Assembly (NCBI RefSeq): GCF_000012945.1
Contig: NC_007509.1
Coordinates: 62,001-126,000, forward strand
Length of the DNA stretch: 64,000 nt
Direction: 5' to 3'
Source of the DNA: Burkholderia lata
GTDB lineage: Bacteria; Pseudomonadota; Gammaproteobacteria; Burkholderiales; Burkholderiaceae
In this document: positions 1 through 64,000 of the stretch, in pieces
Numbering within the stretch: the stretch's first letter is position 1
Layout of the letters: every line of letters begins with the position of its first letter
The notes under the pieces: generated by a model
Databases searched by the model: none
Told to the model about the DNA's origin: nothing
The model's input: only the letters and a program-made list of their open reading frames with translations
Made by a program: the position numbers and the translations under genes

Positions 1-66
1 AATGTCGGAGCAGGTTTGCTCGGTCAGCGTCTTGGGCACGACTGCCTGGATCATCGCTTCGTTCAT
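1..66 (-). CDS. 5' end of an unidentified protein (partial)
   Basis: The first 22 codons of a minus-strand gene that runs off the left edge, beginning MNEAMIQAVVPKTLTEQTCS. The ATG is preceded by AGGAG at a spacing of 5 bases. It lies about 90 bases downstream of the ferritin-like gene on the same strand, with no promoter-like element seen between, so the two are probably co-transcribed. The fragment is too short to identify; a second ferritin-like protein is a guess from context only. Confidence 0.6.
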   Translation of the reverse strand, partial: MNEAMIQAVVPKTLTEQTCSDI

Positions 67-156
67 GACTGCTCCTGTACGTCGTCAACCTTCTCCGTTG
101 CAGTGTTGGAGCCGCGACGCATCGAGCCGACGCCGCGGGTTCCGCATATGCGCCGC

Positions 157-1134
157 TCATGCACTCATGTTGAGCGAGCCGTTCACGCCATTCGGGAAAA
201 AGCCGCCTTTCATCGCTGCAGTGCTCGTCAGGTACACGATGTTGAGCACGTTGCCGTAGCCGCGACTGTAGGCAAGGCCGTTGCTGTCGAGCGGTACGAT
301 GTTCGACGAGCCTGGGGTACTGCCGGTGATGCCCTGGTCGTCGTTTCCAACCTGATCGAGGCTTGCGCGCGCGGCGGAAATTGCATTGGCCGCGTTGACG
401 AGGCTCGTCATGTCGACACCTTTCGCGAAGAGCACGGTCCGCACGAGGCCGGCATGATAGGCCTCCGCGGCGAGAATCCCTGCCGCCGCCTCGAGGAAGG
501 TCTTGTTGGTGATCAGCGGCGATGCGCCTTTGTAGGCCGTGACGCCGACGTCTTCGAAGATGAACGCGCCAAGCAGGAAGTTGTTGTCGCTTGCATAAGG
601 ATTGAAGGCTACGCCCGAACCAACGAGTCCAGCGGCTCGCGCGGCAACCGAGAACGCACCGTTCGGATCGGTGCCGCCAATATCGATCGCGGGCTGGGCA
701 ACCGCAGCCGATCCGAGTGCGGTGCGCAGGAACGTAACGTGCTCGCGCTCGTCCTTCGCGATTTCGTTGGCATAGGCTTGAACAACCGGATCCTGAAAAG
801 GCACCTGCTGTCCAGGAATTACCGCACCCGGCGTGCCTACACCGGTGACCATGCCGGCCGGCAAGCCGCTACCGGTGGTCGCGTACGTGTAGAACTGCGA
901 CTCGAGGTATTCGAGGTTCAATGCAAAGTTGAGAATTTCCGCATCGGTGGGCGCACCTGCAGCGGTTGCGTCGACTCCCGAGCCTCCGCCACACGCGCTG
1001 ATGAGCGTGCCGCCCATCAGCCCGAGGCCGAGTCCGCCCGCGTTCCTGAAAAACTGCCGGCGCTGCAAACGACGTTCGACGCGGCGGTCAAACACATCGA
1101 TAAGTGCTGACGAATCGGTTTTGACATCAGACAT
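157..1134 (-). CDS. Tat-exported ferritin-like domain lipoprotein
   Basis: Predicted 325-residue protein. Residues 25-30 (RRQFFR) form a twin-arginine signal, followed by a glycine-rich hydrophobic stretch and a lipobox ending ISAC with Cys48, so the protein should be Tat-exported and lipid-anchored. The rest is a four-helix ferritin-like domain with Glu and ExxH-type motifs (NLEYLESQFY, DEREHV, FEDVG, AEAYHAG) that could bind a di-metal centre. Such domains store or oxidise iron or simply bind metal; which applies here is not visible. The start at 1134 is preferred over the ATG two codons upstream because AGGAG sits 7 bases before it. A GCATCC-N15-CCGTAT element lies about 180 bases upstream, linking the gene to the ECF sigma regulon. 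It precedes the truncated gene at the left edge. Confidence 0.85.
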   Translation of the reverse strand: MSDVKTDSSALIDVFDRRVERRLQRRQFFRNAGGLGLGLMGGTLISACGGGSGVDATAAGAPTDAEILNFALNLEYLESQFYTYATTGSGLPAGMVTGVGTPGAVIPGQQVPFQDPVVQAYANEIAKDEREHVTFLRTALGSAAVAQPAIDIGGTDPNGAFSVAARAAGLVGSGVAFNPYASDNNFLLGAFIFEDVGVTAYKGASPLITNKTFLEAAAGILAAEAYHAGLVRTVLFAKGVDMTSLVNAANAISAARASLDQVGNDDQGITGSTPGSSNIVPLDSNGLAYSRGYGNVLNIVYLTSTAAMKGGFFPNGVNGSLNMSA

Positions 1135-1312
1135 GACCATGCTCCTCAAGAGATTCGCAGGAAAGCCGCAAGACTCGCGATCACGCTGCATGCGCGGAGA
1201 AAAAGAGACAGCAGATGCGACGCAATGACGCAAATCGCGGACGCAAAGACTCCCTTCCGTTCCGCACTGAACGAAAACATATTGCATTGGGAAAGCGAGT
1301 CCTCGACGGCTT

Positions 1313-1339
1313 ATACGGAGCGGCGGATTCGCCGGATGC
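1313..1339 (-). promoter_or_regulatory. Predicted ECF sigma promoter for the ferritin-like gene
   Basis: On the minus strand this reads GCATCC, 15 bases, CCGTAT. The same two blocks at the same spacing occur five more times in the first 12.5 kb, always upstream of a gene or operon in the right orientation. It would give a leader of about 170 bases before the ferritin-like ATG. Confidence 0.7.
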
Positions 1340-1438
1340 AGTCTCTTTGAATAATTATTAGGATATCGATCGAATATAGACGACGCTGGACTGCTGAGTG
1401 CCGACTGGACAGGAGCTGCATATTTTTAGGCAACGGAT

Positions 1439-1465
1439 GAATCCAATCCATGCCGCGGACCGTAT
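1439..1465 (+). promoter_or_regulatory. Predicted ECF sigma promoter for the fasciclin gene
   Basis: Reads GAATCC, 15 bases, CCGTAT on the plus strand, 49 bases before the fasciclin ATG. It differs by one base in the -35 block from the other five copies. It is divergent to the copy at 1313-1339, so the fasciclin and ferritin-like genes share one intergenic control region. Confidence 0.7.
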
Positions 1466-1514
1466 GGGAGTTCAACGCAGCGCAATCAGGCGCTGCTCGT
1501 TGAGGAGAACCATC

Positions 1515-2069
1515 ATGAAACGCACTGTTTTGTTTTCCGCTGTCGCACTGTCGGTGATCGCGATCAACGTGCTCGCTGCGGGCGGGACCGTGATGGTCGG
1601 CGGTCAAGCCATGTATCCAACCAAGGACATCGTCGACAACGCCGTCAATTCGGCGGACCATACCACGCTGGTTGCTGCGGTGAAGGCCGCCGGGCTCGTC
1701 GACACACTGAAAGGTGCCGGTCCCTTTACGGTGTTCGCGCCGACCAACGAAGCGTTTGCAGCGCTTCCGGCCGGAACTGTGGACAACCTCGTCAAGCCTG
1801 AAAACAAGGCAATACTGACTCGCATCCTCACCTATCACGTGTTACCGGGGCGCTACGACTTCCGCAAGCTCGACCAGGCAATCAGGGAAGGAGGCGGCAA
1901 AGCGGAACTGAAGACCGTCAACGGGGAGACGCTGGTGTTCTCGGAAAATGGTCCGCATAATATTGTCGTGATGGACGCGGCAGGGCACACCGCCGACATT
2001 TCGACCTATGACGTCTACCAGAGCAATGGCGTCATCATGGTGGTCGACAAGGTGCTGATGCCGAAGTGA
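1515..2069 (+). CDS. Secreted fasciclin-domain protein
   Basis: Predicted 184-residue protein: an N-terminal signal peptide (MKRTVLFSAVALSVIAINVLA) followed by one fasciclin (FAS1) domain. Hallmarks are the H1 motif FTVFAPTN at residues 71-78, the YHVLPG motif near 107-112 and a C-terminal hydrophobic strand NGVIMVVDKVLMP. FAS1 domains are extracytoplasmic and usually take part in adhesion or ligand binding. The start is set by GAGGAG 7 bases upstream; an in-frame upstream ATG lies inside the predicted promoter and is rejected. In mycobacteria the FAS1 proteins MPT70 and MPT83 are the main targets of SigK, and this gene carries the same promoter element as the SigK/RskA-like locus nearby. The molecular role is unknown. 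Confidence 0.92.
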   Translation: MKRTVLFSAVALSVIAINVLAAGGTVMVGGQAMYPTKDIVDNAVNSADHTTLVAAVKAAGLVDTLKGAGPFTVFAPTNEAFAALPAGTVDNLVKPENKAILTRILTYHVLPGRYDFRKLDQAIREGGGKAELKTVNGETLVFSENGPHNIVVMDAAGHTADISTYDVYQSNGVIMVVDKVLMPK

Positions 2070-2187
2070 GCAGCGTGTTCATATACGACGTGGCTGCACA
2101 TTATTCGTCGAACCGCGTTTTTCTGTCGTTTCTATTTTTTGATCGAGGTTGCGTGCTTGGCCCCCAGTTTCACGCGCAGCGAGCTCA

Positions 2188-3156
2188 TCACCGATGTCCG
2201 CCCTGGCGTGAGGGAACGCGAAGGGCGTCGAGGACGATTGCGTCGAGGATTGGCCAGACCGGTGAGTCGGGTATGACCTCGTCGAGGTGGTTGGCATCAG
2301 GGACGACAATTGCCCGGGCAGATCCCCCTGCTCGCTGAACGAGCGCCACATACCGGCGCGCCAGACCGGGCGGTGCGACCGAGTCGAGTGCGCCGGTAAT
2401 GGCGATCACGTTCATATCGTTCGGCACCAGCGATGCAGGCGACGTGTCGGACAGCACATCCGGACGCAACTCGCTGGGCATGCCGGTCAAGGCAGCGATA
2501 TCGATACCACATGATTCCCGTATCGCATTCGCATCGCTCCTCAAGTCCAGTAGGCCGCCCAGGCTGACTACCGTCGGGATCGAGAGCGGACGTGGTACAA
2601 ACAATGCGCTGCCCCGCGGCAAACGGGCTCGCGAGGCGGCCCATACCGCAAGTTGGGCGCCTGCCGAATGCCCGACTGCAACGACTCTGCTGCTATCGAG
2701 ATCGAGCGAGGCAGCCTGGACATCCAGAAGGTCGACAGCCGCTCCGATATCCTGATACGTCCCGGGATAGCCTCCCCCTGGCTCGTCGATCCGGCGGTAC
2801 TCCACATTCCATACCGCGATGCCTTGCCTTGCGAGTTGCGCGGCCAGCACGCGAAGTTGCAGGCGTCCGCCATAACGGCTTTGCCAGCAACCGCCGTGAA
2901 CCAGGATCGCGACCGGAAACGGGCCTTGACCCGGCGGGCGGAAAAAATCGACAACCTGCGAAGGCGCCGGTCCGTAGTGTACGACCGTGTCCGGAGTGGG
3001 CCCGTGCATCACGAGGTAGGTTTCTAGGCTGACGGGTTCCGCTCGCGCCCCGGCGACGGCGGATAACAGCAGCGCTGTCAATATCCGACACGGGGACGTC
3101 AACACTTTCCGCGGAAGCGAGCGGCGCCACGACCTCCCTGTCCAGCCGGAGCGCAT
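2188..3156 (-). CDS. Secreted alpha/beta hydrolase (esterase-like)
   Basis: Predicted 322-residue alpha/beta hydrolase of the BD-FAE/lipase type. The oxyanion-hole motif HGGCW is at residues 87-91, the nucleophile elbow GHSAG at 162-166 (Ser164), and acid and base candidates lie in GALDSVAPP and DANHLDE near the C-terminus. A hydrophobic segment at residues 23-38 ending AGARA looks like a signal peptide. The ATG directly follows the TAA of the small secreted protein gene with no gap and no good ribosome site, so translation is probably coupled. Both would be read from the ECF-type promoter at 3456-3482. The substrate is unknown. Confidence 0.85.
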   Translation of the reverse strand: MRSGWTGRSWRRSLPRKVLTSPCRILTALLLSAVAGARAEPVSLETYLVMHGPTPDTVVHYGPAPSQVVDFFRPPGQGPFPVAILVHGGCWQSRYGGRLQLRVLAAQLARQGIAVWNVEYRRIDEPGGGYPGTYQDIGAAVDLLDVQAASLDLDSSRVVAVGHSAGAQLAVWAASRARLPRGSALFVPRPLSIPTVVSLGGLLDLRSDANAIRESCGIDIAALTGMPSELRPDVLSDTSPASLVPNDMNVIAITGALDSVAPPGLARRYVALVQRAGGSARAIVVPDANHLDEVIPDSPVWPILDAIVLDALRVPSRQGGHR

Positions 3157-3411
3157 TTACTGGTCTTTTGCCTTGGGGGCCGCATTCATCTTCGACGGAT
3201 CCGGACTTGAATCGGCGCCGTCGTGCCGGTTGGCAGGCGCCATGCGTGGGTGAACGGGCCAAGGGCTGGTCGGACCCGAAACGGGATCACCCTGATAGGT
3301 CATGCCAGCCGTTGCAGCGCCATGTGCATTTCCTGAACCTTGCCCCGCGTGCGCAGCGGTGCTGCATGCCAGGCCAACGAGGATTGTCGCCATAGCTGTT
3401 TGCGCTTTCAT
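3157..3411 (-). CDS. Small secreted protein of unknown function
   Basis: 84 residues: a signal peptide (MKAQTAMATILVGLACSTAAHA) and a mature part rich in Gly, Pro, Ser and Asp with no recognisable domain. AGGAG lies 6 bases before the ATG, and a GCATCC-N15-CCGTAA element sits about 45 bases upstream. The gene abuts the hydrolase gene (stop codon immediately followed by its ATG). Reality as a gene is supported by the ribosome site, signal peptide, promoter element and coupling; the function is unknown. Confidence 0.75.
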   Translation of the reverse strand: MKAQTAMATILVGLACSTAAHAGQGSGNAHGAATAGMTYQGDPVSGPTSPWPVHPRMAPANRHDGADSSPDPSKMNAAPKAKDQ

Positions 3412-3455
3412 CGCGTGCTCCTAGGATTATGCTGTCGGGACGACAGTGCAACTAA

Positions 3456-3482
3456 TTACGGTAGAAGCCTCTTTGCGGATGC
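3456..3482 (-). promoter_or_regulatory. Predicted ECF sigma promoter for the small secreted protein and hydrolase
   Basis: Minus strand GCATCC, 15 bases, CCGTAA. It has one mismatch in the -10 block against the copies at 1313, 8202 and 10817. Confidence 0.65.
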
Positions 3483-3650
3483 ATTTCCTTTCGGGAGATT
3501 GGGCGCGAGCATCGCAAGTTTTCGGAGATGCCGTGTGCTATCGAAAAGGTGGCGTTCTTCGCCACATGACTGGAGGTACGTAAAAACGAGGAAAGGTCAG
3601 CGCGTTGGTCGTTTGGTTGGAGGTGCGCGAGCGCTGATGTCTAGCGTTAG

Positions 3651-4238
3651 CTAAGGTTCATGGCGCGTGCCGTCCAGACGGCGAGCCAACCAGACGGCCG
3701 AGGGTAGCAATATCCCCCAGCCGCACCCGAGCAGTACCCAAGCGGCCGGGCTTGCGATTTGTACGGCGCCGAGAGTCGCGCCTGCACGAAACGAGAGCGG
3801 GCCGGCGACGGCGCCGAGCAACGCGGCAGTCAGCCAGCGCTCGCGCAGCCAGCGAAGGGAGACGTTCAGCTGCGTGGAAAATAGCACCCACAGACCCGCG
3901 ATCCAGTATGGCGCTGCGCCCTCCAGCAGGACGCCGTTCGGGTAGCGCAACCAGCCCGTCGCAACGGGCACGGCGTCCCAGCTCCAGCCGAGCGCTGTGA
4001 CGATCGCCATCAATGCAGCTTCGCGGGCGTGGGCACGGGCGCGCAGAAGGTGGGCGCCCGCAAGCAGACCCGCACACAGCGTACCGATCCAGCCGCGCCC
4101 GTGCGCTGCACTCAGCACGCAGACGAACCAGCCGGCTTGCGACAGCGCGAGATAGGCGGCAGTCTCGGCCGCAGCGGAACGAATCATGGGCCGACACGCG
4201 CCCGACATGACGGCGGTGGTCTTCGCGGGCTCTCTCAT
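3651..4238 (-). CDS. DUF2878 membrane protein
   Basis: About 195 residues with five or six hydrophobic segments and the DUF2878 pattern (YLALSQAGWFVCVLSAAHG near the N-terminus, LGWSWDAV in the middle). Proteins of this family are found beside DUF1365 and cyclopropane synthase genes in many proteobacteria; their activity is unknown. The start is uncertain. The ATG at 4238 is eight bases past the upstream stop; ATGs at 4208 and 4187 are also possible and would remove a polar N-terminal extension. It is the last gene of the lipid operon. Confidence 0.75.
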   Translation of the reverse strand: MREPAKTTAVMSGACRPMIRSAAAETAAYLALSQAGWFVCVLSAAHGRGWIGTLCAGLLAGAHLLRARAHAREAALMAIVTALGWSWDAVPVATGWLRYPNGVLLEGAAPYWIAGLWVLFSTQLNVSLRWLRERWLTAALLGAVAGPLSFRAGATLGAVQIASPAAWVLLGCGWGILLPSAVWLARRLDGTRHEP

Positions 4239-4245
4239 CTCGTCG

Positions 4246-4773
4246 TCAACCGCCCGGGTCGCCGAGCAACTGGCGGCGAAGCGATCCCGCACGGGTGCGC
4301 GGATCGAGCCAGATGTCGAAGAACGCGCGCGCGAAGTCCGGATCGGCAACATCGGCCGTGAGGCGGCCGTTCGTGTAGAAGCGTGCGCCCTGGCCCGGCA
4401 GGTAAACGCCGCAGAGCACATCGCCGCGCAGCACGTCGGTGAAGGCGCGCGCGATGTCGGCGCGCCATGCGTCACGGGTCGCTGCGGGCAGCGGCGCAGG
4501 GGCGAGACGCTCGATCTCGCTCATGCCGGTGGAGACGAGCCGTTCGCCTTTCACGTCGTGGCGGTATGTGAGCGAGAGGGCGAACGGCGTGTCGAATGCC
4601 GCGGGCGCGCGGGGTGCCCAAAGCTGCGCGTCATACAGGCAGATACCAAGTACGCAGAATCGGCCGGACCCGATCAGACGCGCCGGCGCCACGTCGTCGA
4701 CACAACCGGCTCTCGCCACCTGTGTCGTGGCGAACGCTGCCACGGCCACGACGATCGCAAGTCTACGCGCCAT
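4246..4773 (-). CDS. Chalcone-isomerase-like periplasmic protein
   Basis: 175 residues: a signal peptide ending around AARA/VARAG, then a chalcone-isomerase-like domain (GSGRFCVLGICLYDAQLW, LSLTYRHDVKGERLV, FYTNGRLTADVADPDFARAFFDIWLDPRT). Bacterial members lack evidence of flavonoid chemistry and probably bind fatty acids or related lipids. GGGAGA lies 5 bases before the ATG, which favours 4773 over the ATG at 4797. It overlaps the end of the methyltransferase gene by 11 bases. Confidence 0.8.
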   Translation of the reverse strand: MARRLAIVVAVAAFATTQVARAGCVDDVAPARLIGSGRFCVLGICLYDAQLWAPRAPAAFDTPFALSLTYRHDVKGERLVSTGMSEIERLAPAPLPAATRDAWRADIARAFTDVLRGDVLCGVYLPGQGARFYTNGRLTADVADPDFARAFFDIWLDPRTRAGSLRRQLLGDPGG

Positions 4774-5992
4774 GTCGGTCTCCCGACGAGACGACAAAAT
4801 GCATCACGTCCGTGCGTCGCTCGGCGAACCCCGCTTCGCAATAGGCGAGATACAGGCGCCAGGTGCGGATGAAGGTGTCGTCGAACCCTTGTGCACGCAC
4901 GGCGTCGAGGTGATCCTCGAACGCGGCCCGCCAGGCGCGCAGGGTGCGTGCATAGTCGAGTCCGAACGCGAGCACGGGTTCGGCGGCGAGACCCGCGCGG
5001 CGCGCCGCCTCGATAAAGCGTCCGGGGCTCGGCAGCATGCCGCCCGGAAAGATGAACTCGCGGATGAAGTCGCTCGACGCGCGGTAGGCCTCGAACTGCG
5101 AATCGTCGATCGTGATCGACTGAATCAGCGCCCGCGCGCCCACCTTCAGGCGCTGCCTGAGCGTGTCGAAATACACCGGCCAGAATGCTTCGCCCACGGC
5201 TTCGAACATTTCGATCGACACGATCGCATCGTATTGTCCGTCGATATCGCGGTAGTCGCGCAACTCGACCGTCACGAGATCGGACAGCCCCGCGCGTGCG
5301 ATCCGCTCGACCGCCAGCACGTATTGCGCGCCCGAGATCGTCAGCGCATGCACGCGGATGCCCTGGCGTGCGGCGTGCATCGCGAAGCCGCCCCAGCCGC
5401 AGCCGATCTCGAGCACGTGCATGCCGGCGCGCAGGCCGAGCGACTCGACGATGCGCTGGTATTTCGCCGCCTGCGCATCGGCGAGCGGGCGCTGCTCGTC
5501 GCCGTCGAAACAGGCGCTCGAATACGTCCACGTGTCGTCGAGCCACAGTCCGTAGAAGCGGTTGCCGAGATCGTAGTGCGCGTGGATGTTGCGGCGGCTG
5601 CCGGCGCGCGTATTCATCCGCAGCCGGTGGCGCAGTGCATACCAGACGCGGGCGAGGCGGCCGCCCGTGAGCGTCTGCGCGATCGCCGGCTCGTTGCGGA
5701 TCGCCAGGCGCAGCAGCGTGACGAGGTCGGGGGTGTCGACCCGGCATGCGCGGTACGCCTCGGCGAACCCGATGTCGCCCGCACGCAGGATCGCGCGGCA
5801 CGCCCGCCAGTCGTGGATCTGTAGTGTCGCGGCCGGCTGGCGATGCGGATCGCCGAATACGTGTTGCGCACCGTCGGGCGTCACGAGCGTCAGGTGCCCG
5901 TGCCGGAGGCGTCGCAGCAGCGCGACGAACAGCCGGGGCGAGAGCGGCATCGCCGGTTGCGACGCGCACGAGAGCAGATGCAGCAGGGTCAT
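4763..5992 (-). CDS. Cyclopropane-fatty-acyl-phospholipid synthase family methyltransferase (copy 1)
   Basis: 409 residues. An N-terminal SCP2-like region is followed by the conserved HYDLGNRFYGLWLD...TYSSACF stretch (residues 139-162), the SAM-binding motif VLEIGCGWGG (193-202) and SIEMFEAVGE. The enzyme should transfer a methyl group from S-adenosylmethionine to the double bond of a membrane phospholipid acyl chain, giving a cyclopropane or a methyl-branched product. It is directly coupled to DUF1365 (ATGA overlap) and lies next to an FAD oxidoreductase, an arrangement shared with mycobacterial Rv0447c (ufaA1). That context favours methyl-branched or further modified fatty acids over a plain cyclopropane, but this is inference. 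Confidence 0.9.
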   Translation of the reverse strand: MTLLHLLSCASQPAMPLSPRLFVALLRRLRHGHLTLVTPDGAQHVFGDPHRQPAATLQIHDWRACRAILRAGDIGFAEAYRACRVDTPDLVTLLRLAIRNEPAIAQTLTGGRLARVWYALRHRLRMNTRAGSRRNIHAHYDLGNRFYGLWLDDTWTYSSACFDGDEQRPLADAQAAKYQRIVESLGLRAGMHVLEIGCGWGGFAMHAARQGIRVHALTISGAQYVLAVERIARAGLSDLVTVELRDYRDIDGQYDAIVSIEMFEAVGEAFWPVYFDTLRQRLKVGARALIQSITIDDSQFEAYRASSDFIREFIFPGGMLPSPGRFIEAARRAGLAAEPVLAFGLDYARTLRAWRAAFEDHLDAVRAQGFDDTFIRTWRLYLAYCEAGFAERRTDVMHFVVSSGDRHGA

Positions 5993-6843
5993 GGGCGGAC
6001 CTCGTGATCGGACATCGCTGGACTGCATGGCGGCGAGGCCTGCACGGGCGGGGACGCGGGCGCGTCCCCGGAGGGCGGCTGGGCCGGGGGCGTCCTGCCG
6101 TGGAACGGCACGCGCTTGAGCCAGAGCCGCAGCGCTTGCCAATGGATGCGGACGACGACGGCGAGCGCATTGAGCGGCTGCCGCGTGAGCGCGCGCCACG
6201 CGCGCGCGGCGGTCAGCGGTTGGGCCCGCATGCCGAGCGCGGTACGCAGCAGCAGGCCGCCGTCGTCGCGGTAGTCGATGGCGACGAGCAGGCGGTCTCC
6301 GCACTGCCGCACACGAAACGCGTAATGCCCGACGACGTCGCAGAAAGGCGATACGTGAAACGTCTTGCGGCACACGAGCACGGTGCCGCCGCCGATCGGC
6401 GCGTGGCACGGCGCGCTCAGCAGGTAACCGTGGTGCGCGCCGAATGTGTTGCGCACATCGGCATACAGCGCGCGGAGCCGGCCCGCACGGTCGTAGCAGT
6501 ACCAGAAGCTCACCGGATTGAATGCGTGGCCGAACATGCGCGGAATCGTCTGCAGCCAGATCGGGCCATCGGCCGGAATGCCGGCTTCGGCGAGGCGGGC
6601 ACGCATCCACGGTGCAAGTGGCCGGCCGTCGCGCGGGCCGTAGTCGCGCGACGCGAGGCCGAGCGGCCGCCAGCGGTCGATGCCGAACCAGCGGCCGTCG
6701 ATCTCGTGGAGCCGCTCGACGTCGCAGCAGACCTGGAAGAGCGGATACGTGAACGCGTGGCGCACGGGCCGTAGCCGTTCGTGCGTCACGTACCCGACGA
6801 GAAGCCGCGCGGCGCTGCCGTCGCGTGCGAACGGCGCATTCAT
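5989..6843 (-). CDS. DUF1365 family protein
   Basis: 284 residues matching DUF1365: LLVGYVTHERLRPVRHAFTY near the start, then GHAFNPVSFWYCYD, EVRNTFGxxHGYLL-like and HVSPFxDV segments. The family occurs almost always beside a cyclopropane-synthase-like methyltransferase and an FAD oxidoreductase, as here; mycobacterial Rv0448c is the equivalent. Its activity is not known to me. It is joined to the genes on both sides by 4-base ATGA overlaps. The C-terminal 40 residues are a Pro/Ala-rich tail. Confidence 0.9.
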   Translation of the reverse strand: MNAPFARDGSAARLLVGYVTHERLRPVRHAFTYPLFQVCCDVERLHEIDGRWFGIDRWRPLGLASRDYGPRDGRPLAPWMRARLAEAGIPADGPIWLQTIPRMFGHAFNPVSFWYCYDRAGRLRALYADVRNTFGAHHGYLLSAPCHAPIGGGTVLVCRKTFHVSPFCDVVGHYAFRVRQCGDRLLVAIDYRDDGGLLLRTALGMRAQPLTAARAWRALTRQPLNALAVVVRIHWQALRLWLKRVPFHGRTPPAQPPSGDAPASPPVQASPPCSPAMSDHEVRP

Positions 6844-8147
6844 GACGTGGCCCAGGCCGGCTTCACGCCGAAATCGTCGACCACGCGCAATGCGGATTTC
6901 AGGCCGTCCTCGTGAAAGCCGTAGCCGGTCCACGCACCCGCGAACCACGTGCGGCGCCGCCCCTGCAGCGCGGGCAGGCGTTGCTGAGCATCGACGGCGG
7001 CGAGATCGAGCAGCGGATGCTCGTAATCGTAGCTACCGAGCTGCGTGCCGGGCGCGGGCGCGTCGACCGGATTCAGCGTGACGACGACCGGCGTGCGGAA
7101 TGGCAGCGGCTGCAGCTGGTTGATCAGGTAGCTGACGCACACGGGCGATGCACCGCCGGCGGCCGGCGCGGTACGGCGGCTCAGGTAGTTCCACGCCGAC
7201 CAGACGCGCCGCCGGCGCGGCAGCAACGCCGTATCGGTATGCAGCACCGCGACGTTGTGCCGGTAGCGCACGGCGCCCAGCACGCCGCGCTCGGCGTCGC
7301 TGGCGTCCGCGAGCAGCCGCAGGCTGGTCGGCGCGTGGCACGCGAGCACGACGGCGTCGAACCGCTCATGGCCGGCCGCGTCGGTCGCCACCGTGACGCC
7401 GTGTTCGTCGCGCAGAATCGTGCGAACCGGCGTGTTCACGCGGACGTCGTCGAGCGTCGCGGCAATGCGCTCGACGTACCGCCGCGCGCCACCGGCGATC
7501 GTGCGCCAGGGCGGGCGGTCGTTGACCTGCAGCAGCGCATGGTTCAGGCAGAAGCGCAGGAACGTCGCCGCCGGAAACCGCAGGATGTCGTCGGCGTTGC
7601 TCGACCAGATCGCGGCCGCCATCGGCAGCAGGTAGTGCTCCTGGAACGATGTGCCGTAGCCGCCCGCGGCGAGCAGCTCGCCGACCGACAGACGCTGGCG
7701 GTGCGCCGTTTCGAGGTGACGCTGCGCGGATGCGTTGAAGCGCAGGATGTCGCGCAGCATGCCGAGGAACGACGGCGAGAACAGGTTGCGGCGTTGCGCG
7801 AACACCGTGTTGAGGTTGCTGCCGGCCCATTCGAGCCGGCCGCCGTCGACCGAAACCGAGAACGACATGTCGCTCGGATGCGCAGCCACGCCGATTTCGT
7901 CGAGCAGCGCGATCAGGTTCGGATAGGTCCGCTCGTTGAAGACGAGGAACCCGGTATCGACCGGATGGCTCGCGCCGTCGAGTTCGATATCGACGGTGTG
8001 GGTATGGCCGCCGAGGTAGTCGGCCGCCTCGAACAGCGTCACGCGGTGACGGCGGGCGAGCAGGTAAGCGCTCGCCAGGCCGGCGATGCCGGCGCCGACG
8101 ACGGCGATCCGCCGCCCGGGCGGCGAGGCAGTGGGGTGCGGATGCAT
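6840..8147 (-). CDS. FAD/NAD(P)-binding oxidoreductase (amine-oxidase fold)
   Basis: 435 residues. The N-terminal dinucleotide-binding motif IAVVGAGIAGLASAYLLARR (from about residue 13) is followed by ADYLGGHTHTV and a C-terminal FAD segment with WFAGAWTGYGFHEDGLKSALRV, typical of amine-oxidase/phytoene-desaturase-like flavoproteins. Relatives beside DUF1365 and methyltransferase genes include Rv0449c of mycobacteria and the flavoprotein of the Rhodobacter furan fatty acid pathway, so oxidation or reduction of a methylated acyl chain is plausible. The ATG at 8147 has GGAG about 10 bases upstream. An ECF-type promoter lies in the gap just before the gene, making it the head of its own transcript. 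Confidence 0.88.
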   Translation of the reverse strand: MHPHPTASPPGRRIAVVGAGIAGLASAYLLARRHRVTLFEAADYLGGHTHTVDIELDGASHPVDTGFLVFNERTYPNLIALLDEIGVAAHPSDMSFSVSVDGGRLEWAGSNLNTVFAQRRNLFSPSFLGMLRDILRFNASAQRHLETAHRQRLSVGELLAAGGYGTSFQEHYLLPMAAAIWSSNADDILRFPAATFLRFCLNHALLQVNDRPPWRTIAGGARRYVERIAATLDDVRVNTPVRTILRDEHGVTVATDAAGHERFDAVVLACHAPTSLRLLADASDAERGVLGAVRYRHNVAVLHTDTALLPRRRRVWSAWNYLSRRTAPAAGGASPVCVSYLINQLQPLPFRTPVVVTLNPVDAPAPGTQLGSYDYEHPLLDLAAVDAQQRLPALQGRRRTWFAGAWTGYGFHEDGLKSALRVVDDFGVKPAWATS

Positions 8148-8201
8148 CGCGATGGGTCTCCAGCAGGCGCGTGAGTGGTCTCGGTAGCGGCTTTTCACCA
8201 G

Positions 8202-8228
8202 ATACGGAGCAAAGCGGGCGGCGGATGC
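8202..8228 (-). promoter_or_regulatory. Predicted internal ECF sigma promoter for the FAD-DUF1365-methyltransferase unit
   Basis: Minus strand GCATCC, 15 bases, CCGTAT, a perfect match to the copies at 1313 and 10817. It sits in the 90-base gap between the lipocalin stop and the flavoprotein ATG, about 55 bases before the start. Confidence 0.7.
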
Positions 8229-8239
8229 GCGGGGCCCGG

Positions 8240-8848
8240 TCAGTCGCGCTCGCCCGGCGATGCGAAGCCCGGCTGGCCGATCTGCCCGGGTGTTTGCGGC
8301 ACGCGCCTGAAGCGCGACGTGTCGTAGCCCATCGCGTCGAGCCGGGCGAGCAGCGCGCGGTACGTCGCGTCCTCCATCGTCGGCGTGCGCGAGAAGATCC
8401 AGCCGAGCGTCTTGCCCGGGTAGCCGAGGATCGTGTAGCGATAGCCGGGATCGACGTAGAGCGTCAATTGCGTGACGTACACCGGCCAGAACAATCGCAC
8501 GCGCCATTCGCCGCCTGCGCTGCCCGGTGTCACGGAATCGACGAAGCGGTAGCGTTTCTCGGGCTGGTCGAAGCCGCCTTTCCGGCCGACGAATGCGTCG
8601 TCGATCCGGCCGTCCGCGCGCAGCGTCCACTCGGCCCGGCTGCCGACGTAATCGCGTTCCGCGAGATACGGGATGTTGGCGATCACGTACCAGCGGCCCA
8701 TGTAGCGCGGCAGGTCGACGGGCACGGTCGACAGCGGCACGGCGGCGCGCGGGTTCGGGTTCGGGGGCGTGCCGGGGCAGCCGGCGGCGGCGAGCGCGAG
8801 ACCCGGCGCGAGCAGGACGGCGACGCGGCGGACGATGCGATACGGCAT
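8240..8848 (-). CDS. Blc-type outer-membrane lipocalin lipoprotein
   Basis: 202 residues. The N-terminus has a hydrophobic signal and a lipobox-like AAAGC, then a lipocalin barrel with the GRWYVIANIPY motif (the GxW of bacterial lipocalin), a WTLRADGRIDD strand and LGYPGKTLGWIFSRTP near the end. Blc-type lipocalins bind lysophospholipids or fatty acids at the outer membrane. The gene overlaps the methyltransferase stop if the ATG at 8860 is used (ATGA, as elsewhere in this operon); the ATG at 8848 has a better ribosome site (AGGTG) and is chosen. Confidence 0.85.
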   Translation of the reverse strand: MPYRIVRRVAVLLAPGLALAAAGCPGTPPNPNPRAAVPLSTVPVDLPRYMGRWYVIANIPYLAERDYVGSRAEWTLRADGRIDDAFVGRKGGFDQPEKRYRFVDSVTPGSAGGEWRVRLFWPVYVTQLTLYVDPGYRYTILGYPGKTLGWIFSRTPTMEDATYRALLARLDAMGYDTSRFRRVPQTPGQIGQPGFASPGERD

Positions 8849-8856
8849 GAAGCACC

Positions 8857-9957
8857 TCATCTGCGCGCCGGCCGTTTGTCGAACAGGTAATGGGCGACAC
8901 CCCATTCCTGGCCGCCGGCATAGCCGAACAATTCGGCGACCGCCATGTAGAACATCCGCCAGCGCTGGAATCCGACGCGCGCGTCGGCGCCGTAGACCGC
9001 TTCGAGCATCGGCATGACCCGGCCGCGCGCGGCATCGAGCGACGCGAGCCACTGGTTGGCCGTGCGGGCATAGTGCGTGCCGTCGAGCCACCACTGGCGG
9101 GCGATGCGCACGTCGTCCTGGAAGTGCAGCAGCAGATCGGCGGACGGCATCGTGCCGCCGGTGAAGAAGTGGCGTGACATCCAGTCGGACCCGTCGCGCG
9201 CCGTGAAGTGATAGGCGAGGAGCCGGTGCGCGAACAGGTGCACGAAGAGCTTGCCGTCGTCGGGCATCCAGCGGGCGATTTTCGACAGCAACTGCCCGTA
9301 GTTCTTCATGTGCTCGAACATCTCGATCGACAGCACGCGGTCGAACCCCGCTTCGCCGGAGGCGAAATCGAATTCGGCCACGTTGCCCGTGACGATCCGC
9401 AGGTTGGTCAGCCCGCGGCGGGCTGCGCACTGCTCGATGAAACCGCGTTGACCGTGCGAATTCGACAGGCCGACGATCCGTGCGCGGGGATAGCGCTCCG
9501 CCAGCCACAGCGCCAGGGAGCCCCAGCCGCAGCCGAGATCGAGGATGCGCTGTCCGTCCGCGAGTTCGGCACGCCGTGCGGTCAAGCCGAGCATCGCGTC
9601 CTCCGCCTGCGCGAGCGTCTCGTCGCCGCCCGGGTAATAGCCGCACGAATATTTCAGCCGGGGGCCGAGATGGGCTTCGAAGAAGGCACCGGGCACCTCG
9701 TAATGCTGCGTGTTGGCCGCTTGCGTCTCGACCGCGATCGGGCTCGCGCGCAGTTCGCGCAGCAGCGTGTCGTGGGCCATCGCGCGCCGCTCGCCGTCGT
9801 CGGCGTGTTCGTCGCGCAGGCGTTGTCGCATCAGCGCACGCATCCCGGCGCGGATCAGCGGATCCGGCAGCCAGCCGCGCTCACAGCAGCGGATCAGCCA
9901 GGTGTCGCCGGGCGCGGCAATCCCGGCAGGCGACGGTTGCGAGGCGGTAGCGGTCAT
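8857..9957 (-). CDS. Cyclopropane-fatty-acyl-phospholipid synthase family methyltransferase (copy 2)
   Basis: 366 residues, a second and divergent member of the family. It has HYEVPGAFFEAHLGPRLKYSCGYY near residue 85 and the SAM motif ILDLGCGWGSL at 138-148, then SIEMFEHMKNY and a C-terminal GYAGGQEWGVAHYLF. The N-terminal SCP2-like part of copy 1 is replaced by a shorter helical region, as in the eukaryote- and plant-like group of these methyltransferases. The two paralogues probably act on different acyl positions or steps. It is coupled to the DUF1295 gene by an ATGA overlap. Confidence 0.9.
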   Translation of the reverse strand: MTATASQPSPAGIAAPGDTWLIRCCERGWLPDPLIRAGMRALMRQRLRDEHADDGERRAMAHDTLLRELRASPIAVETQAANTQHYEVPGAFFEAHLGPRLKYSCGYYPGGDETLAQAEDAMLGLTARRAELADGQRILDLGCGWGSLALWLAERYPRARIVGLSNSHGQRGFIEQCAARRGLTNLRIVTGNVAEFDFASGEAGFDRVLSIEMFEHMKNYGQLLSKIARWMPDDGKLFVHLFAHRLLAYHFTARDGSDWMSRHFFTGGTMPSADLLLHFQDDVRIARQWWLDGTHYARTANQWLASLDAARGRVMPMLEAVYGADARVGFQRWRMFYMAVAELFGYAGGQEWGVAHYLFDKRPARR

Positions 9958-10787
9958 GATCGCGTGCTCCTGTCTTCGGGACGATCCGGTCCGGTGCGGG
10001 AAGGGGGCGCGGCCCGCGCGGGCGGCCACGGGATCAGCGCGCTGGTCGTGCGCATGTATTCGCGATAGCCCGGGCGGGTGTCGACGAGGCGGGCTTCGAG
10101 CAGCGGCAAGCCGGACACCCTGAGCAGCAGCCATGCCATCAGGAACGGCGGCAGCAGGGCCAGCGCGCCCCACGGCATGCCGATCGCCAGGACCGTGTAG
10201 GCAAACCAGTGCAGGCATTCGAAAAAGTAGTTGGGGTGTCGCGAATAGCGCCACCAGCCGGCCCGGCAGACCTGGCCGCGTTGGCCGGGATCGGCCAGGA
10301 AGCGCTTGAGCTGGCGATCGGCGGCCGTCTCTCCTGCCACGGCGGCGAACCAGATCGCGACCGCGGCGGCAAGCGCGAACCGGGACGGGGCTGCCGCGCT
10401 GTAGGCGGGGACGAAGAACGCAACGGACAGCGCCATCGAGATCAGCGCCTGCAACTGGAACAGCCAGAACAGGTTGCGCGCGGCCGCATCGCCCCATTGC
10501 AGGCGAAATTGCCGGTAGCGCACATCTTCCGGCTGCCCGTGATTGCGGTGCCACAGGTGCCGCGCGAGCCGCAGCCCCCAAAGGCCGCCGCCCAGTGCGA
10601 CGAGCGCGCGGTTCAATTCCGCGCCGGTGCCGAATCCGGCGGCGAGCACGGCCACGCCGCCGAGCGTCGCGGCCCAGACCGGGTCGATCATGCCGGCGTT
10701 GCGCGAGCGCAGCTGAACGATCCACACGGCCGTGAACGCGAGTATCAGTCCGACGAAAGCGGCGAGGGCGACGGCGGCGGCAGGCAT
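9954..10787 (-). CDS. DUF1295 integral membrane protein (steroid 5-alpha reductase-like)
   Basis: 277 residues, six or more membrane segments, and the C-terminal signature of the DUF1295/isoprenylcysteine methyltransferase-like superfamily: WWRYSRHPNYFFECLHWF and PGYREYMRTTSALIPW. Family members are membrane reductases or methyltransferases; mycobacterial Rv0446c is the positional equivalent. GGAG lies 6 bases before the ATG at 10787; a longer frame reaching upstream would run through the promoter and is rejected. It is the first gene of the lipid operon, behind the promoter at 10817-10843. Confidence 0.88.
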   Translation of the reverse strand: MPAAAVALAAFVGLILAFTAVWIVQLRSRNAGMIDPVWAATLGGVAVLAAGFGTGAELNRALVALGGGLWGLRLARHLWHRNHGQPEDVRYRQFRLQWGDAAARNLFWLFQLQALISMALSVAFFVPAYSAAAPSRFALAAAVAIWFAAVAGETAADRQLKRFLADPGQRGQVCRAGWWRYSRHPNYFFECLHWFAYTVLAIGMPWGALALLPPFLMAWLLLRVSGLPLLEARLVDTRPGYREYMRTTSALIPWPPARAAPPSRTGPDRPEDRSTRS

Positions 10788-10816
10788 GCGGGCTCCGTGG
10801 ACGGGATAATCGTCAT

Positions 10817-10843
10817 ATACGGAGCCGGAGGCCGGATGGATGC
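10817..10843 (-). promoter_or_regulatory. Predicted ECF sigma promoter for the DUF1295-led lipid operon
   Basis: Minus strand GCATCC, 15 bases, CCGTAT, ending 30 bases before the DUF1295 ATG. The spacer begins ATCCG, close to GTCCG in the copy before the sigma gene. Confidence 0.72.
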
Positions 10844-10919
10844 GATTCAGCCGCGTGATGTACGCTTGCCGCGCTTGCGGCAAGCGCTCCGGGCGGTCGG
10901 CGCAAAGGGGCAGTGCTCG

Positions 10920-11654
10920 TTACGCGGCGTGTAACGTGCCGGTAGCGAGCACCGGGCCGGTTGGTTGACCAGTCGGCGAGCCGCCGCTCGGCTCGATCGA
11001 CACGGCAAGCACCGCGCGTGCGCTGAGTTGCGCGACGACCGCGGGCGGCAGCGTCATTGACGCGGGCGCGTCGGGCGGGAAGACACCGAGAGAAATCGGT
11101 TTCGCGTTCGGTGGAATCAGCCAGAGCTCTGTCGAGCGGTTCACGGCAATCGTCGGCTTGTCGGCCGGCACTACGACCATCCGGGCGCGCGGTAGATCAA
11201 CCGTGGCAGTCCAGTGCGCGACACCATCCGAGCGGGAAATGGTAGCCACCATGTAGTTGCTTTCGACGGCGGTTGTACGCTGTGACGCTTCCCGAACCCA
11301 TACCAAATTGATCGCAAGCAGTCCCAGCGCGGCAGCGCTCGCGCTAATGCCGACCCAGCGCCACAGGTTCACGCTATTCCACCAGCCACCCGTCGGCGCT
11401 GCGCCGCGTGCGGACGATCTAAGGAGGAACCCGACATCCCGCTGAATCCGTGTCCAGACGTGACCGGGCGGCTCGACGGGCGCAATGTCTTCGGCAAGAG
11501 GAGCTAGACGGCGCTGCCAGCGCTCGAGCGTGGATTTCAACGCCGGGTCGGCATCGACGGCATGCTCGAGTGCGCGACGCGCGTCGGCGTCGAGCAAACC
11601 GAGAGCGTATTCCGCGCAACGCAGTTCAGGATCGTGATCGGCCGGCGTATTCAT
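10920..11654 (-). CDS. RskA-type anti-sigma factor
   Basis: 244 residues. An N-terminal cytoplasmic anti-sigma domain (LRCAEYALGLLDADARRAL) is followed by one membrane helix (WVGISASAAALGLLAINLVWV, about residues 100-120) and a periplasmic C-terminal RskA domain with the typical ELWLIPPNAKPISLGVF segment. It should hold the adjacent sigma factor at the membrane until released by regulated proteolysis. The ATG at 11654 overlaps the sigma stop (ATGA) and has GGAG nearby; the ATG at 11666 has no proper spacing. Confidence 0.92.
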   Translation of the reverse strand: MNTPADHDPELRCAEYALGLLDADARRALEHAVDADPALKSTLERWQRRLAPLAEDIAPVEPPGHVWTRIQRDVGFLLRSSARGAAPTGGWWNSVNLWRWVGISASAAALGLLAINLVWVREASQRTTAVESNYMVATISRSDGVAHWTATVDLPRARMVVVPADKPTIAVNRSTELWLIPPNAKPISLGVFPPDAPASMTLPPAVVAQLSARAVLAVSIEPSGGSPTGQPTGPVLATGTLHAA

Positions 11655-12262
11655 TGCTCCAGACATTCCTTCAACTGCATCAGGCTACGCCGGATCCAGC
11701 TTTTCATGGTTCCAAGCGGTACACGCAGTCGCACCGCCAACTCACTGTAGGTCGCACCGCTGAAAAAGGCTTCACGCACTGCGCGGCGCTGGGGCGGCTC
11801 GAGCCATTCCAGGCAGCGCTCGAGGCGCTGCCGCTCCTGGCTTGCTTCCGCCAGCGCGGCGGGCGTCGGGGCCTCGTCGGGAAGGTCGAGCACCTGTTCC
11901 TCGTCAAGCGGCACCTCGCGATGCTGCCGCAACCGATCGATCGTCCGGTTGCGCGCCAGCGCGATGAGCCAGGTCATTGCTCCACCGCGTACGGGGTCGA
12001 ATGTATCGGCGCGGCGCCACGCGGTGGCGTAGACCTCCTGGAGCAGATCCTCCGCCTCACCCTGATCGTGGAGCATGCGGATGACGATACCGAAAACGCG
12101 TGACGACGTCAGCCGGTACAGCTCGGCGAACGCCGCCTGATCGCCTCGCGCGACCTGCAGCATGACTTGATTCAGATGCGCACGACGCGCGGCATCGGCG
12201 TCGCCATCGTGCGAAGGGGCTGACGAGCCAAAGCGCTCGGCACTATCCGGCGTGTCGTTCAT
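11651..12262 (-). CDS. ECF RNA polymerase sigma factor, SigK-like
   Basis: 203 residues with sigma region 2 at about 42-110 (DQAAFAELYRLTSSRVFGI, DLLQEVYATAWRR, WLIALARNRTIDRLR) and region 4 at about 145-198 (LPLGTMKSWIRRSL-type helix-turn-helix). Pairing with an RskA-type anti-sigma and proximity to DUF1295, DUF1365, methyltransferase and flavoprotein genes place it with the SigK group. The start at 12262 lacks a strong ribosome site. The element at 12403-12429 would give a leader of about 135 bases and predicts autoregulation. Confidence 0.9.
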   Translation of the reverse strand: MNDTPDSAERFGSSAPSHDGDADAARRAHLNQVMLQVARGDQAAFAELYRLTSSRVFGIVIRMLHDQGEAEDLLQEVYATAWRRADTFDPVRGGAMTWLIALARNRTIDRLRQHREVPLDEEQVLDLPDEAPTPAALAEASQERQRLERCLEWLEPPQRRAVREAFFSGATYSELAVRLRVPLGTMKSWIRRSLMQLKECLEQ

Positions 12263-12402
12263 GCGGGGGAAGGGGCGTGGATCGCCTCGGCGTGAATATC
12301 GTGCCGAATATAGCACTGCCGAACGCAGTCGATCGGGCAATCGGCGGCTGACAAGCTGGACGTTGTGCATGGCGATAGCCCGTAGGATCGTGCTGCTAAG
12401 AC

Positions 12403-12429
12403 ATACGAGAGAGTCGGTCGGACGGATGC
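12403..12429 (-). promoter_or_regulatory. Predicted autoregulated ECF sigma promoter of the sigma/anti-sigma operon
   Basis: Minus strand GCATCC, 15 bases, TCGTAT. Its presence before the sigma gene makes the SigK-like factor the natural candidate to read all six copies, since ECF factors commonly control their own genes. Confidence 0.68.
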
Positions 12430-12566
12430 AGACGAGGGCATGCGCCAGAGTCGCGTCGGGCGACGCGCTGCAGGAAGCACCGCGCCGTTCGATCGCGGGC
12501 ACGAATGGCGGGCAAGGTACCGGCACATGTGGCATCGTGCCGGCCGATACGCGCCGGACGGGTGGA

Positions 12567-13226
12567 CTAGATGCTGCCGCGATTGCGCGAGTCCACGGCG
12601 ACCACCGTGGGCGACTCCGCCAGCGAGACAAAGCTTCGGGTGGCGCCGTCGAGCGCGTCGATGCCTCCCGTCTCGATGTCGTAGACCCAGCCGTGCAGGT
12701 TCATGCGCCCTTGCTCGAGCGCGAGCGCGACCGACGGATGGGTACGGAGGTTGGCAAGTTGCGCGATGACGTTTTCGCGGACGAGGCCATCGAGCTTCGC
12801 GCGCGGCGTATCGTATTCATGCGCTGCGTTGATGACCTTCGCGGCATCGGCGTGGCGCAGCCAGTTCGCGACGGCCGGCAGATTGTCGAGGCAGGTACAG
12901 CGCGAAATCGCGCCCATTGCGCCGCAATCGGAATGGCCGCAGATCACAATGTCGCGGACGCCGAGCACGGCAACCGCGTATTCGACCGTGGCCGATACAC
13001 CGCCGGGTTCGGGGCCGTACGACGGCACGATATTGCCCGCGTTGCGAATCACGAACAGTTCCCCAGGCTCGCGTTGCGTGAGCAGCTCGGGCACGACGCG
13101 GCTGTCCGAACACGTGACGAACAGCGCTTTGGGGTTCTGTGACGTCGCGAGTTGCTTGAAAAGCTCGACACGTTGCGGGTAGATGTCGCGCTGAAAGCGC
13201 AGAAAACCGTCGATGACGTCACGCAT
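12567..13226 (-). CDS. Beta-class carbonic anhydrase
   Basis: 219 residues, a normal length for the family. The zinc ligands are Cys39, His98 and Cys101, with the Asp41-Arg43 dyad in CSDSR and the HSDCGA motif. It catalyses reversible hydration of carbon dioxide in the cytoplasm. GGAG lies 6 bases before the ATG. No copy of the ECF element was found upstream, so it does not appear to belong to the neighbouring regulon. It is the last core-like gene before the accessory island. Confidence 0.95.
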
Positions 13227-13651
13227 GGCTGCTCCAGGACTACGAATGCTACAGGTTCAGATCGCCGGCGCAGTCGGGTTCGATTGCGCGGCGCGCGCTA
13301 TTATGCCGACGTCGAGCGGGCGTGGAAATAGCGTGTGGGGGCTTATGATGCCTGGCCGGGGACCGCAGTCACGATCGAAACGTGGGTTTCGCTATCTTAT
13401 ATTTGACATAAGGTGAACTAGCGATTTTTTAGGGTCGCAAGAGAATTCTAGGTCGAGCAAGCTCCTTGCTTATGTACGCCACCTAGTCTCAAAGACGACA
13501 GCTCGCGCAGCGTGAGCGCATCGGCTCGTTTTCGTTCCGACACCATTCTTAGGCGATCGACACCTGCAGCCGCCATCCCGACTTTCCCCGTAGCACCTCA
13601 TTTTTTACCTCGCTACGCTGGGCCGCTCTCGTCATCGATGCGGAGTGGCTG
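13227..13651. other. Intergenic region at left edge of the island
   Basis: No gene seen. Composition changes from high GC to AT-rich around 13390. It contains a TTGACA at 13403 without a convincing -10, and a possible left inverted repeat of the transposon at 13433-13455. Confidence 0.5.
13433..13455 (+). repeat. Possible left inverted repeat of the Tn3-type element
   Basis: The motif beginning GGTCGCAAGAG and ending CTAGGTCG is matched in inverted orientation at 17184-17206, with about 18 of 22 positions agreeing if a small gap is allowed. It lies outside the transposase gene as expected, but lacks the usual GGGG outer end and no target duplication was found. Confidence 0.3.
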
Positions 13652-16588
13652 ATGGACCACTGGCGATTGGCTTATCTCGGGATCCGGCAGGTGCCGCGCG
13701 AGCTGAGCGAGTTCGAGCTCGCCACATTCTTCACGTTCTCCAAGCGCGAGCGTGTTGCCATTGATTCACGACGCACCGATCTCTTTCGGCTCGCAGTCGC
13801 GTTGCACATCGGTTTTCTTCGCATGACCGGTCGGCCGCTCGGCTCGTACAAGCAGATTCCCACGGTTCTCTGGCGACATCTTGGACGACAGCTGAATGTG
13901 AAGCCGCCAGACCTTGGCACTTTACGTTCACTTTACGATGGCAACCTCAAGACCTTATCCGACCACCAGCGCTTTGCTCGGGATGCCATCAATTTTCGAG
14001 CCGTCGCGGAACATCAACGTCGGTATGTCATCCGTTGGCTCAAAGAACAACTCACCGGCCGCCCCGAACGCGGCCAGTTGACGAACGATCTCAAACGTTG
14101 GTTCTACGACCATCGCATCGTGATACCACCGGAGCGCATGCTCAGGCAGTTTGTCGTCCAGGCCGTACGCGACATTGAGGGGCAACTGCATGGCGCGCTC
14201 GAGTCTGCCGTCGGTATGGAAAAACTCGAGAGTTGGGCGCGAGTACTGGCGCAGCCCCATGGAGAACATTCAAGTCTCCAGCGGTGGCTGTGGGCCGTCC
14301 CGCTGCGCAACTCGACCCATCAGATGAGCGAGATCCTCGACAAAGTCAATTTGCTCACGATGCACGAGGTGGCAACGCGTTGGCCGGTTGAATGCAACGA
14401 TGCCATGGTGCGCCACTACGCCCGCCGTTGTGCAAGCCGTCCGCCATCGATCAGCAAGCGAATCGAACCCCAAAGCCGACGAATCGAAGCCGCCTGCTTC
14501 ATGCGGTATTCCCTCTGTATTGCGACTGATCAGGTACTCGAGATGCTCCGGCGATGGGTACTGAAGGTTGTCAACGACACGTCACGCGAAGTGGATGCGA
14601 TGCGGATGAAGGCCGCGGATCAACTCCGCGAGTTCGCGCTTGCCGTCAAAGCACTTGCCAATGATGAAACCCTCTCGCGCGAACAGCTCGGGGAGAAGCT
14701 TTGTCTGCTTGCAGACGATGTTTTGCAACCGCATCCCACCAGCCGTCGGAGCCAGATCCGGCAGTGCCTGGTCCGAAAGCGGTACTACGCCCGTAACCTT
14801 TTGAATCGGATCGTGCAGCTGCCGTTCGAGGCCGAGGGTGCTCATCCTGTAGTCGATGCGCTCTCGTTACTACGTGTGCTATATCGACGTCGCGCTTATC
14901 TCCTGCCCGACGGGGTCAATATCAGGCTTGGGCGCACGTGGCGCGAGGCGATCGATGGTTACGATCGGCTGCGGGCCATGGTTGCTTTCGAGTGGGCCAC
15001 CCTCTTTGCGCTCCGTGTCGCCCTGCGCAACGGCTCGGTTTTCATCAACCACAGCTTCTCGTTCAGAAGTCAGTCGCATATGCTGATCTCGCCCGAGCAG
15101 TGGCAGGCAAAGCGCAATAATCACTACGGACACCTCGGCCTGCCCCAAGACCCGAACGAATTTCTCGGGCCGATCCTTGAGCAGCTCGATAAGCGCCTTG
15201 CTCTACTCGACGATGCGGTGGTCAATGGTTCGATCCGCGTGGATACTGCTGTCCACCTCGACCCGTTGGCTGCGCAGGATCCAGACGCACAAACCGATCA
15301 ACTTCGCCGCCAGATCTTCGAAGCACATCCGCCTGGCCAATTTCCCGAGATCATCCTCGAGATCGATAGTGCGACACGCTTCAGTTGGATCCTGCTCGGA
15401 CGCGAGCCGCGGTCACGCACCGAGTTACTGATGGTGTATTCGGCGATACTGGCTCACGGGACCTCGCTGACGGCTGCTGATATTTCTCGGATGGTCCCGG
15501 AGGTGTCAACCGAAGCGATTCGCCAAATGATGAAGCGTCTCGCGGACGAACGAATGCTGCGTGCAGCCGCCGACGCCGTTCTCGAGTTCATGCACGAGCA
15601 CCCAATCGCCGCCCACTGGGGCCGAGCCGATCTCGCATCGTCTGACATGATGTCGCTGGAGACAACCCGGACGATTTGGCGAGCACGTGCAGACCCTCGT
15701 CGCCGTACGGCATCCATCGGGATGTACACGCATGTGCTGGATCGTTGGGGCATTTTCTACGACCAGCCCATCATCCTGAATGAGCGACAAGCAGGCGCAG
15801 CAATCGAGGGCGTCGTCCGGCAAAGCGCAACCAAGGACATCGCTCAACTCGCCGTCGATACGCACGGTTACACCGATTTCGCGATGGGCGTGTCCCGGGC
15901 ACTTGGCTTTGATTTATGCCCTCGCCTGTCACACCTTCGTGACCGACGTCTGCACGTGCCTCGCAGTCAGGTGGTGCCGGCGCGGCTCGCAGGGGTCACG
16001 GATCGCGACGTCCGACTCGGTCTCATCGTTGACGTGTGGGACGAATTCGTGAGGATCGCCGCATCAATTCGCTCTGGCCAATGCACGGCGGTCGAAGCGA
16101 TTGCCAGATTCGGATCAGCTGCTCGAGGGCAGGCTGTGTACGATGGCGGCGTTCACATCGGCCGCCTATTCAGAAGTATTTTTCTGATCGACTACTTCAC
16201 CAATGCCTCTTTCCGGTCGGAGTTGCAACATGCCCTGAATCGGGGAGAAGCCGTGCATACCGTGCAACGCGCAATTCACATCGGTCGCATTCCGGTGGAG
16301 CTAGCTCGGCGCCAGGAATCGCTCGCGGCAGTGTCGTCGGCGTTGACCCTGCTCTCGAACATCTTGATGGCCTGGAATACCACCCACATGCAACGAGCCC
16401 TGGAGAACATCGAAGCTACCCGGGGGCAGCCGATCGCGGCCGAGCAACTCCGGCGAATCGCCCCAACTCATATCGAGGGCATCAACTTGCGCGGCACCTT
16501 CAATTTTCCCGTGTCACTGTACGCAAAGCGGATCTTGCCGAGCATCGCGGCCGACAACCCCATTCCGTCAACCAGTCGGAGCGCCTAA
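13652..16588 (+). CDS. tnpA: Tn3-family transposase
   Basis: 978 residues, full length for the family. The N-terminal DUF4158 DNA-binding region (LSEFELATFFTFSKRERVAI) leads into the C-terminal DDE catalytic region, where IGMYTHVLDRWGIFYDQPIILNERQ and DTHGYTD carry family-typical residues. No frameshift or internal stop is seen, so the protein may be active. No resolvase (tnpR) gene or passenger clearly belonging to the element was found next to it, which is unusual for a complete Tn3 unit. The plus-strand ATG has no strong ribosome site and is the first in the frame. Confidence 0.92.
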   Translation: MDHWRLAYLGIRQVPRELSEFELATFFTFSKRERVAIDSRRTDLFRLAVALHIGFLRMTGRPLGSYKQIPTVLWRHLGRQLNVKPPDLGTLRSLYDGNLKTLSDHQRFARDAINFRAVAEHQRRYVIRWLKEQLTGRPERGQLTNDLKRWFYDHRIVIPPERMLRQFVVQAVRDIEGQLHGALESAVGMEKLESWARVLAQPHGEHSSLQRWLWAVPLRNSTHQMSEILDKVNLLTMHEVATRWPVECNDAMVRHYARRCASRPPSISKRIEPQSRRIEAACFMRYSLCIATDQVLEMLRRWVLKVVNDTSREVDAMRMKAADQLREFALAVKALANDETLSREQLGEKLCLLADDVLQPHPTSRRSQIRQCLVRKRYYARNLLNRIVQLPFEAEGAHPVVDALSLLRVLYRRRAYLLPDGVNIRLGRTWREAIDGYDRLRAMVAFEWATLFALRVALRNGSVFINHSFSFRSQSHMLISPEQWQAKRNNHYGHLGLPQDPNEFLGPILEQLDKRLALLDDAVVNGSIRVDTAVHLDPLAAQDPDAQTDQLRRQIFEAHPPGQFPEIILEIDSATRFSWILLGREPRSRTELLMVYSAILAHGTSLTAADISRMVPEVSTEAIRQMMKRLADERMLRAAADAVLEFMHEHPIAAHWGRADLASSDMMSLETTRTIWRARADPRRRTASIGMYTHVLDRWGIFYDQPIILNERQAGAAIEGVVRQSATKDIAQLAVDTHGYTDFAMGVSRALGFDLCPRLSHLRDRRLHVPRSQVVPARLAGVTDRDVRLGLIVDVWDEFVRIAASIRSGQCTAVEAIARFGSAARGQAVYDGGVHIGRLFRSIFLIDYFTNASFRSELQHALNRGEAVHTVQRAIHIGRIPVELARRQESLAAVSSALTLLSNILMAWNTTHMQRALENIEATRGQPIAAEQLRRIAPTHIEGINLRGTFNFPVSLYAKRILPSIAADNPIPSTSRSA

Positions 16589-16711
16589 CGACGGGGTGAA
16601 CTGGCGCCGCCGGTGAAGGGACCTCTCATCTTCGATTCACCTCGTCCGGAGACACCCTCTGCTTCGATAGCGTAGGGTAGACACTAAGCCATTGTTTTAT
16701 CGGAATTAATA

Positions 16712-16747
16712 TTTAGGGCCGCAAGGCAAGGCCTTGTCGGGCCTAAA
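16712..16747 (+). terminator. Stem-loop downstream of the transposase gene
   Basis: CAAGGC, AAG, GCCTTG forms a perfect inner stem, extended outward by CCG/CGG and an imperfect TTTAGG/CCTAAA pairing. It lies 120 bases past the transposase stop. No T-run follows, so it is either a weak terminator or a decayed transposon end. Confidence 0.4.
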
Positions 16748-17321
16748 AGCGCCTAACCGGAAAAACGCATGAAAATCAAAGGCGCCCCCAATGCCAATGT
16801 CTGCGCCGTCTTGCGGCACGTCGTCGGGTCCATGAACTGCTCGCATTCCGTCCGGCTCCGCACGGGCTCAGCCTTGGGCTTCCGCTCATTGGTGCCTCTT
16901 CCAGTTCTCGACATTCACTGCACGTTACTTCGGGCGGGAAATAACCCTGCGCATTTCTAACGCGTGGCATAGGGGTTATTGGTCGAGCCTGCGAAGTCGA
17001 TCTAATTTTGTATGGCGTATTGCATGTCTAAATAAAATAATTAATTCGCGTGCGTAGTTAAATTTCAGAAATTGTCAAGATTGATTTTTTTGAGTAGTTA
17101 GTTTGAGTGTGCGATTGTATTTATCGTGTTATTCGTCGCGAAGTTTTGCAAAAACAGAAATCACAAGGTGGACCGTGATTTGGCGACCTAGTATTCTTCG
17201 CTGCGAAAATGCATCGGATCGTGGATTGAATGTTTTGTGTGCGCTATGGAATTTGTTTATATGAAAATCAATAGTCCTAATTTTTATACTTAATTCACGG
17301 GAAACGGTAGGTGATCGTTAT
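16748..17321. other. AT-rich intergenic region before the autotransporter
   Basis: No gene supported; small frames here have no ribosome site or family resemblance. The last 300 bases are clearly AT-rich and presumably hold the adhesin promoter and H-NS binding sites. AGGTGATC-like bases precede the ATG at 17322. Confidence 0.5.
17184..17206 (-). repeat. Possible right inverted repeat of the Tn3-type element
   Basis: Inverted partner of 13433-13455, sharing CGACCTAG-ATTCT and a nearby TGCGA. If real, the element would be 3.8 kb and end 115 bases before the autotransporter start. A rival right end is the hairpin at 16712-16747. Confidence 0.28.
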
Positions 17322-20300
17322 ATGAACAAGATATATCGCTCTCTTTGGAATGACGCACTTGGTGCTTGGATCGCTGTTCAGGAAAATGGTAAGGCGAGAG
17401 GGAGGCTGGGGCGTAGCAGTCGGCGCGGCGCCATGCTGTCGTCTATTGCCACTGTCGGGATGGTGACTGCTTCGCTCGCGACGGCACAGACCACGGTGTC
17501 GGGCTCGGCGAACAATGGCGGATCTGGACGGACCGCGTCCACCGACTCGACGTGTGGTCAAAATTTCGTTAATCGGAATAACCCCGGAAACCCACCGTCG
17601 AGCGGCAGCACTTATATGCTCCAGAGCGGTTGCTCGACAGCGGTGGGTAACAATGCGAAGGCAACATCCGCGGGTACTGCGCTGGGTGATCGTGCCAACG
17701 CGAGCGTTGGCGGTGTTGCACTCGGCGTGGGAGCGTCGAGTACTCAAAACTCGAGTGTCGCAATTGGGGTAGTGGCGCTTTCCCGCGGCAACACCAGTAT
17801 TGCGATTGGACGCCAGTCGGCCGCCACTGCCGACTTCTCGACCGCAATCGGCAACGTCGCCTATGCGAGTGGTGTGAGTGGCATCGCAATGGGGGATTCC
17901 GCGCTCGCATCGGGATATCGGTCGGTTGCGATTGGTTCGGCCGACACAAATCTCGCCGGGAACGACGGCATATCGACGGGCGCGAACTACGATCCGAATA
18001 CTCAAACCCGCGCGAGTGGGGCACGGACCGTTGCACTCGGCGCGGGTGCCGTGGCCGCGCCTGACGACAGCGTAGCACTTGGCTCGAATAGTGTTGGCGA
18101 GTCGAATGCACAAGGTCCTGCGGCTTTTAGCGGTGATGCCATTCCAGTGAATGGGGCGGTATCCGTCGGTCAAGCGGGTGCCGAACGCCAAATCAAGAAT
18201 GTTGCTGGCGGGACGGTGGGTACCGATGCCGTCAACGTCAATCAACTTACCGCAGTGAGTAACAGTGCGGTGAAGTACGACAAGAATCCGGACGGATCAA
18301 TCAACTACAACAGCGTGACGTTGAATCCGGGCGGTTCGCTCACGACGATGACGAACCTTGCTGCGGGCGACATCTCGCAGAACAGCAAGGATGCCGTCAA
18401 TGGTTCGCAGCTGTATCAGACCAATCAAACGGTGTCGACGCTTGGCAACAATGCGGCGTCGGTGATCGGTGGTGGTGCCTCTTACGATCCGTCGACGGGT
18501 CAGATGACTGGTCCGACGTTCAGCATCGCGGGTGGCAAGCAAACCAACCTGAGCGATGCGATCAACGCGCTGAATCAGGGGTGGAACGTAACAACGGGCG
18601 GCAACACAAGCGGGGCTTCCGTGACGGCGGTGCAGCCTGGTTCGACCGTCACGTTCAACGGCGGCAAGAATATCGCGCTTGCGCAGAACGGTGCGGATAT
18701 CACGATCGCAACGAGCGATACGCCGACCTTTACGAGCGTCGGTATCGACAACGGAGGACCGACGCTATCAGGATCTGGCTTGAACATGGCGGGCAAAAAG
18801 ATCACGAACGTTGCGACGGGTGATGTTTCATCGAGCAGCAAGGATGCCGTCAATGGTTCGCAGCTGTATCAGACCAATCAAACGGTGTCGACGCTTGGCA
18901 ACAATGCGGCGTCGGTGATCGGTGGTGGTGCCTCTTACGATCCGTCGACGGGTCAGATGACTGGTCCGACGTTCAGCATCGCGGGTGGCAAGCAAACCAA
19001 CCTGAGCGATGCGATCAACGCGCTGAATCAGGGGTGGAACGTAACAACGGGCGGCAACACAAGCGGGGCTTCCGTGACGGCGGTGCAGCCTGGTTCGACC
19101 GTCACGTTCAACGGCGGCAAGAATATCGCGCTTGCGCAGAACGGTGCGGATATCACGATCGCAACGAGCGATACGCCGACCTTTACGAGCGTCGGTATCG
19201 ACAACGGAGGACCGACGCTATCAGGATCTGGCTTGAACATGGCGGGCAAAAAGATCACGAATGTCGCAGCGGGTGAGGTTTCATCGAGCAGCGCGGATGC
19301 GATCAATGGTTCGCAGCTTTACCAGGTGGAGCAAGCCCAGCAGCAGGCGAATGACCAGGCGGTGAAGTACGACAAGAATCCGGACGGATCGATCAACTAC
19401 AGCAGCGTGACGTTGAATCCGGGCGGCTCGCCCACGACGATGACGAACCTCGCGGCGGGCAACATCTCGCAGAACAGCAAGGATGCCGTCAATGGTTCGC
19501 AGCTGTATCAGACCAATCAAACGGTGTCGACGCTTGGCAACAATGCGGCGGCGGTGATCGGTGGTGGTGCCTCTTACGATCCGTCGACGGGTCAGATGAC
19601 CGGTCCGACGTTCAGCATCGCGGGTGGCAAGCAAACCAACCTGAGCGATGCGATCAATGCGCTGAATCAGGGATGGAACGTAACAACGGGCGGTAACACG
19701 AGCGGGTCGTCCGTGACGGCGGTGCAGCCTGGTTCGACCGTCACGTTCAACGGCGGCAAGAATATCGCGCTTACGCAGAACGGTGCTGATATCACGATCG
19801 CAACGAGCGATACGCCGACCTTTACGAGCGTCGGTATCGACAACGGAGGACCGACGCTATCAGGATCTGGCTTGAACATGGCGGGCAAAAAGATCACGAA
19901 CGTTGCGACGGGTGATGTTTCATCGAGCAGCACGGACGCGATTAATGGTTCGCAGCTTTACCAGGTGGAGCAAGCGCAGCAGCAGGCGAATGACCAAGCG
20001 GTGAAGTATGACAAGAATCCGGACGGATCAATCAACTACAACAGCGTGACGTTGGGCGGCACGCCGAGTACGGACGGGGGTAAGACGGGCGGGACGAAGC
20101 TGTCGAATCTCGCACAGGGGGATCTGTCCGAAAAGAGCGCGGATGCCGTCAATGGTGCGCAGCTTTATCAGACGAACCAAAACGTAGCGAACCTCGGACA
20201 GCAGGTAGCGAATATCTCGAATGGTGGTGGCATCAAGTACTTTCACGCTAACGGTGGCACCACCAATTCGCTGCCAGATTCGCAGGCGGTCGGTGCGGGC

Positions 20301-21302
20301 AGCGCGGCGATCGGGCCTGGTGCGACTGCGGCCGGTGATACCTCGGTTGCGATCGGTAACAATGCGAGCGCCAAGAGGGATGGCGACGTTGCACTCGGAT
20401 CTGGCTCCGTTGCAGACCGCGGCGCGGAAAAGTATACCGGCAAATATTCTGGAGCACAGAACGATACGGCTGGCACGGTATCAGTCGGTGCATCGGGTCA
20501 GGAGCGCACGATCAGTAATGTCGCGGACGGTAAGGAGGCGACTGATGCGGTGAATCTGCGGCAGCTCGACGGGGCCGTGCAGGCCGCCAACGGCTATACG
20601 AATCAGCAAGTGAAGGACGTTCAAGGCTCGGTCGCGAACGTGACAAACAACGTGCAGCAGTTGCAGAGCGATATGTCGAGCGTCAAAACGGGTTCGGCCG
20701 GGATGTTTCAGACCGGTCAGGACGATGCGACCGCACCCCGGGCGTCCGGGAAGCAATCAACTGCCGGCGGTGCGGGTGCAGTTGCTTCGGGCAATAGCAG
20801 CACGGCGTTGGGAAATGGCGCGAAAGCGTCGAGTAACGATTCCGTCGCGCTCGGTGCCCGCGCACAGGCCTCGGGGAGTAACTCGTTGGCGCTCGGTGCT
20901 GGCTCCGTGGCGGATCGCAACAATTCGGTATCGGTGGGTGCACCGGGGCATGAACGACAGATTACAAATGTCGCGCCGGGTACCGCGCCGACCGATGCCG
21001 TCAATTTGGGTCAGTTGAATGTGGCATTGAATCAGACGGCAGGTCAACTGCAACAAGGCATCAACGACACGGCTCGCAAGGCCTATTCGGGCGTCGCAGC
21101 TGCAACGGCGCTGACGATGATTCCCGACGTCGATAAAGACAAGGTGCTATCGGTGGGTGTGGGCGTGGGTTCATACCAAGGCTACAGTGCGGTCGCGCTT
21201 GGCGCCACGGCACGGATTACCGAGAACATCAAGATGCGTGCGGGCGCGTCTCTGGGCGGGAGCGGTACTGCGATTGGGATGGGGGCGTCGATGCAGTGGT
21301 GA
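17322..21302 (+). CDS. YadA-like trimeric autotransporter adhesin
   Basis: 1326 residues. The N-terminus is an extended signal peptide region (MNKIYRSLWNDALGAWIAVQ...) typical of large autotransporters, with cleavage probably after SLATAQ. The passenger begins with YadA head repeats (VALGxxA, VAIGxxS types), passes through long Asn/Gly/Ser-rich neck and stalk units (KDAVNGSQLYQTNQ, AGGKQTNLSDAINALNQGW), has a second head-like zone, and ends in a YadA anchor barrel (ALTMIPDVDKDKVLSVGVGVGSYQGYSAVALG...GMGASMQW). It should trimerise in the outer membrane and mediate attachment. Three near-identical stalk blocks lie at 18387-19931. It is comparable to Burkholderia BpaC-type adhesins. Confidence 0.95.
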   Translation: MNKIYRSLWNDALGAWIAVQENGKARGRLGRSSRRGAMLSSIATVGMVTASLATAQTTVSGSANNGGSGRTASTDSTCGQNFVNRNNPGNPPSSGSTYMLQSGCSTAVGNNAKATSAGTALGDRANASVGGVALGVGASSTQNSSVAIGVVALSRGNTSIAIGRQSAATADFSTAIGNVAYASGVSGIAMGDSALASGYRSVAIGSADTNLAGNDGISTGANYDPNTQTRASGARTVALGAGAVAAPDDSVALGSNSVGESNAQGPAAFSGDAIPVNGAVSVGQAGAERQIKNVAGGTVGTDAVNVNQLTAVSNSAVKYDKNPDGSINYNSVTLNPGGSLTTMTNLAAGDISQNSKDAVNGSQLYQTNQTVSTLGNNAASVIGGGASYDPSTGQMTGPTFSIAGGKQTNLSDAINALNQGWNVTTGGNTSGASVTAVQPGSTVTFNGGKNIALAQNGADITIATSDTPTFTSVGIDNGGPTLSGSGLNMAGKKITNVATGDVSSSSKDAVNGSQLYQTNQTVSTLGNNAASVIGGGASYDPSTGQMTGPTFSIAGGKQTNLSDAINALNQGWNVTTGGNTSGASVTAVQPGSTVTFNGGKNIALAQNGADITIATSDTPTFTSVGIDNGGPTLSGSGLNMAGKKITNVAAGEVSSSSADAINGSQLYQVEQAQQQANDQAVKYDKNPDGSINYSSVTLNPGGSPTTMTNLAAGNISQNSKDAVNGSQLYQTNQTVSTLGNNAAAVIGGGASYDPSTGQMTGPTFSIAGGKQTNLSDAINALNQGWNVTTGGNTSGSSVTAVQPGSTVTFNGGKNIALTQNGADITIATSDTPTFTSVGIDNGGPTLSGSGLNMAGKKITNVATGDVSSSSTDAINGSQLYQVEQAQQQANDQAVKYDKNPDGSINYNSVTLGGTPSTDGGKTGGTKLSNLAQGDLSEKSADAVNGAQLYQTNQNVANLGQQVANISNGGGIKYFHANGGTTNSLPDSQAVGAGSAAIGPGATAAGDTSVAIGNNASAKRDGDVALGSGSVADRGAEKYTGKYSGAQNDTAGTVSVGASGQERTISNVADGKEATDAVNLRQLDGAVQAANGYTNQQVKDVQGSVANVTNNVQQLQSDMSSVKTGSAGMFQTGQDDATAPRASGKQSTAGGAGAVASGNSSTALGNGAKASSNDSVALGARAQASGSNSLALGAGSVADRNNSVSVGAPGHERQITNVAPGTAPTDAVNLGQLNVALNQTAGQLQQGINDTARKAYSGVAAATALTMIPDVDKDKVLSVGVGVGSYQGYSAVALGATARITENIKMRAGASLGGSGTAIGMGASMQW
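18387..19931 (+). repeat. Near-identical 453-base stalk repeats in the adhesin gene
   Basis: Two copies are in direct tandem (18387-18839 and 18840-19292) and a third begins at 19479 after a 186-base insert coding the EQAQQQANDQ segment. Each copy encodes 151 residues. Identity at the DNA level is so high that recombination could change copy number. Confidence 0.92.
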
Positions 21303-21871
21303 GCGCATCGCAGGGTGTGATTCCACGCCCCGTGTTCGGACGGGTTTCATGCTTTCCAATTCGAGGACGGTCAGTCGGTATGGCCGACCAAGAAGAGCTT
21401 GTGCTCTGATCGGCGTGTCGAGATTTTGTAATGTCGTCCGCCTTTCATTTAGGCGCGGCGGTATCGGGCCGTAGCGATTGACCGTTGAACACGGTTGACC
21501 GGCTTCTGCAACGGGCAAATAGGCGGTGCTGGACGGCATGGGTTGATTCGTCAAGCACCGCTGCCCCTCAACCATCAAGGGTGCTCGGCGCTGAATTCGG
21601 AGGCCCTCTACCGCTGTATCGGGGACGAATCTTTACGCCTGTGGGGCGAGGATATCGGAGCTGACGCCTGAGAGTGAGATGGACTTTGCGAGTGTGGGTG
21701 CTGTTGCTAGTGAATGTGTAGGAAGTGTCCACCAGAGCGGAGCCATACGCCGACGAAATACCGATGGATTCAGAGCAGGCAAGACGTATCGGACAGATCG
21801 TCGTGGAAATACTTTGATATAACCATTTTTCTATCTGAATTTACCTTCTAGGTATTTAAGGTGGCTTTTTT
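21303..21871. other. Intergenic region between adhesin and response regulator
   Basis: No gene supported. The last 60 bases before the response regulator are AT-rich, and AAGGTGG lies 7 bases before its ATG. Confidence 0.5.
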
Positions 21872-22555
21872 ATGAGAATTGCGATACTCGGGCCTGATCC
21901 TGTCGCGCGTGGTTTTGCGAAGGAGGCGCTAGTGAGAGTTGGTCACGTATGTCAAACGTTTTCATCGGGGAACGAGATAATTCGTCAACTCCGTCGTGAA
22001 ACGTACGATCTTCTGATACTCGATTGGTTGGTGACCGATATTTCGGGTGAAGAGGTCATGCTATGGGCGCATAAAAATCTACCTGGACGTGTACCCGTTA
22101 TATTTTTGAGTAAGCGCGGACGTGACGAAGATCTCGTTCGGATTCTTGCTGCTGGAGCAGATGGGTATTTGGTTAAGCCGATATCCGGTGATGTTTTGGC
22201 GGCATACGTCAATGCTCTCGCGCGATCCATTGCGGGAGTTGATTTGAAAGGCAGGCTAAGCGTTAGGGAGTTTGAGTTTGATCTTCGAAGGAAGATCTTG
22301 CTCGCGAATGGTGCGTGTGTGGAGACAACACCTAAGGAATTTGATATTGCTTTATTATTTTTTAGAAACTTGGGTAACTCGGTGTCTCGTGGTCACTTGT
22401 TGGATATTGTTTGGAGGCAGCATCCTGTTTCGGTGTCTCGAACTGTCGATACTCATATATCGAATGTTAGAACAAAACTAAATCTTAATCCTGAAAATGG
22501 TTATGTTTTCAAGCCGATTTATGGATTTGGGTATATTCTAGATTTGGTGAGGTGA
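21872..22555 (+). CDS. Orphan OmpR/PhoB-family response regulator
   Basis: 227 residues. Receiver domain: phospho-acceptor Asp51 in LLILDWL and Lys102 in GYLVKPI. The C-terminal winged helix (about 130-227) has TPKEFDIALLFFRNLGNSVSRGHLLDIVW and the SRTVDTHISNVRTKL recognition helix. No histidine kinase gene lies nearby. Codon usage is much more AT-rich than the core genes, which points to transfer. Sited between two adhesin loci, it may control adhesin expression. Confidence 0.9.
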   Translation: MRIAILGPDPVARGFAKEALVRVGHVCQTFSSGNEIIRQLRRETYDLLILDWLVTDISGEEVMLWAHKNLPGRVPVIFLSKRGRDEDLVRILAAGADGYLVKPISGDVLAAYVNALARSIAGVDLKGRLSVREFEFDLRRKILLANGACVETTPKEFDIALLFFRNLGNSVSRGHLLDIVWRQHPVSVSRTVDTHISNVRTKLNLNPENGYVFKPIYGFGYILDLVR

Positions 22556-22739
22556 AGTTGATGCGATAGGTTGAAATATAATTTGTCGGATGTGATTGGT
22601 GTGATTTCGGTTGCTTGGCTGCGATGATATGTATCGTCTTAAATTTGGTTGATGTGACTTGTGTAATCGACTCGGTTGTTTGAACATCTTTGTCCATGCG
22701 GGTTTCTGCATGGCGTCGGCCTAATATGCGATGGTGATT

Positions 22740-23251
22740 GGGAACTATGCTACTGCCGCGGGACGGCGTCGGTCGCGACCGGCAACAACGCGGTCGCCCG
22801 TGCGCAAAAGCGATATCGCGACCGGCATTGCAGCTGCCTGGGCGGAACAAATTGGTCTGGTCCTTTGATTGATAACTGGCGCTCCAGTAGTACCCAGCGG
22901 ACTGTCAACGTGTCGGTGGAAATGATAGCAGTGGGTGCGCCGGGCGCACGATTGGCGATGGCGCCACCGGGAAGCAATCTCCGATCAATAGTCTCGGTTC
23001 GCAATTGCAACAGACCAATGCTATGGCTCGCCAGAGGATTGCGGCGGTCGGTGTGATGGCCTCGATTCCGCAATTCGATCCGGGATGCACTGTTCGGCAC
23101 GGGCGTGGGGGCATCGACGTTCCAGAGGCAAAAGGCGATGGCCGTCAGCTTGCAGATGCGGATTACTGAAAACCTGAAGGCATTGCTCGATGGCGGCTTT
23201 AGCGGATCGCAGCGGGTGGTTGGCGCCGGCATGTTGTACCAGTTGAAATAA
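22740..23251 (+). pseudogene. Remnant of a second trimeric autotransporter
   Basis: Reading different frames gives GTASVATGNNAVA (a YadA head-like scrap) near 22760, then QQTNAMARQRIAAVGVMASIPQFDPG near 23010-23090, and after a frame change FGTGVGASTFQRQ...RITENLK...GAGMLYQLK ending in a stop at 23251. The last part is a typical YadA anchor. The head, most of the stalk and the reading frame have been lost. Confidence 0.8.
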
Positions 23252-23340
23252 CCGGGGCGAGTAATTGAGGACTGACAGATGAATTCGACCCGTATGGGTT
23301 TTGAATCGGCTACCACCGATCACGAACCTGGAGAGTGACT

Positions 23341-24042
23341 ATGCTGAAATCCCTTGTGTCGGTAGCGTTGGCTGTTTCGACGCTTGCGGCGTGTTCATCC
23401 GCATCCGGCCCAACCTTCAACGCGTATGCGGTCGATCTTGCCGACGGATCCCGAGCTTTTCGTGTCGAGTGCCACGGTCTCTTCGAGCCGTTGAGTGCGT
23501 GTATGCGTGAAGCACAACGCGTGTGTGGCGATCAGCCGGTTCGGCTGCTTGATCAGCAGCAGCGGCTGAGCGATCCGGTGCAGAAAATCGATGATACAGA
23601 CGCCATGACCTTTCAGTGTGGAGCACCACCACAGCCTGTAGTAGCGACGCCGGTGCCGGTCGAAGAAAAGCCTATCGTATTGGCAGCGGATGCTCTGTTC
23701 GCATTCGACGAGGGCGATGTCGATGCAATCAATCCAGAAGGGCGAGCCGAGTTAGATGAGATTGCAGCGAAGCTGATCGCCATGCCGGCCGTTCGTCACA
23801 TTGATGTCGCGGGATACACGGATCGATTGGGCTCGAAAGAGTACAACGTCGCCTTGTCACAGCGCAGAGCCGAGGTCGTGAAGTGGTATCTGACAAGCCG
23901 GGGCGTGACCGCAGCGATCGATGCGCGTGGCCATGGCAAGGTGCTTCCTGGTACCTCATGCGAGATGCACATTCGTGCGGAATTGATTCGCTGTCTATCT
24001 CCCGATCGTCGTGTCGAGATACGAGCGAGTCACGCGCAATAG
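23341..24042 (+). CDS. OmpA-family lipoprotein
   Basis: 233 residues. A signal peptide with lipobox TLAAC places the protein as a lipoprotein. The C-terminal half is an OmpA-like peptidoglycan-binding domain (ALFAFDEGDVDAINPEGRAELDEIA, VAGYTDRLGSKEYNVALSQRRAEVVKWYL, DRRVEIR). It probably ties the outer membrane to peptidoglycan. GGAGAG precedes the ATG at 23341; a GTG two codons upstream is less likely. OmpA-type genes accompany trimeric adhesin loci in other Burkholderia, which fits its place here. Confidence 0.9.
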   Translation: MLKSLVSVALAVSTLAACSSASGPTFNAYAVDLADGSRAFRVECHGLFEPLSACMREAQRVCGDQPVRLLDQQQRLSDPVQKIDDTDAMTFQCGAPPQPVVATPVPVEEKPIVLAADALFAFDEGDVDAINPEGRAELDEIAAKLIAMPAVRHIDVAGYTDRLGSKEYNVALSQRRAEVVKWYLTSRGVTAAIDARGHGKVLPGTSCEMHIRAELIRCLSPDRRVEIRASHAQ

Positions 24043-24159
24043 TCGTTTGCCCGCAGTGGGGAGTGGCATTCCACACTCCGGTCGGTTTCAGACATTGTTG
24101 CCATATTCGTTTGAGTTCCGCCTCGTCTTGAGGGCTACGAGTAGGAGGCAGTCGACTAC

Positions 24160-24621
24160 ATGCAATACGACGGAGACTTTGTGTTCTCGCTTGTCAATCG
24201 GAAGCGTACGGGGCGCTGCGCCCATCGAAATATCAGCATGACATGGTCAACGTTTGATGCGTTGACCGAGGAGTCAAGAATGCAGCGCGTACCACTCGGT
24301 GAGGTGGTCCGCCGTGGCATTGAGGCATTGCAACGGCTTCGCCGGCAGACGGGAGAAAATCAATGTGATTGGAATATCGCTGCCGATTGGGGAACGGTGA
24401 TGTTGATACGGGAACAGGGCTCGATGGTTAAATTGCTTCGTGTGAAGCGATTGGCGGGCACACAGCGTACCAGTTCGGTGTTCATTGGGGAGTTCAAGGC
24501 GAGCGAGGGTATCCCACCTTCACTTGTCATCCTGCTTACGTCGGACGAAATATCTTCTCTGGAGCGCTGGTTAAGTGCGTACTGGGCGAGCCGTAGTGCT
24601 GATGGCGAGCATGCAGGGTAG
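24160..24621 (+). CDS. Hypothetical protein
   Basis: 153 residues with no family I recognise. The segment EVVRRGIEALQRLRR could be a ribbon-helix-helix-like or amphipathic helix, and a C-terminal ILLTSDEISSLERWLSAY helix follows. There is no signal peptide. An AGGAGG lies 12 bases before the ATG. It follows the OmpA gene by about 120 bases on the same strand and may belong to the adhesin cluster. Confidence 0.55.
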   Translation: MQYDGDFVFSLVNRKRTGRCAHRNISMTWSTFDALTEESRMQRVPLGEVVRRGIEALQRLRRQTGENQCDWNIAADWGTVMLIREQGSMVKLLRVKRLAGTQRTSSVFIGEFKASEGIPPSLVILLTSDEISSLERWLSAYWASRSADGEHAG

Positions 24622-24653
24622 GCGGCATGGTAGTTGCAGCGCTACCGCTGTGC

Positions 24654-24892
24654 TCAGGGACGGAAACAGCATAGTGGGCCGCGTAACGATGCCGATCGCA
24701 GTTTCGTGTCAGGCGCTGTCAGGCCGGCGAGGCCGGCCAGATCAGATGAGGAGATGAAGCTCTTGTCGTGAGCGGCCGCCACTTCGACGGCGCCTTCGTT
24801 GGTATTCAGATCCTCCGGCCTCAATTCGAGCTGCCCGGTCTGCATGCGGCGCAGTTTTGCGATCGTGGCTTCAGGTGCTCGATGACAATACC
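24654..24892 (-). pseudogene. IS66 transposase fragment
   Basis: Minus-strand translation gives ATIAKLRRMQTGQLELRPED followed by LNTNEGAVEVAAAHD, resembling the N-terminal coiled coil of IS66 TnpC (KLRRMQFGR...IEQLELRLEDLE) with an internal deletion. It ends after about 70 residues. No other part of IS66 is present. Confidence 0.45.
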
Positions 24893-24920
24893 CTTCAATC
24901 CGACTGGGGGCCTAGAATCA

Positions 24921-27185
24921 TCAATCGGCAATATCATCAAAGATACTTCTCGTGCCGTGCTTCTCCTCTGAATGCTCCACGGCTCCGAGAACTCTCGGAC
25001 CCACCTTCGGCTCCGGTGGCTCTGTTTCGGAGATCCACTTGTTCACAAGATCGATTTCTTTGTCAATGAGATTGACCAGTTGTTCGTCTTCGCCAAACCG
25101 CTTCTTGAGGGTGCCGAACGATTCGAGGATTCCCTGCATGTGTTCATCCGGCGCGTCAGAAGACAGGTGACTGCTCTGCGCATTGATCCGGACATCCTGC
25201 AGCTTGGGAAGCAAATCCGTTCTGACCGCTTCCACCAGTTCGTCAAACTCGCTGTCCTGGAACACACTCCGCACACTAGGATCATCCAGCGCATACAGAT
25301 CTTCGCCCTCGACGGCATAAGTGCTCACCGTCTCGACGAATGCCTTGCGGGCCTCCTCAGGAAGAAGGCCGAATTCATGCAAGCGCACGGCAAGATCAAC
25401 TTCGGGAACTGCACTGAGACTCAGACCCGGCTTGGCCACGCGCTGCAAGACATCTGGAGATTGCTCAAGATACGCTGCTAGGAAATCCTTCGAACAGCGA
25501 TTGGCGAGAAACCGATAGAGCGTCCACCGAGCACCCCACGATGACATCCACTCAACCTTGTACTGGTTGCTGCTCGAGAAGTCCCTTAGACGCTCCATCA
25601 TCGCCGGAAACAGCGACTTGGGAATGATGACAGCCTTCTCGACACCGACCTTCCCACATGTGACTTGAGACAGAAGATTCTCGGTGGAACTGCCGCTGAG
25701 AAAGATGCCAAGCAGGTCCGGGCTGAAAGCCAGGGTCGCGGCGTAGGCATCGCCGATCGTCGGATGCTTGAATCGCCATACCGGCTGGTCGTCCACATGC
25801 ATGTGTGTCACGAGACTGCCATTAAGTGCATCGAGCGCCTGAATACACTCTCCCAACGTACTGCCCAGCCTCTCGATGGCGGTTTGCTCGGCGCCTTGCA
25901 ACATGATCGGACTTTCAAGATGGTCCTTTCTCATGTAGATCAGGCCCAGCGCTGCTTTGCTGCTCGCGTCCAGTCCCTGGATCACTTCGAGAAGAAGCTG
26001 TTCCCGCTTTTCCACGAACGCGCCCAAATGGTATTTGCCAAGGTAGAGATCTTTTGTAAACAAGGTGTCTGCAATACGTCGTGCGGTCTCTGGAATGAAG
26101 CGCGGATGCGCAGCCATGTACTCCAAGTGAGGTCGGATGGCGACTCGGAATTCGGTGGTCTGCTTGCCCAGCTTGAGGTGGTTATAAAGAATCTGCTGCT
26201 TTTCCAAGTCGGACAGATCATGTACATCGATCACAACCTGGCTCTCGCCGAGCAGAGGAAATGCGCTTTCCTTGAGATCGTGGCGGGCCCTGTTGTAGAT
26301 GTAGTCTCTGGACGTCATGACTATCTTGGCACCTCGGCGCAGCATGGTCTTGACCTGCGCCAACGAGTGGTTCCAGCCATGCACCAGCGGTGATTCGTAT
26401 TGCGTTACGCCGAATGCGTCATCGATCCAGAAGAACTGCGAAGGTTCGTCAACATTCCACCGCTCCACGATTTTGGCCGGGTCGGCCAGTTTGAGAACCG
26501 ACGACTTCCATTTGTCGGCGGCCGCCATCGCCAGCATCGAGGCGATTGTCGTCTTGCCTGCAGCCGGTTCACCGATTAGCAAGACGAACCCATGCTCGTC
26601 GAGCGCATTGACGGCCTTGCGGTAGGACTCCGTGATGACGACCTTGGCTAGATCATCACGTAAAGACTCAAGGACGGCGCGAGCCTGAGCGTAGGCGCGC
26701 TGGTCCAGAATCTGGCTCAGATCGCCCAAGCCATAGACGCGGGGCACAAGCATCCGCAGCCGCGTGTTCTCTCTAATCTGGTCCTCGATCCAGGTGGACC
26801 CGCATATCAGCACGTCCCTCACTCCGGCGCCGCTCAGCGCAGATTTGATCTGAGCCTCCTGTTTTGCGGACACGCCGGCGTTCGTCATCAGGATGTAGAC
26901 ATCACAAAGTCCGTCGGAAACGAGCTTTCGGACTTTTGGAATCTCATCCGCGATGCTGGACTTCGTCAGCAAACTGCCTGGCTTGCTGGAAAATTTGCAT
27001 TGGATGACGAAGTTACCGCTGAAGTGCTGTTTTGATGACGGGGTCCAGCTTCCCGCGAAAGCACCATCGCGCCCAGCATCGTTCGAATCCAAGAATGACT
27101 GCACCGTCTGCCCAAGAACTTCCCGGGCGATGGTGAGGCAAAGCTGCTGGAAGCTGTTCCACCCCAGTCGGTGCAGGTCATACAT
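24921..27185 (-). CDS. Mrr-like nuclease fused to a STAND NTPase (defence-like)
   Basis: 754 residues from the ATG (a TTG two codons upstream is also possible). The N-terminus is a PD-(D/E)XK restriction-endonuclease-like domain: NDAGRDGAF supplies the Asp and VIQCKF the QxK around residues 37-65. A P-loop NTPase of the nSTAND3 kind follows: Walker A GEPAAGKT (about 205-212), Walker B FFWIDDAFG (about 251-259) and VMTSRDY. The remaining 450 residues are helical and may sense a trigger. Such fusions act as antiviral sensors in the Avs/STAND group. The gene starts 24 bases after the stop of the RloC-like ATPase gene, so the two form an operon. Confidence 0.82.
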   Translation of the reverse strand: MYDLHRLGWNSFQQLCLTIAREVLGQTVQSFLDSNDAGRDGAFAGSWTPSSKQHFSGNFVIQCKFSSKPGSLLTKSSIADEIPKVRKLVSDGLCDVYILMTNAGVSAKQEAQIKSALSGAGVRDVLICGSTWIEDQIRENTRLRMLVPRVYGLGDLSQILDQRAYAQARAVLESLRDDLAKVVITESYRKAVNALDEHGFVLLIGEPAAGKTTIASMLAMAAADKWKSSVLKLADPAKIVERWNVDEPSQFFWIDDAFGVTQYESPLVHGWNHSLAQVKTMLRRGAKIVMTSRDYIYNRARHDLKESAFPLLGESQVVIDVHDLSDLEKQQILYNHLKLGKQTTEFRVAIRPHLEYMAAHPRFIPETARRIADTLFTKDLYLGKYHLGAFVEKREQLLLEVIQGLDASSKAALGLIYMRKDHLESPIMLQGAEQTAIERLGSTLGECIQALDALNGSLVTHMHVDDQPVWRFKHPTIGDAYAATLAFSPDLLGIFLSGSSTENLLSQVTCGKVGVEKAVIIPKSLFPAMMERLRDFSSSNQYKVEWMSSWGARWTLYRFLANRCSKDFLAAYLEQSPDVLQRVAKPGLSLSAVPEVDLAVRLHEFGLLPEEARKAFVETVSTYAVEGEDLYALDDPSVRSVFQDSEFDELVEAVRTDLLPKLQDVRINAQSSHLSSDAPDEHMQGILESFGTLKKRFGEDEQLVNLIDKEIDLVNKWISETEPPEPKVGPRVLGAVEHSEEKHGTRSIFDDIAD

Positions 27186-27209
27186 GTTCAAGCGTTTTCC
27201 AAAAGTGAC

Positions 27210-29852
27210 TCAACTGAAGATACTGCCGGCCTTTGGCCTCGTCTTTTCCCATTCCGTACGGGCCTTCTTGTAGTCCGACTTGATCGCATCGAAATAGGCC
27301 AATTCGCTCTTGACAGAATCGATTGTGAGCGGCATCTCATAGAAGTCTTCAGAATGAGAATGTGCGTCGATGTAGCGCGATAGCACAACCATTCGATCAT
27401 GAACGCGCGCCGCAATCGCTTCGTCGAAGTACACCTGATTCACCGTGTAGGGGATGTTCTCCCGCCAACGCCGCACCACGTTATGGAACAGCTTCTTCTG
27501 GATGAAGTCCTCATAGGCGGTTCGCAGACTGCCACAGGCCTTCTCCAATGCGTCCCGCTGAGGGTCGCCCACCAAGGTCCGCGACGACTCGTAGTGCCCC
27601 TTCGCCCGGTCATGCGCAGCCCCTTCATAGTGTTCGTGTGGAAAGGCCAGCCGATCGATGACTCCGGGCGAATTGGTATCATCGCGCCAAACGGTGCGTC
27701 CGGCGAACGCCACCCCCTTCTCCTCGGCAGCCGTCGCGAGATAGTTTGTGAACAAGATGTCGTGCGTGAAGACGATGACCTGTCTCCGATCGGCTTCGGT
27801 CACCAGCCGCTGCGCGATCGCCTCCTTGCGCACGTGATCCATCGACGTTACTGGATCGTCGAAGATTACCCCTGCGCAAGCGCCGTTGAGTTCCACCTCT
27901 GTCAAAAAGTCGGCTAACGCAGCTGCCGTCTGCTCTCCCTCGCTGAGCACTTGCGAAGGATCGACTCCGGTCATCCCGGCGTTGGCAATTTCGATCTTCC
28001 GTTCCGTGGTCCCTGCCTCGCCGGCAAACTTGAATTGCACCGGTAGCGTCAGCTGAAGCGCGGTGCAGTTCTCAGTGAATCGAGCGATGAAACCCTGTGC
28101 AACGAGTTCCTTGGCCAGGGCCTTCTGCTTGCTTGTGACGTCGCGCTGGATGGTGGGCAGGCTGCGGAGACATGCATTCGCTTTTGCCACCCATTTCAGG
28201 TCTTCGACTGCGTCTCCCACGGCAACGTACTGGCCGGCCAACCACTGTCGGTCCTTGAGCAGTTGCAACTCCAGAAGCAGCGCGTCGATCAACACCTGAG
28301 GATCGCTCTGCCGGAGCTTTACGTTGTCTTGATCCAGCCGATCTGCAAGCGCGGACACTCGGTCCGAGATGGCGTCATACGCGAGCAACGACAGTGCCGG
28401 ACCTATCTCTGTCGCCACTGCATTGCTTAGCACGCCCACAACGGTACGAAAGCCCTCAACGTGCCCGACAATCGCCGCCGTCAGTGCCGCATCGAGTTCT
28501 TCCACGGTGCGCCGTGCGGCACTCTCCTCGTCGAAAAAAGACAGTCCTACCTCGCCCAGAGCGATGCTGTGCGATTTCAGCGTGCGCCGAGTGGCAGCGA
28601 GCTGAGCTTCCACATCGCTGGTGGCCGTCTGGTAGAACTTGGTCAGGCGATCCGCACTGGCGGCATCCAAAGTTTGTTGGCATAGCACGCAGCGCGCACC
28701 GTCCGTCTGCGGAGGAAATGGGGCGCCTGGATACGCTTCCTCGCCATAGGTGATCGCAGCGGCCAGCAGATCCAGCCACGCACGGGTTCCGACAGGTTGA
28801 ACCGGCTCGCCGCCAAAACGGGCAGCCGACAGCGCAGCGCGTTGCTCCACCAGCGCCGTTATACGCGCCGCCGCTTCAGCGATGCCTTGCACGAGCGACG
28901 GCTGGATCGATTGCGCTAGGGCACCGATGGACGCGTGGACGGCCTTCAGGTCGGCAATACGCTGTTCGTTCCTCTTGATGATCTCCTGCGGGTCCGTGGT
29001 GCGCAACTCGACCAATTTTTGTTCGATCGCAGAGAGCCGGGCAGCTTCGGCGTCACCATACACCGCAAGCTCTTGAAGTCGAGCCAGATCCGTCTTTGCA
29101 GTGAGGGCAGAGAGTGCCGTCGCGACTTCGGATGTGCTGTTCTGGATGACGAATTTGTCGGCGGCAGGCGTGCGCCGCATGATCTGGTCTCGGAGTTTGG
29201 TCTGCAGTTCGGTGAATGCCGCCACCATGCGCGGAAATACATCGAACAGGTACGGCATGACCTGGAACGCGTTGCGGCCGTCCAGATGCACGCTTACGCA
29301 GGTTGAGTCGAAGACCGCGAAGCCATCGCGCATTCGCTGGCAGGGTTCCTGATGAACAAAGTTCACGGCGGAACCATCGTCGAAGGAGAACTTCGCAGTT
29401 GGCTTCGGCTGCTTGCTCTTCACAAGCTTCACATCGCCCAAGATCCCAATATCCTTCGATCGCGTAAAGCACGCGGATTTCAGCACCCGTGCATAGCCAG
29501 ACTTTCCGGCCCCATTGGGTCCGTAGATCACCGTGAGCTTGGGTCCGAAGCTTAGCGTTTCACCGGCGGCCAGCGCGTTGACGCCGGAGACGCCTGTCAT
29601 CGTCGTCAAGGTACTGACCACTGTAGGAGCATCTGGCTGGAACTGAGGAGGTTCCGGGTCCCAAGCAACGCGGGCCGCGTCGGGGCCAGCCAGGTTTTGG
29701 TCAATCAGGTACTCAGAGAAAACATCATCGAGCACGGCGTCGGGCAGTTCAACGTCCTCCACCAATTTGCTCAGCAGGAAATGCTGCCAGGTCGGAAGTG
29801 TCTTGCCCCAAACGGACAGGGCGTCAAAGATGTTGAACGTCGGCTGAGCCAT
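27210..29852 (-). CDS. RloC-like AAA_13 ATPase, possible anticodon nuclease
   Basis: 880 residues. ABC-type ATPase parts are split by a long coiled coil: Walker A GPNGAGKS (111-118), signature LSEGEQ (636-641), Walker B GVIFDDPVTSMD (661-672) and H-loop His697. The coiled coil carries a CVLC (388-391), a zinc-hook CxxC as in RloC and Rad50. After the ATPase core, Arg777 and Glu781 (RTAYE) have the R-x3-E spacing of the PrrC/RloC tRNA anticodon nuclease triad, with His790 or His818 as the possible third member. PrrC and RloC cut tRNA during phage infection. Here no restriction-modification genes are adjacent; the partner is the nuclease-STAND gene. Confidence 0.82.
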   Translation of the reverse strand: MAQPTFNIFDALSVWGKTLPTWQHFLLSKLVEDVELPDAVLDDVFSEYLIDQNLAGPDAARVAWDPEPPQFQPDAPTVVSTLTTMTGVSGVNALAAGETLSFGPKLTVIYGPNGAGKSGYARVLKSACFTRSKDIGILGDVKLVKSKQPKPTAKFSFDDGSAVNFVHQEPCQRMRDGFAVFDSTCVSVHLDGRNAFQVMPYLFDVFPRMVAAFTELQTKLRDQIMRRTPAADKFVIQNSTSEVATALSALTAKTDLARLQELAVYGDAEAARLSAIEQKLVELRTTDPQEIIKRNEQRIADLKAVHASIGALAQSIQPSLVQGIAEAAARITALVEQRAALSAARFGGEPVQPVGTRAWLDLLAAAITYGEEAYPGAPFPPQTDGARCVLCQQTLDAASADRLTKFYQTATSDVEAQLAATRRTLKSHSIALGEVGLSFFDEESAARRTVEELDAALTAAIVGHVEGFRTVVGVLSNAVATEIGPALSLLAYDAISDRVSALADRLDQDNVKLRQSDPQVLIDALLLELQLLKDRQWLAGQYVAVGDAVEDLKWVAKANACLRSLPTIQRDVTSKQKALAKELVAQGFIARFTENCTALQLTLPVQFKFAGEAGTTERKIEIANAGMTGVDPSQVLSEGEQTAAALADFLTEVELNGACAGVIFDDPVTSMDHVRKEAIAQRLVTEADRRQVIVFTHDILFTNYLATAAEEKGVAFAGRTVWRDDTNSPGVIDRLAFPHEHYEGAAHDRAKGHYESSRTLVGDPQRDALEKACGSLRTAYEDFIQKKLFHNVVRRWRENIPYTVNQVYFDEAIAARVHDRMVVLSRYIDAHSHSEDFYEMPLTIDSVKSELAYFDAIKSDYKKARTEWEKTRPKAGSIFS

Positions 29853-30030
29853 GATGCTTCACCCTCCAATTCAAGTACACGCAGCTAAGCTCAGATAGCT
29901 CTGCCTGAAGGGATCCTGCTGCTCCGGGCTGTCGGGTATCGCGTGAACCAGAGGTGGCTAGAGCAAGGTATGCAACAACCATGCGCTACACGCCGTACCA
30001 CTTTCCAAAGGATTAACGAACCGAAGAGGT

Positions 30031-30321
30031 TTATTCTTGAATCTGAAAGCGATCGCGGTTTTTGGCGTCTTTGATCCAGGCGGGTGCGCGGCCGCGGCCT
30101 GACCAGGTCGCACCAGTCTTGGGGTCGCGATACTTTGCGTCGACTACCGCCTTCGCAGAGCGGCCACGCTGTTTGCCGAAGATGTCTTTCTCGGTCACTC
30201 CGTACTCTGCAACTTTTGCGCGGATTTCTTCAACAACCGCTTGAAATTCCGCAACACGGGCAGCCTCGGTTTGCTCCGCAAGAGCATCCATCTTGGCTTT
30301 CAGTTCTTTGTAAGTCGCCAT
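30031..30321 (-). CDS. H-NS family nucleoid protein
   Basis: 96 residues. The N-terminal half is a coiled-coil oligomerisation region (YKELKAKMDALAEQTEAARVAEFQAV) and the C-terminal half has the H-NS DNA-binding loop (YRDPKTGATWSGRGRAPAWI). H-NS proteins bind AT-rich DNA and silence transferred genes. AAAGGAG lies 6 bases before the ATG. Its position inside an AT-rich defence and adhesin island suggests it silences the island. Confidence 0.93.
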   Translation of the reverse strand: MATYKELKAKMDALAEQTEAARVAEFQAVVEEIRAKVAEYGVTEKDIFGKQRGRSAKAVVDAKYRDPKTGATWSGRGRAPAWIKDAKNRDRFQIQE

Positions 30322-30383
30322 ACCTTTCTCCTTTGACTATGTACGCATGATAGCGTGTTCAGCATGAAGATCCATTTCGTGAA

Positions 30384-30767
30384 TCATGCCTGCATCGCCT
30401 TCTTCCAATCGATTTCAAAGCCCATTGCGTCCAACTCGCGGCAAAGGGCGCTCTTCCAATCCCCTACATTCATCGAGTGCCAGATGACACCAAGGTAGTC
30501 GCTGGGGATTTCCGGATCCCCGCGCTTCAATGCACACACCTTTTCTCGGCCAAGTCGTCCTATGAAAAAGCCGAGTTCAAGCAGGACGTTTTGTCGGACA
30601 CGGGGTTGCGGATGGCCTCCCTTCACACATCCCTCATCGTCTGGCGTTAGCAGCACAACGGCGAAGCTGACATCGCTGTACGCGTCGATCTTTTCGAGAA
30701 TCGTGTGTCCCTGGTTGGCCTGTTCGTGCAGGATGTCCTTTGGCAAGGTTGCGAAGCGAGTCCTCAA
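30384..30767 (-). pseudogene. 5'-truncated TIR-like nucleotide-binding protein
   Basis: 127 residues from a TTG that begins MRTRFATLPKDILHEQANQGHT. It matches the predicted nucleotide-binding proteins with a TIR-like domain: ILHEQxNQGxTI, DVSFAVVLLTPDDEG, RQNVLLELGFFIGRLGREKV and SDYLGVIW. The usual first strand (VFxVHGHD) is missing, and an in-frame stop lies 6 codons before the TTG. TIR-like proteins of this type are NAD-degrading effectors in some defence systems. This copy has probably lost its active N-terminal part. Confidence 0.75.
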
Positions 30768-30824
30768 GTGTCCGTGTTGCCGATGCTAACATTCAAGTAG
30801 TTGGTGCAGGTGACTAAGTGTGAG

Positions 30825-30896
30825 AAAGGGCAACAGCTTCGCGCTTTCAGATTCCACCAATCGACTCACTGTATTGTTATGGTAACGACGAGTCGC
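30825..30896 (-). pseudogene. Scrap of an HTH antitoxin-like gene
   Basis: The minus strand encodes RATRRYHNNTVSRLVESESAKLLP, similar to VHRNTVSRLAGSESVQKYL in the MbcA/ParS-like gene at 38665-39069. It has no start, ribosome site or rest of the domain. Confidence 0.4.
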
Positions 30897-31266
30897 GCGA
30901 ACGTACAGATGACGCGGAACCTTCCGGCGAAACGGTCGATCCTGTCGGCTTCCAACGCGCGCTTCGGGTACGAGACATGTCGCCATGTAAGCGTCGCTGG
31001 ATGATAAAACGATTTTTCCGACGTCACCGCCATCCTTCATTCACGAAAGTCGGGTCTTAGCCTGTCGTAACTGAATCAATCGCTTCATCGAGACAGCGCG
31101 ACGATGAGTGACCGCGGAGGCTTCGACTCCTAAGCGGCCGATGGTGCCCCGCAACATATTGCGCGATATCACCGTGTCCTAAGGGGGTATGTACTTACGG
31201 TCGGCGCTCCATAGACAAATGGACGTGAGAATCCTGAGTTGTACGCAAATAGATCACAGAGGCCAA

Positions 31267-34200
31267 ATGCAGTTTCGCGCAAAACAGATTGCTCCTCCTA
31301 AGGAGTGGGGAACATTTGAGGATTTGTGCCACGCCTTATTCAAGCGAGTATGGCGGGATCCGTTCGCGCAAAAAAATGGGCGGAGGGGGCAGGCTCAGCA
31401 CGGTGTCGATGTCTTCGGCTCTCCCGGCGGCGACCGCTCATCGTACTGGGGTGTTCAGTGCAAGGGAAAAGATTGCAACTACGGCAGTAAGGCTGAATGG
31501 TCCGAAGTATTGTTGGAAGTTGCCAAAGCGGAAAAATTCTCCCCTCGGCTGGAAAAGTGGATATTTGCTACCACAGCTCCGACCGATGCGCTTTTGCAAA
31601 AGGCTGCTCGGGAACTGTCAGTCGCGCGTAGGGCAGAAGGCCTGTTCAGTGTCGACGTACTGGGTTGGGAGGAAATCCAGGCGTTGATGGCTGACGTTCC
31701 TGGAGTGATAACTGAGTTTTATCCCGAGCACGCCGATCACCTACCGCAGGTGATTGAGGCACTGCGTGCCGTGCCTTTGCTCGAAGCAAAGGTCGTGGAC
31801 CTAGTCGAAAGGATCGAGGCGACGCTACTTAAGCCTCCGAATCTCCATGGCAGCGCAGTTTGGGAGGCAGTGACATTTGATGGCGACCGCGGATTGGGGC
31901 CAGCGCTAATGGGCTATGCGCTGGGGCCGTCTGACGCCGTGGCCTGTCCGTGTTTGATCGAGGTGGGCACTGTTCAGGCGCAACTGAGGGTCGCCTATTC
32001 AGCACGTCTCATTGGCGAGCCTGGCGCAGGAAAATCGATCTGCTCGTATCAAGCTGCGAGGGAGCTTGCGAGTGGCGGCTTCGAAGTGCTGCGCTTGCTT
32101 GATCCCCAAGCCGATAGTATCGCGTTGGAGGCGGTGTTGCCCGACAAACCCCGTCTGTATCTTATTGACGATGCTCACCTCCTCAAACCTCACATTCTCA
32201 GTCGAATCGAGAATCAGGCCTGTCCGTCTCGTCTCGTCCTTTCAACGCACAACGTTGTCGGGCGCCTCGGGCATCGAGGAGCGATTACACTCGATGCAAA
32301 GCGTGCGGTGAAGACAATCGCAGCTGCGCTACGAGCTGATCTGCCAAAGACGCTAGAAGCTGTACGCCTCGCCGACGACGACGTGGGCGAGCGCATGTTG
32401 GACGCTGATCTCGGTGAGCGCCTGGAACATGCGGAAGCCGTTGCGGACCGTCCGTGGCAATTCTGTTTCGTGCTTGGGGGTGGCTGGCGTCGGTCCAAGC
32501 AAGCGGCAGATTCCGCACGTCTAGCGGCGGCCGATCTCGTCTTGGCAGCGGTCGCGATGCGCCAGATGGTGTCTCGCGATGCCCGTGCGATGCCGGCAGA
32601 GATCATGGAGGTTTGTGAGCGCGTGGGCATCAACTCGAGCGTAGTTGAGCAAGGATTGGAGTGGTTGGAGAGGGAAAGACTAATAGTCGGCGCCACGGAT
32701 TGTCGGACACCGCACCAGCGCTTCGCGTCGGTTGTGCTCAAACGTATTTTGGAGGGGCAGGATACGAGCGGGCGCGACAAGATTGCCAGAATGATCGAAA
32801 GTGTATTGTGCGATTCCCACTATCCATTTGCCGGTTTGCGGGTCCTGATACATGAGCTTAGCTTCGGCGATCGCTATAGTTGGACGCATCTTCTCGGGCA
32901 ACCAGCGGTCGAGGCTGCGGTGGCACGCTGCTGGATAGCCGCAGGTTCGGATCGCAACTTCGCGGCGCTCGCCCTTTCAGACTTGTGGGATTTCATGGGG
33001 GGCGGGGCAGCCGCCGTCGTGGGCCCGCACGTGAGCACACTGGCAAAATGGATTTCCAGCCCAAGCGACAGCGCTTACGGACTCGGTCACCTCCTGAACG
33101 CTCTCACTCGGATTAATCAAGAGGTTGCCGAGAAAGTCATCGCAAAGGTCGATTCAGTAGCAATTGCAGCGGCTTATTCCAACGCCAATCCCGAGACGGC
33201 ATATGGCTTGGCCGATCTTCTGTGTGCTGTTGCCAACGTTAAGGTCGATGATGTCAATGCCAAGATCCGGGCCGCTATTGATCGAAACAGACTGCGTGAG
33301 CTTGCTAAGCACGAGGGCTTTTTGGAAGATGCTTTCGTCTTCTCGAAATTCTGCGCTTCGGTGGTTTGGTGGGAGGAGGATCTGGCGCTCGAGATGGCCG
33401 AACTTTTCGTCCCAACGGCACAGCAAGTCCTGTCTAAGGATCCCGTTGAAGGCTTTGAACAGCTCAGTCAGGATTTCGCTTCAACGGTGCTTCGTGTATT
33501 CGATGTGCTGGGAGTATATGTTGGAAAGTGGAGACCGACTCGCCGCCAGTGGGCGATCGCGCGGCGAATCTGCGAGAAAATTGATCCCAAGCAGGCTGCG
33601 GAACATATCTCGACAGTGCGTCCTCGGAATTTTCAGTCAGCGGGTTTCTTTCTTCATTTTCTCTTCCAGTCGGCACCGCGGAAATACGAGACGGTCTTAC
33701 AACAGATCGACTGGGACAAGCTTGATCTAGCTATCGGTGACGATTGGAGGGATATGCCCCATGATACCGAGGTGCTTTTGAGTACGCTCTATTCGGGTAC
33801 GCTTGCGCAGCAACTGGTACAGAATTTCATCTCCACAAGGTCAAACCGGATCGTACATTTTCCGCCACGCTTACTGCTGATGGCGCCCGAGGTCGGCTTC
33901 ACGCATTTAGCCAACGGTGGCCTACTACGTCTTGCACAACTTGACCACGTGAATTGGACCGACGGTGGCATTGCCTTGGTCCTCATCGCAGAGACGCACC
34001 CCGAATTGACCGAGAGGGCGGTTACGCCATTCATTGATGTGATAGCGCACGGGCTGATGAAATATAACCGCGATTTTACTGGACCAGCGGAGGGTTTTGT
34101 TCGCGTTGTGATTGAACATGCACCTGCCACTTGGCGCGCAGTCTTGGGCAAACTTGATCCTGTAACGATAGAGAAGAACTTCGCCGAATGTCTCAAAGGG

Positions 34201-34365
34201 AATGCAGATCATCGGCGCACAGTTGCTGCTGTCATCGAGTCTGCGATAGTGCTGGATGACCCTGTTGGTCATGCGGCCCGACGCATACGGGCGCGATTTC
34301 CCAAGGCTTCAACTGCGCCGACTGATACGCCGCATTTCGGCAGGTCGCGACGTCGGTCAGGCTAG
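31267..34365 (+). CDS. Second nuclease-STAND NTPase protein (Avs-like)
   Basis: 1032 residues from the ATG at 31267 (GAGG five bases upstream; an ATG at 31189 is also in frame). The N-terminal Mrr-like fold has GTFEDLCHALF, HGVDVFG (Asp near 48) and WGVQCKGK (QxK near 64-66). A P-loop NTPase follows with GEPGAGKS (about 250-257) and LYLIDDAH (about 297-304), then a long helical C-terminus of some 700 residues likely to be a sensor. This architecture parallels the shorter protein at 24921 but the two are only distantly alike. It faces away from that operon. The role is inferred as antiviral. Confidence 0.8.
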   Translation: MQFRAKQIAPPKEWGTFEDLCHALFKRVWRDPFAQKNGRRGQAQHGVDVFGSPGGDRSSYWGVQCKGKDCNYGSKAEWSEVLLEVAKAEKFSPRLEKWIFATTAPTDALLQKAARELSVARRAEGLFSVDVLGWEEIQALMADVPGVITEFYPEHADHLPQVIEALRAVPLLEAKVVDLVERIEATLLKPPNLHGSAVWEAVTFDGDRGLGPALMGYALGPSDAVACPCLIEVGTVQAQLRVAYSARLIGEPGAGKSICSYQAARELASGGFEVLRLLDPQADSIALEAVLPDKPRLYLIDDAHLLKPHILSRIENQACPSRLVLSTHNVVGRLGHRGAITLDAKRAVKTIAAALRADLPKTLEAVRLADDDVGERMLDADLGERLEHAEAVADRPWQFCFVLGGGWRRSKQAADSARLAAADLVLAAVAMRQMVSRDARAMPAEIMEVCERVGINSSVVEQGLEWLERERLIVGATDCRTPHQRFASVVLKRILEGQDTSGRDKIARMIESVLCDSHYPFAGLRVLIHELSFGDRYSWTHLLGQPAVEAAVARCWIAAGSDRNFAALALSDLWDFMGGGAAAVVGPHVSTLAKWISSPSDSAYGLGHLLNALTRINQEVAEKVIAKVDSVAIAAAYSNANPETAYGLADLLCAVANVKVDDVNAKIRAAIDRNRLRELAKHEGFLEDAFVFSKFCASVVWWEEDLALEMAELFVPTAQQVLSKDPVEGFEQLSQDFASTVLRVFDVLGVYVGKWRPTRRQWAIARRICEKIDPKQAAEHISTVRPRNFQSAGFFLHFLFQSAPRKYETVLQQIDWDKLDLAIGDDWRDMPHDTEVLLSTLYSGTLAQQLVQNFISTRSNRIVHFPPRLLLMAPEVGFTHLANGGLLRLAQLDHVNWTDGGIALVLIAETHPELTERAVTPFIDVIAHGLMKYNRDFTGPAEGFVRVVIEHAPATWRAVLGKLDPVTIEKNFAECLKGNADHRRTVAAVIESAIVLDDPVGHAARRIRARFPKASTAPTDTPHFGRSRRRSG

Positions 34366-35138
34366 CTGCGCAACTGACAGCAGCTTTCGATCCACTTGCG
34401 TAAACAGAAGATGAGGCGATTGCAGTTGTGCTGGAAAGCACCGGTGCAGTCGATTGCCGCCCTTGGCGGAGGTTGGAATTTGTTGTAGTTGGTCCAAATC
34501 ACCCGCAGTGGTGAATAATTGTTCAATCGCAGGTCCAACGCTCACTCGATGGTTGCGGCACGGTCGCCAATGTTTGCTCTGTCGATCTCTGTGTCGCGAG
34601 GAAGGTGCCTAAACCCAACAGGCATCGAGTCTTCGACAGCATGCCCGATATGATCTGATCATTCACCTAAGTGCGCGAAATCCGGCTTCCTCATTTGCCG
34701 TCCGCGCTGCAGATTGGCACGCGGGACAGGTCCAGGTACCTGACTGTACGAAGCCGGAATCGTGTGAGCAGCTATTGCGCCGGGCCGAGTGGGTCGGGCT
34801 TGCCGAGAAACGATGGAAGTGCCGGGATAGCTAACTGCGACATATGACCGGCGGAAACCGACCCGTGAGCGCTGTTGGCGGCGAAACGCGTCGATCACGT
34901 ATCAAAAGTCGTAACAGTCATTCGCATGTGCATACCGTGGGTATCGTTGCACCCGCAGAAATTGCTGCATGTATTAGAATCTCATCCAAGAAAATATGCC
35001 GTCCCACCCAGGCTGTTACGCCCTTTGGGGTCGCGGATGGTCGACAGGGGTTCGGGGTCACCGTGAACAATTCGTCCTTCTAAGACGAAGTCGATCGCGA
35101 ACATAACCAAAATAGCTGCGGCAGCCTGAGGGCGCGGT
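34366..35138. other. Intergenic region without a supported gene
   Basis: 773 bases. Frames on both strands are short and show no ribosome site or recognisable family. It presumably holds the promoter of the GNAT/ASCH operon. Confidence 0.5.
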
Positions 35139-36206
35139 ATGCACGATCTACTTCTCGGATTCGAGAAATTCAAAAACATCTCGCTTGGCGACCCGTTCTT
35201 CGACTCCCTAAAGTCCGACTACGATGAATTTGGCGAGTGGTTTCTGAAAAAAAGCGAGCACCAGGCCTACACGTTCCGAAACAAAGCGGGGCTACTCGAC
35301 GGGTTCTTGTATCTTAAGCAGGAAGATGGGCCGGTTCTGGACAGCACGCCACCGCTTCCCGGCGCGCGCAGGCTGAAAATTGGCACGTTCAAGATTAACC
35401 CGCACGGCACACGGCTTGGCGAGCGGTTCATCAAGAGGGCGTTCGACGTTGCAGTTCATGCGCGCGTGGATGCCATATATGTAACGATTTTTGCAAAACA
35501 CAAAGCACTCGTCGATCTGTTCTTTCGTTACGGTTTTTTGCAGAAGGCGATCAAACAGACGGCAAACGGCCAGGAGCTGGTTCTTGAGCGCCGCCTAGAT
35601 CTGGTATTCAAGGATGTCGTGCTGGACTATCCGCGCATCCCTATCGGAACCGGGCGTCATTTCGTTCTGTCGCTGTACCCGCAATGGCATTCCCGTCTGC
35701 TTCCCGATTCCCTGCTCAGGACCGAGAGCTCGTCGATCCTTCAAGACATCTCGCACACGAACAGCATCCATAAAATTTATCTGGCGGCAATGAGCGGCGT
35801 CGAACAACTGCGCAGGGGTGACACGCTACTGATTTACCGCACCGCGGAAGGCGGGTCTGCCTACTACACCTCGGTCGTCACTTCGCTATGCGTGGTTGAG
35901 GAATTGACAAATGTCAAGAACTTTGCAACGGTCGAGCAGTTTTTGGCGTACTGTGCACCGTACAGCATTTTCTCTGAGCTGGAGCTGCGCAACTTTTACA
36001 AGAGCAGGCGGTACCCGTGGGTCATCCGGTTCACATACAATCTTGCGCTTAGCCGGCGGCCGAACCGTAAGGCACTGGTCGAGCAGGTTGGCATGAACCC
36101 GGGCATGTACTGGGGCTTCTTCCAGATATCAACGCTGCAACTTAAACATATTCTCCAGCTTTCCAGTGACTATGAAAAAGCGAGTTCTCTTGTCTATTCA
36201 TCCTGA
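35139..36206 (+). CDS. GNAT acetyltransferase fused to a PUA/EVE-like domain
   Basis: 355 residues. The N-terminal GNAT part has the acetyl-CoA-binding loop KINPHGTRLGERFIKRAF and a C-terminal FFRYGF strand (residues about 75-135). From about 165 to 355 the pattern RHFVLSLYPQWHSRLL, SIHKIYLAAM, LRRGDTLLIYRT and YYTSVVTSLCVVEEL resembles a PUA/EVE-like fold, which often binds modified bases or RNA. The combination with an ASCH gene overlapping by 35 bases suggests a function on RNA, such as acylation of tRNA, but this is inference. It is the first gene of a four-gene operon. Confidence 0.7.
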   Translation: MHDLLLGFEKFKNISLGDPFFDSLKSDYDEFGEWFLKKSEHQAYTFRNKAGLLDGFLYLKQEDGPVLDSTPPLPGARRLKIGTFKINPHGTRLGERFIKRAFDVAVHARVDAIYVTIFAKHKALVDLFFRYGFLQKAIKQTANGQELVLERRLDLVFKDVVLDYPRIPIGTGRHFVLSLYPQWHSRLLPDSLLRTESSSILQDISHTNSIHKIYLAAMSGVEQLRRGDTLLIYRTAEGGSAYYTSVVTSLCVVEELTNVKNFATVEQFLAYCAPYSIFSELELRNFYKSRRYPWVIRFTYNLALSRRPNRKALVEQVGMNPGMYWGFFQISTLQLKHILQLSSDYEKASSLVYSS

Positions 36207-36546
36207 GTACGCGAATGCAATTTTTGCGGGGGAAAAGGGATTTGAATTTCGGCGGGTGATTTTCAAAGAGGACGTGAGCGAGGTCGTTGTCTACGCAACC
36301 TCTCCGATTTCGCGCGTCATCGGGTGCTTCAAGATCGAGGAGATTTACCAGGACACGCCCGGCGAACTTTGGGTCAAGACTGAGGCCCGAGCCGGGGTCA
36401 CTCGGGAAATGTTCGATTCGTATTTCAAAGATCGCGTGAAAGCTTTTGCGATCAAGGTTTCCGAGCCGACCCGCTTCTCTCGGCCGCAACCCTTGTCCAA
36501 GTATCTGCCGTCCAATACGCCGCCGCAGTCGTTCTGCTACATCTGA
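36172..36546 (+). CDS. ASCH-domain protein
   Basis: 124 residues, essentially one ASCH (PUA-related) domain: LLSIHPEYANAIFAGEKGFEFRR includes the GxKxxExR signature, followed by VVVYATSPISRVIGCFKIEEI. ASCH domains are thought to bind RNA; some have RNase activity. The ATG lies inside the 3' end of the GNAT gene, so translation is coupled. GTG at 36166 is an alternative start. Confidence 0.85.
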   Translation: MKKRVLLSIHPEYANAIFAGEKGFEFRRVIFKEDVSEVVVYATSPISRVIGCFKIEEIYQDTPGELWVKTEARAGVTREMFDSYFKDRVKAFAIKVSEPTRFSRPQPLSKYLPSNTPPQSFCYI

Positions 36547-36551
36547 AGCTC

Positions 36552-37730
36552 ATGGCAACCAGTTACGCAACTTCGACCTTCGGCTTGCTTTGTTTTGCCC
36601 GCGGCGGCCAGCCGCCATCCACTCCGGCTGCGGCACATCCTCCGTCCACTGCAACACTGCCCGAGCTCCATCTAAACATATGGGAGCGTGACCCGGATCG
36701 ACATTCAAAAAATCCGGACTCCTTTTTGGATGTTGGCCTGATGCTGGATCTTGGCGAACACGCGGACTCTATTGAGCTGGTCCTTCCGCAGAAGATGCCC
36801 GTAACATCGATCGTTGACTTGTCCCCAACGATTGCACAGGCCCAGGCGATCCCCGCGATATTTAATGAAAGCTGGGCGATCGCACACGTGGGGTCCCAAG
36901 GTTCAGACTCGGTCGTTTACGATCCAGCCAACGGAGACAGGAGCTTCGCCGTGGTCAGCATCACCGGGGCAATCACGGAAACCCGGCACGCCGGACATGA
37001 TGCGTTGTCCATTTCCGTATCTGAGCTGATTTTACGGGCAAACGCCGTGGCTCAGTTGACGGGGCGAGATATCGAGCGAGTGTACGTGCGCTTTCGACTG
37101 CTCGAGTTCAAGAAGCAGTATTACTGTGTTGGCGCTGGGGAGCGAGCAAACGCTTGGTGGCAACCCTCTTGGCAGAGAACGGAGGACATTGATTTTCGTC
37201 TGAACGTCAGGCGCGGTGCGCCTCCGCGCCTTGAAAGCCAGATTGGCCGATTTCTCGAGTTCTCGAAGGTTCACCTTTTCCTGATGCGCTCCCGCGACAA
37301 GGACATCGTATTTCAGGACAAACTGTTCAAGGCCTCCCGGTCTCTTGAAGACGAAGAGTTCTGGGCACAATATTCCATATACGGCACGCAGTTGTCCCGC
37401 GATGACAGTCTCAAGCGTGTGCAAAACAGCCTGGGTTATCATTGGAAGGCTGCGGGTTCCGAGCCAGTGAAAGAGTTTGGGACTCTGGCAAGGTTCAAGA
37501 TTGTCGAATTCGGGGTCGGGAAGTTTGTGGCAGTGGCGATGATTGTCGGCGCGATGGGAAGCATGCTCTGGGATGGTACAAAGGGTCTGTACGGCTTGGT
37601 GACAAGTCACGGTAGCGAGCGTGCGACGATGACCAGTTCTGTGGAGGTTGGGACTGCCGGTCGCGCAGCTAACCAGCGGCCTGCTGCGAGTGGAGTCAAG
37701 CTGCCGACAGAAAGGAAGGAGGGCGGATGA
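36552..37730 (+). CDS. Hypothetical protein with C-terminal membrane helix
   Basis: 392 residues, no family recognised. A single hydrophobic segment near residue 325-345 (KFVAVAMIVGAMGSMLWDG) is followed by a polar tail, so the large N-terminal part may face the cytoplasm. The N-terminal half has beta-rich stretches (DVGLMLDLGEHADSIELVLP, RSFAVVSITGAI). The gene starts 5 bases after the ASCH stop and overlaps the second GNAT start by 4 bases, so it is an integral part of the operon. Confidence 0.75.
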   Translation: MATSYATSTFGLLCFARGGQPPSTPAAAHPPSTATLPELHLNIWERDPDRHSKNPDSFLDVGLMLDLGEHADSIELVLPQKMPVTSIVDLSPTIAQAQAIPAIFNESWAIAHVGSQGSDSVVYDPANGDRSFAVVSITGAITETRHAGHDALSISVSELILRANAVAQLTGRDIERVYVRFRLLEFKKQYYCVGAGERANAWWQPSWQRTEDIDFRLNVRRGAPPRLESQIGRFLEFSKVHLFLMRSRDKDIVFQDKLFKASRSLEDEEFWAQYSIYGTQLSRDDSLKRVQNSLGYHWKAAGSEPVKEFGTLARFKIVEFGVGKFVAVAMIVGAMGSMLWDGTKGLYGLVTSHGSERATMTSSVEVGTAGRAANQRPAASGVKLPTERKEGG

Positions 37731-38290
37731 GCTATCTGATAACGAAAGCTTCTCTTGAGCAAAGTCCTTGGCTGCTGGACGAAGCGTTGAGGCTTGCATC
37801 CGAAGACGTCGAGTTCTTACGGTTTAGCTACCCCCAGTTCGATCATTGGTTTGCGACAAAGGTCATACCGGGAATCCACGATGGCGAGCGCACGCTGTTG
37901 TTAGAGCGACGCGGATCCGTCACCGTCGGATTCCTGATCGTGAAGCATACGGCCGTTGAAAAGAAACTGTGTACGCTTCGCGTCCGCCCCGACTTTGTGA
38001 GCAAGGGACTGGGCGTGCGTCTCTTCCAGACCGCCTTTCACCTGCTCGAGACGGAGCAACCGCTATTGTCGGTATCCGCGCCGGCAGCGCCGAAGTTTGA
38101 GCGTCTTTTCAGGTACTTCGGCTTCGCACAAGAAGCCGTGTACCAGGGGCGATATCTTCCGGATGTGGACGAATATTCGTATAACGGCCTTCTGGATCCT
38201 GCATACATGTTCCACGATCAGCGCGCGAATTCGGAAGATCGCGCGTTACCGTCGATTCACGACAGGCAGCATCTCGCGTGCAGGCTTTAG
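37727..38290 (+). CDS. GNAT family N-acetyltransferase
   Basis: 187 residues. The acetyl-CoA-binding motif is LRVRPDFVSKGLGVRLFQTAF, followed by FERLFRYFGF. The ATG overlaps the stop of the membrane protein gene (ATGA). It is the last gene of the operon and a second, separate acetyltransferase, not a duplicate of the first. No antitoxin-like ribbon-helix-helix gene is adjacent. Confidence 0.85.
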   Translation: MSYLITKASLEQSPWLLDEALRLASEDVEFLRFSYPQFDHWFATKVIPGIHDGERTLLLERRGSVTVGFLIVKHTAVEKKLCTLRVRPDFVSKGLGVRLFQTAFHLLETEQPLLSVSAPAAPKFERLFRYFGFAQEAVYQGRYLPDVDEYSYNGLLDPAYMFHDQRANSEDRALPSIHDRQHLACRL

Positions 38291-38664
38291 ACGAGTGAGA
38301 GCGATGGCAGTTGACGATGGTATGGAGCTGGGATGTGGGCACCGAATGTGTTAAGTCCTCTCCGGCCATTACGGTTCACGACGCAGTCTCAATTGTGCGC
38401 TACATTCGAATGAGGCGGACGAACTACCGTTCACGGCACTCGGGTCCGAAATACACAGTTTCTGAGCGGACGCCCAGTTGGTTGGGCACGAAAAACAAAT
38501 GCCCGCTCAACAAGCGGGCATTTGAAGAGGTGGGGCAGGCAACATACCGCGGAACGACGTCCAGCCCAGTATGCCCCGCTCCCTGTTTGCTGCTGCTGAG
38601 CCTAGGTCAGCTATGGCTTTAGAGTAATCGCTATTTTTCAGGACCGCAACGTAGGCATTCCTTC
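38291..38664. other. Intergenic region between GNAT operon and antitoxin gene
   Basis: No gene supported. It holds the terminator at 38491-38524 and, at 38629-38650, a motif like those at 13421 and 16712. Confidence 0.5.
38491..38524 (-). terminator. Strong rho-independent terminator for the antitoxin gene
   Basis: A perfect 12-base stem (CAAATGCCCGCT / AGCGGGCATTTG) with a 5-base loop. Read on the minus strand it is followed by a T-run, so it ends transcription of the gene at 38665-39069. Confidence 0.85.
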
Positions 38665-39069
38665 TCATCCGGCCGCGCCTGCCTCGAGCGAAACGACGTA
38701 GCGAAGTACGTCGTCCACGCGTCCTTCCGACACTAGCTCTTCAGCCGTTTTGTAGTCGAAGGTCGGCAACGGCTCATTGCGATACCAGAAGAGCGTGCTC
38801 TGTATGTCCCCAGAGGTATCGTTTGCAGCTCGGATGATCCGGATCGCTTCCCGAAGATACTTTTGCACACTTTCGGAGCCAGCCAAACGGCTTACCGTAT
38901 TGCGATGCACATGGGCCAGCCTTGCGAGTGTTTGCATATCGATATGCAGGGCGGCCGCGAAGCGTCGCGCCGAGACGATCGGCGCGACGCTTTCCGAGTC
39001 CCTCAAAGATGCCATGAACTGGTCGAAATCGAGGGGCGGCGTCGAGTTTGGGGCTAGATCGTGGTTCAT
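38665..39069 (-). CDS. Orphan Xre/MbcA/ParS-type antitoxin
   Basis: 134 residues. Residues about 40-75 form an Xre-like helix-turn-helix (LHIDMQTLARLAHVHRNTVSRLAGSESV) and the C-terminal part has the toxin-binding MbcA/ParS pattern (LFWYRNEPLPTFDYKTAEELVSEGRVDDVLRYV). Such antitoxins pair with RES-domain toxins that attack NAD or Prs. No RES gene lies next to it, though a complete ParS-RES pair sits at 54618-55549. It may be left from a broken pair or have become a regulator. Confidence 0.85.
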   Translation of the reverse strand: MNHDLAPNSTPPLDFDQFMASLRDSESVAPIVSARRFAAALHIDMQTLARLAHVHRNTVSRLAGSESVQKYLREAIRIIRAANDTSGDIQSTLFWYRNEPLPTFDYKTAEELVSEGRVDDVLRYVVSLEAGAAG

Positions 39070-39351
39070 GGCAGGTTACCCGAAGCACACTATCTGCACA
39101 TTTATAGCACAAAGAGTACCGACTGCACTGGTCGCCGAAACCCTTATCCATGGCGCTCTTGGTCGCCAAGGTCGGTCGAGATACCTTCGCAGGGCCGCGA
39201 CATTCCCAAGGACGACTTTTCTGAGAATTCCCGGGGCCACGGACATCATTTCTGAGACGAGAGGCATGTAGATTTCTCAAAAAAGATGTCCAAGCCCTTG
39301 ATCTGTCGAGGGGACCAAAGACACCTTTTCTGAGAGCCCACAATTCGTCGC

Positions 39352-40299
39352 ATGAAACTTCACCAGCTCCGCGCGCTCGTGGCCGTTGCCCGCTCGGGCA
39401 GCATCCATGAAGCCGCGCGCACCCTGCATCTCACGCAACCTGCGGTCACGCGCTCGCTGCGCGATCTCGAGGACGAACTCGGGCTGATGCTGGTCGCCCG
39501 CAGTTCGTCGGGCGTGACGCTGACCGATGCGGGGCGTGCGATGCTGCGGCGGGCCGAACTGGTCGTCAACGAGGTTGCGCGCACCGAGGAGGAAATGGCG
39601 CAGTTGCGCGAGAACCGGCAAGGCCGGCTCGCGATCGGGATGACGCCGCTGGCGGGCATCACGGTGCTGCCGGCTGCGTACAACCGCTTTCGCCGCGCGA
39701 TGCCTGACGTCCAGCTCGAATTCGTCGAGGGCAGCCCGTCGCAACTGGTCGAGCAGCTGAAGAACGGTGCACTCGATTTCGCGCTGGGTGCGGGCGCGGA
39801 TGCGCAGGACTTCACGTCCGTGCGCTGCGAGCATCTCGACTCGTTTCCGATGTGGTTCGCGGTGAGCCGCAAGGGCAAGCTTGCCGGTGCGACTTCGCTG
39901 GCCGACCTGCAGGACGCGGAGTGGCTGCATACGGGGCCATCCACCGAATTCCGCGCGTTTCTTGCGGAGCTGTTCGCGCAGGCCGGCCTGCCGGCGCCGC
40001 GCCGCGTGACACGCTGCGCGTCGCAGACGCTGTTCTACGCACTGGCCGTCAACAGCGACGTGGTGACGGCATGGACGCAGCTCGCACTACGCGGGGAGGA
40101 TGCATCCGATACGCTGAAGACGCTCGATCTCGTCGGGCAGCCGCCCGCGCGCAACCTCTATCTGCTGTTCCGCGACAGCGCGGTGCTCACGGCGTCGGCC
40201 GAGTATTTCGTGCGTTGCATCGACGAAGCCGTGCAGGCCGAGCGCGCGAATGCCGGCGGGACGAAGCGCGGGACGCGCTCGCGTGCGCCGCGCGCGTGA
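39352..40299 (+). CDS. LysR-family transcriptional regulator
   Basis: 315 residues. N-terminal winged helix (LHQLRALVAVARSGSIHEAARTLHLTQPAVTRSLRDLE) and a LysR substrate-binding domain from about residue 90. A basic Arg/Ala-rich tail ends the protein. It is the first core-like gene after the island. The AraC gene converges on it with a 9-base gap. Target genes are not identifiable. Confidence 0.9.
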   Translation: MKLHQLRALVAVARSGSIHEAARTLHLTQPAVTRSLRDLEDELGLMLVARSSSGVTLTDAGRAMLRRAELVVNEVARTEEEMAQLRENRQGRLAIGMTPLAGITVLPAAYNRFRRAMPDVQLEFVEGSPSQLVEQLKNGALDFALGAGADAQDFTSVRCEHLDSFPMWFAVSRKGKLAGATSLADLQDAEWLHTGPSTEFRAFLAELFAQAGLPAPRRVTRCASQTLFYALAVNSDVVTAWTQLALRGEDASDTLKTLDLVGQPPARNLYLLFRDSAVLTASAEYFVRCIDEAVQAERANAGGTKRGTRSRAPRA

Positions 40300-40308
40300 G
40301 GTGCCGGC

Positions 40309-41289
40309 TTACGGCGCGACGCGGGATAGCGGCACCGCTTCGTCGCGCAGTTTCAGCACATCGCGGCCAGGCGCATCGCCGAACAGGCGTGCGTATTCGC
40401 GGCTGAACTGCGACGCGCTCACATAGCCGACACTGCGGCATGCCTGCCGCGCATCCATCGCCGACACGCACATCAGGCGGCGTGCCTCCTGCAGCCGCAG
40501 TACCTTTTGGCATTGCAACGGGCTCATCGACGTGACCGCACGGAAGTGGTGATGGAAGGTCGACGGGCTCATGTCCACCTGCCGCGCGAGCGACTCGACG
40601 GTCATCGGATCGAGGTAGTGGTCGCGAATCCAGGCGACGGCGCGCGAGATGCGTTGTGTCGTCGAATCGGCCAGGCCGATCTGCGCGACGCGCGCACCCG
40701 ACGGGCCGCGCAGCAGCCGGATGAGGATTTCGTCGACGATCAGCGGCGCGAGCAGGTCGATGTCGTCGGGTTGCGCGATCAGTTGCATCAGGCGCACGAC
40801 GGCGTCGACGATTTCAGGCTGTGCATCGTGCGTATCGAGCGCGCTGCAGTCGACCGCCTTCGGCAGCCCCAGCGGAAACACGCGCGGCGTGAGCGCCACG
40901 ATGCGGGCCGGGTCGAGCTCCAGTTGCGCATAAAGGAACGGCTCGGCCGGGCTCGCGCGCGTCACGCGGCCGGTGACGGGCAGGTCGGCAGTTGCCACCA
41001 GCATCCGCGATTCGTCGATCACGTAGGTGTCGTCGCCGACCTGTGTCGATTTCGCGCCTTGCCCGACGATGCTCAGGCACGCGTGGAGCACGCCATGGTT
41101 CCAGTGCGGCGGCGACGCAGACGCGCGCGCGATGCGCATGCCGCGTACCGGGAGATCGAACATGCCGTCGTGCGGTGCGTAGGCAGCGATCAGCGCAGCG
41201 AGCCGGGCGGTGGGCGCCCGGGCAGGAGACTGAGTGTCGTGATCGGGCGTGATGCGCTGTAGCGGCGGCGTTCGGGCGTCGATTTCCAT
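40309..41289 (-). CDS. AraC-family transcriptional regulator
   Basis: 326 residues. An N-terminal AraC_N cupin-like sensor domain (HGVLHACLSIVGQGAKSTQVGDDTYVID) and C-terminal AraC helix-turn-helix pair (ISRAVAWIRDHYLDPMTVESLARQVDMSPSTFHHHFRAVTSMSPLQCQKVLRLQEARRLM). The start at 41289 is chosen because the frame continues upstream without plausible coding. It converges with the LysR gene. Confidence 0.88.
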   Translation of the reverse strand: MEIDARTPPLQRITPDHDTQSPARAPTARLAALIAAYAPHDGMFDLPVRGMRIARASASPPHWNHGVLHACLSIVGQGAKSTQVGDDTYVIDESRMLVATADLPVTGRVTRASPAEPFLYAQLELDPARIVALTPRVFPLGLPKAVDCSALDTHDAQPEIVDAVVRLMQLIAQPDDIDLLAPLIVDEILIRLLRGPSGARVAQIGLADSTTQRISRAVAWIRDHYLDPMTVESLARQVDMSPSTFHHHFRAVTSMSPLQCQKVLRLQEARRLMCVSAMDARQACRSVGYVSASQFSREYARLFGDAPGRDVLKLRDEAVPLSRVAP

Positions 41290-41885
41290 AATGCGTGAGC
41301 GGATGGCGGAGTGATCAGTGCAAGGTGCGCGGCTGTGATTTCGTGTTGGTGTCCCGGCAGGGGGGGCCGGCATGGCGGTCACATCGTACGGCGAGTCGCG
41401 CACACGCGATTGCCTAAACCTGTGGGAAATTAGCCCGATCATCCGGATCTGCATGGCCGGCGACCGCATCGCGCGTCGCTGCGCGGTGTGCAGCGCACAA
41501 ATTCGGAAATTAAGGCAAAACAATCGCAGGATCGGGCAAGCCAATTTCCGGCGGTTTCCATACCATTGCACCTGCTGAAACAAACGTGATCCAGTGCACT
41601 CGGGCGATGCAGGCATGACTGCCGCATGGCCGGCGAATGCCGCCGGCGTTGTCGCTGCGAACCACTGGAAAAGACTCAGGACTGCTATTCGAATGTTCAT
41701 GCATCGGGCCAGCCGAGGCCGGCTTGCGTCCGTTGCGTGCCGGCGCGCGTCTGGCGCGAGCGTGCCGACCGACCCGGTGTAGCCGGCGTCGGTGCCGCCG
41801 CATTGGCCGAGCCGCTGCATGCCGGTCGCGATGCTGCGACGGGGCGCGCGTCAAGGCAGTCGACCGCGCAGGGGAATCCGGACAA
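41290..41885. other. Intergenic region between AraC and LysR genes
   Basis: About 600 bases. No gene supported. An AT-richer patch near 41400-41550 probably contains divergent promoters. Confidence 0.45.
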
Positions 41886-42770
41886 ATGGACCAACTTCAA
41901 TCGATTCGGGCATTCGTGACGGTGGCAAGGGAAGGCGGCTTTCGCCGGGCGGCGACGCGGCTGCGCGTGTCGACGGCGATGGCGAGCCGGCTGGTCGATG
42001 CGCTCGAGACGCGCCTTGGCGCACGCCTGCTGCAACGCAGCACCTGCCACCAGTCGCTGACGGAAATCGGTGAGCTGTATCTCGCGCGTGTCGAGCGGAT
42101 TCTCGGTGCGATCGACGAGATCGATGGTCGTGTCGTTGCGATGGGCAGCAAACCGGAAGGCGAACTCCGCATTGCCGCGCCGGTCGCGTTCGGGCTCAGC
42201 CAGTTGAGCGCATTGCTCGATCGCTTCGTGAACCGGTTTCCGGACGTGCGGCCGACCGTGACGCTGACCGATGCCCATGTCGACCTGACATCCGAAGACA
42301 TCGATGTCGCGTTCCTGACCGACGGCATGCCGGTGACAGGTGCGCATGCGCTGCACACGCTGGCCGCCTACGAATCCGTGCGCGTCGCGGCGCCGTCTTA
42401 TGTCGACGCGCATGGCGGCGCGGCTGCGTCGGGCGACTGGCCGGATATCACGGCCGTGCGGCTCGATCTGCCGGCGACCGGCGAAGACGATGCGGCTGCG
42501 TTTCGACCCGACACGACGCCCGGAGGCAGTCCGGGCGTCGGCCATCTCGATATGGCGCGGCGGCTGGCCGTGGCCGGCATGGGCGCTGCGGTGCTGCCCG
42601 CGTATCTCGTCGACGCCGATCTGGTGGCCGGCACGCTGGTGCGCGTTGCACAGATTCGCCCGCTCGCGCCCGTCACGCTGAAGCTCGCGCATGCGCGCAC
42701 TGCGCATCTGCCGGCCGCTGCACGGGTATTCATCGAATTTGCCGGCGCTGCATTCCGGCCCGCGAGCTAA
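41886..42770 (+). CDS. LysR-family regulator upstream of the RND efflux operon
   Basis: 294 residues. N-terminal helix-turn-helix (LQSIRAFVTVAREGGFRRAATRLRVSTAMASRLVDALE) and a LysR effector domain with the AapPvafG pattern (RIAAPVAFGLSQL). It lies 232 bases before the pump operon on the same strand. Several Burkholderia RND pumps are controlled by an upstream LysR protein, so this is the likely regulator, but operator sites are not identifiable. Confidence 0.85.
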   Translation: MDQLQSIRAFVTVAREGGFRRAATRLRVSTAMASRLVDALETRLGARLLQRSTCHQSLTEIGELYLARVERILGAIDEIDGRVVAMGSKPEGELRIAAPVAFGLSQLSALLDRFVNRFPDVRPTVTLTDAHVDLTSEDIDVAFLTDGMPVTGAHALHTLAAYESVRVAAPSYVDAHGGAAASGDWPDITAVRLDLPATGEDDAAAFRPDTTPGGSPGVGHLDMARRLAVAGMGAAVLPAYLVDADLVAGTLVRVAQIRPLAPVTLKLAHARTAHLPAAARVFIEFAGAAFRPAS

Positions 42771-43002
42771 CGGCCCGGTTGGTCGCCGCAACAATGCCCG
42801 CCCGCCAGGGCCGCGGGCTCATGGTTCTTTTTTCCACGGAAGCAGTTCGACGAACGAACGCTCCGCAGGGCGCAACGCACGCCCGAAATACGCGACCGCA
42901 GCTGCGGCAAACAGGAAGCGACAGCATTCCGGCCGCGCGTGCAGGTCACGAGGAGATCTGGTGATTCCCATTGAAGGTCGTCTATTTGTGAGAGGTCGCT
43001 CC

Positions 43003-44259
43003 ATGCGCGTCGAACGGGTTCCATACCGCTTAATCACTGCTGCAACGGCTGCCGTTTTTCTGGCCGCGTGCGGAAAAAAAGAATCGGCACCGCCGCCGCA
43101 AACGCCGGAAGTCGGCGTCGTCACCGTCCAGCCGCAGGCCGTGCCGGCGGTAACGGAACTGCCGGGTCGCACCAGCGCGTTCCTCGTCGCACAGGTGCGT
43201 GCGCGGGTCGACGGCATCGTGCTGCGCCGCGAATTCACCGAAGGCACCGACGTCAAGGCCGGTCAGCGCCTCTACAAGATCGACCCGGCACCGTACGTTG
43301 CCGCGCTGAACAGCGCAAAGGCGACGCTCGCAAGGGCACAGGCGAACCTCGTCACGCAGAACGCGCTGGTCGCACGTTACAAGGTGCTGGTGGCCGCGAA
43401 CGCGGTCAGCAAGCAGGACTACGACAACGCAGTGGCCACGCAAGGGCAGGCCGCGGCGGACGTCGCAGCCGGCAAGGCGGCGGTCGATACCGCACAGATC
43501 AACCTCGGCTATACCGATGTCGTCTCGCCGGTTTCGGGCCGCGTCGGCATCTCGCAGGTGACGCCGGGCGCGTATGTGCAGGCGAGCCAGGCGACGCTGA
43601 TGTCGACGGTGCAGCAGCTCGACCCCGTGTACGTGGACCTCACGCAGTCGAGCCTCGACGGGCTGAAGCTGCGCCAGGACGTGCAGAGCGGCAAGCTGAA
43701 AACGAGCGGCCCGGGCGCGGCGAAGGTGTCGCTGATCCTGGAAGACGGCAAGACCTATTCGGAGCCGGGCAAGCTGCAGTTCTCGGACGTGACGGTCGAC
43801 CAGACCACCGGCTCGGTGACGATTCGCGCGATCTTCCCGAACCCGGGCCGCGTGCTGCTGCCGGGCATGTTCGTGCGTGCACGGATCGAGGAAGGCGTGA
43901 ACGAGAACGCGTTCCTGGTGCCGCAGATCGGCGTGACGCATGACCAGAAGGGGCAGGCGATCGCACTGGTCGTGAACGCGGCCAACAAGGTCGAGACACG
44001 TCCGTTGACGACGGCCGGCACGTATGGCCAGGACTGGGTCGTCGAAGGCGGTCTGGAAGCGGGCGATCACGTGATCGTGCAGGGCGTCGACAAGGTGCGT
44101 CCGGGCGCGACCGTTAAAACGGTCGCCGCGCAGCTCGCACCGGCGCCGGACGCTGCGTCCGGCACACCGGCAAGCGCCGCGAATGCGTCCGGCGTCGCGC
44201 CGGCGAGCAACGCCGCCAATGCTGCCGCGCGTTCGACCGCCGCGTCGACCGCGCAATAA
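43003..44259 (+). CDS. RND efflux periplasmic adaptor (membrane fusion lipoprotein)
   Basis: 418 residues. Lipobox FLAAC near residue 24 marks a lipoprotein. Then come the lipoyl/hairpin and beta-barrel domains of the AcrA/MexA group: RTSAFLVAQVRARVDGIVLRREFTEG, KVLVAANAVSKQDYDNAVA in the hairpin, and GQAIALVVNAANKVETRPLTT in the C-terminal domain. The tail is Ala/Ser-rich. It is the first gene of the operon, 15 bases before the pump gene. AGAGG precedes the ATG. Confidence 0.95.
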   Translation: MRVERVPYRLITAATAAVFLAACGKKESAPPPQTPEVGVVTVQPQAVPAVTELPGRTSAFLVAQVRARVDGIVLRREFTEGTDVKAGQRLYKIDPAPYVAALNSAKATLARAQANLVTQNALVARYKVLVAANAVSKQDYDNAVATQGQAAADVAAGKAAVDTAQINLGYTDVVSPVSGRVGISQVTPGAYVQASQATLMSTVQQLDPVYVDLTQSSLDGLKLRQDVQSGKLKTSGPGAAKVSLILEDGKTYSEPGKLQFSDVTVDQTTGSVTIRAIFPNPGRVLLPGMFVRARIEEGVNENAFLVPQIGVTHDQKGQAIALVVNAANKVETRPLTTAGTYGQDWVVEGGLEAGDHVIVQGVDKVRPGATVKTVAAQLAPAPDAASGTPASAANASGVAPASNAANAAARSTAASTAQ

Positions 44260-44274
44260 CGAGGAGTCCGTTTC

Positions 44275-47200
44275 ATGGCCAAGTTCTTTATCGATCGCCC
44301 GATCTTTGCGTGGGTGATCGCGATCGTGCTGATGCTGGCCGGCGTCGCATCGATCTTCAAGATGCCGATCGCGCAGTATCCGACGATCGCACCGCCGACG
44401 ATCCAGATCCAGGCGAACTATCCGGGCGCTTCCGCGAAGACGGTGGAAGACACGGTGACGCAGGTGATCGAGCAGCAGATGAGCGGTCTCGACAACTTCC
44501 TGTACATGTCGTCGACCAGCGATGACTCGGGTAACGCGACGATCACGCTGACCTTCTCGCCGGGTACGAATCCGGACGTCGCGCAGGTGCAGGTGCAGAA
44601 CAAGCTGTCGCTTGCGACGCCGAACCTGCCGCAGGTCGTGCAGCAGCTCGGCATGCAGGTCACGAAGTCGAGCAGCAACTGGCTGATGTGGTTCGCGTTC
44701 AATTCCGACGACGGCAGCATGTCGAAGGAGGACCTGACGAACTATGTGGCGTCGCACGTGCTTGATCCGCTCAGCCGCGTGAACGGCGTCGGCCAGACGC
44801 TGCTGCTCGGTTCGCAGTTTTCGATGCGCATCTGGCTCGACCCGGTCAAGCTGACCAACTACAGCCTCACGCCGACCGACGTGTCGGCCGCGATCACGCA
44901 GCAGAATGTGCAGATCGCGGGCGGCCAGATCGGCGGCACGCCGGCGAAGCCGGGCACGATGCTGCAGGCGACGATCACCGAATCGACGCTGCTGCGCACG
45001 CCCGAGCAGTTCGGCAACATCCTGCTGAAGGTCAACCAGGACGGTTCGCAGGTTCGCCTGAAGGACGTCGGCCGCGCGGCGCTCGGCTCCGAGAACTACA
45101 CGTTCGACACGAAGTACATGGGGCAGCCGACGGCTGGCCTCGGCATCCAGCTCGCGACCGGCGCGAACGCGCTGGCGACCGCGACCGCGCTGCGGGCGAA
45201 GATCGACGAACTGTCGAAGTATTTCCCGCACGGTCTCGTCGTCCACTATCCGTACGACACGACGCCGTTCGTGCGCCTGTCGATCGAGGAAGTGGTCAAG
45301 ACGCTGCTCGAAGGGATCGTGCTTGTGTTCCTCGTGATGTACCTGTTCCTGCAGAACCTGCGGGCAACGATCATCCCGACGATCGCGGTGCCGGTCGTGC
45401 TGCTCGGTACGTTCGCGATCATGGGCGTCGCCGGCTTCTCGATCAACACGCTGTCGATGTTCGGCCTCGTGCTTGCCATCGGCCTGCTGGTCGACGATGC
45501 GATCGTGGTCGTGGAGAACGTCGAGCGCGTGATGGCCGAGGAGGGACTGTCACCGAAGGAGGCGACCCGCAAGGCGATGGGCCAGATCACCGGCGCACTC
45601 GTCGGCGTGGCGCTCGTGTTGTCGGCGGTGTTCGTGCCGGTGGCGTTCTCGGGTGGCTCGGTCGGCGCGATCTATCGTCAGTTCTCGCTGACGATCGTGT
45701 CGGCAATGGTGCTGTCGGTGCTCGTCGCGTTGATTCTGACGCCGGCACTGTGCGCGACGATCCTCAAGCCGATCCCGCAAGGGCATCACGAGGAGAAGAA
45801 GGGCTTCTTCGGCTGGTTCAACCGCACGTTCGACCGCAGCCGCGATCGCTATACGGGGGGCGTGAATCACGTGATCCGTCGCTCGGGACGCTGGCTGGTG
45901 ATCTACCTGGCCGTGTTCATCGCGGTCGGCGTGATGTTCGTGCGCCTGCCGAAGTCGTTCCTGCCGGATGAAGACCAGGGCTACATGTTCATGATCGTGC
46001 AGACGCCGTCCGGCTCCACGCAGGAAACGACCGGCAAGACGCTCGACAACATCAACACGTACCTGACCACCACCGAGAAGGACGTGGTCGACTCGGTGTT
46101 CACGGTCAATGGCTTCAGCTTTGCGGGCCGCGGCCAGAACGCCGGTCTCGTGTTCGTGAAGCTGAAACCGTACGAGCATCGCCAGCGTTCGGACCAGAAG
46201 GTGCAGGCGCTGATCGGTCGGACCTTCGCGCACTACTCGCAGTACAAGGATGCGATGGTGATCCCGTTCAACCCGCCGTCGATTCCCGAACTCGGGACGG
46301 CTGCCGGCTTCGACTTCGAGCTGACGGACAACGCCGGTCTCGGCCACGAAGCGCTGATGGCCGCGCGCGGGCAGTTGCTCGGGATGGCCGCGAAGGATCC
46401 CGCGCTGGCACTCGTGCGCCCGAACGGCCTGAACGATACGCCGCAGTACAAGGTCGACATCGATCGCGAGAAGGCGAACGCGCTCGGTGTGACGGCTGCT
46501 GCGATCGACCAGACGTTCTCGATCGCGTGGGCGTCGCAGTATGTGAACAACTTCCTCGATATGGATGGCCGGATCAAGAAGGTGTACGTGCAGTCGGACG
46601 CGCCGTTCCGGATGACGCCGGAAGACATGAACATCTGGTACGTGCGCAATAGCGCGGGCGGCATGGTGCCGTTCAGTGCGTTCTCGACCGGCCACTGGAG
46701 CTACGGTTCGCCGAAGCTCGAGCGCTACAACGGCGTGTCGTCGATCGAGATCCAGGGGCAGGCCGCGGAAGGCAAGTCGACCGGCCAGGCGATGGCTGCA
46801 ATGGAAGCGCTCGCGAGCAAGCTGCCGGAAGGTATCGGCTACTCGTGGACGGGTCTGTCGTTCCAGGAAATACAGTCCGGCTCGCAGGCGCCGATCCTGT
46901 ACGCGATCTCGATCCTCGTCGTGTTCCTGTGTCTCGCGGCGCTGTATGAAAGCTGGTCGATTCCGTTCTCGGTGATCATGGTGGTGCCGCTCGGTGTGGT
47001 CGGCGCGCTGCTCGCGACGATGCTGCGTGGGCTCGAGAACGACGTGTTCTTCCAGGTCGGCCTGCTGACCACCGTGGGCCTGTCCGCGAAGAACGCGATC
47101 CTGATCGTCGAGTTCGCACGCGAATTGCAGACGAGAGAGAACATGGGGCCGGTGCGCGCGGCGATCGAGGCGGCGCGTCTGCGGCTGCGTCCGATCCTGA

Positions 47201-47466
47201 TGACGTCGCTCGCGTTCATGCTCGGCGTGCTGCCGCTTGCGATCAGCAACGGCGCGGGTTCGGCCAGCCAGCATGCAATCGGCACGGGTGTGATCGGCGG
47301 GATGATCACGGCGACGTTCCTCGCGATTTTCATGATCCCGATGTTCTTCGTGCGGGTTCGTGCGATCTTCAGCGGCGAGACGGAAAACGTCGACGACGCA
47401 TGGCGTCTCGTGCAGGGCGACCTGCAGCGCGGTCACGACGACGCACACGATTCGAAGGGGCAGTAA
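44275..47466 (+). CDS. RND multidrug efflux pump (HAE1 family)
   Basis: 1063 residues, normal for AcrB/MexB-type pumps with 12 membrane helices. The N-terminal [15 protein letters not shown] and the proton-relay Asp pair in [19 protein letters not shown] are present. It exports drugs from the inner membrane and periplasm using the proton gradient. The long frame on the opposite strand is a shadow. It lies between the adaptor and channel genes, 2 bases before the latter. Confidence 0.96.
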
Positions 47467-47468
47467 CG

Positions 47469-49001
47469 ATGCAAAAACACGCTTTGACTGCAACCGCGGC
47501 CGCCCTGGCTGCCGCGTTGTTCGCCACGGGCTGCACGATGGCGCCGCATTACAAGCGGCCCGATGCGCCCGTCGCGCAGACGTACCCGGCCGGTGGCGTC
47601 TACGCGACGCAGCCGGGTGCGACCGGCGCGCGCAGCGCGAACGGCCAGGCGGCGACCGCCATCGGCTGGCGCGAGTTCTTCGTCGATCCGCGCCTGCAGC
47701 GGCTGATCGAGATCGCGCTGAAAAACAACCGCGACCTGCGCGTGTCGGTGCTGAACATCGAGGCGGCGCGCGCGCAGTACCAGATCACGCGCGCGGGGTT
47801 GTTCCCGACGCTCGACGGCATCGGTACCGGCAGCCGTCAGCGATTGCCGAATGCGCTGACCTCGGTGTCGGGCCGGAATATCACGACGACCTACAACGTC
47901 GGGCTGTCGGCGTCGTGGGAGCTCGACCTGTTCGGCCGTGTGCAGAGCCTGAAGGACCAGGCACTCGCGCAGTACCTGTCGACGTCTTATGCGCGGCAAG
48001 CGCAGGAGATCTCGCTGGTATCGCAGGTGGCTGACCAATACCTGACGCTGCTGTCGAGCGACGATCTACTGAAGGTCACGGAGGATACGCTGAAGTCCGC
48101 GCAGGCCTCGTACAACCTGACGAAGCTGAAGTTCGACAACGGCACGGGCTCCGAGCTCGACCTGCGTCAGGCGCAGACGGTGGTCGAGACGGCGCTCGCG
48201 AGCCAGCAGTCGCAGGCGCGCGACCGTGCGCAGGCGCTGAACTATCTGGTGCTGCTGATCGGCGAGCCGCTGCCGGACGACCTGCCGGCAGGCATGCCGC
48301 TCGACGCGCAGAACCTGCTGACGGACGTGCCGGCAGGCCTTCCGTCGGACCTGCTGACGCGTCGTCCCGACGTGATGCAGGCCGAGCAGACGCTTCTGGC
48401 CGCGAATGCGAACATCGGTGCGGCGCGCGCGGCGTTCTTCCCGAAGATCTCGCTGACGGCCGCGTTCGGCACGGCCAGCCCGACGCTTGGCGGCCTGTTC
48501 AAGGCCGGCACCGCGGCGTGGTCGTTCGCGCCGAACATCGCGCTGCCGATCTTCGAAGGCGGCTCGAACCTCGCGAACCTCGATCTTGCACACGTGCAGA
48601 AGCGCATCGAGATCGCGAGCTACGAGAAGGCGATCCAGTCGGCATTCCGCGAAGTGTCGGATGGCCTCGCCGCACGCGGCACGTACGATCAGCAGATCGC
48701 GGCGCTGGAGCGCAACGAGCATGCGCAGCAGCGACGTTTCGACCTGTCGGACCTGCGCTACAAGAACGGCGTCGACAGCTACCTGTCGGTGTTGACTGCG
48801 CAGACGGATCTGTACAACGCGCAGCAGTCGCTGATCAGCGCACGTCTGGCACGCTGGACGAACCTGGTCACCCTGTACCGCGCGCTGGGCGGTGGGTGGG
48901 TCGAGCGGGCCGGCGAGACGCCGCGCGCGCCGGATGCACCGGTCGACTACGACAGGGCGGCTGCTCCGGCGCCCGCGTCGGCAGTAGCGACGAACGGGTA
49001 A
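47469..49001 (+). CDS. RND efflux outer-membrane channel lipoprotein (OprM-like)
   Basis: 510 residues with lipobox FATGC and two outer-membrane efflux protein repeats (EIALKNNRDLRVSVLNIEAARAQYQI; DLLTRRPDVMQAEQTLLAANANIGAARAAFFPKISLTA). It is the exit duct for the adaptor-pump complex. It starts 2 bases after the pump stop. A strong terminator follows, closing the three-gene operon. Confidence 0.95.
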   Translation: MQKHALTATAAALAAALFATGCTMAPHYKRPDAPVAQTYPAGGVYATQPGATGARSANGQAATAIGWREFFVDPRLQRLIEIALKNNRDLRVSVLNIEAARAQYQITRAGLFPTLDGIGTGSRQRLPNALTSVSGRNITTTYNVGLSASWELDLFGRVQSLKDQALAQYLSTSYARQAQEISLVSQVADQYLTLLSSDDLLKVTEDTLKSAQASYNLTKLKFDNGTGSELDLRQAQTVVETALASQQSQARDRAQALNYLVLLIGEPLPDDLPAGMPLDAQNLLTDVPAGLPSDLLTRRPDVMQAEQTLLAANANIGAARAAFFPKISLTAAFGTASPTLGGLFKAGTAAWSFAPNIALPIFEGGSNLANLDLAHVQKRIEIASYEKAIQSAFREVSDGLAARGTYDQQIAALERNEHAQQRRFDLSDLRYKNGVDSYLSVLTAQTDLYNAQQSLISARLARWTNLVTLYRALGGGWVERAGETPRAPDAPVDYDRAAAPAPASAVATNG

Positions 49002-49065
49002 GCAAGACCAAGGGCAGGGGCAAGCCACGCCCCCTGTTCGCAGAGGCTGCCCGACGCGAAAACGA

Positions 49066-49101
49066 AAACGCCACGGATGAAAATCCGTGGCGTTTCTTTT
49101 T
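49066..49101 (+). terminator. Terminator of the RND efflux operon
   Basis: Perfect 13-base stem (AAACGCCACGGAT / ATCCGTGGCGTTT), 4-base loop and a run of T residues. The dienelactone hydrolase gene converges from the other side and may share it. Confidence 0.92.
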
Positions 49102-49142
49102 ACGCAGCCAAAGTAGCCGCGCGCATTGGACGCGGCGTTACG

Positions 49143-49856
49143 TTACCCCTGCTTTTCCCAAAGCGTGCGGCCGAAGAACGTCAGCGTACGATCCCACGCC
49201 GTTTGCGACCACACCGGATCGAACTGCGTGCCAGCGATGCGGCCGGGGCCGACGGCCGTTTCGTTCGCGAATGCGTGATGCGCGAGATAGCGATGGAATT
49301 CGACATTGACCTTCGCATCGGTCAGCTTCTTTTCGAGCGCATCGACCTGGTCGATCGCGAAGAATGCGTCCTGCGTGGCCCAGTGGCCCATCAGCGGCAC
49401 CTTGAGCTTGGCCGGATCGAGGTAGTCGAGCGGCGGGAAGCCGTACCACGTGACGCCAGCGTCCGCATCGGCGAACTGCAGCGACAGCAGCGTGAGTGCG
49501 CCGCCCATGCAGTAACCCGTCACCGCGACCCGCGAGGCCAGCGTCTTCAGATGCGTCACGGCGCCCGGAATGTCCTGCGAAGCTGCGTCGCCGAAATCGA
49601 GCCCGGTCATCAGGTGATGCGCCTCCTCTTCCTCGACCGTCGATTTGCCGCGATACAGGTCGGGCACGAGCGCGAAGTAGCCGCAGCGCGCGAGGCGATC
49701 CGCGACGCCGCGGATCTGGTCGTTCAGCCCCCACCATTCCTGGATGACGACGACCGCGGGCGCGCCTTCGGTCTTTGCCGGCGTGGCGAGATAGCCCTGC
49801 AGTTCCTGGCCGTCCGGGCGTCGAAACGTGATCATGGAACCGGATGTTTGAGACAT
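49143..49856 (-). CDS. Dienelactone hydrolase family protein
   Basis: 237 residues with EWWGLND (active-site Glu), the cysteine nucleophile in GYCMGG and late DAFFAI and HHAF motifs supplying Asp and His. Family enzymes hydrolyse dienelactone in chlorocatechol breakdown, but many members act on other esters. No aromatic degradation genes are nearby, so the substrate is open. AAGGAG precedes the ATG at 49856; the longer frame lacks a ribosome site. Confidence 0.92.
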   Translation of the reverse strand: MSQTSGSMITFRRPDGQELQGYLATPAKTEGAPAVVVIQEWWGLNDQIRGVADRLARCGYFALVPDLYRGKSTVEEEEAHHLMTGLDFGDAASQDIPGAVTHLKTLASRVAVTGYCMGGALTLLSLQFADADAGVTWYGFPPLDYLDPAKLKVPLMGHWATQDAFFAIDQVDALEKKLTDAKVNVEFHRYLAHHAFANETAVGPGRIAGTQFDPVWSQTAWDRTLTFFGRTLWEKQG

Positions 49857-50100
49857 GAAACCGCTCCTTTTCGAAAAATGCGATGAGTGCGGCATCGGGG
49901 CCGGCCCGCGGGCACGGCGACGATCGGGCAAGCCGGGCGTCGTGGTTCCGCTCGCGTTCGTTTCGGCCGGCACCGACCACGCGGCCATTCTATGCGCAAA
50001 CACCAGCTACCGTCGTGAACGGAGCCGCGCGGTATGCGATCCGCAAGATCGCATCGATCGGGAGCACGCAATCCGTTCCGGGAGCGGACGACCGGAAAGC

Positions 50101-50136
50101 AAACACCCCGCCCCGATGAACGGGAGCGGGGTGTTT
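50101..50136 (-). terminator. Stem-loop after the DUF4148 gene
   Basis: An 11-base stem (AAACACCCCGC / GCGGGGTGTTT) with further pairing in the loop. It lies 44 bases downstream of the DUF4148 stop on the minus strand. There is no long T-run. Confidence 0.65.
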
Positions 50137-50179
50137 CGTCTGCAGCGCGCGTATCGGAATACGCGGGCGCGTGTCCGGC

Positions 50180-50491
50180 TTACTGGCCGAAATACACGGA
50201 GTCGCGGCCATCCTGCTTGACTGCGATCGCGCGGCCGGCGCGTACGCCAGCGGCGGCTTGCGCGCCGTAGCCGGTTTCATCGGCGTTCGTCACGCGAGCC
50301 TGGGCGGTCTGCAGTGCGCGCGGGTAATACTGATCGGAGACTTCGGGCTTGTAGCCGGCCTGTTCGAGCTGGACGAGTTCCGCGCGCACCTGGGCACGCG
50401 TCAGCTGGCCCGACGGGTTCGATTGTGCAAATGCGCCGTACGAGGCGGACAGGGCGGTTGCGGCGACGACTGCGTAGATGAACGACTTCAT
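50180..50491 (-). CDS. Small periplasmic DUF4148 protein
   Basis: 103 residues: signal peptide ending GAFAQ, then the DUF4148 pattern ([22 protein letters not shown]). The function is unknown; many copies occur in Burkholderia genomes. GGAGGT lies 4-5 bases before the ATG at 50491. Confidence 0.9.
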
Positions 50492-50807
50492 GATGACCTC
50501 CGGTTTCATTGATTTCGCGCTTCGCTTGTTGCGTTCAGCGGTTGATTGCATCGTAGCGATCGCGCTACCGGTCGGAAATACGCGTTCCAGCGATTAATTA
50601 TTGCAACTGGGTAAACGATCCGAGCAGGCGGGTGTTTCGTCTGATGATTGCGAGGGCGTCCGGTGCCTGGCAGGGACTGCGGATGGACCTTCGAGTGGGG
50701 CAATGTCGTCGATCGGCCGGGGCCACACAACGATCAGTTGAATCGCATTCCGAAATATTTGAACGAGGCCTTCGATATCGGCCGCGCCGTCCGTGCGCAC
50801 TGCCGCG
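50492..50807. other. Intergenic region, 3' of the GlxA-type regulator
   Basis: No gene supported. It should hold the promoter of the DUF4148 gene. Confidence 0.45.
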
Positions 50808-51785
50808 TCACTCGACCACGACCGCCTGCCGTTTCCGGTATTCGGCAGGTGTGATTCCGACATGCCGGGTGAACGACCGCCTGAGCGTATCGACATTCGC
50901 GAAGCCGCATTTCGCGGCGACCTGTTTCGGCGTGTCGTGGCCGTTCTCGAGCAAGTGGCGGGCGGCCGAAATGCGGGTCGCCTCGACCCATGCGGCCGGC
51001 GTCATGCCGACTTCCGCACGGAACAGCCGTGCGAAGTGACGCGGACTCATGCCCGCATGCTTCGCCATTTCCGCCACCGAATGCTCGAGCTCCGGATTTG
51101 CCGCGATCCAGCGCTGGACCTCCTGCAGTACCGAACGCCCGGCGGGGCGCGCCTCGCCCTTGCGGCTGAACTGGAGTTGCCCGCCCGGGCGCTTGAAGAA
51201 CATGACCAGTTGCGCGGCGACGCGCCGCGCGATCTCGCGTCCGAGATCTTCCTCGACCAGCGCGAGCGCGAGGTCGAGCCCGGCCGTGACGCCGGCGCCG
51301 GTACGCAGCTTGCCGTCGCGCACGTACAGTGCGTCCGCGTCGACAGCGAGCGACGGATAGGCTTCGGCAAGCGCGTCGGCGGCGGCCCAGTGCGTGGTCA
51401 GGTGACGCCCTTTCAGCAGGCCGGTGGCCGCTAGGATGAATGCGCCGGTGCAGATCGAGCCGTAGCGCTTGCTCTGCACGGCTGCCGCTCGCAGCCACGC
51501 GAGGACGTCGGTGCGCAGTGCGATCCGGCCGGCGCTCGGCGCACCGGCGACCAGCAGCGTGTCGATGCGCTCAGGAATGTCGGGAACGATCCAGTCGGGC
51601 AGCAACTGCGCACCGGACGAACTGCGGATCGGACCGGACTCGCTTGCAATGATCCGCAACGTATAGAACGGCTTCCCGCATTCGGCGTTCGCTTGCGCGA
51701 AGACGTCGAGCGGTGCGGAGACATCGAGCAGTTGAACGCCCGGAACGGCGAAAATTCCTACGACCTTCGGCATGATCGATTGCAT
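50808..51785 (-). CDS. GlxA-type regulator (DJ-1/PfpI domain plus AraC helix-turn-helix)
   Basis: About 325 residues. The N-terminal PfpI-like domain has VVGIFAVPGVQLLDVSAPLDVFA and SICTGAFILAATGLLKGR; the C-terminal AraC domain has HAGMSPRHFARLFRAEVGMTPAAW. Start uncertain: ATG at 51785 or 51773, neither with a clear ribosome site. The target is unknown. Confidence 0.87.
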   Translation of the reverse strand: MQSIMPKVVGIFAVPGVQLLDVSAPLDVFAQANAECGKPFYTLRIIASESGPIRSSSGAQLLPDWIVPDIPERIDTLLVAGAPSAGRIALRTDVLAWLRAAAVQSKRYGSICTGAFILAATGLLKGRHLTTHWAAADALAEAYPSLAVDADALYVRDGKLRTGAGVTAGLDLALALVEEDLGREIARRVAAQLVMFFKRPGGQLQFSRKGEARPAGRSVLQEVQRWIAANPELEHSVAEMAKHAGMSPRHFARLFRAEVGMTPAAWVEATRISAARHLLENGHDTPKQVAAKCGFANVDTLRRSFTRHVGITPAEYRKRQAVVVE

Positions 51786-51987
51786 GGCGTGTCGAACGTG
51801 ACGGGTAGCAGTATAGAGGCGCCAGCGGCGCATGACGCGGGCTGATGAGCCTGTTTCCGGCGTTCTTCTTGCCGCGCGGATACCGTGTCCGTCCGTCGCA
51901 CAAAATGGCAGGATTTGACGTATTGCGTCTATTGAAGACAGCTATCGGACTCCGGAAAATCAAGGGTGTTTCCAATGGAGGTCGATC

Positions 51988-52629
51988 ATGACTGAGAACG
52001 TTGCAGGCATCACCATTCCCGATAGCCAACTGACGCGCGAGATCACCGAGCTCGTTCGCGATACCGCGTCTCCGTTGCTGTTCCATCATTCCAGCCGGGT
52101 GTTCTATTTCGCGGCGCTCGCGGGCCAGCGGCGCGGGCTGAAATACGATCCCGAGCTGCTCTACTGCGGCTGCATGTTCCACGACATGGGGCTCACGCAC
52201 AAACACAGCAGCGCGTGCGAGCGTTTCGAGGTGGACGGCGCCAACGCCGCCCGCGATTTCCTGAAGGGCAAGGGCATCTCGCAGCAGGATATCGACGTCG
52301 TGTGGACCTCGATCGCGTTGCATACCACGCCGGGTATCCCGCAGCACATGCATCCGGTGATCGCGCTCGTTACCGCAGGCGTCGAGATGGACGTGCTGGG
52401 CCTGACGTATCCGGAATACAGCGACGTCGAGCGCGAGGCCGTCGTTCGTGCGCATCCGCGTACGCCGCACTTCAAGGAGGACATCATTCAGGCGTTCTAC
52501 GACGGGATCAAGCACAAGCCTGACACGACATTCGGCAACGTAAAGGCCGACGTGCTCGCAGACAAGGATCCGCATTTCCACGCGGGCAATTTCTGCAGCG
52601 TGATCCGGTCGTCCGCGTGGGCCGGCTGA
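51988..52629 (+). CDS. HD-domain protein
   Basis: 213 residues with HD-phosphohydrolase metal ligands: LLFHHSSRVFYF (His) and CMFHDMGL (HD), followed by downstream His and Asp. It resembles the cyanamide hydratase-like HD proteins. GGAGGT lies 7 bases before the ATG. It is divergent from the GlxA-type regulator gene, which may control it. Confidence 0.85.
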   Translation: MTENVAGITIPDSQLTREITELVRDTASPLLFHHSSRVFYFAALAGQRRGLKYDPELLYCGCMFHDMGLTHKHSSACERFEVDGANAARDFLKGKGISQQDIDVVWTSIALHTTPGIPQHMHPVIALVTAGVEMDVLGLTYPEYSDVEREAVVRAHPRTPHFKEDIIQAFYDGIKHKPDTTFGNVKADVLADKDPHFHAGNFCSVIRSSAWAG

Positions 52630-52822
52630 TCGGCTTGCTTATGGCACACGATCCCCGGCACTGAGTAGGGGGAAACAAGAGCCGGGGTTGCAATATTGAT
52701 CAGGAGTCCAATCATGTAGTGAAAGCAGGACGCTCGAGAACCGACTCGCGCCTGCGGCGAGCGTGTCCATTCAGCATCGCTCCTGTTGCATGGCGGTTCG
52801 TCTGTCCGGACATCGGCCGGCA

Positions 52823-53209
52823 TCAGTCGACTGGCGGAATCCTGCCTTCCGACAAGGTCTGGATAAGCCGGGCGCGACGTCGCTCGAGATCCGCCAACTG
52901 ACGCTCGATGGCTGCGAGGCGTTGCTGCTGGACCTCGGTGACCTGATCGCACGAGCGCGCGCCTTCGATCAGAAGCATGCAGTCGGGAAAGCCGCGAATG
53001 TCGTCGATGGTGAAACCGGTCGCAATCATGCGCTGAATCTGCCTGACCTGTGTGACTGCCTTGTCGGGAAACATGCGGTAGCCGTTACTTGCACGTACCG
53101 ACGCGAGCAAGCCATGTTCGTCGTAGTGCCGGATCGACCGCACGCTTGCGCCGGTATGTTGCGAGAGCGCCCCGATCGTCAGCCATTTCTGCATGAGTAT
53201 CGTGTCCAT
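52823..53209 (-). CDS. MerR-family transcriptional regulator
   Basis: 128 residues. The N-terminal winged helix (LTIGALSQHTGASVRSIRHYDEHGLL, NGYRMF) is followed by a dimerisation helix with QQQRLAAIERQLADLERRRARL. A conserved Cys in RSCDQVTEVQ could sense redox or metals. It is divergent from the hydrolase gene, with a MerR-type operator in the gap. The start may instead be the ATG at 53194. Confidence 0.88.
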   Translation of the reverse strand: MDTILMQKWLTIGALSQHTGASVRSIRHYDEHGLLASVRASNGYRMFPDKAVTQVRQIQRMIATGFTIDDIRGFPDCMLLIEGARSCDQVTEVQQQRLAAIERQLADLERRRARLIQTLSEGRIPPVD

Positions 53210-53237
53210 GAAAGTCAGCCTGGCACATGCCGCTTGA

Positions 53238-53257
53238 CTCTCACATCAGTGTAAGGG
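53238..53257 (+). promoter_or_regulatory. Predicted MerR operator and promoter spacer
   Basis: Dyad CTCTCACA-TCAG-TGTAAGGG placed just after a TTGACT -35 (53234-53239), with the weak -10 TGAGAC at 53259 after a 19-base spacer. This overlong spacer with a dyad is the classical MerR arrangement. It would control the hydrolase gene. Confidence 0.7.
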
Positions 53258-53296
53258 TTGAGACTCGGAGAACTGCTCACTTCCGAGGACTTTTTC

Positions 53297-54205
53297 ATGC
53301 GGATCCGATCGCTGATTGATTTGCTGAACGCAGTAGTAACGGCGGCAATACTGATTACGTCGGTGCCAAGTGCCGTGGCTGCGCCCAAAAGCTACATGGT
53401 TACGTCGAAAGACGGCGTAAGACTTGCGGTTCAGGAAGACGGCAACCCCGATGGCCGACCGGTGATCCTGATTCACGGTCTGCTCGGCAGTCGTTTGGAC
53501 TGGGACGGGCAAGTGCAGAGCGCCGAATTGCGCCACTACCGCATCATTACCTATGATCTGCGCGGCCATGGTCTCTCGGACAAGCCGTCCGGAGCTGCGC
53601 CGTATCGCGATGGACGTCGTTGGGCCGATGACCTTGATGCCGTCGTCAAGGGCGCGCATGCGCGCAAACCCGTTGTGGTCGGTTGGTCGCTGGGTGGCGT
53701 GGTGATATCCAACTACCTCGCAGCCTACGGGGACCGCGACGTCGCAGGTGCCGTCTTTGTCGATGGTGTGGTCGAACTCGCACCTGGTCAAATCGTCGAT
53801 CATCCCGAGGTTTATCGCGATATGAATTCGCCGGATCTGAAAACGCATTTGGACGGCGAGCGCAGATTCTTGGAATTTTGCTTCAACCATCGACCGGGTG
53901 CGGAGACCTTCAGCCGGCTTCTTGCCAATGCCGCGATGGCATCGTGGGATATGCAGCGGGCAATCCCGACGATGACGGTTTCCGCTGCCGAGGGGCTCGG
54001 CGCAGCGCGCGTACCGCTGCGTTTTGTCTACGGCGGTCACGACGCACTGGTCGATACGCGCAAGACGCTTGCACGTGCGATCACGCTGAATTCACGGATC
54101 GCCACCAAGGTATATGCCGATTCGGGCCACGCGCCGTTTATCGAGGAGCCCGACCGGTTCAACTACGACCTGGCGGCGTTCGTCAGGTCGGCGTCCGGTC
54201 GCTGA
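53297..54205 (+). CDS. Secreted alpha/beta hydrolase
   Basis: 302 residues. A signal peptide ends SAVAA. The fold has the HGLLGSRLDW oxyanion loop, nucleophile elbow GWSLGG, YGGHDALVD and GHAPFIEEP for the catalytic Asp and His. It is similar to non-heme chloroperoxidase-like and haloalkane-type hydrolases. GAGGA lies 7 bases before the ATG. It is controlled by the adjacent MerR protein, judging by the operator. Confidence 0.87.
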   Translation: MRIRSLIDLLNAVVTAAILITSVPSAVAAPKSYMVTSKDGVRLAVQEDGNPDGRPVILIHGLLGSRLDWDGQVQSAELRHYRIITYDLRGHGLSDKPSGAAPYRDGRRWADDLDAVVKGAHARKPVVVGWSLGGVVISNYLAAYGDRDVAGAVFVDGVVELAPGQIVDHPEVYRDMNSPDLKTHLDGERRFLEFCFNHRPGAETFSRLLANAAMASWDMQRAIPTMTVSAAEGLGAARVPLRFVYGGHDALVDTRKTLARAITLNSRIATKVYADSGHAPFIEEPDRFNYDLAAFVRSASGR

Positions 54206-54617
54206 AGCCGTCGTGCACCAGCGGGGAAGGATGGCAAACGAAGTCGGACGAACCGCGGACAAGGACTTCTTTCCCGGTTCTGTCAGCCTCGATCGAGCGA
54301 TTTCGCCATCTCGCGAATCTGCGCGTGGCTACGGGGACTGTTCACGCCCATCTTATCGTCGGAACGCTAATCGATAAAAAAGTTGTTACGTGACAACCAT
54401 GTGATGTTTGCATGGACTTTATATACTGAATAAATACAACCTTCAGCCGAAGCGAATCTTCGATTCGCGGCCGTACTCACCTGCTTTCAGACCGGCGACG
54501 CCCGCCCGCCGCTGCTCTCACGAAGGCTTCGCCGGGTGCCACCTGCGCCCTCCAACCCGTTTCCGCTTATTTCCGGCAAAACGCCTATAATGATTGGGCA
54601 AATTGCCGGGAGAGGTC
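54206..54617. other. Intergenic region before the ParS-RES pair
   Basis: No gene supported. It is AT-rich near 54370-54450, where the promoter of the toxin-antitoxin operon probably lies. Confidence 0.45.
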
Positions 54618-55073
54618 ATGAGCACCATCGCTTTCCATCCTTCGGGTGTCGCGCATCCGCGTCAGGCCGAATTCACGATTCTCGAGCAGCTGTTGGCGAT
54701 CCGTGTCCGATCAGGGGCCGATCTTGCCGAGCTGGCGAGCGCACGCGTCGACGTCTCGGTGATCGACCGTCTGTCCGAGCGCGGGCTGAAATCCGACGAG
54801 CTGGCCTTCATCATTCCGCGCCGCACGCTGAGCCATCGTCGCCAGGCGCACGAACGCCTGTCGCAGGAGGAATCCGACAAGGCGATCCGTCTCGCGCGCA
54901 TCGTCGCGCAGGCGACGGCCACGTTCGGCGACCAGGACAAGGCGATGGCGTGGCTGCGCAACGGGCTCCAGCGCTTCGGCGGCCGCACGTCGCTCGACAT
55001 GGCGAGCACCGAGCATGGCGCGCGGCTCGTCGAGGAAGTCCTCACGCAGATCGACGAGGGGTACTTCGCTTGA
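54618..55073 (+). CDS. ParS/MbcA-type antitoxin of a RES toxin-antitoxin pair
   Basis: 151 residues. The N-terminal half has an Xre-like segment (LAELASARVDVSVIDRLSERGLKSDELAFIIP), and the C-terminal DUF2384 toxin-binding domain has DQDKAMAWLRNGLQRFGGRTSLDM...VEEVLTQIDEGYFA. GGGAGAGG precedes the ATG. The stop overlaps the toxin's TTG start by 3 bases. It should neutralise the RES toxin and repress the operon. Confidence 0.93.
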   Translation: MSTIAFHPSGVAHPRQAEFTILEQLLAIRVRSGADLAELASARVDVSVIDRLSERGLKSDELAFIIPRRTLSHRRQAHERLSQEESDKAIRLARIVAQATATFGDQDKAMAWLRNGLQRFGGRTSLDMASTEHGARLVEEVLTQIDEGYFA

Positions 55074-55549
55074 CGACGCTGTGGCGGATCAGCAATTTCG
55101 CCGACCTGAAAGGCATCGGCGGGTTGCGCGCCGGCGGGCGCTGGCATTTTGCCGGGCAGCCCGTCGTGTATCTCGCCGAGCATCCGGCGCTCGCGCTGCT
55201 CGAGACGCTCGTTCATTTCGAAATCGCCACGGTCGCGCAGCTGCCGAGCGGATACCAGTTGCTTCGCGTCGAGGTGGCCGATTCGGTCGATATCGCCGAA
55301 ATCGCGGAGGGCGACGCGCCTGACGACTGGCGAACCAACATCGACTGGACCCGCAGCGCCGGCACCGAGTGGCTGCACACACAGCCGAGTGCGCTGCTGC
55401 GCGTGCCGAGCGTCGTCGTGCCGCACGCGCACAACTTCCTGCTGAATCCGCTGCATCCGGCCGCTTCCGAGGCCCGTGTCGCGGAAGTCATGCAATCGCC
55501 GTACGACACTCGAATTCTGCGGCTGATCCAGTCGAAGCAGGGCGAATAG
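55070..55549 (+). CDS. RES-domain toxin
   Basis: 159 residues: LWRISNFADLKGIGGLRAGGRWHFAG and VYLAEHPALALLETLVHFE contain the conserved Arg and Glu of RES domains, and NFLLNPLHP ends the core. RES toxins degrade NAD or ADP-ribosylate Prs and so stop growth. The start is a TTG overlapping the antitoxin stop (TTGA), a coupled and inefficient start that would keep toxin below antitoxin. Confidence 0.92.
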   Translation: MTTLWRISNFADLKGIGGLRAGGRWHFAGQPVVYLAEHPALALLETLVHFEIATVAQLPSGYQLLRVEVADSVDIAEIAEGDAPDDWRTNIDWTRSAGTEWLHTQPSALLRVPSVVVPHAHNFLLNPLHPAASEARVAEVMQSPYDTRILRLIQSKQGE

Positions 55550-55590
55550 GGCGCCGATCGACACGCGATCCGCGCCGGGCGCGGGTGGGA

Positions 55591-56529
55591 TCAGCGCTCG
55601 TGTGCGGCGCGATCAGCAGCCGCGTCGGGCGGCAGCGTCTGCCGGATGCGCGTGACCGTTCGCGTGCTGACGAGACCCAGCATCGCACTGACGTCGGCAT
55701 GCGCGTGACCTGCAAGCAACTGGCGGCGTGCATACGTATTGCGCAGCACGCGCGGGCTCAGGTCCGCCGCGTGGAAGCCGATCGCGGTCAACGCGTCGCG
55801 CACCACAAGCAGCAGGAACATGTCGTTCATCGCGCCACCGCCGCGCGGCGCGGGAAACAGCAACGCGGATGCCGGTGCGTCTGGCGAGCGCACGCGCCAT
55901 GCGGCGAGCGGCGCCAGCGCAAATTCGGCGAGCGCGATCCGGCGTGCCGGCCGTGCCCGATCGCGCGGCACGGATAGCGCAGGCGGCCGCGCGTCGAGAT
56001 CGGGCGCGCCGCAGGTTGTCGCGCGTATCTCGGCCGACGTGATGCCGCTCGCAAGCAGCAGCGCGACGATCGCGCGATTCCTGCAGTCGGCCGGCGTGTC
56101 GCCCGCTCGTGGCTGCACATGGCGCTGCAGCGCCGTGTCGGCATCGGGCGGCAGGTAGCACGGTTCGGGCTCACCGTCCGGCCATGCGAGATCCCGCGTC
56201 GTCCGGCCGGCCGGATGGAGCGTGCGCACACCGGCTTCGACCAGATGCCGGCTCAGCCGGTCGATCAGCTTCGCGTAGCGCACGCGGGTTGACGTGCCGG
56301 GCGCGCAGGTACGCTCGAGTTCCGCCAGGAAGGCGGCGACGTGGTCGGGCCCGAACGTGGCGAGCGACACGCGCTGTGCAATCAGGTAACGCAGGAACCG
56401 TTCGAACATCGCGACGTGCTGCACGACCGATCGCGGCGCGAACGGCCGGCGATCGGCGCCAGTCGCGGCGGTTTCCTGCCACGCGCGGAAGGCGCCAACG
56501 GGGTCGTGAATCCAGCGATTCGTGTCCAT
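55591..56529 (-). CDS. Tyrosine-recombinase-like protein lacking catalytic residues
   Basis: 312 residues with a phage-integrase N-terminal SAM-like domain (VVQHVAMFERFLRYL, VRYAKLIDRLSRHL) and a C-terminal catalytic fold. The usual first Arg (GLRxxE) is GITSAEI; the HxxR box reads PRVLRN with Arg in place of His; the LGH motif is LGL; the Tyr position in TRTVTRIRQ is replaced. It is unlikely to cut DNA. It may be a structural or regulatory relative, or decaying. Confidence 0.8.
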   Translation of the reverse strand: MDTNRWIHDPVGAFRAWQETAATGADRRPFAPRSVVQHVAMFERFLRYLIAQRVSLATFGPDHVAAFLAELERTCAPGTSTRVRYAKLIDRLSRHLVEAGVRTLHPAGRTTRDLAWPDGEPEPCYLPPDADTALQRHVQPRAGDTPADCRNRAIVALLLASGITSAEIRATTCGAPDLDARPPALSVPRDRARPARRIALAEFALAPLAAWRVRSPDAPASALLFPAPRGGGAMNDMFLLLVVRDALTAIGFHAADLSPRVLRNTYARRQLLAGHAHADVSAMLGLVSTRTVTRIRQTLPPDAAADRAAHER

Positions 56530-56610
56530 GCACGATTTATAGCCGGACGCGGTGACGCCGGCAATCGTCCCGATGTCCTTCCGGCCGCCGGGCCCGATGC
56601 AAGCGACGCG

Positions 56611-57123
56611 TCAGTGCGCGGTACGCGTGTCGTCGATGCCGTCGTTGTTCATCGTCAGGTAGACGAGCACGAGCAGCAGCGTGATGAAGAAGCGGAACGC
56701 GTCCGGCACGCCGTTCCATTGCTTCGACATCCACATGCCAAACCACTCGCCGCCGACCGACATGAAGGCGACCTGCCACGTGAGGAAGCCGAGCGTCAGG
56801 CCGGCGATCGCATACGCCTTGGCCGCACGGAATGCAGCATCGCCGGTGCGTCGCGCGCGCAGCAGACGGGCTCCGCCGATCCAGCACAGCACGGCCGTCA
56901 GCGCTTCCATCGAGATGATGCCGATATAGCCGACGTGATGAACCCACGTCGTACCGATCGCGCGATACATGATCCCGTTGCCGGGGAACGTGGTGTCCAT
57001 CAGGAACACGTGATGCACGAACGCGAAATTCGTCGCGTAGTCGGTGATGTTGCCGAACGCGACGAGCGATGCGAAAAAAGCCATGGCAAGCACCATGGCT
57101 GCCTTGGAAAGACGAACTATCAC
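56611..57123 (-). CDS. DUF2165 membrane protein
   Basis: 170 residues with four membrane helices and the DUF2165 pattern (LVAFGNITDYATNFAFVHHV, MDTTFPGN, FITLLLVLVYLTMNND). The function is unknown. It starts with GTG, supported by GGAG 7 bases upstream. Confidence 0.9.
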   Translation of the reverse strand: MIVRLSKAAMVLAMAFFASLVAFGNITDYATNFAFVHHVFLMDTTFPGNGIMYRAIGTTWVHHVGYIGIISMEALTAVLCWIGGARLLRARRTGDAAFRAAKAYAIAGLTLGFLTWQVAFMSVGGEWFGMWMSKQWNGVPDAFRFFITLLLVLVYLTMNNDGIDDTRTAH

Positions 57124-57408
57124 AATGGACTCCGAAATGAATGGGCAGGCGAAAGCGCGACCGCGCGGCGATCAGCCGGCGTTCGGGGCGATTCCTGCAT
57201 GAGCGTGTCCGGCGGAGCCGGCGGTTTGCGTGCGTGGCACGGCGGCGCGGAGATCGGGACTGGAAAACCTGAAGCCGGGGCGGCGTCGAGGAGACGCACG
57301 CGCCGGCTGGATCGAGTGCCCGCGCCAGGAGGGAGCGGCGATTGTCGGTCGAACCTCGAGCGTCGTCAAGCGGGGCCTGCGCGCGTATCGCGCTGCCGGC
57401 CGTCGCCG

Positions 57409-58764
57409 TTATGCGTCGCGCGAAGGCGCAGTTGCCGCTACCGTGCCTGCCTGTCCCCTTGTCCGCGCCAATGCAGCGAACGCCAGTTGCGTCGCAATGG
57501 CCGCGAGCGTGCCGGCCGCCATGCCGTTGCCGAGCACGATCTGCACCGGCGTACCGAAATGGCGATACAGGTTCGGCACCAGGATCGGCGCAAGGCCGAC
57601 GACGAGCGCGGCCGCGAGCGTGTACTGGTTGGCGCGAGCGTGCAGGTCGACGCTGGCGAGCAGCCGGATGCCCATCACGCCGATCATCGCGAATACGACC
57701 AGCGCGGTGCCGCCGACCACGGCGGCCGGAATCGCATACGCGAGCCGCGCGAGCGGTGCGAACAGCGCGATGACGATCAGGATTGCACCGGCGGCAGCCG
57801 TCACGTAGCGTGAGCGCACGCCGGTCGTTTGCACGACACCGATATTCTCGGCGCTGGTCACGATCAGCGGCGTGCCGAACAGCGCACCGGCGAACGACGC
57901 CAGTGCATCGCCGCGTATCGTCTTCGGCACGTCACGCGACAGCGAGATCGGCTTGCCGCACGTTTCGCCGACGGCGACCGTCTGCGCGGTGGCCTCGGCC
58001 ATCGAGATCGCGGTGAAGATCAGCAGCGGCAGCGCGGCCAGCACGTCGAAGCGCGGCATCCCGAACGGCAGCCATACCGGATGCGTGAACAGCGGGCCGC
58101 GCCACACGTCGGCGAGCGCCGGCATCGCATCGAGCGCCCAGCCGAGCGTGGCACCGGCCATCAGGCCGATCAGCACCGCGAGCCGCCCGAGCGTGCCGCG
58201 GAACGTACCGGCCACGACGACGGTGGCGACGATCGTCGCCAGCGCGAGACCGAGCGCGCGTGGCTGAGCGAAATCGGCCGAACCGGGTTGGCCGACGACG
58301 ATCGTCGCGTAGATCCGGATCAGGTTGACCGACACGAGCAACAGCATCGCACCGACGACGATGCGCGGAAAGAGCCGCAGGCAGCGTGTGAAGACGGGCA
58401 GCAGCACCCAGTAGAACGCGCTGGCGAGCAACGCCGCGCCGGCCGCCGTCGGCAGGCCCGATTGCGCGGCGATGCCGGCGAACAGCATCGTCGGTGCGCC
58501 GCCGGGCACCATCACGAACGGCATGCGTGCGCCGATCGGCCCGGCGCCGAGCGATTGGAGCAGCGTGCCGATCCCGCACGCGAAGAACGTCGCGCCGATC
58601 AGCTGGACCGTCAGCTCCGCGGGCAGCGCGAGCACTTTTGCGATCAGGAACACGGCCGTGATCGGGGACGCGGCCATCGACAACACGTGCTGCAGCCCGA
58701 ACAGCACGAGCTGCCATGCGGGCAGCCGTGCGTCGACGGGCGTTGAGGTCGGATCGTGCGACAC
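57409..58764 (-). CDS. NCS2-family purine/pyrimidine permease
   Basis: 451 residues, about 12-14 membrane helices. It shows the nucleobase transporter pattern: FGLQHVLSM near the start, FPRIVVGAMLLLVSVNLIRI, EATAQTVAVGE and TSAENIGVVQTTGVRSRYV, with the family-typical QTTGV box. It probably imports xanthine, uric acid or uracil by proton symport. A GTG start at 58764 with AAGGGG upstream is chosen; the frame extends further but would overlap the upstream gene. Confidence 0.9.
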   Translation of the reverse strand: MSHDPTSTPVDARLPAWQLVLFGLQHVLSMAASPITAVFLIAKVLALPAELTVQLIGATFFACGIGTLLQSLGAGPIGARMPFVMVPGGAPTMLFAGIAAQSGLPTAAGAALLASAFYWVLLPVFTRCLRLFPRIVVGAMLLLVSVNLIRIYATIVVGQPGSADFAQPRALGLALATIVATVVVAGTFRGTLGRLAVLIGLMAGATLGWALDAMPALADVWRGPLFTHPVWLPFGMPRFDVLAALPLLIFTAISMAEATAQTVAVGETCGKPISLSRDVPKTIRGDALASFAGALFGTPLIVTSAENIGVVQTTGVRSRYVTAAAGAILIVIALFAPLARLAYAIPAAVVGGTALVVFAMIGVMGIRLLASVDLHARANQYTLAAALVVGLAPILVPNLYRHFGTPVQIVLGNGMAAGTLAAIATQLAFAALARTRGQAGTVAATAPSRDA

Positions 58765-58822
58765 GGCGGGCCCCTTCGAAGCGAACGGCGACGAGCGCCG
58801 GAAACCGGCGAAGAACGGAAGG

Positions 58823-59947
58823 TCAGTCCCGCAGCCAGGGCAGTTGCGCGGCGCTGTAGCGGAATGTCTGGAACACACTGTTGAGCTGGCCCGGCCCAGT
58901 CTTGCGCGCGGCTTCGTCCGGGTATTCGGCGAACCACGGAATCACGTATTCCCAGACGACCTCGCCAGCGGGCGTCACTTCGAACAGCCTGCCCGTCGAT
59001 GATTCCGTGACGTGCGTGTTGCCGTTCGGCAAGCGCTGCGCGTTGCCCATGAACGGCGTGTAGAACAGGTTCACGACGTCGTCCGCGTACGACCACACGA
59101 CGCGCTGCGTCGCCGGATCGATCTCGACGACGCGCGAAAACACGACGTGCGTGCCGTGGCGGAAATTGCCGTTGTCGAATGCGAGGATGTTGCCGTTCGC
59201 GAGCGGCACCGGCGCATGCTGGTGCGACACGACGTCGGGCCCGATCCGCAGGTCGACGCGGCCGGTTGCGCGGTCCACGCCGATGATGCCCGACGTCGTG
59301 CGCAGGCTCATCAGCACGCGGCCGTTCGCATCGACCGCGAGGCCGTTGACGAGCGGCCAGTGATAGCGCCCGAAGCCGGCTGCGATCGGGAAATCCTCGG
59401 GCCGCAGATGGTCGCGCGCATGCCATTCCCAGACGATCTGCCCGGCCCGGTTGACTTCCCGGATCACGTCCGAATACATCACCTCGTCGTCGCCGTGCGG
59501 CGTGCCGCCCGGCACGCGCCGCGCGAACGCGGCGTCGACCGGCTCGCACGCGGCATAGAGCAGGTTGCCGTTCGGCAGCCACTGCGCATCGTGGTGGTGC
59601 GCGGGATCCTCGTAGCGCCACACGGTTTCGCCTTGCGGCGTGACTTCGTAGAAGTCGCCGCCATGCCACATCGACCACGGCGCATAGCGTGATTCGGATT
59701 GCGGATGATTGCCGTTGTAGCCGAGGTTGCCGTTCGCGAGGATGACCGCATGGCGTCCGGGGCGCACGGGCATTTTCCACTGATGGGCGACCTCGCCGTC
59801 GATGCCGACGAGATAGACGTTGCCGTCGGCCGTCTGCGGCGCGATGAGCGTATAGCCGCCCGCTGACAGGGCGGGATCGTGGGCGATGAGGCCGACGCCA
59901 CGGCGGCGCTGGGTAATCTGGTCGACGGTTGTCACTGCGGTCTCCAT
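58823..59947 (-). CDS. Arylsulfotransferase (ASST)-like protein
   Basis: 374 residues forming a beta-propeller of the arylsulfotransferase type, with repeated W-V-E/D-P-like blades (LLYAACEPVD, GNILAFDNGNFRHGTHVVFSRVVEIDPATQRVVWSY, LPNGNTHVTESSTGRLFEVTPAGEVVWEY). Classical ASSTs move sulfate between phenols in the periplasm; no signal peptide is evident here, so another role is possible. It is divergent from a LysR gene, 102 bases apart, which probably regulates it and the permease behind it. Confidence 0.85.
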   Translation of the reverse strand: METAVTTVDQITQRRRGVGLIAHDPALSAGGYTLIAPQTADGNVYLVGIDGEVAHQWKMPVRPGRHAVILANGNLGYNGNHPQSESRYAPWSMWHGGDFYEVTPQGETVWRYEDPAHHHDAQWLPNGNLLYAACEPVDAAFARRVPGGTPHGDDEVMYSDVIREVNRAGQIVWEWHARDHLRPEDFPIAAGFGRYHWPLVNGLAVDANGRVLMSLRTTSGIIGVDRATGRVDLRIGPDVVSHQHAPVPLANGNILAFDNGNFRHGTHVVFSRVVEIDPATQRVVWSYADDVVNLFYTPFMGNAQRLPNGNTHVTESSTGRLFEVTPAGEVVWEYVIPWFAEYPDEAARKTGPGQLNSVFQTFRYSAAQLPWLRD

Positions 59948-60049
59948 TCGAATCGGACACGGGGATGCAGCGGAATCTAGACGATCCGGACGGTCAGTAA
60001 AATCGGATTATTCTTGACGCCCTGTTCGGAAAAATCTAACGGACCTCTT

Positions 60050-61006
60050 ATGCGTTCGATATCGCAGACATTCCGCTGTTTCGACGAAGTCGCGAGACGT
60101 GGCTCGATTCGCAAGGCGGCCGACGCGCTGCACCTGACCGCTGCGGCGGTGCACCAGCAGATCCGCAATCTCGAGGAGCAGGTCGGCGTACCGCTGTTCG
60201 ACCGGCTGCCGCGCGGCATGCAGTTGACGCTGGCCGGCGAGATCGTGATCGCGGCAGTGCGGCGCGGCCAGCGCGATTTCGACAATGCGCTCACGCAGGT
60301 CGAGGACCTGCGCGCGCTGCGACGCGGGCACGTGAACCTGGCGGTGCCCGCATCCACCGCGGAAAAGCTCGTGCCCGACGCGATCCTTGCCGCGATGCAG
60401 CGCTACCCGGGTGTCACGTACAGCGTGCGCTCGGGAAACGGCGAGAGCATCGTGCGCTGGGTCGAGACGGGCGAGGCCGACATCGGCTATGCGCTGCGCC
60501 GGCGCACGTCGGCGGGCGTCGTCGAAGTGCGCGCGTTCGCTCAGCCGCTGGGCGTCGTCACGGCACCGGGCCATCCGCTCGCGGCGTCCGGCGGCAAGGT
60601 ACGGATGCGAGACTGCTTCGCGCATCCGCTGATCCTGATGACACCCGACACGGAACTGCGCGCGATGTTCGACCAGATCGATGCGCGACAGCCGCGCAAC
60701 GTGCGGCCGCTGGTCGAGACGGGTTCGGTGCCGATGGTGCGGCGTCTTGTGGCCGAAGGCGCGGGCGTCGGCTTCCTGATTGCCGAGAACGTCGCGGAAG
60801 ACGTGGCCGCCGGCCGGCTCGCATGGACGCCGCTTGCCGATGCGGGGGCGCGCTCGTTCAGCTGCATCTACCAGCGGGCGGACATGAGCGCGACCGTCGC
60901 GATGACGATGTTCCTTGCGTTCTTCTCCGAGACGATCGAAGCCATGGAAAGCGGCTTCGCGCCCGACGGCCGGGCAGCCGGCAAGCGCCGTCGGGCAGCA
61001 AAGTAA
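60050..61006 (+). CDS. LysR-family regulator
   Basis: 318 residues. Helix-turn-helix FRCFDEVARRGSIRKAADALHLTAAAVHQQIRNLEEQVG and a LysR effector domain. ATG at 60050 is preferred to the TTG at 60014. It is divergent from the arylsulfotransferase-like gene. Confidence 0.9.
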   Translation: MRSISQTFRCFDEVARRGSIRKAADALHLTAAAVHQQIRNLEEQVGVPLFDRLPRGMQLTLAGEIVIAAVRRGQRDFDNALTQVEDLRALRRGHVNLAVPASTAEKLVPDAILAAMQRYPGVTYSVRSGNGESIVRWVETGEADIGYALRRRTSAGVVEVRAFAQPLGVVTAPGHPLAASGGKVRMRDCFAHPLILMTPDTELRAMFDQIDARQPRNVRPLVETGSVPMVRRLVAEGAGVGFLIAENVAEDVAAGRLAWTPLADAGARSFSCIYQRADMSATVAMTMFLAFFSETIEAMESGFAPDGRAAGKRRRAAK

Positions 61007-61245
61007 GAGAGCCGCGACGCAACGATATCGGCCGCGCAAGCGCATCGCACTGCGATGCAGTGCAGCACGCGAACCCCCATGCGAGATCGGCGACGTTGCG
61101 TACGCAACGTCCGGTCGCATTACGTCATTCCCTTATTGCGGAAAAAATTTTGTTCATGGGACTATCGAACGCGTTGCCGGCGCACCGAGGGGGTCGCAGG
61201 CAGCGTGATGTCCATCGCAACGACCTACAAGAACATCGGCAGACA

Positions 61246-63231
61246 ATGAACAGAACAGCGATTTTTCCGTATGCGTCCGCGTTGCTCGCGGCCGCCCTGT
61301 TGACGGCATGCGGCGGCGACGTCGAGAACGAAGCAGCCCGCACGCCGACACCTTCCACCGATGCGAGCTGCCTCGCGGTCGACAACAGCGGTGCGACGGT
61401 CGTGGTCGGCTCGAACCAGCCGGGCGACCCGTCGTTGCCGGAAGCGTCGTCGGGTTATCGCACCGGGATGAAACCGGTCTACGCGAAGACCTATCTGGTG
61501 GCCACGTCCAACGCGTACGCAAGCGCGGCCGGTTGCGCGGTGCTGAAGAAAGGCGGTACGGCCGCCGACGCGGCGGTTGCCGTGCAGGCCGTGCTTGGCC
61601 TGACCGTACCCGAAGCGACGGGCCTTGGCTCGGGCGGCGTGCTGCTCTACTACGATGCGCGCGGCAAGACGCTGCAGGCGTACGACGGCCGGGAAACCGC
61701 GCCAGCCGCCGCGACGGAGAACTACCTGCGCTACGTCGACGACGCGACCGACCAGTCCGCGCCGCTGCCGAACGCACGGGCGAGCGGCCGCTCGATCGGC
61801 ACGATCGGCGTGCCGAGGCTCATCGAGGCGCTGCAGCAGGATCACGGCCGGCTGCCGTGGCAGAACCTGTTCGGCGATGCGATCACGCTCGCGACCAACG
61901 GCTTCCCGATCGGTGGCCGGCTCGCCGATGCGATCGCGGCGAACGCTGCGAACCTGAAGCGCGACCCCGAGGCCGCCGCGTATTTCCTGAATGCGGACGG
62001 TTCGCCGAAGACGCTCGGCACCGTGCTGAAGAATCCCGCGTATGCGCACACGCTGACGCTGATGGCGCAGTCGGGTGCGAATGCGCTGTACACGGGGCAG
62101 ATCGCGCAGGACATCGTCGCGAAGATTGCCACGACGAAGGGCGCGGACGGTTCGACGCTCACGCCGGGAAAGACGACCGTTGCGGATCTGGCCGCGTACC
62201 AGGCGAAGCGTCGCACGCCCGTGTGCACGACCTATCGCAGCTACTGGGTATGCGGGATGCCGCCGCCGTCGTCGGGCGGCATTGCGGTCGCGTCGGCGCT
62301 CGGCATTCTCGAGAATTACGACCTGAAGTCGCTGAAGCCGACGGCGATCGATCTCGAAGGCGGCAAGCCGACCGTCGCGGGCGTGCACCTCGTCACCGAG
62401 GCCGAGCGGCTCGCGTATGCCGACCGCGACAAGTACGTGGCCGATACGGATTTCGTGCCGCTGCCGGGCGGCACGTGGGATACGCTGCTGAACAAGCCGT
62501 ACCTGAAATCGCGTGCGGCGCTGATCGACCCGACCAAGAGCATGGGTACCGCACAGCCCGGCAATCTCGGCGCGGTGCCGCTCGGTGTCGACACGACGCT
62601 GATCGAGCACGGCACGAACCAGTTCACGATCGTCGACGGCGACGGCAACGTGCTGAGCGCAACGACGACGGTCGAGTCGAGCATGGGCTCGTTCCACATG
62701 ACCAACGGCTTCCTGCTGAACAACCAGTTGACCGACTTTTCCGCGAACCCGGTCGACAGCGCGGGCAATCCGGTGGCCAACCGCCTGCAGCCGGGCAAGC
62801 GGCCGCGCAGTTCGATGGCGCCGACGATCGTGTTCGGGCAGGCCGCGGACGGCTCGCGTGGCGATTTCGTGATGGCGACCGGTTCGCCGGGCGGCGGCAC
62901 GATTCCGCAATATGTGGTCAAGACGCTCGTCGGCGCGCTTGACTGGGGGCTCGACGCGCAGCAGTCCGCGGGGCTCGTCGACTTCGGCGCGAGCAACAGC
63001 CCGACGACCACGATCGGCGGCGAGCACCCGAACGTCAACACGGCGAACAACGGGGCGAACGATCCGCTGATCACGGGGCTGCTCGCGCTCGGGCACAAGG
63101 TGTCGACGTCCGCACAGGCGAGCGGCGTCAATACGGTGATGCGCGTGACGGTCGGCCAGTCGCCCGCGTTGCAGGGCGGCACCGATCCGCGGCGTGAAGG
63201 CGTCGTGCTCGGCGATACGTTCCGGCCGTAA
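61246..63231 (+). CDS. Gamma-glutamyltransferase family lipoprotein
   Basis: 661 residues. Lipobox LLTAC marks a lipoprotein. It has the Ntn-hydrolase fold of gamma-glutamyltransferase: VPEATGLGSGGVLLYYD, MPPPSSGGIA, the processing site region EHGTNQFTIVDGDGN with the Thr nucleophile, PRSSMAPTIVF and GSPGGGTIPQ. It should cleave gamma-glutamyl compounds such as glutathione in the periplasm. The GTN motif differs from the TTH of the Escherichia coli enzyme. Confidence 0.92.
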   Translation: MNRTAIFPYASALLAAALLTACGGDVENEAARTPTPSTDASCLAVDNSGATVVVGSNQPGDPSLPEASSGYRTGMKPVYAKTYLVATSNAYASAAGCAVLKKGGTAADAAVAVQAVLGLTVPEATGLGSGGVLLYYDARGKTLQAYDGRETAPAAATENYLRYVDDATDQSAPLPNARASGRSIGTIGVPRLIEALQQDHGRLPWQNLFGDAITLATNGFPIGGRLADAIAANAANLKRDPEAAAYFLNADGSPKTLGTVLKNPAYAHTLTLMAQSGANALYTGQIAQDIVAKIATTKGADGSTLTPGKTTVADLAAYQAKRRTPVCTTYRSYWVCGMPPPSSGGIAVASALGILENYDLKSLKPTAIDLEGGKPTVAGVHLVTEAERLAYADRDKYVADTDFVPLPGGTWDTLLNKPYLKSRAALIDPTKSMGTAQPGNLGAVPLGVDTTLIEHGTNQFTIVDGDGNVLSATTTVESSMGSFHMTNGFLLNNQLTDFSANPVDSAGNPVANRLQPGKRPRSSMAPTIVFGQAADGSRGDFVMATGSPGGGTIPQYVVKTLVGALDWGLDAQQSAGLVDFGASNSPTTTIGGEHPNVNTANNGANDPLITGLLALGHKVSTSAQASGVNTVMRVTVGQSPALQGGTDPRREGVVLGDTFRP

Positions 63232-63310
63232 TCGGGCGGTACGCGCACGGCCCCGATCTGCCCGCATTCACCGGCGGGCCATCGGGGCCGCACATCGTGA
63301 AGGAGTCGGC

Positions 63311-63679
63311 ATGACGAACGCGCATCTGCTTGAAATGGACGCCATCCTGTCGGTGCCGGGCTTTTTCGACTTCCTCGGCGACCTGGATTGCGACCGCGCG
63401 CTGGACAGTCGCGATGCCGAGCCGTTCGATACGCAATGGATGACGTCGTTCGACGAAGTCGACGACGATCCAGGCGCAGCGGTCGACCGGCCGGCCGTAA
63501 GCGTGCTGAGGGAAAAGGCGTTCAAGCTCGCGTTCGGCGCGTCGGGGAACGCCGCTGTGGCGGCTTGCGTATCCGACGATATCGAACTCATCGCGAGGAG
63601 CAGGTTGTCGGGCAGCATCGACGGCTGGCCGACGCACGTTCTTTGGCATGCTTATAGAAGCGGCCGGTTTCCCTGCTAG
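63311..63679 (+). CDS. Hypothetical protein
   Basis: 122 residues, acidic, no signal peptide or membrane segment and no family recognised. GGAG lies 6 bases before the ATG. It follows the gamma-glutamyltransferase gene by 79 bases and may be in its operon. Confidence 0.6.
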   Translation: MTNAHLLEMDAILSVPGFFDFLGDLDCDRALDSRDAEPFDTQWMTSFDEVDDDPGAAVDRPAVSVLREKAFKLAFGASGNAAVAACVSDDIELIARSRLSGSIDGWPTHVLWHAYRSGRFPC

Positions 63680-63980
63680 CCGTTTCGCTTGCCTGGTTTC
63701 TCGATCCGTTGCGATCGATCGCATTGCCGTCGCGGAATGCTCCGCGTGGTGCGCCTCCCAGGTTCATCCAGTCCACCAATCAATCCCGCCGCAAGCCGCC
63801 GATTGTCAAACAGTGTGAGTCAATCGTCAGCATTTGCAACGGAAGTAACAGTCCCCGCAAAACAATCGTTTTGCTCGTCCGCGCCGCTACATTAGCTCCA
63901 CCTGCCGCACGTCGTGGCAAGGCATGCGACAAGCCGCATGAAGGCGGCCCGCAGCAACAACGTCTTTGGGGAGAATGACC
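63680..63980. other. Intergenic region with promoter-like DNA
   Basis: No gene supported. An AT-richer patch at 63780-63890 precedes the next start. Confidence 0.45.
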
Positions 63981-64000
63981 ATGAACAAGATTCGTACGAT
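63981..64000 (+). CDS. 5' end of an unidentified protein (partial)
   Basis: ATG with GGGGAG 9 bases upstream, encoding MNKIRT before the window ends. Identity cannot be told. Confidence 0.6.

Follow-up and report, generated by a model that had tools for sequence, protein, structure and literature searches.

In mycobacteria, SigK, together with RskA, controls the fasciclins MPT70 and MPT83 and the Rv0449c-Rv0446c block, which encodes a flavoprotein, a DUF1365 protein, UfaA1 and a DUF1295 protein. This lipid block, which is under RskA-type control there, matches the lipid genes of the locus described here. The mycobacterial SigK promoter is close to CCATCC-N16/17-CCGAAT. A literature search for the SigK promoter CCATCC found no relevant report, and a further search found no report linking RskA, ECF, fasciclin and Burkholderia. 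Autoregulation in mycobacteria is described from the Rv0449c promoter, and Gram-negatives such as Yersinia are described as carrying an mpt83-sigK-rskA cassette in which the SigK site is conserved (PMC7509140). The same source places M. tuberculosis SigK in group ECF18 and Yersinia SigK in ECF19, and M. tuberculosis RskA is labelled AS19-1 (PMC7406223). The stimuli of SigK systems have been called obscure (PMC9861118), and neither the signal they perceive nor the reason for having fasciclins among their targets has been explained.

Closely related outputs are described under ChrR-type control. In S. maltophilia, a nine-gene cluster of the sigmaEc-ChrR system is up 165- to 697-fold upon deletion of the anti-sigma factor in a sigma-dependent manner, and the system is reported to help against superoxide, not singlet oxygen (PMC11832516). 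Like our locus, smlt2375-2367 places a desaturase, an FAD oxidoreductase, two CFA synthases, inner-membrane proteins and a lipocalin under one ECF sigma factor; it differs in that the anti-sigma factor is called ChrR and that fasciclin and ferritin-like genes are absent from the table rows examined (PMC11832516). In R. sphaeroides, RpoE-ChrR (ECF11) likewise sets an ECF sigma factor over an FAD enzyme, a DUF1365 protein and a CFA-like methylase (PMC6852236, PMC7380195), and the fasciclin RSP_1409 is tabulated as well (PMC7074977). The pair named RpoE-ChrR in R. capsulatus is described as closer to SigK-RskA than to the R. sphaeroides pair, but it adjoins the photosynthesis cluster, and the table rows examined give no homologue for RSP_1087 to RSP_1090 or RSP_1409 (PMC7074977).

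The locus lies in a stretch of 64,000 nt from Burkholderia lata (the window), for which a sequence-only reading had proposed that lipid, fasciclin and ferritin-like genes form a SigK/RskA-like regulon. It shares with SigK-RskA of mycobacteria and Yersinia a SigK-like sigma factor with both cysteines, an RskA_C anti-sigma factor, a fasciclin target and a conserved site 5' of the targets. The sigma gene (11651-12262, minus strand) encodes Sigma70_r2 and r4_2 domains, and among solved sigma factors SigK is the best relative (4nqw, 1.8e-35), followed by RpoE (2q1z, 1.3e-29). Cysteines matching Cys133 and Cys183 of SigK align and are invariant in 15 out of 15 sequences; two such cysteines are reported for less than 2% of ECF families other than ECF18 and ECF19 (PMC7509140). 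With the NCBIfam SigK model NF007228, the protein scores 171 bits, below the cut-off of 226, and two other NCBIfam models outscore NF007228 while also staying below their own cut-offs. In a tree of 66 of the sigma factors collected, it falls into a clade of Burkholderiaceae and Rhodanobacteraceae (97/97) and forms no resolved clade with M. tuberculosis SigK; the latter pairs with a Streptomyces plasmid sigma factor and weakly (85/90) with ChrR-type sequences. Because the cut-off is missed and the tree does not resolve a grouping with mycobacterial SigK, we call the protein SigK-like; the name SigK proper was rejected.

The anti-sigma gene (10920-11654, minus strand) overlaps the sigma gene at ATGA. 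Its product matches RskA_C (PF10099, 1.9e-21) as well as the anti-sigma model NF052375, the latter over cut-off, carries one TM-like segment near residue 104, and is the only RskA_C protein in the whole genome. A zinc motif HxxxCxxC is absent from its first 110 residues, RskA_C is the only Pfam match and thus no cupin domain was found, and comparison with solved structures gave a chance match only (E = 0.43). This differs from ChrR of R. sphaeroides, which is described with zinc-binding anti-sigma and cupin-like domains (PMC6852236). The label SigK/RskA-like is sustained by the solved-structure match, the cysteines, the single RskA_C protein and the conserved sites described below, but not by the SigK cut-off or the tree.

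The sequence-only reading had placed six copies of one promoter element, G(C/A)ATCC-N15-(C/T)CGTA(T/A), in the window. All six were found at their places and on their strands with the 15-base spacer, no seventh exists in the window, and each stands 5' of a correctly oriented gene, the sigma gene included. The distances from the -10 box to the proposed ATG given below refer to checked starts. GCATCC-N15-TCGTAT (12403-12429, minus strand) lies 140 bases before the sigma gene and suggests autoregulation; this site directly 5' of the sigma gene and the spacer of 15 instead of 16 or 17 set the locus apart from SigK-RskA. GCATCC-N15-CCGTAT (10817-10843, minus strand) lies 29 bases before a DUF1295 (steroid 5-alpha-reductase-like) membrane enzyme (9954-10787, minus strand; PF06966, 6.9e-57), which is followed by the second of two CMAS-family methyltransferases (8857-9957, minus strand; PF02353, 2.7e-37) and a lipocalin with a lipobox-like signal, AAAGC, seen by eye (8240-8860, minus strand; PF08212, 9.2e-30). 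A further GCATCC-N15-CCGTAT element (8202-8228, minus strand) lies 54 bases before an operon that starts with a UfaD-like FAD amine-oxidase/desaturase-like enzyme (6840-8147, minus strand; PF01593, 6.2e-26), whose sub-cut-off matches include phytoene and carotene desaturases. It continues on the minus strand with a UfaO-like DUF1365 protein (5989-6843; PF07103, 2.9e-75), a CMAS/cyclopropane-synthase-family methyltransferase in UfaM-like position (4763-5992; PF02353, 9.3e-79), a chalcone-isomerase-like protein (4246-4773; PF16036, 1.1e-11) and a DUF2878 membrane protein of uncertain start (3651-4238; PF11086, 1.1e-37).

GCATCC-N15-CCGTAA (3456-3482, minus strand) precedes, by 44 bases, the gene of an 84-aa protein with a signal-peptide-like N-terminus and without Pfam match (3157-3411, minus strand), together with an alpha/beta hydrolase of the BD-FAE type, by eye probably exported (2188-3156, minus strand; PF20434, 6.4e-19). 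At the far end, GAATCC-N15-CCGTAT (1439-1465, plus strand) lies 49 bases before a fasciclin-domain protein with a signal-peptide-like N-terminus (1515-2069, plus strand; PF02469, 1.1e-31). GCATCC-N15-CCGTAT (1313-1339, minus strand) lies 178 bases before a Ferritin_2 protein (157-1134, minus strand; PF13668, 5.3e-44), in which a twin-arginine-like RRQFF and a lipobox-like motif were seen by eye. Compared to SigK-RskA, the lipocalin, the second CMAS enzyme, the ferritin-like protein and the hydrolase are additional, and all genes are gathered in a single 11-kb cluster. The earlier statement that the same gene set and a similar motif occur in a Gram-negative thus agrees with what is seen here, with a spacer of 15, but it is not new, since the Yersinia cassette is published (PMC7509140). 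In view of such Gram-negative counterparts, Yersinia SigK-RskA and the ECF-controlled lipid cluster of Stenotrophomonas, the locus adds another, well-supported case to a class of switch that is already known.

In 100 shuffles of the window, the pattern matched 0.01 times on average. A genome-wide scan gave 13 matches in 8,676,277 bases on three contigs and none for the backwards pattern, which is only a rough control. Could the motif be a product of chance, or a non-promoter repeat shared across the cluster? The pattern came from the six copies themselves, so that window and genome counts alone are circular, and five of the seven further genome matches lie inside genes, as judged from the ORF list. 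On the other hand, 6 out of 13 matches fall within 11.1 kb, and relatives show fixed spacing, position at operon heads and a poorly conserved spacer sequence between the boxes, which makes this explanation exceedingly improbable; the promoter-like pattern is confirmed as real.

With the six copies used to define the pattern, independent support has to come from relatives, and the comparative tests supply it. In 79 named loci around the sigma gene, ATCC-N-CGTA was counted 5' of orthologous genes, defined as tblastn matches that score 60 bits or more and do not overlap; the carbonic anhydrase was left out. In sense orientation, 126 sites show the window's spacing, against 0 to 5 at each of the thirteen other spacings from 10 to 23; the 16 antisense sites at the same spacing are of the kind that divergent promoters would produce. 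These loci are related to one another, and one site may count for two neighbouring genes. Strict sites concentrate 5' of operon heads, i.e., fasciclin (15/17), DUF1295 (34/42), FAD enzyme (22/42), sigma (30/83) and ferritin-like genes (2/5), versus the internal genes for the anti-sigma factor (0/80), first CMAS enzyme (0/44), DUF1365 protein (0/42), second CMAS enzyme (0/40) and lipocalin (1/27). Ferritin-like orthologues are preceded by a site in L050 and L065, among four loci with such a gene. A strict site is missing for 53 out of 83 sigma matches and 20 out of 42 FAD orthologues; relaxed sites occur at 40 out of 83 and 28 out of 42, respectively. At positions that were not selected for, 124 distinct sites carry T before the G in 105 cases, C as second base in 116 and a final T in 105.

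A relaxed site stands 5' of a target gene in 61 of the 79 loci, and in eight of the other 18 (L069, L074, L075, L076, L078, L086, L089, L092) it precedes a desaturase-like gene at the head of the lipid operon. The order of smlt2375-2367 would equal that of the Dyella/Rhodanobacter loci L074, L075 and L086, if its three hypothetical proteins (PMC11832516) correspond to DUF1365, DUF2878 and DUF1295. Assignment of downstream genes takes the longest frame, and for 55 out of 183 relaxed sites the following frame matched no gene of the window; these include DUF1295 sites read in the wrong frame and sites of other genes, and many are probably chance. DUF1295 sites, the window's own included, were partly labelled as second CMAS enzyme. 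A further sample of 20 loci, with downstream proteins inspected for eight, likewise supports conservation of the promoter in front of these target genes. Orthologues of the 84-aa protein were found in 2 of 64 other genomes of the genus searched, and in two further genomes of Burkholderia a site of this type precedes its gene. Among 40 distant loci, the window's spacing is favoured weakly, with 27 matches versus 4 to 18 at other spacings, both strands included.

The six sites may all be genuine ECF promoters and yet be read, some or all, by another ECF factor, e.g., of the ECF11/ChrR type, with which the SigK-like sigma factor overlaps in part. ECF11 promoters, TGATCC-N15-nCGTA, are indeed close to those of the window. 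We sampled 40 of 133 DUF1365-positive genomes, hand-picked for family spread and partly for a nearby sigma gene, and sought -35 boxes with GC, GG, TG or TC before ATCC only. In these Pseudomonadota regions, the lipid module lies beside a ChrR-like anti-sigma factor in 18 out of 40 and beside an RskA-like one in none, where 18/40 is not a frequency due to the hand-picking. TGATCC-N15-nCGTA precedes 14 of the 18 ChrR-linked modules, as in the Rhizobium locus L196 (TGATCC-N15-GCGTAT), and differs from the window in two -35 bases; none of the six window sites has TGATCC, all being GCATCC or GAATCC. A strict division into GCATCC for RskA and TGATCC for ChrR is contradicted by L250 and L268, where ChrR-like anti-sigma factors are paired with GCATCC. 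An accompanying plasmid scan covered six of eight plasmid records, the other two being without annotation.

What speaks against a foreign reader is that 39 loci, window included, have a site assigned to their own sigma gene, that the SigK-like pair is the only adjacent sigma/anti-sigma pair in the window, and that GCATCC-N15-YCGTAT is enriched in genomes with the SigK-like sigma factor. It occurs 0.578 times per Mb in 30 family genomes with the sigma factor, versus 0.244 in 77 genomes that lack it and measure 4 Mb or more, which were used for the enrichment test and still hold 121 matches, and 0.250 in 43 smaller ones that lack it too. Presence was defined by E <= 1e-60, and more distant SigK-like sigma factors are thus scored as absent. 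We consider another reader improbable and infer that the SigK-like sigma factor reads the six sites.

The same module beside ChrR-like anti-sigma factors and the nearly identical promoter ([TG or GC]ATCC-N15-nCGTA) suggest a sensor swap over a fixed output. It seems somewhat probable that one lipid module, often joined by DUF1295, lipocalin or fasciclin, is coupled to two sensors, the sensor being exchanged while promoter grammar and output are kept. We lean equally towards the architectures this would imply, a zinc/cupin ChrR in many Pseudomonadota and a membrane-anchored RskA in Burkholderiaceae and Rhodanobacteraceae. The module under both types of control represents a natural experiment on the signal of each sensor.

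As for the output, UfaD, UfaO and UfaM of Rhodopseudomonas palustris (RPA2571, RPA2570 and RPA2569), of which UfaO carries DUF1365, are described as synthesizing methylated furan fatty acids (PMC7380195). By domain and order, genes of these three types lie together in the window from 8147 to 4763. This composition points to membrane-lipid remodelling and protection of the envelope against oxidative damage as the probable output, with furan fatty acids as the predicted product. The operon could instead serve the rigidity of the membrane in general by making cyclopropane or methyl-branched acids, with furan acids and oxidative stress uninvolved. Both CMAS-family enzymes match cyclopropane-synthase models, albeit below cut-off, and the reductase-like DUF1295 protein fits a non-furan reading as well; against this stand the proven furan gene set of FAD enzyme, DUF1365 and CMAS (PMC7380195) and the retention of that order in 38 of the 40 sampled DUF1365 regions. 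To general rigidity we assign a real chance, somewhat short of even.

Motif, spacing, conservation, gene order and domains are direct observations, and they support a regulon of the SigK/RskA-like type that joins lipid genes with those for fasciclin and a ferritin-like protein. Very probably it is self-contained and envelope-directed, and its output is probably lipid remodelling plus protection of the envelope. The membrane-anchored RskA-like protein would hold the SigK-like sigma factor until an envelope signal, most likely, as a guess, thiol or lipid oxidation, frees or activates it. The freed factor would bring RNA polymerase to T-GCATCC-N15-YCGTAT promoters in front of (a) sigma and anti-sigma factor themselves, (b) DUF1295-CMAS-lipocalin, (c) FAD enzyme-DUF1365-CMAS-chalcone-like-DUF2878, (d) the 84-aa exported-looking protein with the hydrolase and (e) the divergent fasciclin and exported ferritin-like genes. 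A role in oxidative stress may follow from this output. With six clean promoters, the 11-kb Gram-negative cluster renders the question of SigK sensing testable outside mycobacteria.

The carbonic anhydrase beside the sigma gene (12567-13226) was rejected as a target, having no site and a match in only one of the 79 relatives (L015). Other ECF sigma factors exist in the genome; of 62 loose first-look sigma candidates, ten were scored and one passed 1e-25. Two of the genome matches outside the cluster lie outside genes by the same ORF list: C2:724325 is 24 bases 5' of the start of a flavohaemoglobin gene, and C2:1743917 is about 340 bases 5' of a serine-kinase-like gene.

Six promoter-like elements of the form G(C/A)ATCC-N15-(C/T)CGTA(T/A) had been proposed by the sequence-only reading at 1313-1339(-), 1439-1465(+), 3456-3482(-), 8202-8228(-), 10817-10843(-) and 12403-12429(-). 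Their coordinates and strands are correct, the window holds no further copy, and shuffled sequence yields a mean of 0.01 matches against the six observed. The window covers C1:62001-126000 of a three-contig, 8.68-Mb genome, which carries 13 matches, and none to the pattern read backwards. Placed against ORFs, five of the other seven matches are judged to fall within genes, and two to lie before genes (flavohaemoglobin; serine-kinase-like). Equal frequency in coding sequence, which the same reading had named as speaking against its regulon, is therefore not what is seen. The regulon is real and well supported, and it is a further case of a published type: SigK-RskA-fasciclin cassettes with conserved sites are already described for Gram-negatives in PMC7509140. 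A literature search, with subscription journals thinly covered, found no published account of this Burkholderia regulon.

The genes match Ferritin_2, Fasciclin, BD-FAE hydrolase, DUF2878, Chalcone_3, two CMAS, DUF1365, FAD amino-oxidase, lipocalin, DUF1295, RskA_C anti-sigma and ECF sigma in Pfam. Within predicted operons they abut or overlap (ATGA at the sigma stop and anti-sigma start), and the motif sites stand at operon heads (start codons checked). Judged by eye, the fasciclin, ferritin-like protein, lipocalin, hydrolase and 84-aa protein are predicted to be exported; the ferritin-like protein carries a twin-arginine-like RRQFF and a lipobox-like motif.

The motif was tested independently in 79 named loci surrounding the sigma gene, drawn from the best 80 of 501 confirmed stretches, in which 300 bases before to 60 after each estimated orthologue start were scanned. 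In sense, ATCC-Nx-CGTA occurs 126 times at x=16, the spacing of the six elements, compared with 0, 0, 3, 0, 0, 1 for x=10-15 and 2, 0, 0, 1, 5, 1, 2 for x=17-23; the 16 antisense occurrences at x=16 fit divergent promoters. Strict sites precede the genes for fasciclin (15/17), DUF1295 (34/42), the UfaD-like FAD enzyme (22/42), sigma (30/83) and ferritin-like protein (2/5). By contrast, only one lies before a lipocalin gene (1/27), and none was found in these loci upstream of the anti-sigma (0/80), the CMAS-family methyltransferases cfa1 (0/44) and cfa2 (0/40), DUF1365 (0/42), DUF2878 (0/8) or chalcone-like genes (0/4). Relaxed boxes give one site for cfa1, three for cfa2 and two for lipocalin. 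At positions not required by the search, the 124 distinct sites share a preceding T (105), C as second -35 base (116), G after the -35 (93) and the last T of the -10 (105); the best form of the motif is T-GCATCC-G-N14-YCGTAT. A relaxed site precedes a target in 61 of the 79 loci, and eight of the remaining 18 have one before a desaturase-like gene heading the lipid operon. Across 150 family genomes, GCATCC-N15-YCGTAT has a density per Mb of 0.578 in the 30 sigma-bearing ones, against 0.244 and 0.250 in 77 large and 43 small sigma-less ones; the backwards pattern gives 0.000, 0.028 and 0.071 in the same three groups; the Mann-Whitney p of 5e-9 between sigma-bearing and large sigma-less genomes is only indicative, because the genomes are related.

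All six window sites are backed by other genomes. Those before the fasciclin and ferritin-like genes recur in relatives, and the 84-aa gene was found in two of 64 other Burkholderia genomes, with a site just upstream in both and, in one (L289), the hydrolase (66% identity) following. The motif also precedes alpha/beta-hydrolase-like lipoproteins (weak Pfam match, one 90-residue piece) in four loci of other Burkholderia (L228, L229, L231, L247).

Plasmid cassettes carry the site as well: GCATCC-N15-TCGTAT before the fasciclin gene of fas-sig-anti in Pantoea, GCATCC-N15-CCGTAT before that of sig-anti-fas in Novosphingobium, and ACATCC-N16-CCGTAG before the ferritin-like gene of sig-anti-ferritin-like in Thermus thermophilus (L195). 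The latter locus, from another phylum, has a matching site before a DUF5602 gene too. No such site was found before the fasciclin gene in the Streptomyces sp. SAT1 and Paracoccus albus plasmid cassettes. The promoter grammar weakens with distance from the window lineage: in 40 distant loci, both strands, 27 occurrences at x=16 stand beside 4-18 at each other spacing, and 5 of 41 sigma matches are preceded by a site. Among 11 distant fasciclin matches, two have the window form (L153, L157), one a GAAACC variant (L160), five no site, and three (L167, L175, L184; same-class genomes, one family) GCATCC-N16-TCGTAT; spacer length thus varies by lineage.

Among named organisms, the search placed Burkholderia paludis closest by its sigma (84%), and the closest solved sigmas are SigK (4nqw) and then R. 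sphaeroides RpoE. Both cysteines of SigK have aligned counterparts, which are conserved in 15/15 Burkholderiaceae sequences; according to PMC7509140, the pair occurs in 94% of ECF18, 56% of ECF19 and <2% of other ECFs. The anti-sigma, the only RskA_C protein of the genome, has a TM-like segment around residue 104, and its first 110 residues contain no HxxxCxxC. The name SigK proper was rejected, as the NCBIfam SigK model scores 171 bits against a cut-off of 226, and a 66-sequence tree groups Mtb SigK weakly (85/90) with rows of the ChrR type (zinc/cupin anti-sigma) and places the window sigma within a Burkholderiaceae and Rhodanobacteraceae clade (97/97). The pair is predicted to work like SigK-RskA, yet is not classed as SigK proper. 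Two sigma matches occur in 8/65 genus genomes, and one in the window genome. Six other Burkholderia loci (L228, L229, L231, L232, L233, L234) carry two SigK-like sigma genes ~10 kb apart; the second comes after the lipid operon, and nothing beside it matches the window anti-sigma.

Concerning output, the window genes 8147-4763 share composition and order with R. palustris RPA2571, RPA2570 and RPA2569, given in PMC7380195 as UfaD, UfaO (a DUF1365 protein) and UfaM, which make methylated furan fatty acids. A comparable S. maltophilia cluster rises 165- to 697-fold on anti-sigma loss, with tolerance to superoxide affected and that to singlet oxygen not (PMC11832516). Its desaturase-first order agrees with Dyella, Rhodanobacter, Pinirhizobacter and Frateuria, where a site and then a fatty-acid-desaturase-like gene (PF00487 below cut-off, 150-residue piece) open the lipid operon. 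Within the stretches examined, the FAD-DUF1365-CMAS triad occurs in 42/79 loci, fasciclin in 17/79 and neither in 21/79; both occur together only in Pandoraea captiosa (L067), and the window cluster with both is unusual.

DUF1365 is present in 133/299 Pseudomonadota genomes. In 40 regions picked by hand, the triad order is kept in 38; ChrR-like proteins lie nearby in 18, RskA-like ones in none. Eleven of 13 anti-sigmas scored beside a sigma have the zinc motif, and the 18 ChrR-like regions divide into 14 with TGATCC-N15-nCGTA, two with GCATCC (L250, L268) and two with neither. In the window lineage the partner is RskA-like in 42/42 triad-bearing loci, which is no survey, since the loci were found through the sigma. 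This supports, without proving, the view that the same effector module is controlled by two kinds of sensor, ChrR-like and RskA-like, and so a possible regulator swap over the lipid module in evolution.

Several further genes carry the motif. The strict copy at C2:724325-724351 of the window genome (L009 1501-1527) lies 24 bases before the flavohaemoglobin start codon and overlaps an NsrR-like sequence, AAGATGTAT; the gene is possibly a further target, or the match possibly due to chance. The copy at L231 15767-15793 lies upstream of ORF 15874-16563, which encodes a lipoprotein of 229 aa, possibly a truncated globin that is exported (its Pfam Globin match, E 0.033, is below cut-off); the same holds at L230 2390, where the gene is divergent from fasciclin, and L057 16986. 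In Rhodanobacter (L066, L069, L073, L081, L090), relaxed motifs lie before genes for exported proteins of PF03640-repeat-like and DUF3034-like types, and in Paraburkholderia/Caballeronia (L030, L037, L038, L046) before those for DUF3303-like proteins, labelled by Pfam on one example each. Next to the cluster, past a carbonic anhydrase gene (12567-13226), lies a Tn3-family transposase (DDE_Tnp_Tn3, DUF4158; 13652-16588 (+)), possibly marking a mobile element boundary.
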